A stretch of 64,000 nucleotides of DNA from Anaeromonas frigoriresistens (GTDB lineage: Bacteria; Bacillota; Clostridia; Tissierellales; SIT17): assembly GCF_016820655.1 (NCBI RefSeq), contig NZ_WSFT01000021.1, forward strand, positions 62,001 through 126,000, written 5' to 3'. The notes beneath the pieces were generated by a model. It did not search any database and had not been told where the DNA came from. It saw only the letters and a list, made by a program, of their open reading frames with translations. This document shows positions 1 through 64,000 of the stretch, one piece after another; position 1 is the first letter of the stretch; the number at the start of each line of letters is the position of its first letter. Position numbers and translations under genes: made by a program.

Positions 1-22
1 TTCCCCCTTATTGTAATACTAA

Positions 23-2146
23 TTACTCTTCATCTTTAACTAATAAAAAATCTATTTCTTTTTTTGCTATATTTGTATTTGCTACTTTAATTTTCACTGA
101 ATCACCTATTCTATAGGTCTTCTTAGTTCTTTCTTCTACTAAGCTATAATTTAACTCATCATATATATAATATCCATCAGTTAAAGAGCTTACATGAACT
201 AGACCTTCTATTGTATTGTCTAGCTCTACAAATATACCAAATGAAGTTACTCCTGAAATTACTCCTTCATAAACTTCACCAAGTCTTTCACTCATATACT
301 CTACCATCTTAAGTTCATTAGTTTCTCTCTCTGCTTGATCTGCTATTCTTTCAGTTGCTGATGTCTGTTCTGCTATTTTAGGTAATCTCTTTTCTAGTTT
401 AGATTTCTTTTTATTATCGATTTCATTGTTAATAAACCACTTTATTATTCTATGAATCATCAAATCAGGATATCTCCTGATTGGAGAAGTAAAATGAGTA
501 TAATATTTTGCTGCTAATCCAAAATGACCCTTTCTATTTGGACTATATTCTGCTTTTTTTAATGACCTTAACATGATTGTATTAATTACTGTTTCTTCTT
601 TCGTTCCTTTTATCTTTTCCAATAATTTTTGAAGTTCCTTTGGATGTACTTCTTCATCCCCTTTAAGACTATAACCAAAGTTATAAATAAACTTCTTAAA
701 TTCACCCATTCTTTCTTCATCTGGATCTTCATGAATTCTATATAGGAATGGTGTTTCTGTAGAATGCATATATTCTGCCACAGTTTCGTTACATACGAGC
801 ATAAATTCCTCTATTAATCTATTTGAAGTTCTTCTATCATATTTTTTAATATCAATTGGTTTACCGTCTTCGTCTAAGATTATTTTTGCTTCATCAAAGT
901 CAAAATCAATACTTCCTCTTTTTTCTCGTCTTTGTCTAAGAACTTTGCTCAATTCAGCCATAATTCTAAAGTCATCCATAAGGTGGCTATATTCTTCCAT
1001 AAGTTCTTTATCTTCATTTTCTAAAATATCTGACACATCTTTATATGTCATACGAGCTTTACTCTCTATTACTGTCTCATATATCTTGTTTTCCTTTACT
1101 TCACCATTTTTATCAATTGTCATAAATACACTTAAAGTTAATCTCGGTACATGAGGATTTAAACTACACATTCCATTGGATAACTTCTTAGGTAACATAG
1201 GTATAACTCTATCAACTAAATATACACTAGTCCCTCTTCGCAAGGCCTCTTTATCCAATTCTGAGTTCTGCTTAACATAGTGTGTTACATCTGCAATATG
1301 AACGCCTAATTTATAATCTCCATTTTCTAATTTCTCTACAGATACCCCATCATCTAAGTCTTTAGCATCTGCTCCATCTATAGTAAATATAGTTTTATCC
1401 CTTAAATCTAGTCGTCTTTCTATCTCATTTTCAGGTATTTCTTCTGGTATAGCTTCTGCTTCTTCCATTACTTCTTCTGGGAATGTTTCACTTAAATTAT
1501 GCTTTCTTACTATAGATAAAATATCTGTGCCTACGTCATGAACACTTCCTAATACTTCAACAACAAAGCCTTCAGGACTTCTGCGTTTTTCAGGCCATTT
1601 AGTAATCTCTACTACAACCTTATCATCATGTTTGGCTCCGTTAACTTGAGACTTTGGAATAAAAATATCCATACTTATCTTCTCATCATCTGGAACTACA
1701 AAACCAAAATTTCTACTTTTTTCAAATGTACCTACAACTTTGGTATTACCTCTTTCGATTACTCTTATTACTTCTCCTTCTGGTTTCTTATTTTCTGCTC
1801 CTTTTCTGTTCAATCTTACTAAAACTTTATCATTATGTAGTGCACCATTCATATCATTAGGAGATATAAATACATCTTTGATTTCTTGATTATCTGGTAT
1901 TAAAAAACCAAATCCTTTTGCATTTCCTTGTAATCTACCAAATACCAAATTCATTTTTTCTGGCACACCATAATTTTCTTCACGAGTTTGTACTATATAC
2001 CCTTCCTTTTCCATCTCTTCTAAAAGCTCAAAAAAATCCTTTAATTGTCCTTTTTCAACATCAAAAATATCTGCTAATTCCTTTTTGTTCATTGGTTTAT
2101 ATGCTTTTTCCTTCATAAATTCTACTAACTTTTCCTTTGTATTCAT
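23..2146 (-). CDS. rnr: Ribonuclease R (3'-5' exoribonuclease)
   Basis: The 707-residue product has the full RNase R layout: an N-terminal winged-helix-like segment (about 1-60), two cold-shock/OB domains (about 65-200), the RNB catalytic domain and a C-terminal S1 domain (about 625-705). The RNB signature DAKDLDDG at 260-267 supplies the metal-binding aspartates. RNase R degrades structured RNA processively and works with tmRNA/SmpB in quality control. The ATG start has GGAGG six bases upstream. Past the stop, bases 1-22 contain AAGGGGG on the minus strand, which would suit the ribosome-binding site of a following gene; in clostridia this is often smpB, but it lies outside the window. Confidence 0.97.
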   Translation of the reverse strand: MNTKEKLVEFMKEKAYKPMNKKELADIFDVEKGQLKDFFELLEEMEKEGYIVQTREENYGVPEKMNLVFGRLQGNAKGFGFLIPDNQEIKDVFISPNDMNGALHNDKVLVRLNRKGAENKKPEGEVIRVIERGNTKVVGTFEKSRNFGFVVPDDEKISMDIFIPKSQVNGAKHDDKVVVEITKWPEKRRSPEGFVVEVLGSVHDVGTDILSIVRKHNLSETFPEEVMEEAEAIPEEIPENEIERRLDLRDKTIFTIDGADAKDLDDGVSVEKLENGDYKLGVHIADVTHYVKQNSELDKEALRRGTSVYLVDRVIPMLPKKLSNGMCSLNPHVPRLTLSVFMTIDKNGEVKENKIYETVIESKARMTYKDVSDILENEDKELMEEYSHLMDDFRIMAELSKVLRQRREKRGSIDFDFDEAKIILDEDGKPIDIKKYDRRTSNRLIEEFMLVCNETVAEYMHSTETPFLYRIHEDPDEERMGEFKKFIYNFGYSLKGDEEVHPKELQKLLEKIKGTKEETVINTIMLRSLKKAEYSPNRKGHFGLAAKYYTHFTSPIRRYPDLMIHRIIKWFINNEIDNKKKSKLEKRLPKIAEQTSATERIADQAERETNELKMVEYMSERLGEVYEGVISGVTSFGIFVELDNTIEGLVHVSSLTDGYYIYDELNYSLVEERTKKTYRIGDSVKIKVANTNIAKKEIDFLLVKDEE

Positions 2147-2233
2147 ATCATACCTCCAAAAGCTTAATTTATTAATATACTTACCCTTTATGACACATTT
2201 TATTTATTCATTAAACTAACACTTTATTATTAT

Positions 2234-2261
2234 AAATGAAAAGAGACACTTAAGTGCCTCT
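2234..2261 (-). terminator. Rho-independent terminator after MurF-like gene
   Basis: Two 10-base arms (42-51 and 52-61 of this hundred block, i.e. 2242-2261) pair with one G-U and are followed on the minus strand by a T-rich tract. It sits between the MurF-like gene and rnr, suggesting separate transcription of rnr. Confidence 0.7.
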
Positions 2262-2268
2262 AATATCT

Positions 2269-3909
2269 TTAGATGCTAGGAAACTCATTTTCCCAGAGTA
2301 CTACATCTCCAGACTTCATTAATTTAGATAATTTCTTTTTAGCTTCTTCCATAGAATTAACAACTATTATATGTTCCTTAGAAAATGCTTCCTCTAGTAA
2401 TCCTTCATATAGATCTTTTGTTTGCTTCCTACCTACTAATATAACATAATCAAATATCTTAGCTATACTGTTACCTAAAATTATATCATCTTGTTTTCTA
2501 TTTCTATCTATTTCAAAAAGACCAGGAGTAACAATAATTTTTCTTCCATCAAACCCATTAACTATTTCTATTGATTTATTAGTTTCTTTAGCTCCAGTAA
2601 TAAATCTATCATCAATCTCTATTATGTCACTTTCTATATTACATAATTCTAATCTTTTAGGAAAAGGCTGTATACTTTCTATTGACTTAGATATTTCATC
2701 TAAAGATAATCCTAATACTTTTGCTGTAGCAGTTGCTGCTAATATATTTAAAATATTATCTCTTCCCAATAGCTTCGTTCTACATTCAATACTTTCTCCT
2801 TCTTTATCCTGTAATATAAAGCTCGTTCCATAACTATAGACTTTGATATCAGTAGCATAGAAATCTAATTCCTCAGGGTTTTCTATTCCATATAAAATTT
2901 TTTCTTTATAGGTTTTATCTGCTAACTTTTTAATATATTTATTATCATAGTTAAAAATAGCAATCCCATCAGTAGGTAATTCTTCTATAAGTTCATATTT
3001 AACTTTCATTATATTTTCCATGTTATTCATTGCTTCTAAATTTGGTTGTTCGATCCCTGTTAATATTCCTATCTGTGGTTTAGTAAGCTTAGCAATTTCT
3101 TCAATATCTCCTATATTTTTAGCAGCCATATCAATTATAAAAACCTTATGACTTCTATTTAATTTATCATTGATGATTCTAATAATATCTTTTATTGAAT
3201 TATTATATTCTTCTGATTTCAATATACTAAACTTATTTTCCAAGATTTTAGAAGTTATCATCTTTGTTGTGGTTTTACCAAAGCTTCCTGTTATCCCTAT
3301 TGTTTTTAATTCCTCAATATTAGATAGCTTATCATAGGCTAACTCATAATCCTTTTTATATAAACTTGTTTCTACAGGCTTCACTAAAAAATTAGCTAGC
3401 AGGATATTATAAGGTACCTCTAAATATATAATTGTCATTCCTAATAATATAATTGGATAATAGAATATATTTTCTCCAAAAACAAGCATATATAATAAAA
3501 CTATTATCAATATTTCTATTGTACTTACAATTAAAGAAAATATTATTAACCTCTTTAATCTCTTTGAAAATAATAATATATTTTGACCTATTTTTCTTTG
3601 GTATTTTATAGAGACTAACATTAATATTACCCAAATAACTATAATTATATAAGATGCTATGATCTCTTTTATATAAATAGATGATATTATAAATATACAT
3701 GTTATTATAATATAAATAATTAAGGGAATAACCATTTCTTTTGGATAAGATACTAATCTATTATTTTTAAGCCATTGTAAATAGTCTTTACTTTCATATC
3801 TCTCCACTCTAAATACATTTAGGAAAAACTTATTTCTCCTAAATAATGAGTAAATAACTATTAGAATGGTACTGATCACAAACAAACTAGTATAATTACT
3901 AATATTCAT
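2269..3909 (-). CDS. Membrane-anchored Mur ligase family protein (MurF-like)
   Basis: The 546-residue protein has about five N-terminal hydrophobic segments (roughly 5-22, 60-100, 120-145, 150-175), then a Mur ligase ATPase with P-loop GITGSFGKTTTK near residues 205-216 and a C-terminal glutamate-ligase domain ending in SGDVVLWENEF. Mur ligases join amino acids to UDP-muramyl precursors using ATP. The order of domains resembles MurF, but the membrane-embedded N-terminus replaces the usual UDP-substrate domain, so the true substrate is unknown. It lacks the zinc-finger cysteines of MurT. The ATG is preceded by AAGGAG eight bases upstream. It stands alone between hppA and rnr. Confidence 0.8.
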   Translation of the reverse strand: MNISNYTSLFVISTILIVIYSLFRRNKFFLNVFRVERYESKDYLQWLKNNRLVSYPKEMVIPLIIYIIITCIFIISSIYIKEIIASYIIIVIWVILMLVSIKYQRKIGQNILLFSKRLKRLIIFSLIVSTIEILIIVLLYMLVFGENIFYYPIILLGMTIIYLEVPYNILLANFLVKPVETSLYKKDYELAYDKLSNIEELKTIGITGSFGKTTTKMITSKILENKFSILKSEEYNNSIKDIIRIINDKLNRSHKVFIIDMAAKNIGDIEEIAKLTKPQIGILTGIEQPNLEAMNNMENIMKVKYELIEELPTDGIAIFNYDNKYIKKLADKTYKEKILYGIENPEELDFYATDIKVYSYGTSFILQDKEGESIECRTKLLGRDNILNILAATATAKVLGLSLDEISKSIESIQPFPKRLELCNIESDIIEIDDRFITGAKETNKSIEIVNGFDGRKIIVTPGLFEIDRNRKQDDIILGNSIAKIFDYVILVGRKQTKDLYEGLLEEAFSKEHIIVVNSMEEAKKKLSKLMKSGDVVLWENEFPSI

Positions 3910-4073
3910 AATATACTCTCCTTATATTAAACGACTCAAAGGATATAGGTTTTAATTAATATTCATATTATTAGATAAAATACCCTGTCCACATTTTAAT
4001 TGTTTATCCTCTTATAATAATATATTTAATTTATTATTAATTAATTCATAAAACATAAATTCTATATTAATAA

Positions 4074-4110
4074 ATAATAAGGGCGGACTAAAATTGTCCG
4101 CCCTTATTAT
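4074..4110 (-). terminator. Terminator after hppA
   Basis: Perfect 15-base arms containing GGGCGGAC/GTCCGCCC with a 7-base loop lie directly after the hppA stop codon; AT-rich sequence follows on the minus strand. Confidence 0.85.
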
Positions 4111-4120
4111 ATTAAAATAT

Positions 4121-6130
4121 TTATATGAATAACGGAGCAAATACTAATGCAACGATAGTCATAAGTTTTATAAGAATATTTATTGAAGGTCCAGAAGTGT
4201 CCTTAAATGGATCTCCTACTGTATCTCCAACAACTGCTGCTTTATGAGCTTCACTACCTTTTCCGCCGTGATTTCCTTCTTCTATAAATTTCTTAGCATT
4301 ATCCCATGCTCCGCCGGAATTAGCCATAAATATAGCCATAAGAACTCCAGTAACTAAAGCACCCGCTAATAGTCCTCCTAATGCTTCTACACCAAGAATT
4401 AAACCAGTAGCAATTGGTGCTAAAACTGCTAAAACACCAGGAATAATCATTTCTTTAAGTGCTGCTGCTGTACTTATATCAACACATTTTCTATACTCTG
4501 GCTTAGCTTTACCTTCCATAAGACCAGGTATTGTCTTAAACTGTCTTCTAACTTCTTCTATCATACTGAATGCTGCTTTACCAACAGCCTTCATTGTAAT
4601 AGCTGAGAATAGGAATGGTAACATACCACCTATAAGAAGTCCTACTATTACTGTAGGTTCAGTAAGATCTATAGAATCTAAATTAACTGCTTTTGTATAA
4701 GATGCAAATAGTGCTAATGATGTTAATGCAGCAGAACCAATAGCAAATCCTTTACCAATCGCTGCTGTTGTATTTCCTACAGCATCTAATTTATCAGTTA
4801 TTTCTCTAACTCCACTAGGTAGTTCACACATTTCTGCTATACCACCAGCATTATCAGCGATAGGACCATAAGCATCTACCGCTACCGTCATACCAGCAGT
4901 AGATAACATACCTACAGCAGCCAGGGCTATACCATATAAACCTGCTACGTTATAAGCTAATAATATACCACTAGCTATAACTAAAATTGGGAATGCTGTA
5001 GATTGCATACCAACAGATAGTCCACTTATTATGTTCGTGGAAGCTCCAGTTTCTGACTCATCTGCTATTCTCTTTACAGGACCATACTCTGTAGATGTAT
5101 AATATTCTGTAATTTTAGCTACTATAATTCCTACTAATAATCCTATAACTATAGCATAGAAAGGTTCTAAAGAATCTAATAACATCCTACTTAAGAAGAA
5201 TGCTACTATTACTGTTAAAATACCACTTACTAATGTACCTGTATCTAAAGACTTTTGTGGATCTGAATTTTCACTTGATCTTACAAAAAATGTTCCTATT
5301 ATAGATGCAATTATTCCAGTAGCCGCTAAAATTAATGGGAATATTGCAGCATTCATTGCCATATCAAAATTTTCAGCATATGCTACAAGACCTAATGTGA
5401 TTGCTGATATTATTGAACCTACATAAGACTCAAATAAGTCTGCTCCCATACCAGCTACGTCTCCAACATTATCTCCTACGTTATCTGCTATAACTGCAGG
5501 GTTTCTTGGATCATCTTCAGGTATTCCTGCTTCAACTTTACCAACAAGGTCTGCACCTACGTCAGCAGCTTTAGTATAAATACCTCCACCAACACGTCCA
5601 AATAAAGCTATTGATGATGCTCCAAGACCAAAACCAGTTATATAACTAGCAGCTTGCTGAGCTTGTTCTAAAGTCTGTGCATCTCTTGAAAATAAGTAAT
5701 ATAATGTACCTATACCTAATAAACCTAAACCTACAACAGACATTCCCATAACTGCTCCACCAGAGAATGCTACTGATAAGGCTTTATTCATTCCTGATTC
5801 CTTTGCTGCATTTGCTGTTCTTACATTTGCTTTAGTAGCAACTCTCATACCAAAGAATCCTGCTAATGCAGAAAATACTGCTCCTACTATAAAGGAACCC
5901 GCTGTTTCCCAGTTTATACCTATTCCTAAAATTATGAAAAGAATTATTACAAATATTGCTAATGACTTATATTCTCTTGAAAGAAATGCCATCGCACCTT
6001 CTTGTATATAAGATGAGATTTCTTTCATTTTGTCGTTGCCCACTTCTACTCTATTTATTGTATTTGATTTATATAGAGCAAACACTAAGGCCAATATACC
6101 AACTATTGGTGCTAAGTATATTAGATTCAA
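4121..6130 (-). CDS. hppA: Membrane-bound ion-pumping pyrophosphatase, K+-dependent type
   Basis: The 669-residue polytopic protein couples pyrophosphate hydrolysis to Na+ and/or H+ export across the membrane. The pyrophosphate site is seen as [11 protein letters not shown] (190-200) and the aspartate-rich [12 protein letters not shown] (216-227). GNTTAA at 452-457 has alanine where K+-independent enzymes have lysine, so a K+-stimulated enzyme is expected; many such enzymes in anaerobes pump Na+, but the ion cannot be fixed from this sequence. The start is TTG, chosen because AAAGGAGG lies eight bases upstream and the protein begins as usual. secG is 33 bases upstream. Confidence 0.96.
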
Positions 6131-6163
6131 TTTAATATCCTCCTTTGTATTCAGTTTTATTAT

Positions 6164-6403
6164 CTATTGTACTGCCACTAAAATTAATGCTGATAATATA
6201 AATGTTACAGCTGATATAGTTGTTACCTTGCTTAACATAGCTTCATAACTTCTGCCTTGTTTTTTCCCCCAAATGCTCTCTGCACCACCGGCAATACTGC
6301 CTGATAATCCTGCGCTCTTTCCTGATTGCAATAAAATACTAGCTATTAATACTAAACTTGATATTATTAATAATACTGTAAATATGATTGCTACTGGATT
6401 CAT
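6164..6403 (-). CDS. secG: Preprotein translocase subunit SecG
   Basis: This 79-residue protein has two hydrophobic helices (about 3-24 and 58-78) separated by a glycine-rich cytosolic loop with the family pattern LLQSGKSAGLSGSIAGGAE. SecG assists SecYE during protein export. The ATG follows TAGGAGGTGGGAG. In clostridia secG typically follows eno, as here, but a terminator after eno and an own promoter at 6437-6465 suggest independent expression, possibly together with hppA. Confidence 0.95.
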   Translation of the reverse strand: MNPVAIIFTVLLIISSLVLIASILLQSGKSAGLSGSIAGGAESIWGKKQGRSYEAMLSKVTTISAVTFILSALILVAVQ

Positions 6404-6436
6404 ACTCCCACCTCCTATTATACGATTAACAAACCT

Positions 6437-6465
6437 ATTTTAACATAGGAGCAGCATAAAATCAA
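6437..6465 (-). promoter_or_regulatory. Sigma-A-type promoter for secG(-hppA)
   Basis: Minus-strand TTGATT (6460-6465), a 17-base spacer and TAAAAT (6437-6442) lie between the eno terminator and the secG start. Confidence 0.65.
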
Positions 6466-6487
6466 TGAAATATTAAGTAAGTAAATG

Positions 6488-6521
6488 TAAATAATAAGGG
6501 CATCAATGCCCTTATTATTTA
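6488..6521 (-). terminator. Terminator of the glycolytic operon (after eno)
   Basis: Perfect 16-base arms with AAGGGCAT/ATGCCCTT at the core and a 2-base centre lie 60 bases after the eno stop. Confidence 0.8.
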
Positions 6522-6580
6522 TTCCCTCTTATTTATTTAGTATTTTATCCTGCAATTTATTTTTTTAAACTTAGAAAAGT

Positions 6581-7891
<1,311 letters not shown>

Positions 7892-7958
7892 TTAATTATC
7901 TAATAACTTGCATCTCAAATACCCTATCTTCTATAGTTTAGAGTAGTTAATTGCATAT

Positions 7959-7972
7959 ATCTTAGCTAAGAT
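7959..7972. repeat. 14-base palindrome between gpmI and eno
   Basis: ATCTTAGCTAAGAT is a perfect palindrome in the 136-base gap. It overlaps a poor promoter-like pair on the minus strand. It could be an RNA hairpin or an operator; nothing else decides. Confidence 0.35.
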
Positions 7973-8006
7973 CATTTCTAACAAACAAGTATGTGATTAC
8001 TTTTGT

Positions 8007-9539
8007 TTATTTTAATATAATAGACTTACCTGTCATTTCCTGGGGAATATCTTCCCCTATCATGTCTAATATTGTAGGGGAGATATCAGCTAATATCCCC
8101 TCTCTTAGCTTAACGTTTCCTGCACCAACAGTTATACATGGTACTTTATTAGTTGTATGGGCAGTAAGTTTAGCTCCAGTATCAGTATCTCTCATCTCTT
8201 CTGAATTACCATGGTCTGCTGTAATAAGAATACGACCATCCTGTCTTATAATCTCATCTACAACTTCACCTAGGCATTCATCAACAGCTTCTAATGCTTT
8301 TACTGTAGCTTCAATATCCCCTGTATGACCAACCATATCTGGGTTAGCAAAGTTAAGAACTAAAAGATTGTAATCTTCTTTTTTTAACCTTCCTATAACC
8401 TCATCTTTAACTTCATATATACTCATTTCAGGTTGAAGATCATAGGTTGCCACCTTAGGAGATGGTATCAATACTCTATCTTCTCCGGGGTTAGGTGTTT
8501 CAACTCCACCATTGAAGAAAAATGTTACATGAGCATACTTTTCTGTTTCAGCTATCCTTAATTGTCTCATTCCTTTACTACTTATATACTCACCTAAGGT
8601 ATTCTTATAGGATTGAGGTTTAAATGTAACTTTTACATTATTTATTGTTTTATCATATTGAGTCATAGTTACATACTCAGTATCAACTTTTTTACTTCTA
8701 TTAAAACCTTCAAAACTTTCATCTACTATTGCTCTAGTGATTTGTCTTGCCCTATCTGGACGGAAATTATAAAAAATAATAGAATCATTTTCATCTATGG
8801 TAGCAATAGGATTGCCATTTTTTTTAATAACTGTAGGTACTATAAACTCATCTGTTACATTATCATTATATGAGTTTTCTATTGCTTCTTTTCCAGAGCT
8901 AGCTTCTAACCCTTCTCCTAATAACATAGCGTTATAAGCTTTCTCTGTTCTTTCCCATCTCTTATCTCTGTCCATTGCATAGTATCTACCTGAAATAGTG
9001 GCTATCTTTCCTACTCCTATTTCTGCTATTTTTTCTTCTAATTCTTCTATATCATTTATTGCACTCTTAGGTGGTACGTCTCTTCCATCTAAGAAACAGT
9101 GAATATACACTTCATTAAAATCTTTTTTCTTTGCTAGCTCAAGTAACGCATATACATGAGAACTATGACTATGAACTCCTCCATGAGAAAATAGCCCTAA
9201 TAAATGCAATTTTTTATTATTCGCTTTAGCTTTATCTATAGCTTGATTGAACTCTTCTTTTTCATAAAAAGATCCGTCTCTTATTGATTTATTAATTCTC
9301 GTAAATTCTTGATATATAATTCTTCCTGCACCAATATTTAGATGTCCAACTTCAGAGTTACCCATTTGCCCTGATGGTAAACCTACTTCTTCGCCACTGG
9401 CTGTCAAAGTAGTATTAGGGTACTTCTCCATGAGTAAATCGAAGTTTGGAGTATTAGCTATTTTAGTAGCATTTCCTTTATAGTCTTCTCCTAAACCCCA
9501 TCCATCTAACACAATGATTGCAGCTAATTTGTTTGACAT
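8007..9539 (-). CDS. gpmI: 2,3-bisphosphoglycerate-independent phosphoglycerate mutase
   Basis: The 510-residue Mn2+-dependent alkaline-phosphatase-superfamily enzyme interconverts 3- and 2-phosphoglycerate. Visible signatures are LDGWG near the N-terminus, the serine motif SGQMGNSEVGHLNIGAGR (catalytic Ser in GNSEVGH), and the C-terminal metal ligands NFANPDMVGHTG and ITADHGNSE. The ATG start (MSNKLAA) lies six bases after AGGAGG; a TTG two codons upstream is within the same leader and less likely. tpiA ends 14 bases upstream, so the two are co-transcribed. Confidence 0.98.
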   Translation of the reverse strand: MSNKLAAIIVLDGWGLGEDYKGNATKIANTPNFDLLMEKYPNTTLTASGEEVGLPSGQMGNSEVGHLNIGAGRIIYQEFTRINKSIRDGSFYEKEEFNQAIDKAKANNKKLHLLGLFSHGGVHSHSSHVYALLELAKKKDFNEVYIHCFLDGRDVPPKSAINDIEELEEKIAEIGVGKIATISGRYYAMDRDKRWERTEKAYNAMLLGEGLEASSGKEAIENSYNDNVTDEFIVPTVIKKNGNPIATIDENDSIIFYNFRPDRARQITRAIVDESFEGFNRSKKVDTEYVTMTQYDKTINNVKVTFKPQSYKNTLGEYISSKGMRQLRIAETEKYAHVTFFFNGGVETPNPGEDRVLIPSPKVATYDLQPEMSIYEVKDEVIGRLKKEDYNLLVLNFANPDMVGHTGDIEATVKALEAVDECLGEVVDEIIRQDGRILITADHGNSEEMRDTDTGAKLTAHTTNKVPCITVGAGNVKLREGILADISPTILDMIGEDIPQEMTGKSIILK

Positions 9540-9553
9540 AATCAACCTCCTCT

Positions 9554-10300
9554 TTAGAATCTTACTAGATCAGTAAAATCATCCTTTTTAAGGCTTGCTC
9601 CTCCAACCAAGGCTCCATCAATATCTGGTTGATTCATAATTTCTGTTACATTTGCTGGCTTAACGCTGCCACCATATTGTATTCTGATCTCTTCAGAAAT
9701 TTCTTCATTATATATATCTTCTATAATATTTCTTATAAAAGATATCATTTCATTTGCATCTTCACTGGAAGCAGTTTTTCCAGTTCCTATAGCCCATATT
9801 GGTTCATAAGCTAATACTATATCTTTCATTTGATTCTCTTCTACTCCCTTTAAAGCTTTTATTACTTGGGTCTTCACTTTATCTTGGGCTTTATTTTCTT
9901 CTCTTTCCTCTAAAGTCTCACCAACACAAATTATAGGATTGATACCATGATTTAAAGAAGTTTTTACTTTCTTATTTACAGTTTCATCTGTTTCATTAAA
10001 ATACTGTCTTCTTTCAGAGTGACCTATAATAGCATAATCTATGCCAATTTCCTTAAGCATTAATGGAGATACTTCTCCAGTATAGGCCCCGCTCTCTTCC
10101 CAGTGAATGTTTTGAGATCCTAGTTTTACATTAGTTCCTTCTAATTCTTTTTTAACTCTATCTAAGGATATAAAAGGCACACATACTACAACCTCTACAT
10201 CTGTGTTATCTCCCAAATGTTTGATTTCCTTAATAAAATCAACACTTTGTGATAATGTTTTATTCATTTTCCAATTTCCTGCAATAATTGGTCTTCTCAT
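9554..10300 (-). CDS. tpiA: Triosephosphate isomerase
   Basis: The 248-residue TIM-barrel enzyme interconverts dihydroxyacetone phosphate and glyceraldehyde 3-phosphate. It has the N-terminal AGNWKMNKT (substrate Asn/Lys), the catalytic His in IIGHSERR, the catalytic Glu in LAYEPIWAIGTGKTA and the phosphate loops IQYGGSVK and GALVGGASL. The ATG follows AAGGAGGTCATAAT. It sits 12 bases after pgk. Confidence 0.98.
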   Translation of the reverse strand: MRRPIIAGNWKMNKTLSQSVDFIKEIKHLGDNTDVEVVVCVPFISLDRVKKELEGTNVKLGSQNIHWEESGAYTGEVSPLMLKEIGIDYAIIGHSERRQYFNETDETVNKKVKTSLNHGINPIICVGETLEEREENKAQDKVKTQVIKALKGVEENQMKDIVLAYEPIWAIGTGKTASSEDANEMISFIRNIIEDIYNEEISEEIRIQYGGSVKPANVTEIMNQPDIDGALVGGASLKKDDFTDLVRF

Positions 10301-10312
10301 ATTATGACCTCC

Positions 10313-11506
10313 TTATTTATCTTCTATAGCTGATATACCTGGGAGTTCCTTACCTTCAAAAAACTCTAAAGAAGCTCCTCCCCCAGTAGATATATGCGTC
10401 ATCTTATCATTTAATCCAGTTTGTTCTACTGCTGCAGCACTATCTCCGCCACCAATTATAGTAATAGCACTTGAGTCAGCTAATGCCATAGCTATTGCAT
10501 TTGTACCTTTAGCAAAATTTGACATTTCAAATACTCCCATAGGTCCATTCCAGATTACTGTTTTTGCATCTGATATTTCTTTAGAAAATAATTCTATAGT
10601 TTTCTCTCCAATATCTAATCCCATCATATCTTCTGGAATTTTATCTTCATCTACAGTCTTATATTCTGTATCATTTTTAAACTCTTTTGCTACAATAGTG
10701 TCTATAGGTAATAATAACCTAACACCTTTTTCTTCAGCTTTCTTCATTAGATCTTTTGCTAATACTACTTTATCTTCTTCTAGTAAAGAAGTTCCTATAT
10801 TATAGTCTTTTGCTTTATAGAATGTATATGCCATACCTCCACCTATAATTAAACTATCAACTTTTTCTATAAGATTTTCTATTACTCCAATTTTATCTGA
10901 TACCTTTGCCCCACCTAGTATTGCTACGAATGGTTTTTCAGGGTTAGACATAGCTTTACCCATTATATCCATTTCTTTTTTTACTAAAAATCCCATAGCT
11001 GAAGGTAAGAACTCAGTAACTCCTACATTAGATGCATGGGCCCTATGAGCAGTTCCAAATGCATCATTTACAAACAAATCTGCTAGAGAAGCTAATTCCT
11101 TAGCAAATTCTTTATCATTTTTCTTTTCTTCTTTTCTAAACCTAGTATTTTGAAGTAGTACTATATCACCTTCAGACATTTCTGAAACTGCTTTTTTAGC
11201 ACTCTCACCAACAACATCATCATCTTCTGCAAATATAACTTCTTTACCTAATAGATTTGCTAGTCTTTTAGCTACAGGCTCTAAGCTAAATTCTTTTTTA
11301 GGTTCTCCTTTTGGTCTTCCTAGATGAGACATCAAAATTACTTTTCCACCATTTTCTAATATGTACTCTATTGTAGGTAATGCGCTTCTTATCCTTCTGT
11401 CATCAGTAATATTTTGATCTTTATCCATTGGAACATTAAAATCACATCTAACTAATACCTTTTTCTCTTTTATATTTATATCTTTTATAGACTTTTTATT
11501 TAGCAT
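10313..11506 (-). CDS. pgk: Phosphoglycerate kinase
   Basis: The 397-residue two-domain kinase makes ATP from 1,3-bisphosphoglycerate. It has [12 protein letters not shown], the basic patch residues in [27 protein letters not shown] and the nucleotide-binding end [12 protein letters not shown] with [10 protein letters not shown]. The start ATG follows AAAGGAG. It is separated from gap by 85 bases holding a strong hairpin (11550-11580). Confidence 0.98.
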
Positions 11507-11549
11507 CTACTTCACTCCTTTAGGATAGTAATAATAGTCTTATTAGTGA

Positions 11550-11580
11550 AACCGGTTATATAGTAACTATATAACCGGTT
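11550..11580 (-). repeat. Intercistronic stem-loop between gap and pgk
   Basis: Perfect 14-base arms (11550-11563 and 11567-11580), each starting or ending with AACCGGTT, enclose a 3-base loop. On the minus strand no T-run follows, so it fits an mRNA-stabilising or processing element better than a full terminator. Confidence 0.7.
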
Positions 11581-11591
11581 GATATTTTTTA

Positions 11592-12605
11592 TTAAAGTCC
11601 TTTATTTGCCATGTATACTGCTAAATCTACAACTCTTGCAGAGTATCCCCACTCATTGTCATACCATGATACTATTTTTACCATGTTATCCCCTACAGTC
11701 ATAGTAGATAATGCATCTATAATTGAAGAATGAGGATCTTTTCTGTAATCTACAGATACTAATGGTTCTTCTGAATATCCTAATATACCTTTCAATTCAC
11801 CTTCTGCAGCTTCTTTTAATGCCTTATTAACTTCTTCTGCAGTAGTTGATTTTTCTACTTCAAATACAATATCAACTACTGAAACAGTAGGAGTAGGTAC
11901 TCTCATAGCCATTCCATTTACTATACCTTTAAGTTCTGGGATTACAAGACCTACAGCTTTAGCTGCGCCTGTAGTAGTAGGTATGATAGATTCCGCTGCT
12001 GCTCTTGCTCTTCTTAAATCACTATGAGTTCCATCTAATATTCTTTGATCATTAGTATAAGAGTGAACTGTAGTCATAAGACCTTTTTTAATTCCAAAAT
12101 TATCTAGTATTACTTTAGCAAATGGTGCTAAACAGTTTGTTGTACAAGAAGCATTTGAAACTATATGATGATTGTCTTTATCATAGTCTCCTTCATTTAC
12201 TCCCATAACTACTGTTACGTCTTCACCTTTTGCTGGTGCTGATATAAGAACTTTTTTAGCTCCTGCTGTAATATGCTTAGAAGCTCCCTCTTTATCTCTG
12301 AATATTCCTGTTGACTCTATTACTAAATCAACTCCAAGATCACCCCATGGTAATTTTTCAGGATCTCTTTCACCAAATACTTTAATTTCATTTCCATTTA
12401 CTATTAGTTTATCTCCTTCTACTGATACATCTCCTTCAAATTTACCGAAGCATGAATCATATTTAAATAAATGAGCTAAATCTTCTACCTTTCCAGGATT
12501 ATTAACTGCTACAATATCAATATCCTTTACATTGTTTTCCATTGCAACCCTTAATACATTTCTACCTATTCTTCCAAAACCATTAATTGCTACTTTCATA
12601 CTCAT
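11592..12605 (-). CDS. gap: Glyceraldehyde-3-phosphate dehydrogenase, type I
   Basis: The 337-residue enzyme oxidises glyceraldehyde 3-phosphate with NAD and phosphate. It has the Rossmann motif [13 protein letters not shown], the catalytic cysteine in [12 protein letters not shown] and the C-terminal WYDNEWGYS. The ATG (MSMKVAIN) lies eight bases after AGGAGG; an ATG two codons later is an alternative. It is the first structural gene after cggR (gap of 40 bases). Confidence 0.98.
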
Positions 12606-12645
12606 TAACAATTCCTCCTCTAATTATATTATTAAGCTTAATTGC

Positions 12646-13671
12646 TTATTTAATCTTATTTAGTATTTCCTTTGCAGCTCCTTCATCTATCAATAATGTT
12701 ATATCATTCCTTAAGGCGGCTATAGCTATTATAGCCTCTGCCTTTTGAGCTCCAGCTGCAATTCCTATCACATTTCTAATACTTTTAAAATCTTCAAGAT
12801 TAAGACCTACCGTATTGGATTCTCGTATTATCTCACCATTAATATTAAAATAATATCCAAAGGCTTCAGATACGGCTCCTTCCTTCTCTAGTATATCTAT
12901 GATATCTTTAGACAAGTTTCGTCTTTCTGCCATAGTATCAGATCTTCCTATTCCAAATACTAAAACATCAATTTTTTTAATAGAATCGATTAGAGATTTT
13001 ATTTCATCAAATTGCATTAATGTATCTAATGCTTCTTTTCCTATATTATCTGGTATATGTAATAGCTTATATTTTCCATCTAATTTATAAGCAATGTTTG
13101 CAGCAATATTATTTGATTGAGTCTCTAAGCTTTTCCCTATTCCACCTCTAGCTGGCAGGACTAATATGTCCTTAATAGAATTACTTTTAGGCATTTCCTC
13201 AGCTACTTTGGCCATTGTAGTACCACCAGTTATACCTAATATATTATTATCTTTTATAACATTTAATATGTGTTTTGATGCTTCTTTTCCTATATCAGAT
13301 AAGATATATTCGTCTTTATCAAAATTTCCTGGTACTACAAATATGTTTTTCAGATTAAGTAACTCTTTCAACTTATCTTCTAGGTTTGATAACCCTTTTA
13401 ATTGATAAATGAAACCTTTTAATTCTTCAATTACTTGAATTCCTTCTTCAGTTACATTCATACCCATTGATTGAATTTCTAATAACCCTTGTTTTTTAAG
13501 GATATTAACCTCTGTTCTTATAGCTCTTTCTCCTAAGTCCATATAACTTGCTAGAGTTCTTCTACCAATTGGTTTATTATGATATATTGTCCTTAAGATA
13601 TTATACCTCTTATCAAGTATTTCTATCATTTCTGGTATGATTTTTTTTTGAAGATTAATAATGTCATTCAT
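12646..13671 (-). CDS. cggR: Central glycolytic genes regulator (SorC/DeoR family)
   Basis: The 341-residue repressor has an N-terminal helix-turn-helix (about 25-75, containing GRRTLASYMDLGERAIRTE) and a C-terminal sugar-phosphate-binding domain (about 90-340) with LGITGGTTMAKVAEEMP and GIGRSDTMAERR. In Bacillus, CggR represses the gapA operon and is released by fructose 1,6-bisphosphate. Position at the head of gap-pgk-tpiA-gpmI-eno supports the same job. CAGGAG lies eight bases before the ATG. Four GGGAC boxes in its leader (13699-13778) suggest autoregulation. Confidence 0.95.
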   Translation of the reverse strand: MNDIINLQKKIIPEMIEILDKRYNILRTIYHNKPIGRRTLASYMDLGERAIRTEVNILKKQGLLEIQSMGMNVTEEGIQVIEELKGFIYQLKGLSNLEDKLKELLNLKNIFVVPGNFDKDEYILSDIGKEASKHILNVIKDNNILGITGGTTMAKVAEEMPKSNSIKDILVLPARGGIGKSLETQSNNIAANIAYKLDGKYKLLHIPDNIGKEALDTLMQFDEIKSLIDSIKKIDVLVFGIGRSDTMAERRNLSKDIIDILEKEGAVSEAFGYYFNINGEIIRESNTVGLNLEDFKSIRNVIGIAAGAQKAEAIIAIAALRNDITLLIDEGAAKEILNKIK

Positions 13672-13698
13672 ATTTTACACTCCTGATGGTCGATTTGA

Positions 13699-13778
13699 GT
13701 CCCTAATTTGTAAAATTTGTCCCACCTTGATTAAAATAAATGGGTCTTCCAAAGTCCCGGGTGTTTAGTATAAGTCCC
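13699..13778 (-). promoter_or_regulatory. Putative doubled CggR operator
   Basis: On the minus strand GGGAC occurs four times, at 13774-13778, 13754-13758, 13719-13723 and 13699-13703. Spacing is exactly 20 bases within each pair and 35 bases between pairs. The known Bacillus CggR operator has two CGGGAC half-units with a 20-base period. All boxes lie downstream of the likely transcription start, as expected for a road-block repressor. Confidence 0.7.
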
Positions 13779-13811
13779 ATATCTAATAAAAAAATATTGC
13801 TTTCGTTATTA

Positions 13812-13840
13812 ATTATAATTTAATATAGGAAAAACTTCAA
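13812..13840 (-). promoter_or_regulatory. Sigma-A-type promoter of the cggR-glycolysis operon
   Basis: Minus-strand TTGAAG (13835-13840), a 17-base spacer and a consensus TATAAT (13812-13817) predict a start near 13805 and a leader of about 135 bases containing the GGGAC boxes. Confidence 0.8.
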
Positions 13841-13850
13841 GTAAATAAAC

Positions 13851-13894
13851 AAAAAAAATAATAAAAGATTTAGTTCCACCTAAATCTTTTATTA
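13851..13894 (-). terminator. Terminator after rpoN
   Basis: Perfect 15-base arms (13859-13873 and 13880-13894) with a 6-base loop are followed on the minus strand by eight T residues. The arm begins within the rpoN stop codon. Confidence 0.9.
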
Positions 13895-15274
13895 ATATCT
13901 TCTACGTTTCGATGATGAAGGAATTTTTAATTCATCTCTATATTTTGCTACTGTTCGCCTTGATATTTTTATATCTTTTTCCTTTAATATATCTGCTATT
14001 TTTTGATCACTCAACGGCTTTTTAACATGCTCTTTCTCAATAAGATCTTTTATCATACTTTTAATTCCTGTTGAAGCTACTCCACCATCTTCTGTTCCAA
14101 TTCCACTTGAGAAAAAATACTTTAGCTCAAATATTCCTCTAGGGGTTTGAACATACTTGCCATTTGTAGCTCTACTTACTGTAGATTCATGCATTTCTAT
14201 ATCATCAGCTATCTCCTTCAGAGTTAATGGTTTGAGAGATTTTTGTCCTTTTTCAAAAAAATCATGTTGAAATTGTACAATTGAGCTTACTACTTTATAT
14301 ATAGTCATTCTTCTCTGCTCAATACTTTTTATTAACCACATAGCTGAGTTTAATTTATTATTAATAAACTTAGATATATCATTATCCCCTTCATTATTTA
14401 ACATATTTTTATAAAAATTATTTATTGTTAATCTAGGAGCAGTTATATCATTTACCATTATTACATATTCGCCATCAATTTTTTCTAGTACAACATCTGG
14501 GGTAACATATCTAATGTCGTCATTATCACTTGGAAATCCTCTTCCAGGCTTAGGTTCTAAAGTTTTAATAATATCACATATACTTTGAACTCTTTTAATA
14601 CTTACATCTAAGTCTTTAGCGATTTTATTTAATCTATTATTTCCTACATCCTCTAGATGATTATCTATTACTGTTAATATATCTAGATTATCAAAATTCT
14701 TATCTCGTAATTGTATCGTTAAACATTCTTTTAGATCCCTAGCACCTACTCCTACTGGATCAAAAGTTTGAATAATTTCTAAAACATTTTTAACATTTTC
14801 TTCTTTTACACCTATCTCTGAGGAAATATCTTCTATAGTGGATGATAAGTATCCATTACTATCTATATTCTCAACAATTTGTATTCCAATGAATTTATCT
14901 TTAGGATTAAAAAATGTCAAATCAATTTGAAATAAAAGATGATTTTTTAAGGACTCCTCCTTTGTTATAAAATTCTCATAATTATATTCTTTTGATTTAC
15001 TAATATTATTTTTATAACTGATATCATCATATTGGCTAATGTATTCTTTCCAATCAATATCATTATCAACTTTATCAGATACCTTATCTATATCCACATT
15101 TTCTTTATTATTTTTTATTTCCATCTCAATTAATGGGTTAGATTCCATTTGAGTTTCTAGATATTCCCTAAGTTCATTACTATTGAATTGTAGTAGCTTT
15201 ATGGCTTGTCTCAACTCAGGGGTCATGACTAATTTTTGGGTCTGTTGTAATGCTAAATCAAATCCCAATCTCAT
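13892..15274 (-). CDS. rpoN: RNA polymerase sigma-54 factor
   Basis: The 460-residue protein has the glutamine-rich activator region (LQQTQKLVMTPELRQAIKLLQ), a core-binding region (about 120-230), the DNA-binding domain and the C-terminal RpoN box ISRRTVAKYRDELKIPSS. Sigma-54 directs promoters that need an AAA+ activator; in amino-acid-fermenting clostridia these often govern amino-acid reductase and catabolic genes. No enhancer-binding activator is encoded in this window. The ATG giving MRLGFDL lies eight bases after GAGG and is preferred over an upstream GTG. Confidence 0.95.
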   Translation of the reverse strand: MRLGFDLALQQTQKLVMTPELRQAIKLLQFNSNELREYLETQMESNPLIEMEIKNNKENVDIDKVSDKVDNDIDWKEYISQYDDISYKNNISKSKEYNYENFITKEESLKNHLLFQIDLTFFNPKDKFIGIQIVENIDSNGYLSSTIEDISSEIGVKEENVKNVLEIIQTFDPVGVGARDLKECLTIQLRDKNFDNLDILTVIDNHLEDVGNNRLNKIAKDLDVSIKRVQSICDIIKTLEPKPGRGFPSDNDDIRYVTPDVVLEKIDGEYVIMVNDITAPRLTINNFYKNMLNNEGDNDISKFINNKLNSAMWLIKSIEQRRMTIYKVVSSIVQFQHDFFEKGQKSLKPLTLKEIADDIEMHESTVSRATNGKYVQTPRGIFELKYFFSSGIGTEDGGVASTGIKSMIKDLIEKEHVKKPLSDQKIADILKEKDIKISRRTVAKYRDELKIPSSSKRRRY

Positions 15275-15329
15275 AAATTTCACCTCAAACTATTTTATCT
15301 ATAGTATATATATATGTCTATATAATTAT

Positions 15330-15357
15330 ATTATACCAAAAGTAGCGACTTTCTCAA
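15330..15357 (-). promoter_or_regulatory. Sigma-A-type promoter of rpoN
   Basis: Minus-strand TTGAGA (15352-15357), 16-base spacer and TATAAT (15330-15335) lie about 55 bases before the rpoN start codon. Confidence 0.6.
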
Positions 15358-15381
15358 ATAGCAAAGATAGGAAGATTAAAT

Positions 15382-15413
15382 AAAAAGGCGGACAATAAAA
15401 ATATGTCCGCCTT
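15382..15413 (-). terminator. Terminator of the nucleoside ABC importer operon
   Basis: Perfect 9-base arms AAGGCGGAC/GTCCGCCTT with an 11-base loop and a T-rich tail lie directly after the last permease gene. Confidence 0.85.
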
Positions 15414-15420
15414 AAATATA

Positions 15421-16356
15421 TTATCTTTCTCCTTTTTCATAAGGTTGCCCACTAGCTGCTGGAGCTGTAGCTCTACCTACAAATCCTGTAAGGATTACTA
15501 AAGTTAATGCATATGGTAACATTGCTAATATCTGTGAGGATATATTTATAATATTAGAGCCTCCTAGATATACTGTTAAACCTTGAGCTGCACCAAATAA
15601 TAGGCATGCCCACATTGCTCCTTGAGGTTTCCACTTACCAAATATAACAGCTGCTAAAGCAATAAAACCTTGCCCAGAGATTAATGTAGGTCTAAAGTTA
15701 GAAACTACTGCTATACTCATAGCAGCTCCTCCAAACCCTGCAAATACACCAGATAATACAACTGCTAAATACCTTATTTTCACTACGCTAACTCCTAAAG
15801 TATCAGCTGCTGCTGGATGTTCTCCTACAGCTCTAATTCTTAATCCCAATTTGGTCTTATATAATATAAACCACATAATAAAAACTAAAATGAAAGCTAA
15901 ATATACTGTGGCATAATGATTAAATATTAAATCCAAAAATGAATTTGATTCAAATACACCATTTAATGGTCTCGGCATTTTTGCTTCAAAATCCAAAGAC
16001 TTTGTCATAGTAGATCCATTAAAAAATAAACGACTTATAAATAAAGCCACTCCTGGTCCTAAAAAGTTGATTGCTATACCTGAAACTACTTGATCTGCAT
16101 GGAAAGTAACTGAGGCTATAGCATGTAAAAGTCCAAAAACACCTGCTGCCAGCCCTGCTGCTATAAATGCTATCCATGGGTTCCCGGTAAAATATCCTAC
16201 TGCGGCTCCAGTAAAAGCCCCCATCGTCATCATACCTTCTAATCCAATATTAACTACACCTGATTTTTCAGAAATAACTCCACCTAATGCAGTGAATATT
16301 AAAGGTGCTGCATACATCAAAGTAGTTCCTATTAAGAATCCTAAATCATCTAGCAT
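15421..16356 (-). CDS. ABC transporter permease, nucleoside/BMP type (NupQ-like)
   Basis: The 311-residue hydrophobic protein is the second membrane subunit of a BMP-family importer, with the family landmarks SEKSGVVNIGLEGMM near the N-terminus and GLRIRAVGEHPAAADTLGV in the cytosolic coupling loop. It would form the channel with the preceding permease. The ATG (MLDDLGF) is chosen because AGAGG lies seven bases upstream; a GTG three codons earlier touches the ribosome-binding site. It overlaps the upstream permease gene by 11 bases, so translation is probably coupled. Confidence 0.92.
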   Translation of the reverse strand: MLDDLGFLIGTTLMYAAPLIFTALGGVISEKSGVVNIGLEGMMTMGAFTGAAVGYFTGNPWIAFIAAGLAAGVFGLLHAIASVTFHADQVVSGIAINFLGPGVALFISRLFFNGSTMTKSLDFEAKMPRPLNGVFESNSFLDLIFNHYATVYLAFILVFIMWFILYKTKLGLRIRAVGEHPAAADTLGVSVVKIRYLAVVLSGVFAGFGGAAMSIAVVSNFRPTLISGQGFIALAAVIFGKWKPQGAMWACLLFGAAQGLTVYLGGSNIINISSQILAMLPYALTLVILTGFVGRATAPAASGQPYEKGER

Positions 16357-17497
16357 TTTTTTCACCTCTTTTTCTGGTGTTTATATTAAAAATCATTCTC
16401 ATAAATTTAGGTACAGCTATAAAGAATACTATGGTACCTATTACAATATTAACAACTTCAGATGGAGCTCCTAAAGGAGGCTGAATCTTAGGTCCACCAT
16501 ACTTTAATCCTCCAAATAATAATCCTGCAAATATATTTCCAAAGGCCGTAGTTCCACCTATAAGAGCAACCGCTATACCATCAAATCCATACCCTTCCAT
16601 ACCAGGTAGTACACTGATACCTTTAGTTACTCCCATAACCTGTAATGCTCCTGCACTTCCAGCTAAACCACCAGCAATCATCATAGATGTGATTATACTT
16701 TTCTTAACTTTAATACCACCATATTCAGCTGCATGCTTATTATATCCAACGGCTCTTAGTTCATAACCTAATGTTGTTTTATTTAATATATACCATACTA
16801 AAACTGCTAATAAAATTGCAATAACAAAACCTAAGTTAGCTGGAGTAGCTAAAAAGTCTTTAATATAAGGATGTTGACTAAGCCACTCTCTTCCTGCATC
16901 AGTATATTTCCAATCTTCCAATATCGTTATACTAGCAGTGTCTAATATTTCATAAGAAGAATCACTTTCAGGTCTTCTAAGAAATGGTTTCATAACCATG
17001 TAATTACTAAAATACAATGCAATCCAATTCAGCATAATTGTAGCTATTACTTCATGAACACCAAATTTTGCTTTTAAGAATCCTGCTATTCCTCCCCATA
17101 CTGCTGCTGCAATAATAGCTGCTAAAAATACCACTATCGCATGTAATCCTATAGGTAACTCTAAAAAATATCCAACTATTGTAGCCACTAATGCACCGAC
17201 TATATATTGTCCTTCTGCTCCAATATTAAATAATCCAGTTCTAAAAGCAAATGTAACAGAAAGCCCGGTAATAATTAATGGTGTGGCATATATAATCATA
17301 TAAGATATATACTTAGTTCGGCTGAATATTCCATTAATAATAATGCTATAAGCAGTAATTGGATTAAAACCCGCAATCAGTAGAACTATAGCTCCTATAA
17401 TCAAACCTATTATTACGGAAACTATTGTAAAAGTTAAGTTACTAGATAATAGTCTTTGCTTTACACTATATTTATTTTTCTTCTTTTTATTTTCCAT
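16346..17497 (-). CDS. ABC transporter permease, nucleoside/BMP type (NupP-like)
   Basis: The 383-residue permease has a basic N-terminus (MENKKKKNKYSVKQR), about eight to ten hydrophobic segments and the coupling-loop motif TLGYELRAVGYNKHAAEYGGI. With the other permease and the double ATPase it forms an importer for nucleosides or related ligands. The ATG is eight bases after GGAGG. Its start overlaps the end of the ATPase gene and its end overlaps the next permease, a tightly coupled operon. Confidence 0.92.
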   Translation of the reverse strand: MENKKKKNKYSVKQRLLSSNLTFTIVSVIIGLIIGAIVLLIAGFNPITAYSIIINGIFSRTKYISYMIIYATPLIITGLSVTFAFRTGLFNIGAEGQYIVGALVATIVGYFLELPIGLHAIVVFLAAIIAAAVWGGIAGFLKAKFGVHEVIATIMLNWIALYFSNYMVMKPFLRRPESDSSYEILDTASITILEDWKYTDAGREWLSQHPYIKDFLATPANLGFVIAILLAVLVWYILNKTTLGYELRAVGYNKHAAEYGGIKVKKSIITSMMIAGGLAGSAGALQVMGVTKGISVLPGMEGYGFDGIAVALIGGTTAFGNIFAGLLFGGLKYGGPKIQPPLGAPSEVVNIVIGTIVFFIAVPKFMRMIFNINTRKRGEKNAR

Positions 17498-19025
17498 CAG
17501 TTCCACCTCCTGCCATCATTAGGCCTAAGGTCTTTTCATCAGCATCTTTAGCATTTATAATACCTACAATTTTACCCTCATATATAACTGCTATTCTATC
17601 TGCCACATTAATTACCTCGTCTAATTCTAAAGAAACTAAGAAAACAGCCTTACCTTTATCCCTTTGCTCAATTAATGATTTATGCACATATTCAATAGCA
17701 CCTACATCTAATCCTCTTGTAGGTTGTGCAGCAATCAATAAATCAGGATCATTAGTAACTTCTCTTGCAATTATTACCTTTTGTTGATTTCCTCCTGATA
17801 AAGATCTTGCTTTAATCTTTTCATTTTCTGGTCTTACATCAAATTTTTTAATTAGATCTTTAGCAAATTTCTCTATATTTTCATAACTAAGAATACCTCT
17901 TTTAGCAAAAGGTTTCTTATGATAATTTTCTAAAACCATATTTTCAGCAACAGTAAAATCTAATACTAGACCTCTTCTTTGTCTATCTTCTGGGATTATA
18001 GAAATTTTACTATTTAAAATTTCCTTAGTTGACTTGTTAGTCATATCTTTTCCATTCATATAGACTTTTCCAGATTCTACTTGTCTTAGTCCATTTAGAG
18101 CATCTATTAATTCACTTTGTCCATTTCCATCTACTCCTGCAAGACCTAATATTTCTCCAGCATGAATTTCTAATGATAATCCGTCTACTGCATTTATTCC
18201 TCTATTATCTTTTACTACTAAGTTTTCAATTTTTAAAGTTGTTTCCCCTTTTTCTTTATGCTCTTTGTCTACTTTAAAGCTTACTTCTCTACCAACCATT
18301 TTTGATGCTAAGTCATCCTCACTTGTTTCAGAAACTTTCACAGTGTCGATATGTTTTCCTCTTCTAATAATAGTGCAATAATCTGCTATCATTTTAATTT
18401 CTTTTAATTTATGGGTAATTATTATTATCGTTTTACCCTCTTCAGTCAAGTTACTTATTATTCCCATTAAATCTTCAATTTCTTGAGGAGTTAATACTGC
18501 TGTTGGTTCATCTAGGATAAGTATTTCTGCTCCCCTGTACAAAGCTTTTAATATTTCAACTCTTTGTTGCATCCCTACACTTATATCTTGAATTTTTGCA
18601 TCAGGATCTACATAAAGACCATATTTCTCTGATAATTCTTTAACATCTGCTATAGCTTTTTGCATGTCAATAGTTACACCTTTAGTTGTTTCCATTCCTA
18701 GGATAATGTTTTCCGCTACCGTAAAAGGTTCAACTAACATAAAATGCTGATGTACCATTCCTATTCCCTTTTTTATAGCTACATTAGGATCATTAATATT
18801 TGTTTTTTCACCTCTAATGTATATATCTCCAGATGTAGGATGATATAGTCCATATAGTACATTCATAAGAGTAGTCTTCCCAGCACCATTCTCACCTAGC
18901 AATGCATGCACTTCTCCTTTGTGTACCGTAAGGTTTATGTGATCATTTGCTGTGAAATTACCAAATTTTTTCGTTATATCTTTCATCTCTACAACCTTAT
19001 GGTTAAAATCAATGTTACTCAACAA
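17487..19025 (-). CDS. ABC transporter ATP-binding protein, nucleoside/BMP type (NupO-like, two ATPase domains)
   Basis: The 512-residue protein carries two fused ABC ATPase domains. The first has Walker A GENGAGKTT near 43-51, signature ISVGMQQR and Walker B ILILDEPTAVL; the second has the degenerate Walker A LAGVDGNGQSEL and signature SLSGGNQQKV. A degenerate second site is normal in sugar/nucleoside importers of this class. The start is TTG (TTGTTGAGT, either codon possible), placed after GGAGG. A hairpin separates it from the upstream lipoprotein gene. Confidence 0.94.
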   Translation of the reverse strand: MLSNIDFNHKVVEMKDITKKFGNFTANDHINLTVHKGEVHALLGENGAGKTTLMNVLYGLYHPTSGDIYIRGEKTNINDPNVAIKKGIGMVHQHFMLVEPFTVAENIILGMETTKGVTIDMQKAIADVKELSEKYGLYVDPDAKIQDISVGMQQRVEILKALYRGAEILILDEPTAVLTPQEIEDLMGIISNLTEEGKTIIIITHKLKEIKMIADYCTIIRRGKHIDTVKVSETSEDDLASKMVGREVSFKVDKEHKEKGETTLKIENLVVKDNRGINAVDGLSLEIHAGEILGLAGVDGNGQSELIDALNGLRQVESGKVYMNGKDMTNKSTKEILNSKISIIPEDRQRRGLVLDFTVAENMVLENYHKKPFAKRGILSYENIEKFAKDLIKKFDVRPENEKIKARSLSGGNQQKVIIAREVTNDPDLLIAAQPTRGLDVGAIEYVHKSLIEQRDKGKAVFLVSLELDEVINVADRIAVIYEGKIVGIINAKDADEKTLGLMMAGGGTDGK

Positions 19026-19053
19026 GATAACCTCCTATTCTAAAATACCTAAA

Positions 19054-19077
19054 CAGCTCAGGCCTTAGCCCGAGCTG
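19054..19077 (-). repeat. Intercistronic hairpin between lipoprotein and ATPase genes
   Basis: Ten-base GC-rich arms (19054-19063, 19068-19077, one G-U) with a 4-base loop lie between the two genes, followed on the minus strand by a T-interrupted tract. It may be a leaky terminator or 3' stabiliser that lets the binding protein be made in excess. Confidence 0.6.
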
Positions 19078-19102
19078 CTAGTATTTACTTTCTTGAAGTT
19101 AA

Positions 19103-20164
19103 TTATTTTGCTTCAAATTCCTCATAAGTATCTTCATTATAAGGTACTACTATTTCACCATCTATAATACTTTGCTTTATTTCTTCAACTTCAGCTAAAA
19201 TATCTTCTGGTACATGCTTATCAGATGTAGGAGCAATACCCACACCATCATCATCTAAACCATAAACAATAGTTTCTCCACCAGGGAATTTTCCATCTTG
19301 AAGTCTTTCAGCTATATCAAACATAGCAATGTCTACACGTTTTACCGCTGATGTTAAAACGTTCTCAGGAGCTAAATCACTTTGGTCTCTATCCACACCA
19401 ATAGCCCACTTATCTTGCTCTTTAGCTGCTTCTATAACACCATTACCTACTCCACCAGCTGCATGGAATACTATGTCCGCACCATCTTGGTACATTGAAT
19501 TTGCAATAGCTTTTCCTTTTGTTGAATCTACGAAACTTTCAGCATATTGTCTTATTACTTCTGCATCTGGATTAGCATATTTTACTCCTGCATGGAATCC
19601 ATAATCAAATCCATCTATTACATTACCTTCAACTCCACCAACAAATCCTACTTTGTTAGTTTCAGTCATCTTGCCTGCAATATATCCTACTAGGAAAGAT
19701 GCTTGATTAGCTTCAAATACTACTCCAACTAAATTTTCAGGAGTATCATCATATGCAAAATCTATTATAGCATATTTTTGATCTGGATTCTTTTCAGCTG
19801 CCTCTTCTATGTCCTTAGACATATTAAATCCTATACCCCAGATTAAATCATTTCCTTCATCTAAAAGGTTTTCTAGGTTAGGACCATAATCAGCCTCTTT
19901 CTCTGACTCTTTATATGTTGCTTTTATTTCTAATTCTTCTTGAGCTCTTTGTAATCCTTCCCAAGCTGATTGATTAAATGACTCATCACTAATTCCACCA
20001 AAATCTGTTACCATAGCAATTTTGATTTTTTCTCCATCGCCATTGTCTGTACCTTCGTTTGTACCTTCATCAGTATCGTTATCTGTACCTGGAGTACCAC
20101 ATCCAACTACAGTACCTAATACTAGAACTAGTACTAATAATAAAGATAAACTTTTCTTTAACAT
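19103..20164 (-). CDS. BMP-family substrate-binding lipoprotein (NupN/BmpA-like)
   Basis: The 353-residue protein begins with a lipoprotein signal (MLKKSLSLLLVLVLVLG..VVGC) with the lipidated cysteine near residue 22, followed by an acidic, threonine/asparagine-rich linker and the BMP periplasmic-binding fold (IAMVTDFGGISDESFNQSAWEG, VGFVGG, GADIVFHAAGGVGNG). Family members bind purine nucleosides or related ligands. The ATG lies six bases after GGAGG. It heads the four-gene importer operon. Its leader contains a 5' hairpin and a Spo0A-box-like site. The exact ligand cannot be read from sequence. Confidence 0.93.
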   Translation of the reverse strand: MLKKSLSLLLVLVLVLGTVVGCGTPGTDNDTDEGTNEGTDNGDGEKIKIAMVTDFGGISDESFNQSAWEGLQRAQEELEIKATYKESEKEADYGPNLENLLDEGNDLIWGIGFNMSKDIEEAAEKNPDQKYAIIDFAYDDTPENLVGVVFEANQASFLVGYIAGKMTETNKVGFVGGVEGNVIDGFDYGFHAGVKYANPDAEVIRQYAESFVDSTKGKAIANSMYQDGADIVFHAAGGVGNGVIEAAKEQDKWAIGVDRDQSDLAPENVLTSAVKRVDIAMFDIAERLQDGKFPGGETIVYGLDDDGVGIAPTSDKHVPEDILAEVEEIKQSIIDGEIVVPYNEDTYEEFEAK

Positions 20165-20220
20165 AAATACCCTCCTCAAATTTTTAATAATATAGAACTT
20201 TATACCTAGAATTATTCATA

Positions 20221-20230
20221 TTCGACAAAA
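20221..20230 (-). promoter_or_regulatory. Spo0A-box-like site in importer leader
   Basis: The minus strand reads TTTTGTCGAA, containing the 0A-box core TTGTCGAA. It lies about 60 bases upstream of the lipoprotein start codon and downstream of the likely transcription start. Confidence 0.4.
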
Positions 20231-20250
20231 GTCCTATAACTCCTTCTTTT

Positions 20251-20293
20251 TTAAGAGAATTATTATATTATATTTTAGTATGTATTCTCTTAA
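20251..20293 (-). repeat. Leader inverted repeat upstream of the importer operon
   Basis: Perfect 10-base arms (20251-20260 and 20284-20293) enclose 23 AT-rich bases. If transcription starts near 20292, the mRNA would begin with this hairpin, which could protect its 5' end. Confidence 0.45.
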
Positions 20294-20298
20294 TAAAA

Positions 20299-20307
20299 AT
20301 TATAGCA
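20299..20307 (-). promoter_or_regulatory. Extended -10 promoter of the importer operon
   Basis: The minus strand reads TGCTATAAT, a TGn extension joined to a consensus -10 box; no good -35 is seen, as is common for extended -10 promoters. Confidence 0.55.
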
Positions 20308-20324
20308 TAAATAAAAATTAATTA

Positions 20325-20360
20325 AAAATAAAAATAAAACCCCAGAAAAATCTGGGGTTT
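20325..20360 (-). terminator. Terminator of the glycine reductase operon
   Basis: Ten-base arms AAACCCCAGA/TCTGGGGTTT with a 4-base loop and a long T-rich tail on the minus strand begin at the grdD stop codon. Confidence 0.93.
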
Positions 20361-21543
20361 AACAATGGTCTGATTCTTGAGTGGTATACCCGGATTTTGC
20401 AAGAACTTCAATAGATTTTGATAATTTTTCTTCATTAACCATAACTATTGGTCCCGTACAACCCATGCCACTTTCAGCATATATACCATTCTTCCATAAC
20501 TCTTTCACTGCATCTTCTAGCTCCATTATATCTATACCGGAAATAGATCCAGTTACTATTTCTTTTTTCGGTGCTTTAACTTCTTCTTCTGAAGCTTCAG
20601 ATTTATTTTTTTCTTTTGTTAATCCCTTTAATATTTCATCATATTTTGCATTTTTAGCTTTCTTGTGCTCAGCTTTATTAACATTTAAGATATTACCCTT
20701 TGCAAGATCTGCTCCATACTCTATAGCATTTGCTACTACTGGAATACCTGAAGCTCTTGAAAGAATAAGAATATTTCTTTTATATCCATCTCCTACACCA
20801 GGTCCATATCCAAATCCTAAAGCTTCATAGCTTCCACCAGTGTTAAAGGAAGAGAATATTTTCATAAGAAGATTTCCCGTTAAACTATCAGTAATCATTA
20901 CATCTGGTGTTCCTGTAAGCAGATCATTCCCTCTCATTACGGATCCACCATCTTCTCTCATTGATTCTGAAAAGTTAATATCATATCCATTTTCATTTAA
21001 TTCTTTTAATGCTCTTTCTACTTGCCTTGCTCCATCTACATTAAGTATCCCTATTGAGGGATTTTCTATACCCATAGCTTTAGCAGTTATTATACCACTT
21101 AGGCCATTTTTCACCATAGCTTCTACTCTATGAGGAGATGAAGTACCAGTAGTAGTAGCAATAAACATTTCCTTTCCTACACCTGGAGTTACTACTCTAC
21201 CTACAGTTGAAACACCAATTGGAAAATTATAATGCATAGTCACTGCTGCATCTATTTCTTTAGAGTCTAGTAGCTCTTCCATTTTCTTATGTTGTTCATC
21301 TTCATCATTAGCTTCTACTACTCTAAGTTCTGTCTCAACCTTTGGTCCTATCAGAACAACCTCATAAGAGTTATTTCTTTTAGATGCAAGTTCTGCACCC
21401 TTTACGATATTCTCTATACCATGCTCGCTTCCCAGTAATGTAATACCTACTTTTACTTTATTACTAAATCCACCAGTTTCTATTCCTGTTGCTATGTCGT
21501 TAAATACTTTTCCTATTAACTGTTTTACGTTTTCTTCACTCAT
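20359..21543 (-). CDS. grdD: Glycine reductase complex component C, subunit alpha
   Basis: This 394-residue subunit of protein C takes part in converting the Se-carboxymethyl group of GrdA, via an acetyl-cysteine thioester, to acetyl phosphate. Sequence resembles the phosphate acetyl/butyryl-transferase fold. A cysteine near residue 362 in SGMGCTGPIVM matches the expected C-terminal active-site cysteine. The ATG (MSEENVK) lies eight bases after GGGGG; an upstream GTG is less likely. It follows grdC by 15 bases and is the last gene of the operon. Confidence 0.96.
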   Translation of the reverse strand: MSEENVKQLIGKVFNDIATGIETGGFSNKVKVGITLLGSEHGIENIVKGAELASKRNNSYEVVLIGPKVETELRVVEANDEDEQHKKMEELLDSKEIDAAVTMHYNFPIGVSTVGRVVTPGVGKEMFIATTTGTSSPHRVEAMVKNGLSGIITAKAMGIENPSIGILNVDGARQVERALKELNENGYDINFSESMREDGGSVMRGNDLLTGTPDVMITDSLTGNLLMKIFSSFNTGGSYEALGFGYGPGVGDGYKRNILILSRASGIPVVANAIEYGADLAKGNILNVNKAEHKKAKNAKYDEILKGLTKEKNKSEASEEEVKAPKKEIVTGSISGIDIMELEDAVKELWKNGIYAESGMGCTGPIVMVNEEKLSKSIEVLAKSGYTTQESDHC

Positions 21544-21558
21544 AATTTTCACCCCCTA

Positions 21559-23094
21559 CTATTTTAATAGGTGTGATGCAAAATCTCTCATAGCTTCTGC
21601 TACCATTCCTCTTATTTTCTCTTCAGATACTCCGGCAACTTCATCTACTACACCATTATTTTTCTCAATAACTACAGATACACCATCAAAAAGATTTGTC
21701 ATCCTACCAAGGAATAAACTTCCCTTTCCAACTATCATAGCCTTATTTATATTTCCTGCTAGCATTTCTTCCCTAGCAAATCCTATATATGGAACTCCTG
21801 ATGGAATATGTCCTTGAGTAGGTGCCCATCCTGGCATACCATGACCAGTAACAAAATTCATGAGTTCTTTTCTTTCTAATTCTTGTCTCTTAACTCCTAG
21901 AGCACCAATCATTTTATAGTTTGATGTAGGAACGTCTCCAGCTCCTGCTGGCTTTGTTATATCTGGATTTTGCATTTCCACTGAATATTTATCTATATCT
22001 GTAATCTTTAAATCACCCTTATCTAATGGGGCAGTTATCAAAGCTGTTATTACTGCTTGTGGTGATGATCCAGTACCAACGGTATGTCTTCCTACTAGGT
22101 CAGTTCTTATTACAGGATTTACCCCATCATTTTTGCTTATTAATACAGCAAAACCACCTAATACATCCTCTAATATTGGCATTTCCTTTTTAATATGGTC
22201 TTTACCATTCATTCCTAGTTTGGCAGTTGCTCCACCAGCTACTATAACTACATTTTCATATACTCCAGCTTGAACTAATGCAGCAGCTTCAATCAATGAA
22301 TGAGTAGGTGCAGCACAGAATCCTCTTGTATCTGAACCAGTAGCATTTATACAACCTGTAGTTTCAGCTATTGCTTTAGCAAAGTTTCCTCCACCTCTTT
22401 GATTCATATCGCCACAAGCTTCCTCAGAGCATTCAATTACATAGTCTATGCTCTCTGGATTTATATCATTCTTTGCTAATAAGTTAAGCATAGATAATAC
22501 TCCAGATGCTTTAACTACTAGATTCTCAAAAATAACATGGGCATTAAGGTTTACATCTATATCATGGGCTCTTTTAACACAGCCTACTATTTTACCATCA
22601 TTATATAAAGCTTCTGCATGATTTTCATTTATTTCTTTTTCTATTGTAGCTATTTCTTCACCAGCTTTTAAACCATTAACAAGTTCATCAGTCATAAGAG
22701 GATGATTAGTTAATTTTTCTCTAACCATATCTGTGAAAGAATTATCTAATAGTACTAGATCGAAAACATCTACTATTTTCATTAGTCCTATAAACTCATC
22801 TTGAGGCATTATTTCACCGAATTTACCAAATCTTTCGGCTCCCTCAACCTTTTTATCAAACCAAGGAAGATCATATTCACCTAATTTTTCTGGTGTCATA
22901 TTTCCTATATAAGTTTGATTTGCAGGATAACTAACAACATCTTCATAACTTCTTAAGTGGTTAGGAATCTTCTTTAAATATTCTGAATCTGGATTTACAT
23001 GTCTTTCCATAGTTTGGGTTGTACCATTATGAATTATCATATCTGGTGTATGAACTAATACATAAGACGAACCATTAATTACTGAAAATGACAT
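21559..23094 (-). CDS. grdC: Glycine reductase complex component C, subunit beta
   Basis: The 511-residue protein is related to beta-ketoacyl-ACP synthase III (FabH) enzymes and forms protein C with GrdD, releasing acetyl phosphate from the carboxymethyl-selenoether of protein A. The segments YVIECSEEACGDMNQRGGGN and GCINATGSDTRGFCAAPTHS hold the thiolase-like cysteines. The ATG (MSFSVING) is eight bases after GGAGG. It is 64 bases downstream of grdB. Confidence 0.96.
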   Translation of the reverse strand: MSFSVINGSSYVLVHTPDMIIHNGTTQTMERHVNPDSEYLKKIPNHLRSYEDVVSYPANQTYIGNMTPEKLGEYDLPWFDKKVEGAERFGKFGEIMPQDEFIGLMKIVDVFDLVLLDNSFTDMVREKLTNHPLMTDELVNGLKAGEEIATIEKEINENHAEALYNDGKIVGCVKRAHDIDVNLNAHVIFENLVVKASGVLSMLNLLAKNDINPESIDYVIECSEEACGDMNQRGGGNFAKAIAETTGCINATGSDTRGFCAAPTHSLIEAAALVQAGVYENVVIVAGGATAKLGMNGKDHIKKEMPILEDVLGGFAVLISKNDGVNPVIRTDLVGRHTVGTGSSPQAVITALITAPLDKGDLKITDIDKYSVEMQNPDITKPAGAGDVPTSNYKMIGALGVKRQELERKELMNFVTGHGMPGWAPTQGHIPSGVPYIGFAREEMLAGNINKAMIVGKGSLFLGRMTNLFDGVSVVIEKNNGVVDEVAGVSEEKIRGMVAEAMRDFASHLLK

Positions 23095-23162
23095 AATTTT
23101 CACCTCCGTAAGGAATTAATCATATTTTTTAAAAAGGGTGATATTTCTATCACCCTAAAGTT

Positions 23163-24470
23163 TTATTCAAATACTTTTTGTCCATCAACTTCAGTTTCAA
23201 GAGCTTTTAATGCCTTTTCAACTAAGTTTCTTCTTAATGATTTTTCTTCATCCATATCTAAACTTGGGTTTCCAAGAGGATGTGGTATTGCTATTGTTGG
23301 TACTATTCTATTGGCACCAACTGTTAATGAGATAGGTACTACAGTACACATATGAACTACTGGTAGCCCTGCTCTCTCTATTTCTTTTACCATCGTTGCA
23401 CCGCAACGTGTACAGGTGCCTCAGGTAGATGTTAATATAACTGCTTCTACTCCATCAGCTATAAGTTCCTTAGCAAACTCTTCTGCGAAAGCTTTAGAAC
23501 TAGCAACAGCAGTTCCATTACCTGTAGTAGTATAGAAATATCTGTGAAGCTCTCCAATTTTTCCTTCCTTTTCTAGGTCTCTTAATACATCTACAGGAAG
23601 TACTCTATCTGCATCTTCATTAGCATATACTGGATCATATCCACCATGAGCTGTTTCATGAGTTTCACTAGTTAAATCATTAAATCCTTGTATATCATAT
23701 TTACCATATTTAGATGCACTAGATGATTCAATATGATCAGGATTTCCTTTAGGTACTATACCACCAGAAGTTACTAATGCTATTTTCGATTTAGTTATAT
23801 CTTTGATAGCTGGATTTGGATCTACTCTATCAAAATTTGGCATAGGGAACTCAGTTTCAAACTTCTTCTTATTTAATTTATTGATAAGCATATCTACTGC
23901 TCTAGCAGAACCTCTCTTATCAGCAAAATAGTTCTTTCTAATACCTCTAGCCATATATCCTTCTTCTTTTGGTCCACCTATTTCTTCACCTTTTGCAAGT
24001 TTAATAGCAAATGGTGCCATAGTTTTTATTGCTTTTCTCATACCTGCAGCACTATTTTTTGTTTCCATTATATAAACGTCTTTCTTAAACATATCTGCTC
24101 CTGGATTTTCTTCATACATTCCAGTCAGTACAGGGATGTTAAGCTCCTCTTTCACTGCATTTGCGATAGTTCCACAAGCCACACCATATCTTCCAGCGTT
24201 GAAAGCAGGACCTGCAATAAATAAATCAGGGTTATACTCTTTTACCATATCAATAACTTTAGCTTTTGCTTCATCAAGGTTTTCATTAAAATATGAGTCA
24301 CCACATATTATAGTAGCTACTATTTCAGCTTCATCACCAAACTTTTTATTAAACTCCATACCAGGACCTACAATGCCCTCTCTTATTTCTGGCTTATAGT
24401 CAGCTTTTTCTTCACCACCAATACCAGCAAAGAACTGGTTAATGTAATGTACTATTCTTATTTTACTCAT
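23163..24470 (-). CDS. grdB: Glycine reductase complex component B gamma subunit, selenoprotein
   Basis: Read with one in-frame UGA as selenocysteine this gene encodes 435 residues. The UGA is at 23421-23423 (Sec350) in the context LTST-U-GTCTRCGAT, the known GrdB active-site motif with two nearby cysteines. Conventional translation would split it into a 349-residue protein and a separate 76-residue piece; no frameshift is present. GrdB with the GrdE-derived subunits binds glycine and passes the carboxymethyl group to selenoprotein A. A hairpin at 23394-23408 is a SECIS candidate. The start ATG is 37 bases after grdA. Confidence 0.96.
23394..23408 (-). ncRNA. Candidate SECIS hairpin in grdB mRNA
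   Basis: Starting 12 bases after the UGA, the mRNA reads CGTTGCGGTGCAACG: a perfect 6-base stem with a GGU loop. Bacterial SECIS elements lie immediately 3' of the UGA inside the coding region and bind SelB, so position and size fit. Confidence 0.65.
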
Positions 24471-24507
24471 TGTTTCCCCCCTCTCGAATTTTTCGGGTGT
24501 TTTTTTA

Positions 24508-24984
24508 TTAGTCGTTAAATTTACAGAATTCTTCTCTAATATCTGTCATTTCTTCAATGATTTCATCTACTTCAAGAACCATTTCCATCATTCCAATTTG
24601 ATCTTCGTAAACGTCAGCATCTACTTCGCCTTTGAATTGTGGTTCTACTGCATGATATACTCTAAGTCCTAACTGGACTCCTGCTAATGGACCTGCGAAT
24701 GTTGGGTCTCCAGCTGTTACAGTTTCTGCAGCTAATCCTGCAGCTTCTGCTTCAGCAGCACCTAAAACAACGATTACATTCTCTGCACCGTGCTTTTCAG
24801 TTATATCTTTAACCCTCTTTTGATTCTCTAAGTCCATTGCTCCTGCGGCAGTTCAGACAAAACACTCAGTTGATGAAAATACTACTTCTGCTTCTGTTGA
24901 TTTTAAGCATTCTTCCATAGCAGGACCTGGTATACCATCTCTGTCCCCTATGATAACTACTTTTTTGCCATCATATAAGCTCAT
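24508..24984 (-). CDS. grdA: Glycine reductase complex selenoprotein A
   Basis: The 158-residue selenoprotein carries the carboxymethyl group between proteins B and C. The UGA at 24853-24855 encodes Sec44 in [16 protein letters not shown], exactly the position and motif of known GrdA proteins. The ATG giving MSLYDGKKV is chosen because AGAAGGG lies nine bases upstream; an ATG three codons earlier abuts that site. Without Sec decoding only the C-terminal 109 residues would be found. It is followed by grdB and preceded by grdE with a 29-base gap. Confidence 0.97.
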
Positions 24985-25013
24985 CTTTAACATCCCTTCT
25001 TTTTAAAATTATA

Positions 25014-26300
25014 TTAGTATCCTTTAGCTGTTAACTTGTTAAATCCTAATTCGTTAGTAGCTCCTGTTATAGCTTGTATCTCAACAACAATACTACCATC
25101 TTCCTTAAGACTTCCATCAAATCCACCAGCAATTTTGTTTGCTACTCTTGCATCTCCTATAACTTTATCCATTGGTGGTAACTCTATAACCTCATTAGCA
25201 TTTCCACCTGTTACAACAGCATCCGCTTTAGGATCTGCATCTGCAAGAGATTGACTTGCACCATCTCTTCCAGCATACTCATCTGTAATTATTACAGTAT
25301 CTATACCTTTATCTTCTATCTTTTTACAGTTCATGATTAAATCTGTATCAGGGTTACCAAATCCCTCTTGAGATATTATAACACCATCTAATCCTAGATA
25401 TTCAGCTAATTTAGCTGTCCAATCTGATGATCTTTCTTTATCTGCAAGGTAAACATTTTCATTAGTTATAATCATTCCAACAAAATTTATTTCTTTTCCA
25501 TGCTTCTCAAACATATCATGGATAACTGGATTGTTTAAATGATGATAAGTTGTGTTTTTATCACAAGCAGAAACACAGTTACCACTAATTATTGCACCAT
25601 CCATTATTTCTGTTGGATTTATTAAAGTAGATAAGGTTTGCTTAGCGTCTACTCCATATACATATGTATCATGCATCAACCCTTGACTTTGAAGCATTTG
25701 AACATATGCTACCTTTGGAAGTTCTGGATACTTTTCTACACTCTTAAGTAATGATAATGTCTCATAAGTATTTATCTCGTCTGGCTCTACATCTCTACCA
25801 GCTTCTCCTAAATATTTACTAGACTTTAATCCTACCATTCTTAATGCTTTTTCATGCTCATGTTGTTTTAATCCTTCTTTTACTTCACATGAAATAACAA
25901 CATTATTTAGTTTAGAAAATGGTGTATAATCAGCTCCAGGACCAGTCATATCAACTATACCCTCTTGGAAAGCTACTATCTTACCAGTTGTAACTACTGC
26001 TGCACCCTTAAGTACATGAGTTCTACCAGTACCTACTGTTTCTACCTTTGATAATACTCCTGGGAAAATTCCACCTGGGCCATCTACCTTTACCCTAGGT
26101 TCCACTACATCCTTTACAGGTGTAATTCTAATACTTTTACCTGGCCTAGCCATCTCTATGCTTACACTAGTGATGTTCTCATCTTCTAATAATAGATTTG
26201 TAAGCTCATCTTTGTTTACATAAAGTACGCCATCAACAACTTTTGTTTCTTCTCCAAATTGTACATCCTTTATAAGGATATTACCTAATTCCAGGCGCAT
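25014..26300 (-). CDS. grdE: Glycine reductase proprotein GrdE (component B alpha/beta)
   Basis: The 428-residue proprotein is cleaved into two subunits, the larger bearing an N-terminal pyruvoyl-type carbonyl derived from cysteine that forms a Schiff base with glycine. With this start the conserved cleavage site SGN-C-VSACDKN falls at Asn241-Cys242, matching the position reported for clostridial GrdE. The ATG (MRLELGN) has GAGGAGG eight bases upstream; a 16-residue upstream in-frame extension is rejected. It follows trxA by 69 bases. Confidence 0.97.
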   Translation of the reverse strand: MRLELGNILIKDVQFGEETKVVDGVLYVNKDELTNLLLEDENITSVSIEMARPGKSIRITPVKDVVEPRVKVDGPGGIFPGVLSKVETVGTGRTHVLKGAAVVTTGKIVAFQEGIVDMTGPGADYTPFSKLNNVVISCEVKEGLKQHEHEKALRMVGLKSSKYLGEAGRDVEPDEINTYETLSLLKSVEKYPELPKVAYVQMLQSQGLMHDTYVYGVDAKQTLSTLINPTEIMDGAIISGNCVSACDKNTTYHHLNNPVIHDMFEKHGKEINFVGMIITNENVYLADKERSSDWTAKLAEYLGLDGVIISQEGFGNPDTDLIMNCKKIEDKGIDTVIITDEYAGRDGASQSLADADPKADAVVTGGNANEVIELPPMDKVIGDARVANKIAGGFDGSLKEDGSIVVEIQAITGATNELGFNKLTAKGY

Positions 26301-26369
26301 ACAATTCACCTCCTCTTTTTGTTTACCTAAGGCTATATCTAAAGACATATCCTTAGAAAATTTGAAAAT

Positions 26370-26687
26370 TTATATATATTTATTAATCATTTCTTCAATT
26401 TTTTCAGGTTTTGCTTCGTCTTTAGTTAATTCATCAACTTTCTCGCCATCTTTGTATATTGTAACTGTAGGTAATCCTAACACCTTTTGCTTGATAGCTA
26501 ATCTTCTTGCAGCTGAAGTATCAAGTTTAACAAATTTTATTTGCTCACCATATTTACCTTCTAATTCCTCGATATGAGGCATTAAAGCCTTACAAGGTTC
26601 ACAGCTTTTTCCCCAAAAATCTACAAGTACATATCCTTCAGTTTGTAAAACTTCTTCTTCAAATGTCTTCTTATCTACCTCTAACAT
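26370..26687 (-). CDS. trxA: Thioredoxin with CEPC active site
   Basis: The 105-residue thioredoxin has the fold landmarks VLVDFWG, GLPTVTIYKDGE and active site WGKSCEPCK near residue 28-36. The usual WCGPC is replaced by CEPC, and residues before it also differ; thioredoxins of glycine-reducing clostridia are known to deviate in this way. It would regenerate reduced selenoprotein A using electrons from the adjacent TrxB. Good AGGAGG ribosome-binding site. Confidence 0.95.
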   Translation of the reverse strand: MLEVDKKTFEEEVLQTEGYVLVDFWGKSCEPCKALMPHIEELEGKYGEQIKFVKLDTSAARRLAIKQKVLGLPTVTIYKDGEKVDELTKDEAKPEKIEEMINKYI

Positions 26688-26725
26688 TTCACAACCTCCT
26701 TTTATATTATAAGTAGGAATATATT

Positions 26726-27673
26726 TTATTCCTCAAAATTGTTTTCAATATATTTTTCAGCTTGGATAGCAGAAATAGCTCCATCTGCTGTTGCAGTAAC
26801 CACTTGTCTTAGAGTTTTAACTCTACAATCTCCAGCAACAAAAACTCCTTCTACATTTGTCTTCATGTTTTCATCACCGATTATATATCCTCTATCATCC
26901 ATATCGATGATTCCTTTAAACAATTCAGTTTGTGGAAGATACCCAACCATTACAAATATTCCAAATGTGCCATCTTCTTCATTTGCAACTATTTCTTTCT
27001 CTTCCCCTGTTTCTCTGTTTCTTAGTACCATTGATTCAACGATACCATCACCTTTAATTTCTTTTACTTCAGTATTCCAGATAACATCTACTTTATCATT
27101 ATTAAATACTTTTTCTTGAATTGATTTAGCTGCTCTTAGTTCATCTCTTCTGTGAACTATAGTAACTTTTCTAGCAAATTTTGATATGAATAAGGATTCT
27201 TCAACTGCAGTGTCTCCTCCACCAATTACATATACATCAAAATCTTCAAAGAATGCGGCGTCACATGTAGCACAGTAAGATACACCTTTACCAGTTAGTT
27301 CTTTTTCTCCTGGTGCCCCTAGAAGTCTAGGCTTGGCTCCTGTTGCGATAACTATAGCTTTAGCTTTATACTCGCCCTTCTCACCTTTTACCACCTTTAT
27401 TTTTTCATCTAAGTTTATTTCTTTTATCTCATCAAGTTTTCTTTCAACACCAAAACTGTCTGCTTGTTCTACCATCCTAGCAACTAATTTAGGACCTGTA
27501 GGATCTTCTACTCCACCTGGATAGTTCTCTACTTCTTCTGTAGTAACTATTTGCCCACCAGCCTTTTCCTTCTCTAAAATAAGAGTGTCTAATTTAGCTC
27601 TACCTGCATATAATCCAGCAGAAAGTCCAGCTGGTCCAGCACCAATTATTATAACATCATAAATTTTTTCCAC
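26726..27673 (-). CDS. trxB: Thioredoxin reductase
   Basis: The 315-residue flavoprotein has the FAD motif IIGAGPAGLSAGLYAGR, the redox-active CATC near residue 138, the NADPH motif GGGDTAVEE and HRRDELR, which is typical of NADPH-using rather than ferredoxin-dependent enzymes. It transfers electrons to TrxA. The start is GTG, eight bases after GGAGT. It lies between grdX and trxA. Confidence 0.97.
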   Translation of the reverse strand: MEKIYDVIIIGAGPAGLSAGLYAGRAKLDTLILEKEKAGGQIVTTEEVENYPGGVEDPTGPKLVARMVEQADSFGVERKLDEIKEINLDEKIKVVKGEKGEYKAKAIVIATGAKPRLLGAPGEKELTGKGVSYCATCDAAFFEDFDVYVIGGGDTAVEESLFISKFARKVTIVHRRDELRAAKSIQEKVFNNDKVDVIWNTEVKEIKGDGIVESMVLRNRETGEEKEIVANEEDGTFGIFVMVGYLPQTELFKGIIDMDDRGYIIGDENMKTNVEGVFVAGDCRVKTLRQVVTATADGAISAIQAEKYIENNFEE

Positions 27674-27756
27674 TTATTTCAACTCCTTTTTAATGTTTAC
27701 TCAACATTTTATATTATACCCAAAATTGGTATTTTAAAAAAAACTAAATTTACAAA

Positions 27757-28125
27757 TTATTTAAAACATCCATCAATCAAAGATAAATCTACAACTTGGA
27801 AATCTTCTTTTGCCTTATCGATAAAACTAGTTTTACCAATTTTATTGATAAACTTATCAGCAGTTTGTATACTTTCTTCAATTATCATTAATGATTCCAT
27901 ATCTAACTTCTCTTTTTCCTTAGAAATAATAATTGACTTATATGGAGTTTCATTGGGTTTTATACTACCTGACAATGGATGTGTTAATAACTTATGTCCA
28001 ATATGTATATGGTCTCTTGCTTTTTGTAATACTTCAAGATATTCAACATCAAAATATTTCACTTCATAATATTTTGAATATTTTTTATCTACTAAAGGAT
28101 TATTGGTTAATATTATCTTTGCCAT
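27757..28125 (-). CDS. grdX: GrdX family protein
   Basis: The 122-residue protein begins MAKIILTNNPLV and contains HPLSGSIKPNETPYKSIII, as in GrdX proteins encoded at the head of glycine reductase operons. Its function is unknown. No catalytic motif, signal peptide or membrane segment is seen. AGGAGG lies before the ATG. As first gene after the riboswitch it reports the operon boundary. Confidence 0.85.
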   Translation of the reverse strand: MAKIILTNNPLVDKKYSKYYEVKYFDVEYLEVLQKARDHIHIGHKLLTHPLSGSIKPNETPYKSIIISKEKEKLDMESLMIIEESIQTADKFINKIGKTSFIDKAKEDFQVVDLSLIDGCFK

Positions 28126-28168
28126 AGTTACCTCCTGTCCTTAGGAAAAGGTTTTTATAGTTATTACT

Positions 28169-28203
28169 AAAAAAGAGCATAGACACTTAAAGTGCCTACG
28201 CTC
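28169..28203 (-). terminator. Riboswitch-controlled terminator before grdX
   Basis: Arms of about 13 bases (GAGCGTAGGCACTT/AAGTGTCTATGCTC, two G-U) are followed by six T residues on the minus strand. Its 5' arm GAGC abuts the 3' strand of the second aptamer's P1 (28201-28205), so P1 formation and the terminator compete. Confidence 0.88.
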
Positions 28204-28382
28204 TGTTCCAAACCTGAGAGATTCTTCCTACTTAAGGAGTTGCTCCTTCGGTGCTTTCGCTTTTCAGAGTGCTGTCCAAAAACGGTCCTTTTGCCTGAGA
28301 GCTTCACTATAGTTTGGCTTTCTATAACTTACCCCTTCGGCGCCATAAAATTGGTCTCTTCCGCTTCTTTCATACAGCCTAT
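28201..28382 (-). promoter_or_regulatory. Tandem glycine riboswitch
   Basis: Two successive glycine aptamers are visible on the minus strand: the first with GCGCCGAAGGGG and CTCTCAGGCAAAAGGAC, the second with GCACCGAAGGAGCAA and CTCTCAGG. P1 of the second pairs CTCTG (mRNA from 28269) with CAGAG (mRNA to 28201). Tandem glycine riboswitches usually turn on glycine-use genes; here glycine binding would stabilise P1, break the overlapping terminator and let the grd operon be transcribed. With its promoter it fills the 28126-28494 gap. Confidence 0.95.
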
Positions 28383-28401
28383 ATTTAATTTCTATACCCA
28401 T

Positions 28402-28430
28402 ATTATAATATATAGAAATCCTTATTACAA
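28402..28430 (-). promoter_or_regulatory. Sigma-A-type promoter of the grd operon
   Basis: Minus-strand TTGTAA (28425-28430), 17-base spacer and consensus TATAAT (28402-28407) predict a start near 28395, just upstream of the first aptamer. Confidence 0.75.
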
Positions 28431-28494
28431 TTACTTTTTTGTAATAAACAGTAAGTTTTTGTTAAAAATTTGTCTATCTCTTTATTTAGGCTTA

Positions 28495-29601
28495 TTATTT
28501 AACCTCTATTAAGTCATACTCTTTAGTACCTAAGCCTATTTCCTCACAATAATCTAATATTTTTTTGCCATCTATTTTATGTATGGATTTGAATTTATCA
28601 TCTCCTATTTGATGATCACAAGGTAATTGACTATCTTTGTTCCCTAATGCCTTATCTATTAAATCTACACTAGCTTTATCAATAGCAACAGGGTCAAAAG
28701 AAGCTAATATACCAATATCATTAACAATAGGTACATCATTCCAAGGTACACAATCACATAAAGGAGTGACATTCATTACGAAATTAAAATATGCCACCTT
28801 ACCATCTTTATTTTTAACTGCTCCATATGCATATTCAGCCATTTTTTCTAAAAATACATCAGAGTCTGTCTCCCACTGAACCTCAATTGCTCTTTTAGGA
28901 CAAACAGTTGTACATTCTCCACACCCAATACATATATCATGATGTATAAATGCTTTATTCTTCATTTCTATAGCATCCACAGGACAATTCTCGATACAAA
29001 TTCCACATGAAATACATTTTTTATCTATTACCGAAGGTTTTGAATCAGAATGTTGTATTTGTTTCCCACTAGCTGATGCACATCCCATTGCAATATTTTT
29101 AATGGTACCTCCAAATCCTGCCATACCATGACCTTTTACATGACTTAATACAATCATTGAGTTAGAATTATATATATCTCCTGCTATCTTAGCAGTTTTA
29201 CAATTTTTTTGATTAATTTCTACATCTACAGAATTTTTACTATATAACCCATCAGCGATAATAACTGGAGCATTTACTACAGAATATGCGAATCCATTTT
29301 CAATTGCCGTTTTGATATGATCTACACTATTTGTTCTACTACCTGTATAAAGGGTATTTGTATCAGTTAAAAATGGCTGGGCACCGTACTCCTTAGTCTT
29401 ATCTACAATTTGTCTTGCAAAGGTAGGATGTAGATAAGCATGTCTACCCTTTTCTCCAAAATGAACTTTTATTGCGGTAATGTCCCCTTCAGTCAATACA
29501 TTTTTTATATCTGCCTTCTCAAATAACCTTTGTATTTTATTGTGAATATTATTTCTTTTATTCTCAGATCTAAAGTTAATAAAATATACTTTACTTTTCA
29601 A
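28495..29601 (-). CDS. DUF362 protein with 2[4Fe-4S] ferredoxin domain
   Basis: The 368-residue protein has a DUF362 N-terminal domain (about 1-185, with GHGMAGFGGTIKNIAMGCAS) and two ferredoxin motifs, CISCGICIENCP and CIGCGECTTVCP (about 195-240), followed by a C-terminal DUF362 part. A redox role is likely but the substrate is unknown. The start is taken as TTG preceded by AAAGGGGG; an upstream in-frame extension would swallow that site. It lies just upstream of the grd promoter in the same direction, with no terminator seen in between. Confidence 0.85.
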   Translation of the reverse strand: MKSKVYFINFRSENKRNNIHNKIQRLFEKADIKNVLTEGDITAIKVHFGEKGRHAYLHPTFARQIVDKTKEYGAQPFLTDTNTLYTGSRTNSVDHIKTAIENGFAYSVVNAPVIIADGLYSKNSVDVEINQKNCKTAKIAGDIYNSNSMIVLSHVKGHGMAGFGGTIKNIAMGCASASGKQIQHSDSKPSVIDKKCISCGICIENCPVDAIEMKNKAFIHHDICIGCGECTTVCPKRAIEVQWETDSDVFLEKMAEYAYGAVKNKDGKVAYFNFVMNVTPLCDCVPWNDVPIVNDIGILASFDPVAIDKASVDLIDKALGNKDSQLPCDHQIGDDKFKSIHKIDGKKILDYCEEIGLGTKEYDLIEVK

Positions 29602-29722
29602 AAATTTACCCCCTTTAAAATTATTTATAAACACCTAATTCTATTATAGTATATAGGATAGAAATTTAAAAATATTATTACAATCAAAGTAATCAATTTT
29701 CTATTTCAAGTATTAAAGATTG

Positions 29723-29756
29723 ATATAAAAAAAGGCCCTAGGGCCTTTTTTTATAT
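29723..29756. terminator. Palindromic terminator after the Na/Pi symporter gene
   Basis: A 34-base perfect palindrome with core GGCCCTAGGGCC flanked by seven A and seven T residues can terminate on either strand. It lies five bases from the symporter stop. Confidence 0.88.
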
Positions 29757-29760
29757 TAAT

Positions 29761-31380
29761 CTATTTTATTTGTCCACCTTCTATTGCATCCATAATTGAT
29801 AATGCAATGTTTGAAGAGTGATCCGCAATTCTTTCTAAGTTGCTTATTGTATCTAAGAATACGATACCTGAGCTAGGATTACAAGCTAGTTTATTTAATC
29901 TATCTATATGATTTGCTCTATAATCCTTCTCCATTTTATCAATCATACCCTCATATTCAATAACTCTTCTAGCTATATTTGTATCAGCTGTTTTATAAGC
30001 AGATAGTGATAATTCAAAGGATTCTTCAACATTCTCAAACATAACTTTTAATTCAGATAATGCGCTATCTGATAGTCTTACTTTATTATCAATTTTATAT
30101 TGAGCTAGTTCTGCTATGTTATCTGCATGATCTCCTACTCTTTCTAGATCATTTATTGTGTTAAATAATGTTGTTATTGTACTATGTTGTTCATCTGTCA
30201 ATGGGGCATTCATCAATTCTGCTAAGTATTCTGTTATATCTCTTTCTAATTGATTGATTCTTTTTTCTTCTTTAAATACTTTCATAGTTAATTTCTCATC
30301 ATTATTATAAAAAGCTATCTTAGATAATTCTAAGTTTTGTTTAACTATTTTACCCATTCTTAATACTTCCCTAGATGCCATTCCAACAGCAATAGATGGG
30401 GTTTCAATAATTCTTGAATCTAAGTATTTAAGTCCTACTACTTCTTCATCTTCTCCTGGTACTAATTTCTTAGCTGCTATAACTATTAACCCAGCAAAAG
30501 GTAATTGAACCAATACATTTACTATATTAAAAATAGTGTGAGAGTTTGCTATCTGTCTTTGTACATTTCCTGGACTTAAACTTACAACAAATTCCTTCAT
30601 AGGTGTTACATATATCAAGAACATAAAAAATGCTGTACCAAAAATATTGAATAACAAGTGCATCATTGCAGCTCTTTTAGCAGTTTTACTAGCTCCTATA
30701 CTAGAAAGCAGTGCAGTAACACAAGTACCAATATTTTGTCCAAATAATATGGGAAAAGCTATATCAAGAGTTACTAGACCTGATGCAGTTACAGCAAGTA
30801 ATAGTCCAGTAGATGCACTACTACTTTGTACTATTACAGTTATAGCAAATCCTACTAATATTCCCAATATAGGATTATTCAAGCTAACCATTAAATCTTT
30901 AAAGACCTGAGAACCGCCTAAGGGTTTTAATTGAGAACTCATCATTGCCATACCCAAGAATAATATACCAAATCCAATTAATATTTCAGCAATATCTTTA
31001 TTCTTTCTTTTAGATGTAAATAACCAAATTCCTACACCTATAGCTATAACTAATGGTGCTATGTCTGTTAATTTAAATGCTATTAATTGAGCTGTTATTG
31101 TTGTACCAATATTAGCACCCATAATAACACCTATTGCTTGAGTTAAATTCATTAATCCTGCATTTACAAAACCAACAACCATTACCGTTGTCGCACTACT
31201 ACTTTGTACCAATACAGTAACAAAAGCTCCTACAAGAACTCCCAAAATTCTATTATTAGTTAGAACTCCTATTAATTTCTTTAGTTTATCACCAGCTACT
31301 TTTTGTAATCCCATTCCCATTAGATTCATACCGTATAGGAATAGTCCTAGTCCACCTAAAACACCAAACAATAATTCCAT
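29761..31380 (-). CDS. Na+/phosphate cotransporter family protein with PhoU-like domain
   Basis: The 539-residue protein has an N-terminal Na/Pi-cotransporter domain (about 1-310) with two inverted-repeat motifs, VLVQSSSATTVMVVGFV and VIVQSSSASTGLLLAV, followed by a PhoU-like helical domain (about 335-535). It should import phosphate with Na+ or modulate such transport. The ATG (MELLFG) is seven bases after GGGAGG. Pho-box-like repeats upstream (31440-31495) suggest induction by phosphate starvation. Confidence 0.92.
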   Translation of the reverse strand: MELLFGVLGGLGLFLYGMNLMGMGLQKVAGDKLKKLIGVLTNNRILGVLVGAFVTVLVQSSSATTVMVVGFVNAGLMNLTQAIGVIMGANIGTTITAQLIAFKLTDIAPLVIAIGVGIWLFTSKRKNKDIAEILIGFGILFLGMAMMSSQLKPLGGSQVFKDLMVSLNNPILGILVGFAITVIVQSSSASTGLLLAVTASGLVTLDIAFPILFGQNIGTCVTALLSSIGASKTAKRAAMMHLLFNIFGTAFFMFLIYVTPMKEFVVSLSPGNVQRQIANSHTIFNIVNVLVQLPFAGLIVIAAKKLVPGEDEEVVGLKYLDSRIIETPSIAVGMASREVLRMGKIVKQNLELSKIAFYNNDEKLTMKVFKEEKRINQLERDITEYLAELMNAPLTDEQHSTITTLFNTINDLERVGDHADNIAELAQYKIDNKVRLSDSALSELKVMFENVEESFELSLSAYKTADTNIARRVIEYEGMIDKMEKDYRANHIDRLNKLACNPSSGIVFLDTISNLERIADHSSNIALSIMDAIEGGQIK

Positions 31381-31439
31381 AATAAATCCTCCCACTATTT
31401 AAATATTTATAAGCGCAAATAATATAATACAATAAAAAA

Positions 31440-31495
31440 TGTCGACTTTTGTTAAATCCATGTTAAATTTATTATTTTTGTTTATCCTGTGTTAA
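31440..31495 (-). promoter_or_regulatory. Putative Pho box upstream of the Na/Pi symporter
   Basis: On the minus strand TTAACA-type hexamers end at + positions 31490, 31479 (TAAACA), 31461 and 31450, in two pairs each with an 11-base period, followed by TCGACA at 31440-31445. Direct TTAACA repeats with 5-base spacers are the known Firmicute PhoP-binding pattern. Confidence 0.6.
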
Positions 31496-31962
31496 ATCAT
31501 ATTGGGAAAATCTATCTGTCTTAAAGCTTCATAAACAATAATATTTACTGAATTAGCCAAGTTCAAGGATCTAGCATTTTTATTATTAATCATTGGGATC
31601 CTTAAACAAGTTTCTTTATTTTCATTTAATATTTCTTCTGGAATACCTTTGGTCTCTTTTCCGAATATAATGTAACAGTCATCATTAAACTCCATATCAG
31701 TATAGGAATGATCAGCTTTTGTAGTGGCATAAAAAACTTTGTTTTGCCCTACTTTCTCAATTAATTCTTCATAACTATCATAATAATGGACATCCAATAA
31801 ATCCCAATAATCTAATCCTGCCCTTTTTAAATGTTTACTATCTAAAGAAAAACCTAATGGTCTTATTAAATGTAGTGATGATCCAGTAGCTGCACAAGTC
31901 CTAGCAATATTACCTGTGTTTTGTGGAATTTCTGGTTCCATTAATACAATATTTATAGCCAT
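31492..31962 (-). CDS. trmL: tRNA (cytidine(34)-2'-O)-methyltransferase
   Basis: The 156-residue SPOUT methyltransferase has N-terminal LMEPEIPQNTGNIARTCAATG and the knot motifs FGKETKGIPEEIL and RSLNLANSVNIIVYEALRQ. TrmL methylates the wobble ribose of certain tRNA-Leu. Length and motifs match the family fully. Its stop overlaps the putative Pho box of the next gene. It follows the CheX-like gene by 17 bases. Confidence 0.95.
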   Translation of the reverse strand: MAINIVLMEPEIPQNTGNIARTCAATGSSLHLIRPLGFSLDSKHLKRAGLDYWDLLDVHYYDSYEELIEKVGQNKVFYATTKADHSYTDMEFNDDCYIIFGKETKGIPEEILNENKETCLRIPMINNKNARSLNLANSVNIIVYEALRQIDFPNMI

Positions 31963-31979
31963 AAAATAACCTCCATTTC

Positions 31980-32456
31980 TTATTCTAAATCTATATATAA
32001 TTCTACTTTATCATTTCTCCAAAGAAAAGGTATACTGTATATTTTATTATTAATAAAATATAATAATATATCCTTACCCATGATTATAGTAGGAGGAGTA
32101 AAATTCAAATGAATATTCAATTCAAATAATCTTGATATAGCATTACCTAAAACAATTGATATCAACTCATTAATTGAATTTTTTACATTATCATCAAATA
32201 TTATATTTGGTAAACCATTCATCATGTTTGATGATATTTCCATCGCTATATTATGAGACAATTCTATAGCTACTTGTCCTTTAAAATCTCCATTAATCCC
32301 TATCAATATAATTACATTTTCATATGCATTTACTTGATTTGTTAAGTAATTACTATCACTATTCAATTGAATATTTACCATTTGAAGAAATATATCCTCT
32401 AAAGCTTTTTTAAAAGACTTGATTATTTTACTGTTTATATTGTTATTTATTCCCAT
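31980..32456 (-). CDS. CheX-like chemotaxis phosphatase-family protein
   Basis: The 158-residue protein resembles the CheC/CheX/FliY fold: INGDFKGQVAIEL, MEISSNMMNG and a second helix SINELISIVLGNAISRL, the N residues of which correspond to the phosphatase-site E-x2-N pattern (NELISIVLGN). CheX proteins dephosphorylate CheY-P. There are no chemotaxis or flagellar genes nearby, so its partner could be another response regulator. Its first 14 bases overlap the end of the upstream DUF362 gene, implying coupled translation. Confidence 0.7.
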   Translation of the reverse strand: MGINNNINSKIIKSFKKALEDIFLQMVNIQLNSDSNYLTNQVNAYENVIILIGINGDFKGQVAIELSHNIAMEISSNMMNGLPNIIFDDNVKNSINELISIVLGNAISRLFELNIHLNFTPPTIIMGKDILLYFINNKIYSIPFLWRNDKVELYIDLE

Positions 32457-33372
32457 GAAAATCCTTAATTTTACCTTTGTCTAATATAACTTCTTTATTA
32501 TACGCTTTTAATGAAAATTCTCTCTCTATTTCTTCTAATGGTATTCCTTTTAAGTTTACGTTTTTTAATTCTGCTTCACCTATACCCATTTTATGTAGTT
32601 TATATAGGTAATTGATGGCTTGAGGTAAAAAACCTAACATTCTAGCACCTATAGTATCCGTAGATATTGGATCAGTTCCAGCAACAATAATTCCATTTGT
32701 ATCTATAGCTCTACCATCAGAAGGACCAGTACCAATCATTACTTTATCAGCGGATATTATTGTTAAGTCTATGGGTATTCTTTCAGTTATTGCACTAATA
32801 AAACCATGTAAATCCTCATGAATTCCTAAATCTTTTTTAGGAAATCCATGTATTTCAGCTGGAGGCCACCCTAAGGCTATATTCTTAATCCCTGCACTCA
32901 TAGTAGCTTCTTCATGCATTTTTAATTGAGTGAAAGATACTAGGACATCCATGTTTTCTAATATATTATTAATTTTTGTTTTACTAGGATTATTATGATT
33001 TATTTCTATTTCTGTATATGGACCATAATTTAAATCAATAAACTTCACATTGTTATCTTTTATTACTTTATCATATCCTACATAATTCATAACTTTAGGA
33101 GTTTCATCCCCTCCAGATCCTGTTGCCACAATTATTTCTCCTGGATTATATTTCTTCAGAAGCTTTATCAATTTATCTAGTGTTTCTGGACCTACTACTG
33201 TAGCAGTGTTAGGAAGTTTTGATTTTACCCAATTCGGAGTAATAACTACTCTGTCATTTTCATTAATAATTCTTTCTAAAGGTAGATGCCTTAAGCATTT
33301 TTCCAATGAGTTTATTTCTTTATTGTCTTTTTCAATAGCTACTATAGATTCTCTTACTTTTCTTGTTCTCAT
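32443..33372 (-). CDS. DUF362 domain-containing protein
   Basis: The 309-residue protein has the DUF362 features VVITPNWVKSKLP, IIVATGSGGDETPKVM and LGWPPAEIHGFPKKDLGIHEDLHG but no ferredoxin cysteines, unlike the other DUF362 protein in this window. Function is unknown. The ATG follows GAGGTG. It overlaps the CheX-like gene and follows a 34-base palindromic terminator. Confidence 0.75.
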   Translation of the reverse strand: MRTRKVRESIVAIEKDNKEINSLEKCLRHLPLERIINENDRVVITPNWVKSKLPNTATVVGPETLDKLIKLLKKYNPGEIIVATGSGGDETPKVMNYVGYDKVIKDNNVKFIDLNYGPYTEIEINHNNPSKTKINNILENMDVLVSFTQLKMHEEATMSAGIKNIALGWPPAEIHGFPKKDLGIHEDLHGFISAITERIPIDLTIISADKVMIGTGPSDGRAIDTNGIIVAGTDPISTDTIGARMLGFLPQAINYLYKLHKMGIGEAELKNVNLKGIPLEEIEREFSLKAYNKEVILDKGKIKDFHGNK

Positions 33373-33386
33373 TATATCACCTCATA

Positions 33387-33420
33387 AAAATAATAGACCT
33401 TATATAAGGTCTATTATTTT
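33387..33420. terminator. 34-base palindromic terminator after the HAD gene
   Basis: A perfect palindrome with core GACCTTATATAAGGTC lies between the HAD phosphatase stop and the DUF362 start; AT-rich ends provide T tracts for both strands. Confidence 0.75.
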
Positions 33421-33447
33421 ATATACTCAAGAAATTTATTCTCCCTT

Positions 33448-34269
33448 TTATAAAATGTACTTTTTTATAGCTTTGGCTACTCCATCATTATCATTTGTAT
33501 CTGTTACGAATGTAGCATATTCTTTTACTAAATCAATCCCATTTTCCATAGCTACAGAAGTTCCTGCAAACTCTAACATGGATAAATCATTTTCATTATC
33601 CCCTATTGCAATTACTTCTTCTCTTTTAATATCATAAATATTGCATAGTTCTTTTAAGGCTTTTCCTTTTGATACACCTTTATACATTATATCTAAACTG
33701 CTATGCCAAGAACTAACTATTTCTATGTTCTCGTTTAATGATAGTTCTTTTCTGACTCTCATTATTTTTTCTATATCTTTATCCATTACCACAAATTTAT
33801 ATATTTTAATATCATTATTATGAACAAATTCTATTGGATTATTAATTATCTCAATATGAATTTTATTTTCTTCCTTTTGTTTTTCATTCCATTCATAATA
33901 TTTTAGTGAATTATAATCTAAATCTTTTGTATAGAATATTTCATTATCATAAAAATGATAGTATAAATTATTTTTTTCAAATACTTCAATTATTTTTTGA
34001 ACATCTTCTTTATTTATTGGATGATGTAGTAATACGTTTTCTCTGTGGTATTCACTAACATAAGCTCCATTACATGCGATTATCGGCGTTATAACACCAA
34101 CAAATTTTGCAAAATATATTGCTGATGTGAATATCCTTCCTGTAGATATTACTACTTGAATGCCTTTATCTGTAGCCATTTTAATAGCTTTTCTATTCTC
34201 TTCTGATACTTTTCCTTCATTATCTAGTAAAGTCCCATCCATATCTATTGCTATTAATTTGTACTTCAA
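33448..34269 (-). CDS. Cof-type HAD-IIB family hydrolase
   Basis: The 273-residue HAD phosphatase has motif I AIDMDGTLLDNEG (nucleophile Asp), motif II ISTGR, the lysine GVSKGKAL and motif IV GDNENDLSMLEFAG, with an intervening type IIB cap. Such enzymes dephosphorylate sugar phosphates or cofactors such as FMN; the substrate here is not known. The start is TTG with GAGGAGG upstream. Confidence 0.93.
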   Translation of the reverse strand: MKYKLIAIDMDGTLLDNEGKVSEENRKAIKMATDKGIQVVISTGRIFTSAIYFAKFVGVITPIIACNGAYVSEYHRENVLLHHPINKEDVQKIIEVFEKNNLYYHFYDNEIFYTKDLDYNSLKYYEWNEKQKEENKIHIEIINNPIEFVHNNDIKIYKFVVMDKDIEKIMRVRKELSLNENIEIVSSWHSSLDIMYKGVSKGKALKELCNIYDIKREEVIAIGDNENDLSMLEFAGTSVAMENGIDLVKEYATFVTDTNDNDGVAKAIKKYIL

Positions 34270-34301
34270 CTCAATTTCCTCCTCTGTTTAATATTACTAA
34301 T

Positions 34302-36554
34302 CTAAATTATATACTTATATACTAATAATTTTAATGTGCCTTTTTTATTTTTTACCTCGTTTTCTAGTTTTTCTATTAACCTTTTACCTGTAACCTGCTC
34401 TTCAAAGGATATTTCTTTATTTCCATAGACAGATTTCATATAAACATTAATAAATCTATATAACTCATTATTTAACTCTCCATTTAAACTAATCCTATCT
34501 ACATACTCTAAATCCGTTTCACCAAGTTCCTTATCATATCCTAAGAAAGATAATAATCTATTGATTTTCATATGATATACAACTATTTTTTCACTTGTAG
34601 TTAATTTTTTAATTCTTCTATTTTTTATAGTTGTTATTATTATTCTATATATTAGATAAATTAATAATAAAAATGCTATTATCAATAAAATAGATACAAT
34701 ATAAAACCCATTAGATCTATTTCTAATTTTATTACTTCCTCTAGTATCAATTTCTCCTACTTCACCCATAAGTTCATCTTCAAACAAGTCTTCTCTCATT
34801 CTTTGGCCAGCGAGGCCATCATTTGGCTGAGAATCATTACCATCATCTTCAGCTATAGAATCATCTTCTACTTCCTCTTTTTCTTGATAGTCTGGTGTTT
34901 GATATGCAGGTGTGGCTTCAAAAATCATCCATCCGTAACCACTTATATAAGCTTCAACCCAAGCATGAGCATATTTACTATAAACTTTATAAGTACCATC
35001 TTCTTTTTCATCACCAGTAATAAATCCTTCTACATATCTAGTAGGTACATCAACACTTCTTCCCATTACAGCTAATGCTGAAGCAAAATATGTACAATAT
35101 CCTTTTTTAGTTTCAAATAAAAAGTGATTTACAAAATCATCATTATACCCATTATTACCAGGAGTTAATGTATATTCATAATTCTCTCTCAAATGATTTT
35201 GTAGCATCATCATCTTTTCATAATCATTCTTAGCATTCTTTGTTATATCAAATGACAAATCATGGGTAGCAGAAGGTACAGAATTTGGAAGTTTAAGATA
35301 TTCTTGAAATCTTTCCTCTTTATCATATTTGGCATCTAATTTACTTGTATCAAAATAAGGAATTCTTGATTTTACTGTATACCCTTTATCTTTTAGAATA
35401 ACTTTATTAGTATATATTTCATATTCATCACTTACATAATAATCATCATCATAATCAACTTTTATAGGAACATAACTATTAAATATTGTAGATGTAGTCA
35501 TATTATTATATTTGATTTTATAGGTTACCTCACTATAACTATTTGTATCCATATCTCGTATATCAATAGTTGAGTCTTTTAGTTGTCTACTTACATTGTC
35601 ATCTTCACTTTTCCAAAAAAAGCCTGTATATTTGTTACTTACTCTACCTTTTAAATATAATGGACGATCACTTTCAACCTCCATAACTAAGGTGTTCTTT
35701 AGTTTTATATCCCCTCCAAGTCTTTTTTCCTCTTTTTGATATTGTGTATAGGATAAATCAAACTTTAAACTATTTCCATAACCTCTAGATTTTTTTAAAT
35801 TATTTCTCCATTCTGTAACTTCAGGAAATGTATCTTGAACTTTATTATCCATCCACCTCCATGTTATTGGTGGATTATCTTTAGGTAAAATAAAAGCTAT
35901 TAATATTATTATTACCGATGTGAGAATAGAATATATAAAAAGCGATTTAATATTATAGTTACTATAATCTTTTTTATTCATCTGCCATTCTAATTCATTG
36001 TACTTATATCTATTATAAACATAAAGTAAAAGCACAGATAATATAAAAACATAGTAATAAGTTAATGCAGTATCTTGGTACAAAAACCATCTATATAGAA
36101 AATAAGCCGTACCTAGTATTAATAATGGGTATACCCTTTTAAATTTAAAAACAATAATATATATAAATAATGATAATACCATTGTAAATAATACTATAAA
36201 AAAATTAAAATATTTTAAGTTTATAGCTATATCATAGTTAATATATTTGATTACCCAAAAGCTAAAATCCTCTAATTCATTTATATAACTTCTATAAACT
36301 TGATTATAATATCTATTAGCTATTAGTGAAACAATAAGCCCTAAAGACATCAAAATTATTAAGGTTATGGGCTTTTTATCAACGATATAGAAAATTAATA
36401 TAAATATAAAAGTTGAGATAGAAATTAGACTTATATGGGTCAATGATATTGTATCACCTATTGCATCAGTGGATATTTTTATTATGGTGAAATTTATTAT
36501 AAAAGTTAAAAATAACCTATAGAAAAATCCTAACACTTTTTTCAAGTTTATCAC
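34302..36554 (-). CDS. Transglutaminase-like membrane protein (DUF3488/DUF4129 type)
   Basis: The 750-residue protein has about six N-terminal membrane helices (1-225), an extracellular transglutaminase-like domain with Cys in KKGYCTYFASALAVMGR, His in YAHAWVEAYISGYGW and Asp-type ending FEATP, an acidic linker, and one late membrane helix (about 625-650) followed by a cytosolic tail. It forms a conserved trio with MoxR and DUF58 genes upstream. The GTG start overlaps the DUF58 stop by 4 bases. Substrate unknown. Confidence 0.9.
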   Translation of the reverse strand: MINLKKVLGFFYRLFLTFIINFTIIKISTDAIGDTISLTHISLISISTFIFILIFYIVDKKPITLIILMSLGLIVSLIANRYYNQVYRSYINELEDFSFWVIKYINYDIAINLKYFNFFIVLFTMVLSLFIYIIVFKFKRVYPLLILGTAYFLYRWFLYQDTALTYYYVFILSVLLLYVYNRYKYNELEWQMNKKDYSNYNIKSLFIYSILTSVIIILIAFILPKDNPPITWRWMDNKVQDTFPEVTEWRNNLKKSRGYGNSLKFDLSYTQYQKEEKRLGGDIKLKNTLVMEVESDRPLYLKGRVSNKYTGFFWKSEDDNVSRQLKDSTIDIRDMDTNSYSEVTYKIKYNNMTTSTIFNSYVPIKVDYDDDYYVSDEYEIYTNKVILKDKGYTVKSRIPYFDTSKLDAKYDKEERFQEYLKLPNSVPSATHDLSFDITKNAKNDYEKMMMLQNHLRENYEYTLTPGNNGYNDDFVNHFLFETKKGYCTYFASALAVMGRSVDVPTRYVEGFITGDEKEDGTYKVYSKYAHAWVEAYISGYGWMIFEATPAYQTPDYQEKEEVEDDSIAEDDGNDSQPNDGLAGQRMREDLFEDELMGEVGEIDTRGSNKIRNRSNGFYIVSILLIIAFLLLIYLIYRIIITTIKNRRIKKLTTSEKIVVYHMKINRLLSFLGYDKELGETDLEYVDRISLNGELNNELYRFINVYMKSVYGNKEISFEEQVTGKRLIEKLENEVKNKKGTLKLLVYKYII

Positions 36555-37726
36555 CCCAATACCTTTTCTATCTCATCATTATCATATAATTTATATACCT
36601 TCACCAGTAATTTTTCTAAAGAAATAATATCTTCTTCTGTTTGTTTATTGTAACTATCTTTAATAATAAATAATGTAACATTTAAACCCATTTTTCTTAT
36701 ACTATATATAGCATGAGTTAAATCTTTATCTAAATCTACAGTAACTATTACTATGGTAGTGCCTATGGAAGACAAATTTATCTCATCTAAAATTACATCT
36801 GATATTTTTCTATTACTTTTTGGTCTTATCATTACCATAGCATCTAAAAAGTTATTTAAAAATGAAATATTAGTTCTTTTAATATTTAATCTTTTATCCG
36901 AATATGTAATAAGTTCAGTCTCGATGTTGTTATAAAGAGTAAAATATATTATGCTAACAGTTAACTCTACTATTCTATCTTCAGTAATTTCATCTAAATT
37001 TTTATATTTATCTATTTGAAAATCCATAAATACCTTAACGTTTAGATTTGCAGATGTATTATAATTTTTAACAAATAATTCTCCCTTTCTGGCAGTTGTC
37101 TTCCAATGTATTCTCCTTAAACTATCTCCTCTAGTGTATTCTCTTAGATTTTTAATGTTTGAATAATCTTCATTGTGTTTTTCATTGGTTTTACTAGTAC
37201 CAAAAAATTCTTTCCCAAATAGATTTATTTTTTTAATCTTATATACTTTAGGATATACCACTATGTTTAAAGGATCTTCTATAGTAGCTTTGGATTCTTT
37301 TAAAGTAAAAATATCTTCTACATTCACTGATAACTTCCCTATATCATATTTTCCTCGATGCATACATAGAAATTCCTTTTTTATTCTTACATAGTCATAG
37401 GGTTTTATAAAAAATAATTGGGAACCTCCAGTTGTAGATGTTAATCTATTATCTAGATCGTCTCTTACATCTGCATAAGGTACCGGTAATATCCCGCCAT
37501 TATATATTTTGTATTCTATACTAATAGTATCGCCTCTTACAAATTGGTATTTATTACACCAGAAGACTCCAGCTAGATTTTTGATGGTATAATAGTTAGA
37601 GAATCTAGAATATATTGTTACTAAGATTATTAGAAAAAACAAAAGAAAAGGAAAACTTCCTCCTACAAAGAGAGAGAATATCAATATTATTGCTGCTAAT
37701 ATATAAAATACAATTTTTCTATTCAT
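36551..37726 (-). CDS. DUF58 domain-containing protein
   Basis: The 391-residue protein has two N-terminal membrane helices (about 5-42) and the DUF58 motif LREYTRGDSLRRIHWKTTAR (about 190-210), leading into a von Willebrand A-like fold. DUF58 proteins work with MoxR AAA+ ATPases, probably in assembly or activation of cell-surface or large enzyme complexes. It is 11 bases after moxR and overlaps the transglutaminase gene. Confidence 0.92.
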   Translation of the reverse strand: MNRKIVFYILAAIILIFSLFVGGSFPFLLFFLIILVTIYSRFSNYYTIKNLAGVFWCNKYQFVRGDTISIEYKIYNGGILPVPYADVRDDLDNRLTSTTGGSQLFFIKPYDYVRIKKEFLCMHRGKYDIGKLSVNVEDIFTLKESKATIEDPLNIVVYPKVYKIKKINLFGKEFFGTSKTNEKHNEDYSNIKNLREYTRGDSLRRIHWKTTARKGELFVKNYNTSANLNVKVFMDFQIDKYKNLDEITEDRIVELTVSIIYFTLYNNIETELITYSDKRLNIKRTNISFLNNFLDAMVMIRPKSNRKISDVILDEINLSSIGTTIVIVTVDLDKDLTHAIYSIRKMGLNVTLFIIKDSYNKQTEEDIISLEKLLVKVYKLYDNDEIEKVLG

Positions 37727-37737
37727 ATTATCACCAC

Positions 37738-38658
37738 TTATATTTTTAATTTAGAAAAGATCCTTTTAAGAACTTCCTCTGTGTTAACGTCATTCAATCT
37801 AGCTTCTGGTTTTAAAATTACTCTATGAGAAAAAACATCTAAGTATAATTTTTTAATATCATCAGGAATTACATAGTCTCTACCATTTATATAAGCAAAT
37901 GCTTTACTTGCTTTATATAAAAGTAATGATCCTCTAGGGCTAATTCCTAAATTAATGTCTGGATGGTTTCTGGTGTTATCTGCCAATCCAATAATAATGT
38001 CTTCTATTTCTTCTGATACAAATACTTTATTTACTTCTTTTTTTATTTCTGTTATATCAGTTAAACTCATAATAGGAGTTAATTTTTCTAAAGGTGTAGA
38101 ACTGGAGAAATTTCTTAAAATATTTTTCTCACTTTCATTATCAGGATATCCTATAGACATTTTCATCATGAATCTATCTAATTGTGCTTCTGGTAAAGGA
38201 AATGTCCCTTCATACTCAATTGGATTCTCTGTTGCTAGTACCATAAAAGGATCATCTAAAAGAAATGTTTTACCTTCTACTGTTACCTGTCCTTCTTGCA
38301 TAGCTTCTAATAAACTTGACTGAGTTTTAGGGGATGTTCGGTTTATTTCATCTGCTAGTAATATATTAGTGAAAACTGGACCTTTATTAAACTCAAACTT
38401 TGACAATTTAGGATTGAAAATAGATACTCCTGTTATATCAGAAGGTAATAAATCTGGTGTAAACTGTATTCGGCCAAAATCACTATCAATTGATTTTGCT
38501 AATGCATGAACTAGTGTCGTTTTTCCTACTCCTGGCATATCCTCTAATAGTATATGCCCTTCTGCTAATAAGCAAGTAACTATATTTATAATTTCTTTTC
38601 TCTTTCCAAATATAACTTTGCTTATATTTTCAATCAACAATTCAATTTTTTTATTCAT
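37738..38658 (-). CDS. MoxR family AAA+ ATPase
   Basis: The 306-residue ATPase has Walker A GVGKTTL near 43-49, Walker B ILLADEINR, sensor ATENPIEYEG and the arginine-finger segment LDRFMMK. MoxR ATPases act as chaperones for partner complexes, here the DUF58 and transglutaminase-like proteins encoded next. The ATG (MNKKIEL) is preferred over an upstream GTG because GGGGTG lies just before it. Confidence 0.93.
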   Translation of the reverse strand: MNKKIELLIENISKVIFGKRKEIINIVTCLLAEGHILLEDMPGVGKTTLVHALAKSIDSDFGRIQFTPDLLPSDITGVSIFNPKLSKFEFNKGPVFTNILLADEINRTSPKTQSSLLEAMQEGQVTVEGKTFLLDDPFMVLATENPIEYEGTFPLPEAQLDRFMMKMSIGYPDNESEKNILRNFSSSTPLEKLTPIMSLTDITEIKKEVNKVFVSEEIEDIIIGLADNTRNHPDINLGISPRGSLLLYKASKAFAYINGRDYVIPDDIKKLYLDVFSHRVILKPEARLNDVNTEEVLKRIFSKLKI

Positions 38659-38759
38659 AACCACACCCCGTTTTCAGAATTTTCTATCTTATTATGATTA
38701 TAACCTAAATAATTCACTATTTGTATTAATAATCTGTAAATATTATATCACTAAAATTT

Positions 38760-38821
38760 TTTCAATTAATACAATAGATAAAAGTCCTGGTCAGGACTTT
38801 TATCTATTGTATTAATTGAAA
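38760..38821. terminator. Very long perfect hairpin after the lipase gene
   Basis: Thirty-base perfect arms (38760-38789 and 38792-38821) are separated by two bases. The right arm includes the last codons and stop of the lipase gene. It may terminate the minus-strand lipase transcript. Confidence 0.75.
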
Positions 38822-40087
38822 TTTAGTTTTTGATGATAATTTTTCTTCTTTAAAATTATCAAAACCTATCATATCTTTGTTTGATGAAAATAAAAGTGAA
38901 GCTTCTTTAGCTTCTTTAGGGTCAATTTCTAATTCTAAATGTTTTATATTCTTTCTTTTTATTATCAACCAATATCCCTCATTCTCTAATGGTATTGGAG
39001 TTATATAATTATACTTATAAACTTCATTATTCTTTATCATATCCTTATCAATTTGAAGTTTTAAACTTTTTACATCTTCTAATAGTAAGCTTATATATAC
39101 ATTCCTATCCTCTATTGCTTTTCTACTATATCTTAATCCTAATATATCTTTTATAATATCATTACTATATTTTACTAAATCCGAATGATCTTTTTTTATA
39201 TAATATTTATTTACTCCAGAAATCTTGCTACTGTTTACTGTAACTGTACCATCCCCACTGGTTGTTTTATTAATTTTTACAGGTTTCCCATCCATCCATT
39301 TATTCCTATCACCATATTTTATCTGGATAGAATCATTAGTTAAATATCCATAGCCAATAATCTGATGAATATTCTCAACTCTTTCTTTTAGACTTTCTAT
39401 CCTAATATTCAAACTTTCCAAAAAACTATTCTGTTCTTTCATATTTTCAATATTTATATATCTTTTTCTTCCATATTTATTCTGCCTATAAAGATAAGGA
39501 CCATAAAATAATTTAGTAGGAAGAAATTGTTTTATAGATGGAAAGTATTCCTGTAACGAATATAACTCTCCACTATTATAATTTTTTTTCAAATGCCATA
39601 AATAAGAATTCCAAAAAATCTTAAATAAAATATTACTATTAAGGTTTTCATAGGGAACTTCTCCTCCCTCCCAAAACAAATAGGATGTGGAAGAACCACT
39701 ATTAGGAGTTCCTAACATAATTAATGTATCTACATCATTTTGATAATCGCTTCCTTGAATATATGACCTTGCTACTAACCCTCCCATGCTATGACAAATA
39801 AGAATTACTTTATTCGTTTTTGAGATGGCTTTAGCTTTATTAATAACTGGAATTAGATATTTTTTAGCACTTATACTATTATCAATTCTCCAGTTGTAAA
39901 ATGCTATATAAAGATTTTTATAAGGTCTGTATCCATTTTTTATTAAGAAATCTAATAATGGACTATATATCTCTTTGGCTGGACCGAACCCCAAACGATT
40001 ATTATCCATAAAAATTCCTTCTCCCCAGGAACCAAATAGGCCAGGAATTATAATAATAGGATACTTTAGATTATAAGTGTTTTTCAT
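38804..40087 (-). CDS. Alpha/beta-hydrolase, lipase/acyltransferase (LCAT-like) family
   Basis: The 427-residue protein has IIIPGLFGSWGEG (oxyanion strand), the nucleophile serine in ILICHSMGGLVAR near residue 120 and MLGTPNSGS; a late DGTVTVNSS and KDHSDLV likely give the Asp and His. There is no clear signal peptide, so a cytosolic role is possible. The ATG (MKNTYNL) lies after AAAGGATG; an upstream 22-residue extension lies in the preceding hairpin region and is rejected. Confidence 0.8.
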   Translation of the reverse strand: MKNTYNLKYPIIIIPGLFGSWGEGIFMDNNRLGFGPAKEIYSPLLDFLIKNGYRPYKNLYIAFYNWRIDNSISAKKYLIPVINKAKAISKTNKVILICHSMGGLVARSYIQGSDYQNDVDTLIMLGTPNSGSSTSYLFWEGGEVPYENLNSNILFKIFWNSYLWHLKKNYNSGELYSLQEYFPSIKQFLPTKLFYGPYLYRQNKYGRKRYINIENMKEQNSFLESLNIRIESLKERVENIHQIIGYGYLTNDSIQIKYGDRNKWMDGKPVKINKTTSGDGTVTVNSSKISGVNKYYIKKDHSDLVKYSNDIIKDILGLRYSRKAIEDRNVYISLLLEDVKSLKLQIDKDMIKNNEVYKYNYITPIPLENEGYWLIIKRKNIKHLELEIDPKEAKEASLLFSSNKDMIGFDNFKEEKLSSKTKFQLIQ

Positions 40088-40127
40088 GATTTCACATCCT
40101 TTCTGTATATAATATGAATCCTTCCTT

Positions 40128-40181
40128 AAAATAGTACAAAATAGGAGAAGCACTAGGGCTTCTCCTATTTTGTACTATTTT
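40128..40181. terminator. Long perfect hairpin after the DUF2225 gene
   Basis: Twenty-four-base perfect arms (40128-40151 and 40158-40181) with a 6-base loop. The right arm contains the last five codons and stop of the DUF2225 gene; a T-rich end follows on the minus strand. Confidence 0.85.
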
Positions 40182-40839
40182 TTATTAATTGCCATTGTTC
40201 TCTGGCTAAATTTTCAACCCTCATATTAGCTCCAGGATTATTTGACACTACTATGTTATACCATTTAATTGCATTTTCTTTATCATTAGTCTTATTATAC
40301 AATTCACCTATTAGATACTCCACTGTTTTCTTATCAAAGTAAGACTCACTTAAATTTTCTTTCTCATAACTATATATAAATAACTTCAAGGCATTTTTAA
40401 GAAACCTGTACTCATTTTCGTAATCACCTTTCAGACGATATATCCATCCTAGCCTTAATGCTAATGAAGCCAAATATATTTTTTTACTATCAATAAGCTC
40501 TGCACAATATAAAGCCAGTTTGTAGGTTTCTTCTCCTTCCTCAAGGGTTCTAGTGTCCATATAATTCTTATTACTTAGTCTACTTGTTATCTTTTCTAAT
40601 ATTACTTTTTTAGATTCCTTTTTTATACCTTTATATTCTGCATCTAAGTATGAAAATCCACATTTATTACAAACAACAACAGAATATAATAATGGATTCT
40701 CTCCCTTATAATAGGTCATCAAATCAGTATCTCTTTTTTCTACCCTTAATTTTGAAGACTTTACTTTTTTACTAGTATATTCATTCTCACAAACTGGACA
40801 AATAAGTTTTTTATCATATAATTCTGTTATTATTCTCAT
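40165..40839 (-). CDS. DUF2225 family protein
   Basis: The 224-residue protein has two zinc-binding cysteine pairs, CPVCENEY (residues 15-18) and CNKCGFSY (57-60), then a helical TPR-like region (about 100-220) with repeated WIYRLKGDYENEYRFLKNAL-type helices. DUF2225 proteins are common in clostridia and have no established function. It lies between the VanW gene (21 bases upstream) and the lipase. Confidence 0.85.
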   Translation of the reverse strand: MRIITELYDKKLICPVCENEYTSKKVKSSKLRVEKRDTDLMTYYKGENPLLYSVVVCNKCGFSYLDAEYKGIKKESKKVILEKITSRLSNKNYMDTRTLEEGEETYKLALYCAELIDSKKIYLASLALRLGWIYRLKGDYENEYRFLKNALKLFIYSYEKENLSESYFDKKTVEYLIGELYNKTNDKENAIKWYNIVVSNNPGANMRVENLAREQWQLIKNSTK

Positions 40840-40860
40840 ACTAACACTCCTACTTCGTTT

Positions 40861-42246
40861 TTAATCTTCAGTTTTTGATTCTTCAGTTTTTGATTTTTTA
40901 GGACCTACCTTCTCTATTTGAGTAGATGGTTTATAATAATCAGATGATAATAAAATCCTATCTATAACTTTATTATCTTTATATATAACTTTATATGTTT
41001 TAACCTTATAGCCTTTTCTCCCTTTTTGTATAATTTGTTTTTCCCCTGGGGCTAAACTATTATCAATTTCTGTTTTGGTGGTGTAACCTACTGCTTCTAT
41101 AACTTCTGATTGTATTTTTATATTTAAATCAAATTTATTTGCGTTTCCATATAGTTTAAAAATCACTCTATCATTATAGGTGATACCTTGAATATATATT
41201 GGATCATTATAGGTGTTTTTTATCTTTAAATCTAAATATCCATAGGATACAGTTGCATCTTGACCTATATCAACATAAGATGATGGAATAGAGTGATTAT
41301 GTCTTTCAACAATATCTATGTTAGACAAAAGAGCGGCATTGTACAAAGTAGTAGATACTTGACATACTCCACCACCATATCCTGGTACTAACTTACCATT
41401 AACAATTACATCAGCTGGTAGATATCCATTTTCATGACTTCTCTTCCCAGTTGTATCATTAAATGACAACTCTTCTCCCCCAAAAAGTATAGTTCCATTA
41501 ATTGATCCAGTAGCTATTTGAATATTTTTAACTCTATTTGTATTACTACTTGAAAAATATGTAACGTAAGTAGCTAATTCACCATTAATTTTAGACAATA
41601 CTTCCCTTGTTACTTTTGGTACTATTTCTTTTACTGGTATCAGAATCTGAAATTCTTCTTTCTTAATAGATTGTCCTACATGAGATAGTAGCATATCTTC
41701 ATCAGCCTCTAGTCCTATAGTCTCTTCTATTATTTTAAATTTGCCCTTATCAAATTCTAATTGAGCATCTTTCTGTGGACGATGTATATCTTCAGAAGTG
41801 TTCTTACAAAATTCTCTTAGTTTATCATCATCAAATCTAATTTCCATATCATAGGTATACTTATCATTTCTCATAGTAAATTGATTAAACATGATACTTA
41901 TTAAGTTTCCATCTTTTCCTTTTTTAAATGCTTCTTCTACAATCTCATCATAATTATAATCTGCATCAATTTCTTTTAAGAAAAAAGACTTTTTAAAATC
42001 ATTATAATATAATTCTACACTTGTATTTAATATATCATTTCTTACTTCACCTTTTAATAAGTCGATAGCTTCATCTTTTTCTAATCCACTTACATCAATA
42101 TTGTTAATTTTAACATTCCCATAAATAATATCCTTATCTATGTATTTAACTATAAATCCTACAATAAATAAAAAAACAAATAAAGATATTATAACCGCCA
42201 CTTTTAGTACCTTAGTTTTTTTTCTCACCACTTTGTTTTTTTCCAT
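40861..42246 (-). CDS. VanW family protein with peptidoglycan-binding domain
   Basis: The 461-residue protein has a basic start, one membrane helix (about 15-36), a YoaR-like putative peptidoglycan-binding domain (about 45-215) and the VanW domain with LPADVIVNGKLVPGYGGGVC and QVSTTLYNAAL (about 280-340), then a G5-like tail rich in lysine and glutamate. It is probably an extracytoplasmic cell-envelope protein. VanW function is not established and does not by itself imply vancomycin resistance. Confidence 0.88.
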   Translation of the reverse strand: MEKNKVVRKKTKVLKVAVIISLFVFLFIVGFIVKYIDKDIIYGNVKINNIDVSGLEKDEAIDLLKGEVRNDILNTSVELYYNDFKKSFFLKEIDADYNYDEIVEEAFKKGKDGNLISIMFNQFTMRNDKYTYDMEIRFDDDKLREFCKNTSEDIHRPQKDAQLEFDKGKFKIIEETIGLEADEDMLLSHVGQSIKKEEFQILIPVKEIVPKVTREVLSKINGELATYVTYFSSSNTNRVKNIQIATGSINGTILFGGEELSFNDTTGKRSHENGYLPADVIVNGKLVPGYGGGVCQVSTTLYNAALLSNIDIVERHNHSIPSSYVDIGQDATVSYGYLDLKIKNTYNDPIYIQGITYNDRVIFKLYGNANKFDLNIKIQSEVIEAVGYTTKTEIDNSLAPGEKQIIQKGRKGYKVKTYKVIYKDNKVIDRILLSSDYYKPSTQIEKVGPKKSKTEESKTED

Positions 42247-42371
42247 AATTGCCTCCTAATATTACAATATATTAAATAATATTCTGGAAGCTTTATTTTT
42301 ATGAGAAAAATATACTAAAATACTTATGTAATTTTGTAATGAGATGAACTTAATAGTCAATATATAATATA

Positions 42372-44345
42372 TTAATTATTTTTCCAATAGATTTCAATAA
42401 CATCACCACTTGTAAGTCTTTGATGATAGTCTGCCCTTTCACCATTTAAGGTTAAATGTAGGTGACCCTTTGGTTTTGATAAATCAAAGTCTATATAATT
42501 AAAAATATCTACAAATATAAAATCCTTTTTATCATAACTAAAATTCTTTTCTTCATCATTAATAATGAGACTTATATTGTTTTTACTAGACTTTTTATTT
42601 ATTTCAATTACATCTTTATGTTTTAATTTATAACCTTTAGTTACAAATTTATTATTTACTTTTAAATCATGAATATCTACTATATTTTTATAACTTTTAA
42701 TTATGTCATCAATTGCAACTAATCTATTTATATCTATCCTGTCATTTTCTTTAATCTTAATATTCCCATCCAATTTATTGCCGTTTATATAAATATCTTT
42801 AATTAAATATTCCTTTACTCCTTCAAGATACACATATTCTGATTTATCAACAATATCAAATAATTTTGGCTCTGTTTTTTTTCCTTCTGTTGCATCTAAT
42901 ATATTAATAATATCTCCGTTATTTAACTTACTATCTAGGTTTGATCTTTTATTGTTAATATATATCACTGCAGGGTCTCCTAACTCCCCTGGGATAGTTT
43001 TTATTTCCCCATTAATAAAACACTGGATAGCCTTTCCTCTCTTTGGTATTAATTTTCTAGGATTATATCCAATTAAAATTAATGCATCAGAGACTTTCAA
43101 TGTTTTAGAATTCAAAAGATTTATACTTTGACCATTTATTTTCAACTCAAGAAAATCCTTATACTTTGTGTCAATAGCTGTCATAGCAATACCAATAGGA
43201 GTTATGGCATTAGGTCCTGATAATTTCTCATTAATCCCCTGTACATTCTCAATAATTGAAGTATCTCTCACCACTACTCTCTCTTTAGGTATACCTAAGT
43301 TATCTGCTATATATATATCTAACATAGGAATTTGACTTCCTCCCCCTATTAAAAATACTGCACTTGGAGGTTTTTCATTATATTGGGTGATTGCCTGGGT
43401 AATCTCTTTTGCTAAGGATTCTATTGTATCTTTTATATCATTAAGTATCTGAGAACTTTTAATTTCATGTTCCATTCCAATAACATCTATAAAGCTTTGT
43501 TCCTCTAAACTATTTAATTTTGTTTTTACTCCCTCTGCAACCTCGAAATCTAATAAATATTTTTTTGCTATAGCTTCTGTTATTTCATCCCCTGCTACAG
43601 CAGCCATACCATATGCAATTATCGCACCATCTTTTGTAATAGCAATATCCGATGTACCAGCTCCAATATCAACTAATGCTAAATTTAATAGTCTTAGACT
43701 TTTCTTAATCGCTACATTAATTGCAGCTATAGGCTCTAATGTCATATTAATAACCTCTAAACCTACCCTATCCATTACTGTATAAAGACTGTCTACAACT
43801 ACATGGGGTAAAAATGTAGCAATAGCTTCTACTCCTATTTGATGTCCTTTGTGTCCTTCTAAGTTATCTATGTAGTTTCCATCCAATAGATAATTCATTA
43901 CTGAATACCCAACACAATAATAGCTTGTCTTGTTTTTTTCTTCATTTGTATCTATCATCTTCTGTGCCTTTTGAATCGCCTCCATTTCAAGACTTTCCAT
44001 AATTCTTTTATCAATTTCTCTAGATATATCAGAATTTCTTTCCAATCTTACCTTATGGGTTTTTAAAGCTCTACCCGCAGCTGCAATTCCTACTTTTTCA
44101 AGTTTAATATCTAATCTTTTTTCTAGAGTTGATTTTATACCATTTACTATTTCTACAACTCCATTAATATCATGAATCTGTCCATCATACATATTTCTTT
44201 TACTATGTTCTTTTATCTCTGAATCTAATATGATAAGATGTTCTCCATCATATTTTCCTACAATACCTATGACAGTCCTTGTCCCAATATCTAATGAAAA
44301 AATCAAATCATCAAGTTCATTATAACTAGTAATTTTATCCATCAT
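42372..44345 (-). CDS. FtsA/PilM-like actin-fold ATPase with long C-terminal extension
   Basis: The 657-residue protein has actin-fold motifs: phosphate-1 SLDIGTRTVIGIVG (about 13-26), LVDIGAGTSDIAIT (about 223) and the adenosine motif AVFLIGGGSQIP (about 322). Residues about 390-657 form an extension with repeated short beta-rich units (for example NGDIINILDA, KHKDVIEINK and a terminal LTLNGERADYHQRLTSGD) that resemble S4 or beta-grasp domains. FtsA itself is about 420 residues, so this is a distinct clostridial relative. Two ATGs follow GGAGG; the second may be used. Confidence 0.8.
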   Translation of the reverse strand: MMDKITSYNELDDLIFSLDIGTRTVIGIVGKYDGEHLIILDSEIKEHSKRNMYDGQIHDINGVVEIVNGIKSTLEKRLDIKLEKVGIAAAGRALKTHKVRLERNSDISREIDKRIMESLEMEAIQKAQKMIDTNEEKNKTSYYCVGYSVMNYLLDGNYIDNLEGHKGHQIGVEAIATFLPHVVVDSLYTVMDRVGLEVINMTLEPIAAINVAIKKSLRLLNLALVDIGAGTSDIAITKDGAIIAYGMAAVAGDEITEAIAKKYLLDFEVAEGVKTKLNSLEEQSFIDVIGMEHEIKSSQILNDIKDTIESLAKEITQAITQYNEKPPSAVFLIGGGSQIPMLDIYIADNLGIPKERVVVRDTSIIENVQGINEKLSGPNAITPIGIAMTAIDTKYKDFLELKINGQSINLLNSKTLKVSDALILIGYNPRKLIPKRGKAIQCFINGEIKTIPGELGDPAVIYINNKRSNLDSKLNNGDIINILDATEGKKTEPKLFDIVDKSEYVYLEGVKEYLIKDIYINGNKLDGNIKIKENDRIDINRLVAIDDIIKSYKNIVDIHDLKVNNKFVTKGYKLKHKDVIEINKKSSKNNISLIINDEEKNFSYDKKDFIFVDIFNYIDFDLSKPKGHLHLTLNGERADYHQRLTSGDVIEIYWKNN

Positions 44346-44365
44346 TTCCCTCCGTATAGTATTAA

Positions 44366-45025
44366 CTATTTGATATTATCCTTCACTTCATTTTTATAAT
44401 ACAAGCAATAGTCTGTTAAAGGACATTCTTCACACTTAGGTTTTCTAGCTTTGCATATCCTTCTTCCATGAAATATTAGCCAATGGTGAGCATCAGACCA
44501 TAATTTTTTTTCAATATTTTTCATTAAATCGATTTCTGTATCTTTAACATTATCACTATTAGCTATTCCGATCCTATTAGAAACTCTAAAAACATGTGTA
44601 TCTACCGCTATAGCATCCATTCCAAAGGCATTGCTTATTACTACATTCGCTGTCTTTCTACCTACTCCAGGAAGCTTAATCAATTCTTCTCTAGTCTTAG
44701 GGACTTCAGAATTATATTCTTCTACTAAAATTCTACATGTGTTTAAAATATTCTTACTTTTATTTCTATAAAATCCAATACTCTTTATTTTTTCTTCTAA
44801 CTCTCCTTGTTTTAGAGACAAAAAGTCTTTGGGACTTTTATATTCTTTGAATAATCCTTTTGTTACAGAGTTTACTCTTTTATCTGTAGATTGGGCCGAT
44901 AAAATTGTAGCAATAAGTAATTCAAAAGGGTTAGTAAAATCCAACTCTGATTCAGCATTTGGATAAAGTTCCTTTAGTATTTCTAATACATCATTAATTT
45001 CTGTTTTTCTCAGTTTTTTCTTCAT
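44366..45025 (-). CDS. nth: Endonuclease III
   Basis: The 219-residue DNA glycosylase/AP lyase removes oxidised pyrimidines. It has the helix-hairpin-helix LPGVGRKTANVV with catalytic Lys, the catalytic Asp in VDTHVFRVSNR and the [4Fe-4S] cluster cysteines C-x6-C-x2-C-x5-C near 190-206. It sits 10 bases after the DUF503 gene and 20 bases before the FtsA-like gene. Confidence 0.97.
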   Translation of the reverse strand: MKKKLRKTEINDVLEILKELYPNAESELDFTNPFELLIATILSAQSTDKRVNSVTKGLFKEYKSPKDFLSLKQGELEEKIKSIGFYRNKSKNILNTCRILVEEYNSEVPKTREELIKLPGVGRKTANVVISNAFGMDAIAVDTHVFRVSNRIGIANSDNVKDTEIDLMKNIEKKLWSDAHHWLIFHGRRICKARKPKCEECPLTDYCLYYKNEVKDNIK

Positions 45026-45035
45026 TTTTACCTCC

Positions 45036-45317
45036 CTATAGTATCTCGATAGAATGATGACTAATTTCTACTCTATTATCCCGTTCAATAAAATTTAGCA
45101 CATTTGATATTACACTATTTGCATGATGAGTTTCATTAGTAACACAAGAAAATCCTATTACGGATGATTGCCACTTATCATTATTTCCTATTTCAGAAAT
45201 TGATACATTAAATCTGGACTTTATCCTACCAATTATACTCTTTATAACATGTCTTTTATCTTTTAAAGAATTAGTATCATATATTAAGAGCTCTACTGTA
45301 CATACACCAATAATCAT
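45036..45317 (-). CDS. DUF503 family protein
   Basis: The 93-residue protein (MIIGVCTVELLIYDTNSLKDKRHVIKS.., split here as family landmarks CTVEL and SLKDKRHV) matches DUF503, a small ferredoxin-like-fold family of unknown function that is sometimes next to rbfA. Here it precedes nth. AGGGGGT lies before the ATG. Confidence 0.85.
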   Translation of the reverse strand: MIIGVCTVELLIYDTNSLKDKRHVIKSIIGRIKSRFNVSISEIGNNDKWQSSVIGFSCVTNETHHANSVISNVLNFIERDNRVEISHHSIEIL

Positions 45318-45412
45318 GATGATACCCCCTGTTGCAATTTTGAAGTTAAGTTTATATGCTTTTATATCATTTTATCATTAGTATATTATTAATTATATAA
45401 AAATATTATACA

Positions 45413-45440
45413 GAAAAAAAGGACACTCCTCAGAGTGTCC
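45413..45440 (-). terminator. Terminator after kbl
   Basis: Arms GGACACTC/GAGTGTCC with a 4-base loop are followed by seven T residues on the minus strand, directly after the kbl stop. Confidence 0.93.
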
Positions 45441-45447
45441 CTCAAAT

Positions 45448-46626
45448 CTATATAATATCCATCTCTTTTCCTACTTTTTCAAAAGCTGCTACTGCTCTAT
45501 CTAACTGTTCTTTAGAATGTCCTGCAGTAACCATACATCTAACTCTTCCTGTTCCTTTTGGAACTGTTGGGAATACAATCGCAGAAACAAATACTCCATT
45601 TTCTTTAAGTTTCTTACTGAATTCCATTGATTTCGACTCATTACCAATAATAACTGGAGTTATAGGAGTTTCACTGTGTCCAGTATCAAATCCTAATTTT
45701 CCTAATTTCTCTTTAAAATATTTTGCATTGTCCCATAATTTATCTGTATACTCAGTGGTTTCCATTAACATATTAACTGCTTCAATAATAGCTCCAACAG
45801 CTGCTGGTGGTAAAGCAGTTGAGAATAATATTGGTCGACCTCTATGATTTAACCACTCTTGAGCTGATTTACTAGTTGCTACATATCCACCAATTACTCC
45901 TATAGCCTTTGATAAAGTTCCTATTGAAAAATCTACTCTTCCATGAAGTCCAAAATGATCAACTGTACCTCTACCACTTTCACCTAACACTCCTGATCCA
46001 TGGGCATCATCAACATAAGTCATAGCACTATACTTCTCAGCTAATTCAACTATTTCTGGAAGTTTAGCTATATCTCCATCCATACTGAATACTCCATCAG
46101 TTATGATAAGCACATTATTGTAATTATCTCTTTTTTCTTTTAATACTCTCTCTAAATCCTTCATATCTGAATGTTTGTATATAGCTTTATCTGCCTTACT
46201 TAATTTTACTCCATCAATAATACTAGCATGATTTAGTTCATCTGATATTATTAAATCTCCTTTTTCAGTAACAGCTTGAATAGTACCTGCATTACAGTTA
46301 AATCCTGATTGGAATACCATAACAGCTTCTTCTCTTTTAAATTTAGCTAATACCTCTTCTAATTCTTCATGTATATCCATATTTCCTATAATAGTTCTAA
46401 CCGCTCCAGCACCTACACCATATTTTTCAACTGCTTCTATAGCTGCTTTTTTTAGTCTCGGATGATTAGCAAATCCTAAATAATTATTAGAAGATAAGTT
46501 TATTACTTTTTCTCCGTTTAATACTACCTCAGCTTCATTAGCTCCTTCTAAAACTGGTAATTTTCTATATACTCCTTCTTCCTTTAAACCTTCAATTTTT
46601 TTGTCTAAAAATTGTGTTTTTGCCAT
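45448..46626 (-). CDS. kbl: Glycine C-acetyltransferase (2-amino-3-ketobutyrate CoA ligase)
   Basis: The 392-residue PLP enzyme of the alpha-oxoamine synthase family has [24 protein letters not shown], the PLP aspartate in YVDDAHGSG and the Schiff-base lysine in [13 protein letters not shown]. Overall similarity fits KBL, which cleaves 2-amino-3-ketobutyrate with CoA to glycine and acetyl-CoA, or the reverse; BioF (8-amino-7-oxononanoate synthase) is the close alternative. No threonine dehydrogenase gene is adjacent. It stands as a single-gene unit with its own terminator. Confidence 0.82.
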
Positions 46627-46765
46627 GTTATTACCTCCTTAATTATTTATATGTAAATTTAAAATTATTCTCTTTTCATTTATATATTCAATATAAAAAA
46701 GGGTTTTCCTTCTTACATTGCTCTTTAATTTTGTTAAGATATTATAATTTATTTATAAATTCAAT

Positions 46766-47335
46766 CTATTTATTTATATCATTTTCTAAGTTATAGGATG
46801 CTTTGATAATAGAGTGAGATTTTATTGGCCAAATTTTTGTGAAAACCTTCCCTTTAATTCTATCTAATGTAACATAACCAAACATTCTACTATCATTACT
46901 ATTATTTCTATTATCTCCCAATACAAACACACTTTCTTTAGGCACTATTCCTTCTGTAAAAGGATATGGAAGATTACTGCCGTCATTATTATATGCATAC
47001 TCTTCCTTTAGTAACTCTCCATTAATATATACCTTGTTTTCTTCTACCTTATATTTATCTCCTGAAATAGCTACTACTCTTTTAACAAAAATTTCATTTT
47101 CTCTACCGTATATAGGAGGCTCAAAAATTATTATTTCACCTCTTTCAGGAGAATCAAATCTATAACTCATTTTCTCTATAACTAATCTATCATTATTATG
47201 TAATGTAGACATCATTGAATCTCCACTTACTACTGTTAAACTAATTAAGTATTTTTCAATTAAAATAGATATTACTAAAGCTATGAGTATTGTTTTAATC
47301 AAATCCCCTATATTAAATTCAGAAGATCTTGACAT
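46766..47335 (-). CDS. lepB: Signal peptidase I
   Basis: The 189-residue membrane protease has one N-terminal helix (about 12-32), the catalytic serine in SGDSMMSTL, the catalytic lysine in FVKRVVAISGD and the box VLGDNRNNSNDSR. It removes signal peptides from exported proteins. Single-helix architecture is the usual Gram-positive form. It stands alone between kbl and nfo. Confidence 0.96.
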   Translation of the reverse strand: MSRSSEFNIGDLIKTILIALVISILIEKYLISLTVVSGDSMMSTLHNNDRLVIEKMSYRFDSPERGEIIIFEPPIYGRENEIFVKRVVAISGDKYKVEENKVYINGELLKEEYAYNNDGSNLPYPFTEGIVPKESVFVLGDNRNNSNDSRMFGYVTLDRIKGKVFTKIWPIKSHSIIKASYNLENDINK

Positions 47336-47410
47336 ATCACCACTTCCTTCACTATTAGTATAATAGATTATTATGTATTTTTCTATAACCTCTTATACAA
47401 TAATGTAACA

Positions 47411-47454
47411 CATAATAGAAAAAGGAGAAGATCATCCTTCTCTTTTTTCTATTA
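47411..47454 (-). terminator. Terminator after nfo
   Basis: Nineteen-base arms with one G-U (47411-47429, 47436-47454) and a 6-base loop; the T tract is part of the stem on the minus strand. The right arm overlaps the nfo stop region. Confidence 0.75.
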
Positions 47455-48262
47455 TTATCTCTATTTCTTTTTTATATCCTTCTAATTCGTTAGGAGTTTC
47501 TAAGAAAAATGGAAGATCTTTTAATCTAGGGTGATTGATGATATTAATTATGGCTTCTAAACCAATTGTTCCTTCTCCCAATTTTTCATGTCTATCTTTA
47601 TTACTACCAAAAGGCATTTTACTATCATTTAGGTGAATAGCTTTGAGTCTATCTAATCCAATAATTTCATCAAATTTATTTAATACTCCGTCAAGATCGT
47701 TTACTATATCATAACCAGCAGAATAAATATGACAAGTGTCGATACATACACCTATTTTATCAGAATGTTCAACCTTATCAATAATAGCTCTTAATTCTTC
47801 AAAATTTCTTCCAATCTCTGTACCCTTACCTGACATTGCTTCTAATAGAATCCAGGTACTTTCTTCTCCAGTTAATACTTCATTTAATAATTGAGATATT
47901 CTATCAATACCATACTCTACTCCCTTACCAGTATGACTTCCTGGATGGAAGTTATATAAGCTACAAGGAATGGTTTCTAACCTGTCTAAATCATCCCTAA
48001 AAGCCATTTTAGCAAACTCCCATACATTTCCTTTATATGAGGCTGGATTCATGGTATAGGGGGCATGGGCCAATAATGGTCCAAAATCATTTTCTTTCAT
48101 TATACTCTTTACCTTTTTTATATCATCTAAATCCAATGCTTTAGCTTTACCGCCTCTGGGGTTTCTTGTAAAGAATTGGAATGTATTTGCTCCTATTTGA
48201 ATTGCTTCTTTAGAAGCATTAGAAAATCCTTTTGCTATGGATAAATGACTACCTATTATCAT
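47432..48262 (-). CDS. nfo: Deoxyribonuclease IV (endonuclease IV)
   Basis: The 276-residue TIM-barrel, zinc-dependent AP endonuclease begins [13 protein letters not shown] and has metal ligands in [50 protein letters not shown] and the final FFLETPNE. It cuts DNA 5' of abasic sites. The ATG is eight bases after AGAGG; an in-frame GTG three codons upstream lies within the ribosome-binding site. Confidence 0.97.
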
Positions 48263-48277
48263 ATATATCACCTCTAA

Positions 48278-48760
48278 TTATATTATTACATCAAATACAA
48301 AAATCACTATCATTATAAGTGCTATTGTACTATTTAAAACTACGCCTATCAAGTAGCCTATAAAAGTGGCTATTCCCACTTTAAAAGAGTCTTTAAATTG
48401 TTTTTTTATCAATAATTCCCCTACTATAGCTCCAATGAATTGACCAATTATTAATCCAATAAAAGATAATGATAAAAACCCAATAATGCCTCCTACTATA
48501 GCACCTATTATACCATACTTAGATGCTCCCACCTTTTTAGTGGTTATTAAAGAAGTTACATTATCTAAAATGATGGTCAATATTGCAAGAATTCCCAATA
48601 TTACTATAGTAATTACAGCAATATGTTCAAATCCTGTAATGATTCCATAGAATAATCCAGTAAAAAATATTAAACCTGGTCCTGGTATTGCAGGTAGGAA
48701 AGTACCTATAAATCCAATAAACATTATTATTAATGAAATTATAACTAATATTATATTCAT
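48278..48760 (-). CDS. DUF456 family membrane protein
   Basis: The 160-residue protein has four to five hydrophobic segments with the glycine-rich family signature FLPAIPGPGLIFFTGLFYG and repeats such as GAIVGGIIGF. DUF456 proteins have no known function. I start at MNIILVII, seven bases after AGAGGAG; an upstream 45-residue extension runs through non-coding sequence. Confidence 0.85.
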   Translation of the reverse strand: MNIILVIISLIIMFIGFIGTFLPAIPGPGLIFFTGLFYGIITGFEHIAVITIVILGILAILTIILDNVTSLITTKKVGASKYGIIGAIVGGIIGFLSLSFIGLIIGQFIGAIVGELLIKKQFKDSFKVGIATFIGYLIGVVLNSTIALIMIVIFVFDVII

Positions 48761-48883
48761 ATAATTTCTCCTCTCTATGCTCATATTTATTATACCCCTT
48801 AAATTTATCATTAATATTAATATATGATATGTAAATGTATTATTAACAACTATAAAACAAATAATATTACTGGAGGTGAAAAA

Positions 48884-49150
48884 ATGGAGATACACAATGA
48901 TAATTTTGATAATTGGAATAAATGGAAGTCAACATTACATAAGGCTGTAAATTTAGGAGAAACCGTAGGCCTATCAGAAAATACTATCGAGGTAATAGGT
49001 ACTAAAATAGGTAATGTATTATCATCTAATGTTGACCCTGAAAATCGAGAACAAAGAGTACTTCAAGAACTCTGGAGAGTAGGAGATGATAAAGATAGAA
49101 AAACACTTTCAAAAATGATAGTGAAAATGGTACAAAGCGACGATAAATAA
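48884..49150 (+). CDS. DUF3243 family protein
   Basis: The 88-residue soluble, helical protein (MEIHNDNFDNWNKWKSTLHK) matches the DUF3243 family found across spore-forming Firmicutes, with conserved GLSENTI, IGNVLSSNVDPENREQ and LQELWRVGDD. Function unknown. TGGAGGTG lies seven bases before the ATG; in-frame upstream codons are not used. It is divergent from the DUF456 gene. Confidence 0.85.
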   Translation: MEIHNDNFDNWNKWKSTLHKAVNLGETVGLSENTIEVIGTKIGNVLSSNVDPENREQRVLQELWRVGDDKDRKTLSKMIVKMVQSDDK

Positions 49151-49158
49151 TATAAGTT

Positions 49159-49178
49159 AAGCCCTTAGGGGCTTTTTT
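49159..49178 (+). terminator. Terminator after the DUF3243 gene
   Basis: Arms AAGCCC/GGGCTT with a 4-base loop and a run of T residues on the plus strand, 8 bases after the stop. Confidence 0.85.
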
Positions 49179-49243
49179 ATTGTGTCAAATATTTTTCTTC
49201 TACATAAGCTAATAGTAAATATGTAAAATATGGGGGCAATGAT

Positions 49244-50653
49244 ATGTTTACAAGAAAATACTCCATTAATAACATCAGAAAATATATATCTGGAATTGAT
49301 CAGCATATAAAAGGCGTATCCTATAGTAAAGGAAATTATACTAACTTTGATAACGCTGCAAGTACTCCACCTCTACTTCCTGTTGTTAAAAAGATAGAAA
49401 ACTTTTCAAAATATTATTCAAGTATTCATAGAGGTGTTGGATTAAAATCGATTATTTCAACAGAAATCTTTGAAAATGCTCGTGAAACAACTTTAAACTT
49501 TGTTAATGCTAACAGTAAAAAGAACATATGTATATTTGTAAAAAATACTACAGAAGCCATTAATAAATTATCCTATCGTTTAAATTTATCTAAGGATGAT
49601 ATCGTCTTGGTTTCCTTGATGGAGCATCATTCCAATGATTTGCCATGGAGAAATAAATGTAGAAGAATGTATATAAAGTTACTTGAAAATGGTAGATTAG
49701 ATTTGGATGATTTAGAATACAAACTTAAATATTATAAAAATAAAATTAAATTAGTATCTGTCACTGGAGCTTCAAATGTAACTGGTTATATTAATGATAT
49801 CCATAGAATAGCAAAATTAAGTCACCAATATAATACTAAAATATTCGTAGATTGTGCTCAACTGATTCCCCATAGAAAAGTCAATATGTCAGGAACAGGT
49901 AATGATGATCATCTAGATTTTATCGCTTTTTCTGCTCATAAGATGTATGCGCCTTTTGGTGCTGGGGTTTTGATAGGCCCAAAAGATATATTTAATAAAG
50001 GTGTACCAGAATATGTAGGGGGAGGAACTATAATAAGTGTCACTGAGAACAATGAATACTGGGCTCAATCCCCTGAAAAAGATGAAGCTGGAACACCTAA
50101 TGTTCTAGGGGCTTTAGCGTTAATGGAATCAATCAATATTTTACAAGAAATAGGAATGGAAAAGGTAAAAAAACATGAGAATGTCCTAACTGAAAAACTA
50201 GTATCTAGTTTAAAGACTGTAGATAACATCAAACTATATACATCTATTAATAATATAAATCCTAATAATCATCTTGGTGTTATTACTTTTAATATTAAAA
50301 ATATTCCTCATAACTTATTAGCTTCTTTACTTTCTTTCGAAGGAAATATAGGTGTTAGAAGTGGCTGTTTCTGTGCCCATCCTTACGTCCATAGATTATT
50401 GAACTTATCTACAAATGAGGTAAGGAAAACTCAACAAAAAATGTTATTTGGAGATATTAAAGACATACCTGGACTAGTAAGAGTTAGTTTCGGTATGTAT
50501 AATACTATAAGTGAAATTGATGAATTTGTTAATTTTTTGAAATTAATAAGCAAAAATATAGATAGCTATAAAGATCAATACATATACAACAAAGGATATA
50601 ACTGTTATTTTCCTAGAGACTTTATATTAAAGGATATACTTAAAAGCTTGTGA
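49244..50653 (+). CDS. Class V aminotransferase (cysteine-desulfurase-like PLP enzyme)
   Basis: The 469-residue PLP enzyme has YTNFDNAASTPPLLP, the pyridine-ring Asp/Gln region IFVDCAQLIPHRK, the Schiff-base lysine in FSAHKMYAPFGAGVL and a cysteine in GVRSGCFCAHPYVHR, at the place of the reactive cysteine of SufS/CsdA-type desulfurases. It ends with an extra tail of about 30 residues. A desulfurase or a beta-lyase is possible. No scaffold gene (iscU, sufU) is adjacent, so the role is open. GGGGG precedes the ATG. Confidence 0.82.
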   Translation: MFTRKYSINNIRKYISGIDQHIKGVSYSKGNYTNFDNAASTPPLLPVVKKIENFSKYYSSIHRGVGLKSIISTEIFENARETTLNFVNANSKKNICIFVKNTTEAINKLSYRLNLSKDDIVLVSLMEHHSNDLPWRNKCRRMYIKLLENGRLDLDDLEYKLKYYKNKIKLVSVTGASNVTGYINDIHRIAKLSHQYNTKIFVDCAQLIPHRKVNMSGTGNDDHLDFIAFSAHKMYAPFGAGVLIGPKDIFNKGVPEYVGGGTIISVTENNEYWAQSPEKDEAGTPNVLGALALMESINILQEIGMEKVKKHENVLTEKLVSSLKTVDNIKLYTSINNINPNNHLGVITFNIKNIPHNLLASLLSFEGNIGVRSGCFCAHPYVHRLLNLSTNEVRKTQQKMLFGDIKDIPGLVRVSFGMYNTISEIDEFVNFLKLISKNIDSYKDQYIYNKGYNCYFPRDFILKDILKSL

Positions 50654-50728
50654 TACTGCCAAGTTTATAGTAGAACTTGTATATATTCTATGATTATAAA
50701 AAAATAAATTTCCAAATACCTTAAGTTT

Positions 50729-50778
50729 AAAACCCTATATATATAAATAAAGATCTTTATTTATATATATAGGGTTTT
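50729..50778. terminator. 50-base perfect palindrome, terminator after class V aminotransferase
   Basis: Each half is AAAACCC followed by AT-rich sequence meeting at GATC (centre 50753/50754). The plus strand ends GGGTTTTT, a terminator tail. It lies 75 bases after the aminotransferase stop and 48 before the RodA start. Confidence 0.75.
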
Positions 50779-50825
50779 TATGTTATAATTTCATTGTTAA
50801 GTCTTTAAGGATGGAGAGTTGTAAC

Positions 50826-51926
50826 ATGATGACATTAGGTAGAAATCGTTTTAAAAAGTTTGATTATTTTTTATTGTTTATTATATTTTTATTAACCGCC
50901 TATGGGTTCTTTTCTATATATATAGCTACAGGTACTATAGGTTCTCTTAAAAGTCAAGGGGCTGCTTTCATATTGGGTATGGTGGCTGTCATAATACTAT
51001 CATTTATGGATTATGATATATTTGGAAGACTTTATATACCTATTTATATAATTTCAAATGTCCTATTACTTGTTGTTATATTTGCTGGTACTGGAGGAGA
51101 CGAATGGGGGGCTGATAGCTGGCTTGTTATCGGAGGATTTAACTTCCAACCTTCTGAGTTTGTTAAATTAGGTATAATCTTATCTTTAGCTAAATTTATC
51201 GAAAAGAATGAAAAAGATATCAATAATATATTTACTCTAATAAAGATATTAATATTTGCTGGTATACCTATATTATTAGTTGTAGAAAATGATTTTGGTA
51301 CTGGTTTAGTTTTTATATTCTTTACATTTATCATGCTTTTTGCTGCTGGTTTAAACTATAGATATATAATATATAGTGCTATAGCAGGAATTATCAGTTT
51401 ACCTATACTATGGTTGGGATTTTTAGGGGAATATCAAAAATATCGTATATTAGTATTTTTTGATCCTTCTCTTGATACAATGGATGCTGGATATCATGTA
51501 ACTCAGTCTAAAACAGCTATTGGCTCTGGTCAAATAATGGGAAGATATTTTACTGGTGAAGCAAGTTTTGCTAAATTAGAATGGTTACCCGAGAAACATA
51601 CTGATTTTATATTTGCAGTTATTGGTGAAGCCTTTGGATTGATTGGAGGGGCTATATTAATATTTTTGTTTTTAATTTTATTATATAGATTAATCATAAT
51701 AGCAAAAAATGCAAAAGATTCCTTTGGATCACTAACTGTTATTGGAATAACTGCAATGATAACCTTTCATATTATTGAGAATATCGGTATGACTATTGGA
51801 CTTATGCCTGTTACTGGGATTCCCTTACCATTTATAAGCTTTGGAGGTACTTTCATGCTAACTAATATGATAGCGATGGGTTTTGTATTCAGTATAGCAA
51901 TGAGAAAGAGTCAAATAAACTTTTAG
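50826..51926 (+). CDS. RodA/FtsW/SpoVE (SEDS) family peptidoglycan glycosyltransferase
   Basis: The 366-residue protein has about ten membrane helices and SEDS landmarks: FQPSEFVKLG, VENDFGTGLVF, LEWLPEKHTDFIFAVIGEAFG and the end motif TGIPLPFISFGGT. SEDS proteins polymerise lipid II together with a class B PBP. FNFQPSE and overall form resemble RodA more than FtsW, but no partner PBP is adjacent. The ATG (MMTLGRN) is seven bases after GGAGAG; an ATG five codons upstream abuts that site. Confidence 0.92.
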   Translation: MMTLGRNRFKKFDYFLLFIIFLLTAYGFFSIYIATGTIGSLKSQGAAFILGMVAVIILSFMDYDIFGRLYIPIYIISNVLLLVVIFAGTGGDEWGADSWLVIGGFNFQPSEFVKLGIILSLAKFIEKNEKDINNIFTLIKILIFAGIPILLVVENDFGTGLVFIFFTFIMLFAAGLNYRYIIYSAIAGIISLPILWLGFLGEYQKYRILVFFDPSLDTMDAGYHVTQSKTAIGSGQIMGRYFTGEASFAKLEWLPEKHTDFIFAVIGEAFGLIGGAILIFLFLILLYRLIIIAKNAKDSFGSLTVIGITAMITFHIIENIGMTIGLMPVTGIPLPFISFGGTFMLTNMIAMGFVFSIAMRKSQINF

Positions 51927-51944
51927 GGATGCCTTTGGCATCCC
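51926..51944. terminator. Convergent terminator between RodA-like and GerMN genes
   Basis: GGGATGCC-TTT-GGCATCCC begins at the last base of the RodA-like stop codon and is adjacent to the GerMN stop codon. Confidence 0.8.
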
Positions 51945-52517
51945 TTATTTAGTATCTATCATTTCATTTATCATTTCTTCAGTATAAGGTTCTCCAATAT
52001 ATAAATGTCCCATCAATGACTCCTGGATCTTTCCATCTACATAAAATTGTACTTTATTTATTTCTTCTAATTGCGCTAAAGATTTAACAATAGATGAAGC
52101 TAGTAAAATCTCCTGAGTAGATCCCCCTGTTAATTCTTTAGAAGATAGATTAACTTCTGCTATATTACCAACCACCTTCACATCTAGTATCTCTATCTCC
52201 GCTGGTAATGTTGGCAACCTATTACTTTCTATTGGTCCCTTTTTTAGTTCTTGAATTATCAAAGTTGCAATTTCATCTACTTTCATACTCTCATCAATTT
52301 CTATTATTCTTTTTTCTGTTAAGAGATTCATAGCTTGTTTATCAGTGAAATATAATGTAATTTCTTTTAATTCTTTTTCTTTTTCATCTACTGCACCCTC
52401 ATCTTCCTTTATGTCCGTATTTTCTTCTGATGTTTCTACATCATTCTCATCTATAGTACAACTTATTATAGATAGAGTTAGAATTATGATTAAAAATAAA
52501 CTCAAATATTTTTTCAT
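51945..52517 (-). CDS. GerMN-domain lipoprotein
   Basis: The 190-residue protein starts with a lipoprotein signal (MKKYLSLFLIIILTLSIISC, lipidated Cys20), then an acidic linker (about 21-50) and a GerMN domain (about 50-185) with LYFTDKQAMNLL and KLAQ-like ending KVQFYVDGKIQES. GerMN domains occur in germination and sporulation proteins, so an envelope role in spore formers is likely. It converges with the RodA-like gene. Confidence 0.85.
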   Translation of the reverse strand: MKKYLSLFLIIILTLSIISCTIDENDVETSEENTDIKEDEGAVDEKEKELKEITLYFTDKQAMNLLTEKRIIEIDESMKVDEIATLIIQELKKGPIESNRLPTLPAEIEILDVKVVGNIAEVNLSSKELTGGSTQEILLASSIVKSLAQLEEINKVQFYVDGKIQESLMGHLYIGEPYTEEMINEMIDTK

Positions 52518-52616
52518 AAAATACGCCTCCTTATATATATATTACCCTTGTAAAGTTTATTAATACTTTTATACTTTTTATCACAAAATAAATTTAAATG
52601 TTAAAGGAGGTTTATA

Positions 52617-52829
52617 ATGAAAAAAAATGTAGGTAATCTAGATGCATATGTGAGAATCACTGGTGGCTTAACTCTTTTCGGTTATGGTATCTTAAGAAAT
52701 TCAAAGTCATCTATTATGTTGGGTAGTATGAAAGTTGCTGAAGGTATAACTCGATTTTGTCCTATGTTGTATTTGATGGGAGCAAGTACCAATGATGATA
52801 CAATAACTTTTGAACTAACACAAAAATAA
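52617..52829 (+). CDS. DUF2892 (YgaP-type) small membrane protein
   Basis: The 70-residue protein has the DUF2892 pattern MKKNVGNLDAYVRITGGLTLFGYG, followed by a second hydrophobic segment (about 37-58) with GITRFCPMLYLMG containing one cysteine. It is a predicted membrane hairpin of unknown function. AAAGGAGG lies seven bases before the ATG. Confidence 0.85.
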   Translation: MKKNVGNLDAYVRITGGLTLFGYGILRNSKSSIMLGSMKVAEGITRFCPMLYLMGASTNDDTITFELTQK

Positions 52830-52836
52830 AAAATAT

Positions 52837-52869
52837 AAAACAAAAGGGTAATTATTACCCTTTTGTTTT
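52837..52869. terminator. Convergent terminator between DUF2892 and NUDIX genes
   Basis: Perfect 16-base arms with core AAGGGTAAT/ATTACCCTT around one central base; T-rich ends on both strands. The right arm covers the last codons of the NUDIX gene. Confidence 0.85.
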
Positions 52870-53313
52870 TATATGATCAATTATTATTTTATATATATCA
52901 TCATCAAAAGATATATTTTCTGGTAATTCATCAAAGAGTTTAACTAAATCAGTTTCACTCCATCTTGGTTTAGGCTCAAATATAGCGATTTCTCCTATAT
53001 ACACTAATGTTTTAAAAGAGTTCTCACCTTTGATTATCCTATAATATCCAATAGGATTTAACTTAGATAATATAGCTCCCGTTTCTTCAAAAGTTTCTCT
53101 TATTGCGCATTGTAAAAGATTTTCATTTTCCTCTTGTTTCCCACCTGGAAATTCCCAACCTTTTCTACCAGGATGATAGGTCATCACAAATTTATCTCCA
53201 TAAAAAGGGATAACAATAGCCCCTCTATATTCTTCATCGATATTTAAAATCTCTGTAATTACAATTTCCATTTCTTTATTATCTTTAACACTTTTATAAT
53301 AAGCTTTTTCCAT
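52855..53313 (-). CDS. NUDIX hydrolase
   Basis: The 152-residue protein carries a complete Nudix box, GGKQEENENLLQCAIRE and TFEETGA (about 68-91), with WEFPGG before it. It hydrolyses a nucleoside-diphosphate-linked compound; the substrate is unknown, though resemblance to 8-oxo-dGTPase/YtkD-like proteins is possible. It follows glsA's neighbourhood but has its own space (69 bases). Confidence 0.9.
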   Translation of the reverse strand: MEKAYYKSVKDNKEMEIVITEILNIDEEYRGAIVIPFYGDKFVMTYHPGRKGWEFPGGKQEENENLLQCAIRETFEETGAILSKLNPIGYYRIIKGENSFKTLVYIGEIAIFEPKPRWSETDLVKLFDELPENISFDDDIYKIIIDHIKTKG

Positions 53314-53382
53314 ATAATCACCTACAATAATAGTCTTCTAGTATATATTATTTACTAATAGGTGCTTTTGCTTTATTTATTT

Positions 53383-54300
53383 TTAAAATATACTTAAATT
53401 TAAAGATTTAGATAGATCTTCTAACATTTTATAACCACCAATAGAGTTACCTTTATCATCCAAAGAAGGCCCATATAGACCTATTCCCATCCTATGAGGT
53501 ATTGAAGCCATTATTCCTCCTCCTACTCCACTCTTAGCAGGTATTCCTACTTTTATGGCAAATTCTCCAGACCCATTATACATTCCACAAGTTACCATAA
53601 AGGTTTTTACAGCTCTAGCGATATGCTCAGAAACCACTCTCTCACCAGTTTGTGGAACAACTCCTCTATTTGCTAAGAATAATCCAATTTTAGCAATATC
53701 TATAGAATCAACCTCAATTGAGCATTGTCTAAAATATACATCTAATACATCTTCAATGTCTCCTTCAATAATTCCCACATCTCTCATGAAATAAGCCATG
53801 GCTCTATTTCTATCTCCGCTACTTTTTTCCGATAGGTATATTTCTTTATTAATATTCAATTTATCGTTTCCTGAGATCTTTCTCATGAAATTTAATAATC
53901 TTTGAAACTTTTCTTCCTTATTTTTACCTTTTATTAAAGAAGATATTACTATAGCTCCTGCATTAATCATAGGATTAAGAGGTCTAGAAGGCATAATTGT
54001 TTCTAGTTTTATTATAGAGTTAAAAGCATCTCCTGTTGGTTCCATACCAACCTTTTCAAAAACTAGCTCTTCACCGTTATCCATTAATGCTAACATTAAT
54101 GAAATTGTTTTTGAAATGCTTTGTATTGTAAATTTTTTATTGTAGTCTCCTGCTTTATATATATTTCCGTCCATATCAGCTATACATATACCTAAATCCC
54201 ATGGGTCCGCCTTTCCTAAGGCAGGAATATAAGTTGCTACTTCACCCTGTTGAGTTATGTGTCTATTTTCATCTATTAGTTTATTTAGTATTTCTTCCAT
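53383..54300 (-). CDS. glsA: Glutaminase
   Basis: The 305-residue serine-dependent beta-lactamase-fold glutaminase hydrolyses glutamine to glutamate and ammonia. It has the catalytic S-x-x-K in TIQSISKTISL (Ser near 62), NPMINAGAI, YFMRDVGIIEG and GVPAKSGVGGGI (here GIPAKSGVGGGI). Length matches the family (about 305). The ATG follows GGAGACAGGT. Confidence 0.95.
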   Translation of the reverse strand: MEEILNKLIDENRHITQQGEVATYIPALGKADPWDLGICIADMDGNIYKAGDYNKKFTIQSISKTISLMLALMDNGEELVFEKVGMEPTGDAFNSIIKLETIMPSRPLNPMINAGAIVISSLIKGKNKEEKFQRLLNFMRKISGNDKLNINKEIYLSEKSSGDRNRAMAYFMRDVGIIEGDIEDVLDVYFRQCSIEVDSIDIAKIGLFLANRGVVPQTGERVVSEHIARAVKTFMVTCGMYNGSGEFAIKVGIPAKSGVGGGIMASIPHRMGIGLYGPSLDDKGNSIGGYKMLEDLSKSLNLSIF

Positions 54301-54351
54301 AACCTGTCTCCTCTCTACAATGTTAACCTATATCTAACATAAATGAAAAAC

Positions 54352-54382
54352 AAAAAATAGTCAATAGCTAAGCTATTGACTA
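54352..54382 (-). terminator. Terminator after the nucleoside-kinase gene
   Basis: Twelve-base complementary arms around AGCTTAGCT are followed by six T residues on the minus strand, next to the gene's stop. Confidence 0.85.
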
Positions 54383-56044
54383 CTCTTCTTCTCTATAACA
54401 ACTACCACCTATAAATTCTTTTAAAATCGAAGTACTAGGTATTATATCATCATTTCTAATAATCTTAAAATAACCTAAAAACTTTAATAGTCTTTTTGCT
54501 TCACCATAATGAATACTTGACCTTGTAACTTCCTTTAGTAAAGGTTCTGCATATTTTCTCAATACTGCTAGTTCATATACTAATGCCGAATTAAACATTA
54601 CATCTGCTTGTTCTTGATAAGGAAATATATTTCTTTCTTCACCTCGTCTTACAGAACTCCATAATTCTAAAGTACCTTCAGCTGTTCTTCCCCTGTATTT
54701 GCTATCCCTAACTATTCTTCTTATTAATCTATTATCAGTAGTAGGTATTCTATTATGTTTATCAATATTAAGCTGAGTTAATGCACTAACATATATTTTA
54801 AATTTATACATATGAGGAATCTTATTAGTAAGTTTTTCATTGAGACCGTGAATTCCTTCAATTATTATTGGTTGGTCCTCAGCTATAGAAAATCCTTTAA
54901 TTTTCACTTCTCTTTTACCTGTTAAAAAGTTAAACTTTGGAATATCAATTTTCCCTCCATCTAAAAGAGTTATTAAATCTTCATTAAATTTCATAATATC
55001 TACTGCATCAATAGATTCAAAATCATAATTCCCATTTTCATCTAAAGGGGTATCTTCTCTATTTACAAAATAGTCATCTATTGATAAAGAAATTGGTCGT
55101 TTTCCATTTACTCTTAGTTGAGTATAGAGTCTTTGAGCAAATGTAGTTTTTCCCGATGAAGATGGACCAGCAATAAGTATTATTTTTATATTTTCATTTT
55201 CACTAATTTTGTCAGCTATATATGCTGTTTTTTTCTCATGGAGTGCTTCTGACACCCTTATTATTTCTTCAATAGATCCTTCTAATATTTTATCGTTTAA
55301 TGAACCTACATCTGCAACATCTAAAATTTCAACCCACTCTTCAGCTTCTCTAAAGATTTGGGCTATTTTATTTTGTTCCTTGAATTCTGGTATTTTAAAA
55401 TTACTTTCCTTTCTTGGATATCGAAGTATAATTCCTGGATGATAATAACTTATATCAAAATATTTTATATATCCAGTAGAAGGAGCTAAATACCCATAAA
55501 ACTTATCAAATAATCCATCTAGTTCATATACATGAACATAATCTTTTTCTCTGTATTTTCCTAGCCTTAACTTATCTGTCATATCTTGCTTTTTGAATAT
55601 TTCGTTAGCTTCACTTGTTTTCATAAGTATTCTATGGATAGGTAAATCAGCCTTAATTATTTCGTTAATTTTAGTCTTTATTTTATCTATATCTTCCAAT
55701 TGTAAATCTTTTTCTTTATGTATTTCTACATAGAGCCCTTTACTTAAAGAATGCTCTATAGAAACTTTTGATTTAGGAAATAATTCATATATTGCTTTTA
55801 ATAATATGAAGGTTAGAGTTCTAGCATACACTCTAATTCCATCTTTATCTGTGATATCTAGTAGTTCTATATCTTTTGAACTTTCTATAGTGAAGTCAAG
55901 ATGTTTAATTTCATTATCTATCCGAGCACAAAGATAATTTTTATGTTCTATATCATTTACTACTTTTATAACATCCTTTATTTTTGTCCCTTTTCTTACA
56001 CTAAAATTTCCAACTCCATCTATGGTTACTTCTAAATCTTTCAT
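54380..56044 (-). CDS. TGS-domain uridine kinase-like nucleoside kinase
   Basis: The 554-residue protein combines an N-terminal TGS/beta-grasp domain (about 1-65), a threonyl-tRNA-synthetase-like second domain (about 70-215) and a C-terminal P-loop kinase of the uridine kinase/phosphoribulokinase group: Walker A LIAGPSSSGKTTFAQ (about 290), SLDDYF-like SIDDYFVNRED, and EGIHGLNEK. This fusion is widespread in clostridia as a putative uridine kinase; the role of the synthetase-like part is unknown. Confidence 0.9.
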   Translation of the reverse strand: MKDLEVTIDGVGNFSVRKGTKIKDVIKVVNDIEHKNYLCARIDNEIKHLDFTIESSKDIELLDITDKDGIRVYARTLTFILLKAIYELFPKSKVSIEHSLSKGLYVEIHKEKDLQLEDIDKIKTKINEIIKADLPIHRILMKTSEANEIFKKQDMTDKLRLGKYREKDYVHVYELDGLFDKFYGYLAPSTGYIKYFDISYYHPGIILRYPRKESNFKIPEFKEQNKIAQIFREAEEWVEILDVADVGSLNDKILEGSIEEIIRVSEALHEKKTAYIADKISENENIKIILIAGPSSSGKTTFAQRLYTQLRVNGKRPISLSIDDYFVNREDTPLDENGNYDFESIDAVDIMKFNEDLITLLDGGKIDIPKFNFLTGKREVKIKGFSIAEDQPIIIEGIHGLNEKLTNKIPHMYKFKIYVSALTQLNIDKHNRIPTTDNRLIRRIVRDSKYRGRTAEGTLELWSSVRRGEERNIFPYQEQADVMFNSALVYELAVLRKYAEPLLKEVTRSSIHYGEAKRLLKFLGYFKIIRNDDIIPSTSILKEFIGGSCYREEE

Positions 56045-56104
56045 TAAATCCCCCCTAAAAGTCTATAGTCTAATATATACCCCATACTTTTTAAAAATAC
56101 TTAT

Positions 56105-56136
56105 AATATTAAAGCCCCATTTTGGGGCCTTAATAT
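56105..56136 (-). terminator. Terminator after the CBS-domain gene
   Basis: Fourteen-base arms with core GCCCC/GGGGC and a short A/T loop, overlapping the CBS gene stop region. Confidence 0.85.
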
Positions 56137-56564
56137 TACCTCATATTTCTATCTGGCAAAGAAATGTTAGAAAGGGCATCTCCTGCTTCATTTGCATATA
56201 CGTCTCTAACAGCTAGATCTCCAAGAGAAACTATTCCAACTAGATTACCATTTTCCACTACCGGTAGTCTCCTAACTTGCTTTTCAGCCATTAATCTAGC
56301 TGCTTCATGGATATCAGTGTCTGGAGATACTGATATTAATTCTGATGTCATAATACTACTTATTGGACTATTCACGTCACCTTGTCCTGTCAATGATCTT
56401 ATTACTATGTCTCTATCTGTTACAATACCTACAGCTCTATTATCTCTAGATGTTATGGGAATTGATCCCACATTAAGAATTTTCATCTCTGTTGCAACGT
56501 CTTTAATAGATGAATTATTAAACATGGATCTTACATTGTTGGTCATAACTTCTCTTACCTTCAA
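56136..56564 (-). CDS. CBS-domain pair protein
   Basis: The 142-residue protein consists of two CBS domains, first REVMTNNVRSMF..VTDRDIVIR and second IMTSELISVSP..GIVSLGDLAVR. Such Bateman modules bind adenosine nucleotides and regulate partners. No catalytic domain is fused. The start is TTG with GGAGG eight bases upstream; an ATG in another frame lies right after the ribosome-binding site. Confidence 0.92.
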   Translation of the reverse strand: MKVREVMTNNVRSMFNNSSIKDVATEMKILNVGSIPITSRDNRAVGIVTDRDIVIRSLTGQGDVNSPISSIMTSELISVSPDTDIHEAARLMAEKQVRRLPVVENGNLVGIVSLGDLAVRDVYANEAGDALSNISLPDRNMR

Positions 56565-56618
56565 ATTTTCATCCTCCTTATATCAAGTCTATAATTAGGA
56601 TATGTAATTTATAAAATT

Positions 56619-57089
56619 TTAAACATTTATATCTTTCTTAAAAGTTTTATTTACTTCTATAAATCCCTTTTTTTCATATAGTCCAATTGCTCTTCTATTT
56701 TGAGTATTTACATTCAATTTTATAGTAAATACTCCCTCTTTCTTAGAATAATCTTCTGCTTTCTCAATTAATTTTTCTGATAATAGAGTTCCTCTATAGG
56801 ATTCTTCTACAAAAATATCTGTAATAAAAACTGTTTTATTACTTTTAAATACACTATCCATTTCTCTAATTTCCATTCTTATAAATCCAATACATCTATT
56901 GTCTATTTCGCCTATAAAGATTTTACTGAACCTGGATTCTAAATCTTCATAAAAAATTTCAAATAAATTTTTTCTCCAATTACTTGAAAGACTCATATAA
57001 TCATCAAATTGTTCATGATAATCCGATAATTTTTTCCATAAATCTAGTATACTATTAATATCCTTGCTATTTGCCTTTCTTATTAACAT
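56619..57089 (-). CDS. GNAT family N-acetyltransferase
   Basis: The 156-residue protein has the GNAT acetyl-CoA loop in FVEESYRGTLLSEKLIEKA and the C-terminal NTQNRRAIGLYEKKGFIEV. The substrate is unknown. It follows the RluA gene by 22 bases and is probably co-transcribed. Confidence 0.9.
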   Translation of the reverse strand: MLIRKANSKDINSILDLWKKLSDYHEQFDDYMSLSSNWRKNLFEIFYEDLESRFSKIFIGEIDNRCIGFIRMEIREMDSVFKSNKTVFITDIFVEESYRGTLLSEKLIEKAEDYSKKEGVFTIKLNVNTQNRRAIGLYEKKGFIEVNKTFKKDINV

Positions 57090-57111
57090 AGAATCCCCCT
57101 AAACACATTAC

Positions 57112-58062
57112 TTAAAATATTACTTGTTCTATTCTATTATATTTTTCATCTATTTTAGCTTCAAAACTTCTATTATTTAAATATTCTAATCCATTTTTCA
57201 GCCCTTTAAATGTGATTTTGTAAGCAATTAAAAACTGAGATTTTAAGTTGAATTTTTTGTTTGTTTCTTTATCTCCATATTTCCTATCTCCTACTATTGG
57301 ATGATTAATAGAAGATAAATGAGCTCTAATCTGATGTGTTCTACCAGTAATTAGCTCTATGTCTAATAAAGTATAGTCCTCATTATACTTTATAGGTGAA
57401 ATTCTAGTTTTTATTTCCTTACTGTTTTCTACCCATTTGTTATATATCATAACTTTATTTGTTTTATTATCTTTTACAAGATATCCTTCTAATAAATCTC
57501 TTTTATCTATTTTTCCAGCTACTAAAGCTTTGTAATACTTTTCGATTTTTTGATCTCTTATAGCTTCATTTATTACTTTTAATGAATTATAATTTTTTGC
57601 CGCTATAATAACACCTGATGTATTTAAGTCTAGTCTATTACATATAGCTGGACTGAAAGTCTTTTCTTCTTCAGGTTTATACTCTCCTTTATCTATAAGA
57701 TACTTTTTAACACCTTTTACAATGCTTTCACCATCTTCGTTGTTTGAGTGAGATATTTGTCCTTCTTTTTTATTAATTAATAAAATATTATCATCTTCGT
57801 ATATTATATTTAAATCTATTTTAACATCTATATTCTCAACCTCACTTTGAAATTTATTTATTGTTTCTTCAGCCAAATATAAAGTTATTTCATCATCACA
57901 TTTCACAATTTCCTCTGAATAGGTTCGACTACCATTTAATTTTATTCTTTTTTTTCTTATCATTTTCTGTATAAATCCTTTTGAAGCTTTATCCATATAT
58001 TTAGATAAGAACCTATCTATACGCTGATTTTCATCATTTCTTTTAATTATTATTTTTTTCAT
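57112..58062 (-). CDS. RluA family pseudouridine synthase
   Basis: The 316-residue protein has an N-terminal S4 RNA-binding domain (about 12-75) and a catalytic domain with the catalytic Asp in ICNRLDLNTSGVI (about 140-152), and ITGRTHQIRAHLSSINHPIVGD. It converts uridine to pseudouridine in rRNA; which position cannot be said. The usual HRLD is NRLD here, which is seen in some paralogues. Confidence 0.93.
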   Translation of the reverse strand: MKKIIIKRNDENQRIDRFLSKYMDKASKGFIQKMIRKKRIKLNGSRTYSEEIVKCDDEITLYLAEETINKFQSEVENIDVKIDLNIIYEDDNILLINKKEGQISHSNNEDGESIVKGVKKYLIDKGEYKPEEEKTFSPAICNRLDLNTSGVIIAAKNYNSLKVINEAIRDQKIEKYYKALVAGKIDKRDLLEGYLVKDNKTNKVMIYNKWVENSKEIKTRISPIKYNEDYTLLDIELITGRTHQIRAHLSSINHPIVGDRKYGDKETNKKFNLKSQFLIAYKITFKGLKNGLEYLNNRSFEAKIDEKYNRIEQVIF

Positions 58063-58249
58063 AGTTTATCAACCCTTAATTTTTAATATTTATTATCGTA
58101 ATATATATTTATAATAATACTTATATGGAGATTAATACAAGGTATATTTTGTAATTTAGATAATATTGATTATTATTGCTTGATTATGATATCATTTAGT
58201 ATATAGACATAATATCACATGACACTATAGCAGCAGAAGGAGGATTAAT

Positions 58250-58780
58250 ATGAATAATGCATTTGAAAAAGTAAAGGATCTTTTGTATGATTACATAGAC
58301 TATTTCTTGATTCTTTTAGTAGTGCTCTTAATAGGAGCTATAATTGGTTGGAGATTAGATATCTTGTTTGGTGATAATGAATTAGAAGAAACTGATAATA
58401 ATATCCAAATAGAAGAATCAAATGATGAAAATGTTGAAGATTCGACCAAAGAAGAACAAGAGAAAAATTCAGATGAAGATGCAGAAAATGATGAAAGAGA
58501 TGACCAAGAAAAAGATAATAGTGGTAGAGAGGAATCTTCTTCAGTAAATAATCAAGATGGACAAGCTAAAGAAGAAATATCCCTTGATATACCTGAAGGA
58601 TCATTGCCCCCTAATACAGCACAGATATTATTGGATAATGGTGTTATCCAAGATAAAAACCAATTTTTAAGTAGAGCTAGTGAATTAGGCCTAGATATAA
58701 AGCTTCGTTCTGGAAGTTATACGTTCATTAAGAATTCTGATTTAGATACAATTATAAAAATACTAGCAAATATTAAATAA
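58250..58780 (+). CDS. Membrane protein with MltG-like LysM domain, no catalytic domain
   Basis: The 176-residue protein has a short cytosolic start, one membrane helix (about 18-38), a strongly acidic, low-complexity linker (about 42-118) and a C-terminal domain of about 55 residues (IPEGSLPPNTAQILLDNGVI, then LRSGSYTFIKNSDLDTIIKIL). This resembles the LysM-like N-terminal domain of endolytic transglycosylase MltG/YceG, but the catalytic part is absent. It may bind peptidoglycan or modulate it. GGAGGATTAAT precedes the ATG. Confidence 0.75.
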   Translation: MNNAFEKVKDLLYDYIDYFLILLVVLLIGAIIGWRLDILFGDNELEETDNNIQIEESNDENVEDSTKEEQEKNSDEDAENDERDDQEKDNSGREESSSVNNQDGQAKEEISLDIPEGSLPPNTAQILLDNGVIQDKNQFLSRASELGLDIKLRSGSYTFIKNSDLDTIIKILANIK

Positions 58781-58821
58781 AAAGAAGTTCCTCTAGAGGA
58801 ACTTCTTTTTATTTAATATTT
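58768..58821. terminator. 54-base perfect palindrome, convergent terminator
   Basis: The palindrome, centred on TCTAGA at 58794/58795, contains AAAGAAGTTCC/GGAACTTCTTT and both stop codons of the convergent flanking genes (58778-58780 and 58813-58815). Both strands have T tracts. Confidence 0.88.
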
Positions 58822-59364
58822 TACATTAACATATTCATCTATCAGGGATTTCTGAATATTATCTATAAATACCCCTTCTTTTACTAAAATATCTAATATT
58901 TTATAACTTTTAGAATGAAGTATTGCTTTATCATAATCTTTAAGATGAATTTCATAGAGCTTTCCATGAAGACTATCAGAATTAACTTTTATATAGTAAG
59001 CTTCCATATTAGTAAATTTTAAAAACTTAAGAAATTTCAAAGTGGATTTATCCTTTTGTTGATAATAATAATACCCTTCATCTAAAAAAGATTGGAAGTA
59101 CTTTTGTGGTTCTCCCTTATTCTTCAATTGTTTTGCTTCCATATAATAATACTTTGCTAACATATTATAATACTGATAGTTATACATACCTTTTTCAAAA
59201 CTATCAATTTTATTAAAAGGTTTCATATTTAACCTTTCTATGAAATCAATATTAGCTTTTATATACTCACTTTTAGAAATATCACCATTCTTAAATTGCA
59301 TTATTAACGAATCCCTATGATTAAAAAACTTATCAAAAATACTTTCCTTCTTAATATAATCCAA
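58813..59364 (-). CDS. Conserved hypothetical protein (clostridial, DUF6648-like)
   Basis: The 183-residue protein is soluble, helical and rich in Tyr, Lys and Phe (for example YYYYQQKDKS, FLKFLKF). It has no recognised catalytic motif. It resembles small uncharacterised clostridial proteins; a DUF6648 assignment is tentative. The start is TTG after AGGGTGT. It is 24 bases downstream of the RsuA-type gene. Confidence 0.65.
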   Translation of the reverse strand: MDYIKKESIFDKFFNHRDSLIMQFKNGDISKSEYIKANIDFIERLNMKPFNKIDSFEKGMYNYQYYNMLAKYYYMEAKQLKNKGEPQKYFQSFLDEGYYYYQQKDKSTLKFLKFLKFTNMEAYYIKVNSDSLHGKLYEIHLKDYDKAILHSKSYKILDILVKEGVFIDNIQKSLIDEYVNVKY

Positions 59365-59388
59365 TTTTTTACACCCTATCTAATCATT

Positions 59389-60108
59389 CTATTTGTTTAG
59401 CTTTTCTAATTCCTTTGTGGTTAGTTCTCTATATTCACCTAATCGTAAATTAGGATCCAATAGTAGTTCTCCCATTGATACTCTTTTTAGATAAACCACT
59501 TCTTTACCTAATTCTTTAAACATTCTTTTGACTTGATGAAACTTACCTTCTCTTATTGTAACATATCCTGTCGATATTTTCCCGGAGGAAATTATTTGAA
59601 GGTCTGCAGGTAAGGTAATATCTTTTTCTCCAATATCAATCCCATCTTTAAATGCTATTTCATCTTTTGATGTTAATTCACCTTTTACTTCCACATAATA
59701 TTTTTTATCTATATGTTTTTTGGGTGATAATAAATTGTGAGCTAGTTTCCCATCATTAGTTAATAATAATAATCCTTCCGTATCTTTATCTAGACGCCCA
59801 ACTGGAAATGGTTCAAATGCTTTAAACTCGTTATCAATTAAATCAATGACTGTCTTATGATAATTGTCATCAGTAGCGGAAATCACTCCTTGGGGTTTAT
59901 TCATTAGTAAATATATATACTTACGATAATCAATTTCTTTATTATTAAACTCTATTAATGAATCTCCTGGATTAACCTTCAATGAACTATCTTTAATAAT
60001 TTTACCCTCAACTTTAACTAATCCTGCTTTAATTTTACCCTTTATTTCTTTTCTTGTTCCATATCCTAAATTAGATAATATTTTATCTAACCTTTCCTTT
60101 TTTGCCAT
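59389..60108 (-). CDS. RsuA/RluB family pseudouridine synthase
   Basis: The 239-residue protein has an N-terminal S4 domain (RLDKILSNLGYGTRKEIK) and the catalytic motif PVGRLDKDTEGLLLLTNDG (Asp near 104), ending with REGKFHQVKRMF. It modifies uridine in rRNA, probably the small-subunit RsuA type given the overall length. GAGGATTTTTTT precedes the ATG. Confidence 0.94.
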   Translation of the reverse strand: MAKKERLDKILSNLGYGTRKEIKGKIKAGLVKVEGKIIKDSSLKVNPGDSLIEFNNKEIDYRKYIYLLMNKPQGVISATDDNYHKTVIDLIDNEFKAFEPFPVGRLDKDTEGLLLLTNDGKLAHNLLSPKKHIDKKYYVEVKGELTSKDEIAFKDGIDIGEKDITLPADLQIISSGKISTGYVTIREGKFHQVKRMFKELGKEVVYLKRVSMGELLLDPNLRLGEYRELTTKELEKLNK

Positions 60109-60221
60109 AAAAAAATCCTCCTGTAATCCTTCTAGTTAATATTGTATAAGTTGATGATAAAAATTTCAAATGAATTTATTACGTATTAATTATTAAAGAG
60201 TTATTAGCCCTTTAATAAATT

Positions 60222-61175
60222 CTAATTAAATCTTTTTAATGCTTTTCCATTAAGATAATCGCATTTCTCTCCTTGAATTATATTTCTTTTTTCCATCATA
60301 TCTAAGATTTCATCTTTAATCTTCCACCAACTAGTATCCCAATTTACAAAAAGTGTATTCTCTTCAGGAGCTCTTCCTATCAACCTTTGAATTACTATGT
60401 TCTTATCTAAGTAACTAATAAAATTAACCACTCTATCAATATATTCCTCTTTTGAAATTATTTCAATACTACCTTCTTTGAACATCTTTCCTAATATAGT
60501 ATTTTCAACTATATAAAGAGAGTGAAGTTTAACCTGGTCAATCCCCAAAGCTGAGATTACCTTAGCATTCTCTATTACATCATCTTCACTATCCCAAGGA
60601 AGATTAAGAATAAGATGTACACAAATATCGAATTCATACTTCTTTATTCTAATTACACTATCGATTAGTTCTGCTAAAGTATGACCCCTATTTATTTTCT
60701 TTAATGTATGATAGTTTACTGTTTGTAACCCTAACTCTATTGAGATCTCTATATTATTTTCTTCACTAATATCTTTTAGAAATTTAAGGTATTCATCAGA
60801 AATAGAATCAGGTCTTGTTGATATAGCTATTTCTACAATGTCCTCAATTATAGCATCATTAATTATACTTTTAAATTTTTCAAAGCTCATATAAGTATTT
60901 GTGAAGTTTTGAAAATATGCTATGAACTTTTTAGCTTTATATCTTTTACTAATATACTCTTTATTCTTCTCTAATTGTGACCTTACTGAAAGTTCATTTG
61001 ACAATGACTCAAATCCTGCTCCCTCTTCACCACAAAAAATGCATCCTCCAGTACCAACACATCCATCTCTATTAGGGCATGTTGTAGGTACATTAATTGG
61101 TAGTTTATAAACTTTTTCACCATATTTATTTTTTAAATACGTAGAATATACTCTATAGTATTTATTCTCATCCAT
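60222..61175 (-). CDS. Radical SAM protein, TIGR01212/YhcC family
   Basis: The 317-residue protein has TCPNRDGCVGTGGCIFCGEE, where the cysteines match the TIGR01212 cluster pattern (C-x-N-R-D-G..GGC-x2-C), then EISIELGLQT and HLILNLPW. It is probably a radical SAM enzyme of unknown reaction. The ATG (MDENKYY) is eight bases after AAAGG; an upstream GTG is rejected. A weak hairpin follows the stop. Confidence 0.9.
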   Translation of the reverse strand: MDENKYYRVYSTYLKNKYGEKVYKLPINVPTTCPNRDGCVGTGGCIFCGEEGAGFESLSNELSVRSQLEKNKEYISKRYKAKKFIAYFQNFTNTYMSFEKFKSIINDAIIEDIVEIAISTRPDSISDEYLKFLKDISEENNIEISIELGLQTVNYHTLKKINRGHTLAELIDSVIRIKKYEFDICVHLILNLPWDSEDDVIENAKVISALGIDQVKLHSLYIVENTILGKMFKEGSIEIISKEEYIDRVVNFISYLDKNIVIQRLIGRAPEENTLFVNWDTSWWKIKDEILDMMEKRNIIQGEKCDYLNGKALKRFN

Positions 61176-61242
61176 TACATTCACCTTTCTTCTTGAATCA
61201 TTAGTACTACTCTAGACTATATCATAATTTTTATCAATGGGT

Positions 61243-61270
61243 AAAAAAAAGGATAGACAATTGTCTATCC
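61243..61270 (-). terminator. Terminator after the CstA-type gene
   Basis: A 20-base perfect palindrome GGATAGACAATTGTCTATCC is followed by eight T residues on the minus strand. Confidence 0.9.
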
Positions 61271-61279
61271 TAAAAATTA

Positions 61280-62710
61280 TTATACCCTTTCTGTTACAGG
61301 CTTATTTGACCCTTTAAATTTAATAAGAAATACACCTAAAGCTATAATTGCAACAATCACTCCTACCGGATAAGAAACAGTCTCAGATAATTTAAATCCT
61401 TCTGGAGCTTGTAATATATAAGTAACACTAACAGCGGTCATGAAGGTTGCTGGTAATGTAGCAATCCAGTGAACTTTATGACTCACTATAAGGTATGCAG
61501 CTGTAGCCCACAATACAATCATTGCTAAAGTCTGATTTGACCATGCAAAATATCTCCAAATAATAGTAAAATCTATTCTTGTTAATGCAAATCCCACAAC
61601 AAATAATGGTGCCGCCACTAATAATCTATTTTTTGTTTCTCCTTGCTTGTATCCTATAGCATCAGCTATTACTAGCCTAGCGCTTCTAAAAGCTGTATCA
61701 CCTGAAGTGATCGGTGCTGCAATAACACCTAACATAGCTAAGACTCCACCAATAGTTCCTAATAGTGAATTAGAAATGGTGTTAACAACCCCTGCTGCTC
61801 CACCACCATTAGATATTGCATCATCTAAGCCTACTACTCCACCATTAAAGAATGTCATAGCTGCAGCTGCCCAAATCAAAGCAATAATTCCTTCCGCAAT
61901 CATTGAACCATAAAATACTCTTCTACCATATTTTTCATTTGGTAGACATCTAGCCATCATTGGTGATTGAGTTGCATGGAACCCACTTATTGCTCCACAT
62001 GCTATTGTTACAAATAGCATTGGCCATAGGGATAAGCCTTTAGGGTGAAAATTAGATAGAGACACTTCAGGAATATTATATCCTTTTATAATCAACATTG
62101 ATCCTATACCCACTGCCATTATCAATAAAGCAGCTCCAAATAGCGGATAAATTCTAGCAATTATCTTATCAACTGGTAAGATAGTAGCAAGAAAATAATA
62201 TACTATAATAATACCTAACCAAACATTCAAACTGTCTAAACCAGCAATTCCTAAATTAGCTAATAGCTGAGCTGGTCCTGTCATAAATACTGTACCTACT
62301 AATATAAGTAAAACTACAGAAAAAACTCTCATAATTTTTCTAGCATTTTCTCCAAGATATATTCCTACAATCTCAGATATACTTTTTCCTTCATGTCTTA
62401 TTGATAGCATCCCAGAAAAATAATCATGAACTCCACCAGCAAAAATACTACCTAACACAATCCAAATAAAAGCAGCTGGACCAAATAATGCCCCCATTAT
62501 CGCACCAAAAATCGGACCTAATCCTGCGATGTTAAGAAACTGAATAAGAAATATTCTTGGCCAGCTTAAGGGAACAAAATCAACCCCATCCTCCATAGTA
62601 ATAGCAGGCGTTTTTCTATTCTCATCCGCTCCGAAAACCTTTTCCACAAAAGCTCCATAGGTGAAATAACCTAATATTAATATTACGATAGAAACTAAGA
62701 ATGATACCAT
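61280..62710 (-). CDS. CstA family carbon-starvation/pyruvate-type transporter
   Basis: The 476-residue polytopic protein has CstA-family landmarks: GANDEN-type loop as FGADENRKTPA, GAIMGALFGPAAFIWIVLG, DYFSGMLSIRHEGKSI and GFHATQSPMMARCL. Family members import peptides or pyruvate (CstA, BtsT). At 476 residues it is the shorter Gram-positive form. It lies directly downstream of a LytS/LytTR system, the arrangement known for pyruvate-sensing BtsSR-type control. Confidence 0.92.
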   Translation of the reverse strand: MVSFLVSIVILILGYFTYGAFVEKVFGADENRKTPAITMEDGVDFVPLSWPRIFLIQFLNIAGLGPIFGAIMGALFGPAAFIWIVLGSIFAGGVHDYFSGMLSIRHEGKSISEIVGIYLGENARKIMRVFSVVLLILVGTVFMTGPAQLLANLGIAGLDSLNVWLGIIIVYYFLATILPVDKIIARIYPLFGAALLIMAVGIGSMLIIKGYNIPEVSLSNFHPKGLSLWPMLFVTIACGAISGFHATQSPMMARCLPNEKYGRRVFYGSMIAEGIIALIWAAAAMTFFNGGVVGLDDAISNGGGAAGVVNTISNSLLGTIGGVLAMLGVIAAPITSGDTAFRSARLVIADAIGYKQGETKNRLLVAAPLFVVGFALTRIDFTIIWRYFAWSNQTLAMIVLWATAAYLIVSHKVHWIATLPATFMTAVSVTYILQAPEGFKLSETVSYPVGVIVAIIALGVFLIKFKGSNKPVTERV

Positions 62711-62777
62711 AATAACCCCTCCCTAAAATTTAATCTGAATATATTATAATATAGAGAAGAAAATTATTAGTTTATTT

Positions 62778-62825
62778 TTGACGAGATGCATTAATCCTAA
62801 TGTGAATTGCATTATGCATAGTCAA
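62778..62825. promoter_or_regulatory. Imperfect inverted repeat upstream of the CstA-type gene
   Basis: TTGAC-ga-ga-TGCAT and ATGCA-ta-GTCAA frame a 48-base region between the response regulator and the transporter. No good -35 is seen for the transporter, so an activator site is plausible. Confidence 0.4.
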
Positions 62826-62832
62826 GTTGAAT

Positions 62833-63609
62833 TTAAATGATATTCATTATCATCTTAAACTCTTTTACTTGACCCCTACTAACTGGTATCATTTCATCAT
62901 ATCCTTTTAATTTTATATGAAAAGTATTATTAAACCATGGTTCTATCTTTTCAATATAATCAATATTTATAAGAAAACTTCTATGACTTCTATAGAAATT
63001 TCCTCTATTTATTCGCTCCTCTAAATGAGTTAAGGTTTCATGATAAATAAACTTACCCGTGGTAGTGATAATTGTTGTATTCTTATCTTCTACGGTTGCC
63101 ATTATGATATTCTTTAATTCTATCGGAAATAACATCCCATCTTTATAGAGAGTTAACTTTTGATATTTATATTCTTTATTACCTTGAATCTCTTTTATCA
63201 ACCCTGATAGTCTCTTTTCATATTGAATACCTTTATTATTTAAACTTTCCCTTAATTTATTTAATGCTTTATTTAATCTCTTATCCCCGATAGGCTTTAA
63301 TAGATAGTCAATGGCATTAAGTTCGAATGCTTTAATAGCATAATCATCATAGGCAGTAATAAATACTATCAAAGGTACCTTTTCAATTTTATAATTCAAA
63401 ACCTCAGAAGCAACCTCTATACCAGATATCTTAGGCATATTTATATCTAAGAATATCACATCTAGTATATTCTCTTTTATAATATTAAGAGCTTCAAGTC
63501 CATTTTTTGCTTCTTCAATAATTTCAATATCTTTATGTTTTTCTAATAAATATCTTAACTCTTCCCTTGCTGGAAGTTCATCATCCACAATCATAGCTCT
63601 TATCATCAT
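62833..63609 (-). CDS. LytTR-family response regulator
   Basis: The 258-residue protein has an N-terminal receiver (phospho-acceptor Asp in VIFLDINMP, about 57; ITAYDDYA; YLLKPIGD) and a C-terminal LytTR DNA-binding domain (about 150-255) with FYRSHRSFLINIDYIE. It should regulate the nearby CstA-type gene. It overlaps the kinase gene at ATGATGA. Two ATGs occur at the start; the first is used here. Confidence 0.94.
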   Translation of the reverse strand: MMIRAMIVDDELPAREELRYLLEKHKDIEIIEEAKNGLEALNIIKENILDVIFLDINMPKISGIEVASEVLNYKIEKVPLIVFITAYDDYAIKAFELNAIDYLLKPIGDKRLNKALNKLRESLNNKGIQYEKRLSGLIKEIQGNKEYKYQKLTLYKDGMLFPIELKNIIMATVEDKNTTIITTTGKFIYHETLTHLEERINRGNFYRSHRSFLINIDYIEKIEPWFNNTFHIKLKGYDEMIPVSRGQVKEFKMIMNII

Positions 63610-64000
63610 ATCTCTCCTTCTTCAGGTATTGAAATAGTCACCACGGTTCCTTCATTTTTATTACTTTTAATATCTAATCCAAACTCTTCTCCATATATTA
63701 ATTGTAATCTTTTGTGAACATTTATTAATCCTATAGACTGCCTTTTAGCATCACTTATTAATAAATTTTTAAGTTTTTCCTCTTCAATTCCTTCTCCATT
63801 ATCTATTACAGAGATTCTTATGATTCTCTCATATTTGCTAGCAATAATATTTACTTCTCCTCCTTCTAGCTTTTCCATTATTCCATGTTTAATTGAATTT
63901 TCCACAATTGGTTGAATTATTAATGGAGGAACCTTTATCTTTAAATCCTTTTCTATCTCGAATTTAATATCTAGCTTATCTCCAAATCTCGCTTTTTCAA
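63606..64000 (-). CDS. LytS-type sensor histidine kinase, C-terminal part
   Basis: The reading frame is open to the right window edge, so the 5' part is missing. The visible end is the HATPase domain with N box LIIQPIVENSIKHG and the glycine box VIDNGEGIEEEKL, then GLINVHKRL. The membrane/GAF or 5TM-Lyt sensor lies outside the window. It pairs with the response regulator and overlaps it. Confidence 0.9.
   Translation of the reverse strand, partial: EKARFGDKLDIKFEIEKDLKIKVPPLIIQPIVENSIKHGIMEKLEGGEVNIIASKYERIIRISVIDNGEGIEEEKLKNLLISDAKRQSIGLINVHKRLQLIYGEEFGLDIKSNKNEGTVVTISIPEEGEI

Follow-up and report, generated by a model that had tools for sequence, protein, structure and literature searches.

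Organization of the glycine reductase locus

The analyzed window, i.e., the whole stretch of 64,000 nucleotides of Anaeromonas frigoriresistens DNA, carries on its minus strand a leader of ~270 nt upstream of grdX and, after it, eight genes in the directly observed order grdX-trxB-trxA-grdE-grdA-grdB-grdC-grdD, all on the minus strand. The first three genes were recognized by NF038093 (grdX, 27757..28125, 138.7 bits), TIGR01292 (trxB, 26726..27673) and NF047697 (trxA, 26370..26687), the last two above cut-off. The best model for grdE, which encodes protein B alpha (25014..26348), was that of the related GrdG (NF040793, 672 bits, below its cut-off of 780). The genes for selenoprotein A (grdA, 24508..24993) and selenoprotein B (grdB, 23163..24458) were identified by NCBIfam models, and each contains one in-frame UGA, at residue 47 in grdA and at 23423-23421 in grdB. 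A SECIS_4 element (23383..23420, minus strand, 64.8 bits) is located immediately 3' of the grdB UGA; the start of grdB is provisional, and its frame, when read through the UGA, reaches 24566. The cluster ends with grdC (21559..23103, NF040746) and grdD (20359..21552), the latter assigned by PF02504, its size and its position after grdC. The eight co-directional genes, together with the UGA codons and the SECIS_4 element, confirmed the gene content of the putative eight-gene Sec-dependent glycine reductase operon that had been proposed in the original prediction.

Several neighboring features were also observed. Directly after grdD, genes for a Bmp/PnrA-type lipoprotein and an ABC ATPase are present on the same strand (17487-20179, minus strand). 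The product of the gene upstream of the leader (28495-29634, minus strand) is a DUF362 protein containing 4Fe-4S motifs. Between this gene and a Na/Pi cotransporter-like gene, there is a very long inverted repeat (29717-29762, 20 pairs counted), which resembles a terminator on the plus strand.

A tandem glycine riboswitch upstream of grdX

Two matches to the glycine riboswitch family (RF00504) were found in the leader, corresponding to aptamer 1 (28273..28373, minus strand, 62.1 bits) and aptamer 2 (28193..28277, minus strand, 38.3 bits), the latter with divergent J1/2 and J3/1. Both score above the gathering threshold of the family (32 bits), and the two glycine aptamers claimed previously were thus recovered by the Rfam covariance model. 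The cmscan output contained aptamer 1 only, and the second aptamer appeared in a separate RF00504 search. Its absence from cmscan is probably explained by the 5-nt overlap between the two matches, from which the best overlapping match would have been retained. A single-aptamer reading of the cmscan listing was rejected because the RF00504 search gives two aptamers above the cut-off. The glycine-GGAnGA variant (RF03166) was rejected as well (73.6 bits, below its gathering score of 110).

In the predicted fold, the P0 5' strand GCUGU (28374..28378, minus strand), which is followed by the kink-turn sequence AUGA, pairs with the P0 3' strand ACAGC in the linker (28271..28275), in agreement with the consensus. 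The two aptamers are therefore joined by P0 (GCUGU/ACAGC) and a leader-linker kink-turn (UGA...GGAC), as in tandem glycine riboswitches, and the P0 and kink-turn nucleotides flank aptamer 1 on both sides. P3b of aptamer 1 ends in the loop AAAGCCAAA (28313..28321, minus strand). Based on the consensus alignment and coordinates, P1 of aptamer 2 consists of CUCUG (28269-28265) and CAGAG (28205-28201), exactly the strands that had been proposed. Aptamer 2 is not a ghost hairpin of the kind found in type-1 singlets, as its length from P1 to P1 is 69 nt and its score 38.3 bits. The leader (28166-28396) also folds more stably than its shuffles (z = -2.6). These features indicate that the element is a genuine two-part glycine-sensing RNA switch, and it is predicted to bind glycine.

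A candidate sigma-70-type promoter (TTGTAA-17-TATAAT, 28402..28430, minus strand) lies ahead of the leader and matches the consensus at 10 of 12 positions. Promoter-like sites were not enriched in the region 27500-38500 (78 vs. 78.8 in shuffles), so the promoter call rests on its position.

Overlap of the terminator with P1 of aptamer 2

Aptamer 2 is followed by an intrinsic terminator hairpin (28174..28204, minus strand) with 14 bp and an energy of -20.3 kcal/mol (hairpin energies here are nearest-neighbour calculations). Its arms, AGAGCGUAGGCACUU (28204-28190) and AAGUGUCUAUGCUCU (28188-28174), are followed by a U run down to 28169. Six terminator-like sites were detected in the region 27500-38500, compared with 2.6 +/- 1.6 in shuffles. 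The nucleotides AGAG (28204-28201) belong both to the terminator 5' arm and to the P1 3' strand CAGAG (28201..28205), such that the terminator competes with the aptamer P1, as is typical of ON-type switches. The terminator base had previously been thought to abut the P1 3' strand. The two do have an edge in common, but their relation is a true overlap rather than mere abutment.

If P1 kept CAGAG (28205-28201), a residual 10-bp hairpin (28200-28178, -11.1 kcal/mol) would still be available 3 nt ahead of the U run, so that P1 alone need not abolish termination. The P1-terminator lever is real, but perhaps insufficient by itself. A T run is present within 90 nt in 109 of the 112 distinct grdX-linked riboswitches (see below), and 91 of these 109 rows have a downstream hairpin into which the P1 strand is paired. 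When the P1 strand was included, the median energy of the downstream hairpin was -17.0 kcal/mol; without it, the median was -8.1 kcal/mol, and 56 of the 109 rows retained -8 kcal/mol or better.

Covariation between the P3b loop of aptamer 1 and the terminator arm

The loop of P3b in aptamer 1 may form a pseudoknot (P5) with the terminator 5' arm. In the window, the presumed P5 pairs the loop strand GCC (28318-28316, minus strand) with GGC in the terminator 5' arm (28194..28196, minus strand), a helix of only 3 bp in this genome. GCC:GGC is the whole of P5 here, and a rival match, AAAG:CUUU, scores equally; thus, the window sequence by itself would not prove P5. The riboswitch architecture before grdX was found in all four genomes of the genus that were compared (including that of A. 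frigoriresistens), the presumed P5 being GCC:GGC in three of them and GCC:GGU in one. The terminator stems remain paired despite substitutions across these four genomes.

We then analyzed this pairing across the grdX-linked class. Loci were selected by GrdX (80 named genomes and further genomes), and extraction by pattern yielded 119 distinct riboswitches in 129 of 268 GrdX loci, some species being represented twice. One spurious row (the second of L074) was removed before the tests, leaving 118, of which 112 have distinct loop and arm. Four misparsed rows were kept (L163, called ghost, and L047, L069 and L237, with misplaced P1), and eight Lachnospiraceae loci with reduced leaders (L099, L113, L121, L131, L132, L138, L140, and L144) fell outside the extraction. 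The central 10 nt of the aptamer-1 P3b were matched with the 14 nt after aptamer-2 P1, and the within-sequence match was compared with that of shuffled pairs (10,000 shuffles).

A significant relationship between loop and arm was observed in the 112 rows (10.70 vs. 9.76, z = 4.4, 0/10,000 shuffles) and in the 30 rows lacking GGC in the arm (10.50 vs. 8.00, z = 5.0, 0/10,000). An earlier and looser version of the test (12-nt loop, 16-nt arm) gave z = 3.3 for 112 rows. Shared ancestry was considered as the source of the signal and rejected, since the signal persisted when a single representative of each 75% cluster was kept (n = 43, 11/10,000; without GGC, n = 17, 5/10,000), and it was weaker at 65%. 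At this strictest thinning (n = 18), the loop-arm signal (z = 2.2, 173/10,000) was accompanied by a linker control of z = 2.0 (231/10,000); the linker control gave z = 2.0 in the unthinned set and 0.7 at 75%. The other controls, run on the unthinned set, were negative (z = 0.4 for the aptamer-2 P3b loop, -1.1 for aptamer-1 P2, and -2.1 for later terminator sequence). A two-dimensional scan with 8-nt windows (76 representatives, 140 cells) peaked at z = 6.5 for the P3b center and offset +4 after P1. The next cell (z = 3.8) lies at offset 0, where the first 8 nt downstream of aptamer-2 P1 are compared with a window that begins 24 nt upstream of the aptamer-1 core.

Helices of at least four Watson-Crick pairs occurred in 75 of the 112 rows (shuffle mean 47.8; 0/10,000 as high) and in 24 of the 30 non-GGC rows (8.9 in shuffles), whereas helices of at least 6 bp were not above shuffles in the 112 rows (4 vs. 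4.1). Examples of mixed composition include UUCCC:GGGAA (L091 and L095), CUGUC:GACAG (L125), UUCUCUU:AAGAGAA (L171), AUACU:AGUAU (L249), and GUAGCU:AGCUAC (L112).

Riboswitches were also collected independently of GrdX, by RF00504 matches, which added 55 rows (misparsed rows L002, L015, L327, and L345 included). The loop-arm signal was strong in this riboswitch-first set (z = 8.2, 0/10,000; aptamer-2 P3b control, z = -0.9). Downstream genes were classified afterwards: 17 of the 55 rows have grdX or trxB, and the remaining 38, in which neither was recognized and 21 of which have no gene assignment, gave z = 6.0 (0/10,000). The gcvT subset was weak (n = 12, z = 1.8, 368/10,000) and the EIIC subset was null (n = 5). 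At the 31-row stage of this set, longer arms gave weaker results (29/10,000 for an arm of 18 and 122/10,000 for an arm of 20). The 22 rows fetched last, when loop and arm lengths were already fixed, gave z = 6.9 (0/10,000); they comprise 11 grdX, 1 trxB, 2 gcvT, and 8 unassigned rows, and come from 60 loci hand-picked among the matches listed, mostly of ~100 nt or longer. In these 22 rows, P5 reaches up to nine contiguous pairs (CCGCUACUU:AAGUAGCGG in L395). When both sets were pooled, P5 was mainly located on the terminator 5' strand (82 of the 109 rows whose helix has at least four pairs).

No convincing P5 was found by eye in the eight Lachnospiraceae leaders or in rows L106, L137, and L191. 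The proposed P5 pairing thus covaries in the glycine reductase riboswitch class, yet it is not universal. In six of the Lachnospiraceae leaders (L099, L113, L131, L132, L138, and L140), aptamer 2 also appeared much reduced on inspection by eye, and the P3b loops share a GGYG for which no clear partner was seen. In another locus (L062, 912 and 1269), a single grdX is preceded by two successive tandem glycine riboswitches, both complete and each with a terminator-like arm of its own.

Divergence of aptamer 2

Neither GGAGAG nor GGAC, two stretches that glycine aptamers commonly contain, is present in aptamer 2 of the window, and glycine binding by this aptamer is therefore uncertain. The same trend was observed in the 95 aptamer-2 rows of the grd class (three of which have a misplaced P1): GGAGAG is missing from J1/2 in 86 rows and GGAC from J3/1 in 92, and GGACAG is kept there in 31 of the 55 riboswitch-first rows. 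On the other hand, most grd aptamer-2 rows retain the presumed pocket strands, CUCUCAGG in 87 of 95 rows and ACCGAAGG(A/G)GCAA in 66 of 95. Aptamer 2 was classed as ghost in 17 grd rows, 15 of them 17-26 nt long, and the loop-arm test in these 17 rows gave z = 2.6 (28/10,000).

A tentative and rather speculative idea is that grd switches form an asymmetric class, in which aptamer 1 would sense glycine and grip the terminator 5' arm via a freely evolving P5, and aptamer 2 would be shrinking to a P1 scaffold. If so, the tandem would clamp the terminator at two points and not serve as a cooperative sensor.

Other glycine riboswitches

The same genome contains a second tandem glycine riboswitch (contig C9:38922-39114, L002/L003, 56.9 and 38.7 bits), which precedes a gene for a 364-aa membrane protein with a PTS_EIIC_2 domain, possibly a transporter. 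A similar gene is present downstream of L303, L312, L316, and L317. Glycine aptamers with a reduced partner on the 5' side were also seen (L007, L010, L013, L016, L020, L021, L028, L030, and L031). The product of the next gene in L010, L013, L016, and L021 starts with M(K/R)(A/S)(V/I)-x-TIIG(E/K)DKVGIIA; the riboswitches look like type-2 singlets before putative ACT-domain genes.

Proposed mechanism and alternative explanations

Considering the anatomy of the leader and the class-level covariation, the most reasonable hypothesis (probability of roughly 0.85) is that an ON-type tandem riboswitch controls transcription of grdXtrxBAgrdEABCD, and that the hold by P1 and the contact by P5 together free read-through. 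When glycine is scarce, the nascent leader would form the 28174-28204 terminator, whose 5' arm would take AGAG from aptamer-2 P1, and transcription would stop ahead of grdX. With glycine bound, the aptamers linked by P0 and the kink-turn would dimerize and aptamer-2 P1 would retain CAGAG, while the P3b loop of aptamer 1 would pair with the middle of the terminator 5' arm. The arm would then be held at two points and polymerase could read through. The switch thus very probably turns on the eight-gene glycine-fermentation operon, although we infer this direction for the present organism, and the 3-bp P5 is likewise presumed to work here as in the class. Antitermination by glycine through P1, as originally proposed, fits the anatomy and agrees with the published reading of Clostridioides difficile (PMC11477304, PMC10880999), but a P1 lever that leaves a hairpin of -11.1 kcal/mol is perhaps only a part of this mechanism, and P5 had been missed.

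It is conceivable, if rather unlikely, that competition of aptamer-2 P1 with the terminator base suffices in this genome and that the loop contact is dispensable. In favor of this view, AGAG makes for a strong overlap, the full terminator gains 9 kcal/mol over the residual hairpin, P5 is just 3 bp in the genus, and the B. subtilis gcvT riboswitch is reported to switch through its terminator (PMC5666159). However, the residual 10-bp hairpin is still a plausible terminator, 56 of the 109 grd rows stay at -8 kcal/mol or better once the P1 strand is removed, and loop and arm covary throughout the class.

We also consider it doubtful that aptamer 2 is a degenerate, non-binding scaffold and that aptamer 1 alone senses glycine and acts through P5. 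The lower score of aptamer 2 (38.3 vs. 62.1 bits), the frequent absence of GGAC and GGAGAG in the class (92/95 and 86/95), and the persistence of the loop-arm signal in ghost rows point in this direction, but a pure scaffold would not need the pocket strands that are widely kept (87/95 and 66/95).

An OFF switch, in which glycine promotes termination as in some glycine riboswitches of the symporter class (PMC11477304), is highly improbable, since the terminator draws on the very P1 strand expected to be held upon ligand binding, P5 reportedly does not occur in OFF types (PMC13104608), and grd transcription of C. difficile is reported to rise with glycine (PMC11477304). That the element is a degenerate remnant without regulatory function hardly deserves consideration: aptamer 2 is diverged and P5 is minimal, but the parts are kept in 4/4 genus genomes and the terminator stems stay paired despite substitutions.

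Comparison with known systems

According to a 2024 review, a glycine riboswitch precedes the eight-gene grd operon of C. difficile (PMC11477304; also PMC10880999), and its ON logic was inferred there from the increase of grd transcription on addition of glycine (PMC11477304). As this riboswitch has already been described as ON (PMC11477304), the main idea is not new. By description, the present locus resembles that of C. difficile (CD2357-48) in having a glycine riboswitch ahead of an eight-gene glycine reductase operon, and it belongs to a different organism of Bacillota. In both cases, the energy pathway of an amino-acid-fermenting anaerobe would be tied to its own substrate, as already proposed for C. 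difficile.

The tandem riboswitch of B. subtilis gcvT (PMC5666159) likewise has two aptamers, a leader-linker kink-turn and terminator-based ON control, but it governs glycine cleavage, unlike the grd switch. Similar to the type-1 singlet with a 3' ghost aptamer (PMC6944388), the grd switch has a conserved aptamer 1 and a reduced partner whose P1 is kept; in contrast to that singlet, aptamer 2 of the window is still above the RF00504 cut-off. The reason for having two aptamers in glycine riboswitches is disputed (PMC7357161, PMC9481103). An aptamer-1 loop that covaries with the terminator would represent a direct handle of aptamer 1 on the expression platform, and the glycine reductase class supplies many natural compensated variants for testing that handle.

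Loop-arm pairing was initially considered as a new feature, as it is not evident from abstracts, and this was dropped since PMC13104608 credits the P5 pseudoknot to Torgerson et al. (2020). Among the papers searched, the term P5 pseudoknot was confined to PMC13104608, according to which ON types frequently have this pseudoknot and OFF types lack it. As in the switch of Torgerson et al. (2020), the P3b stem-loop would pair with a stretch just after aptamer 2 (PMC13104608). That source cites P5 as a poly-C:poly-G pairing of aminomethyltransferase switches, whereas the grd class shows many mixed helices, with 3 bp in the window. Relative to what PMC13104608 describes, the present analysis adds a P5 in the glycine reductase class, which is of mixed composition, mostly involves the terminator 5' arm, and persists where aptamer 2 is reduced.
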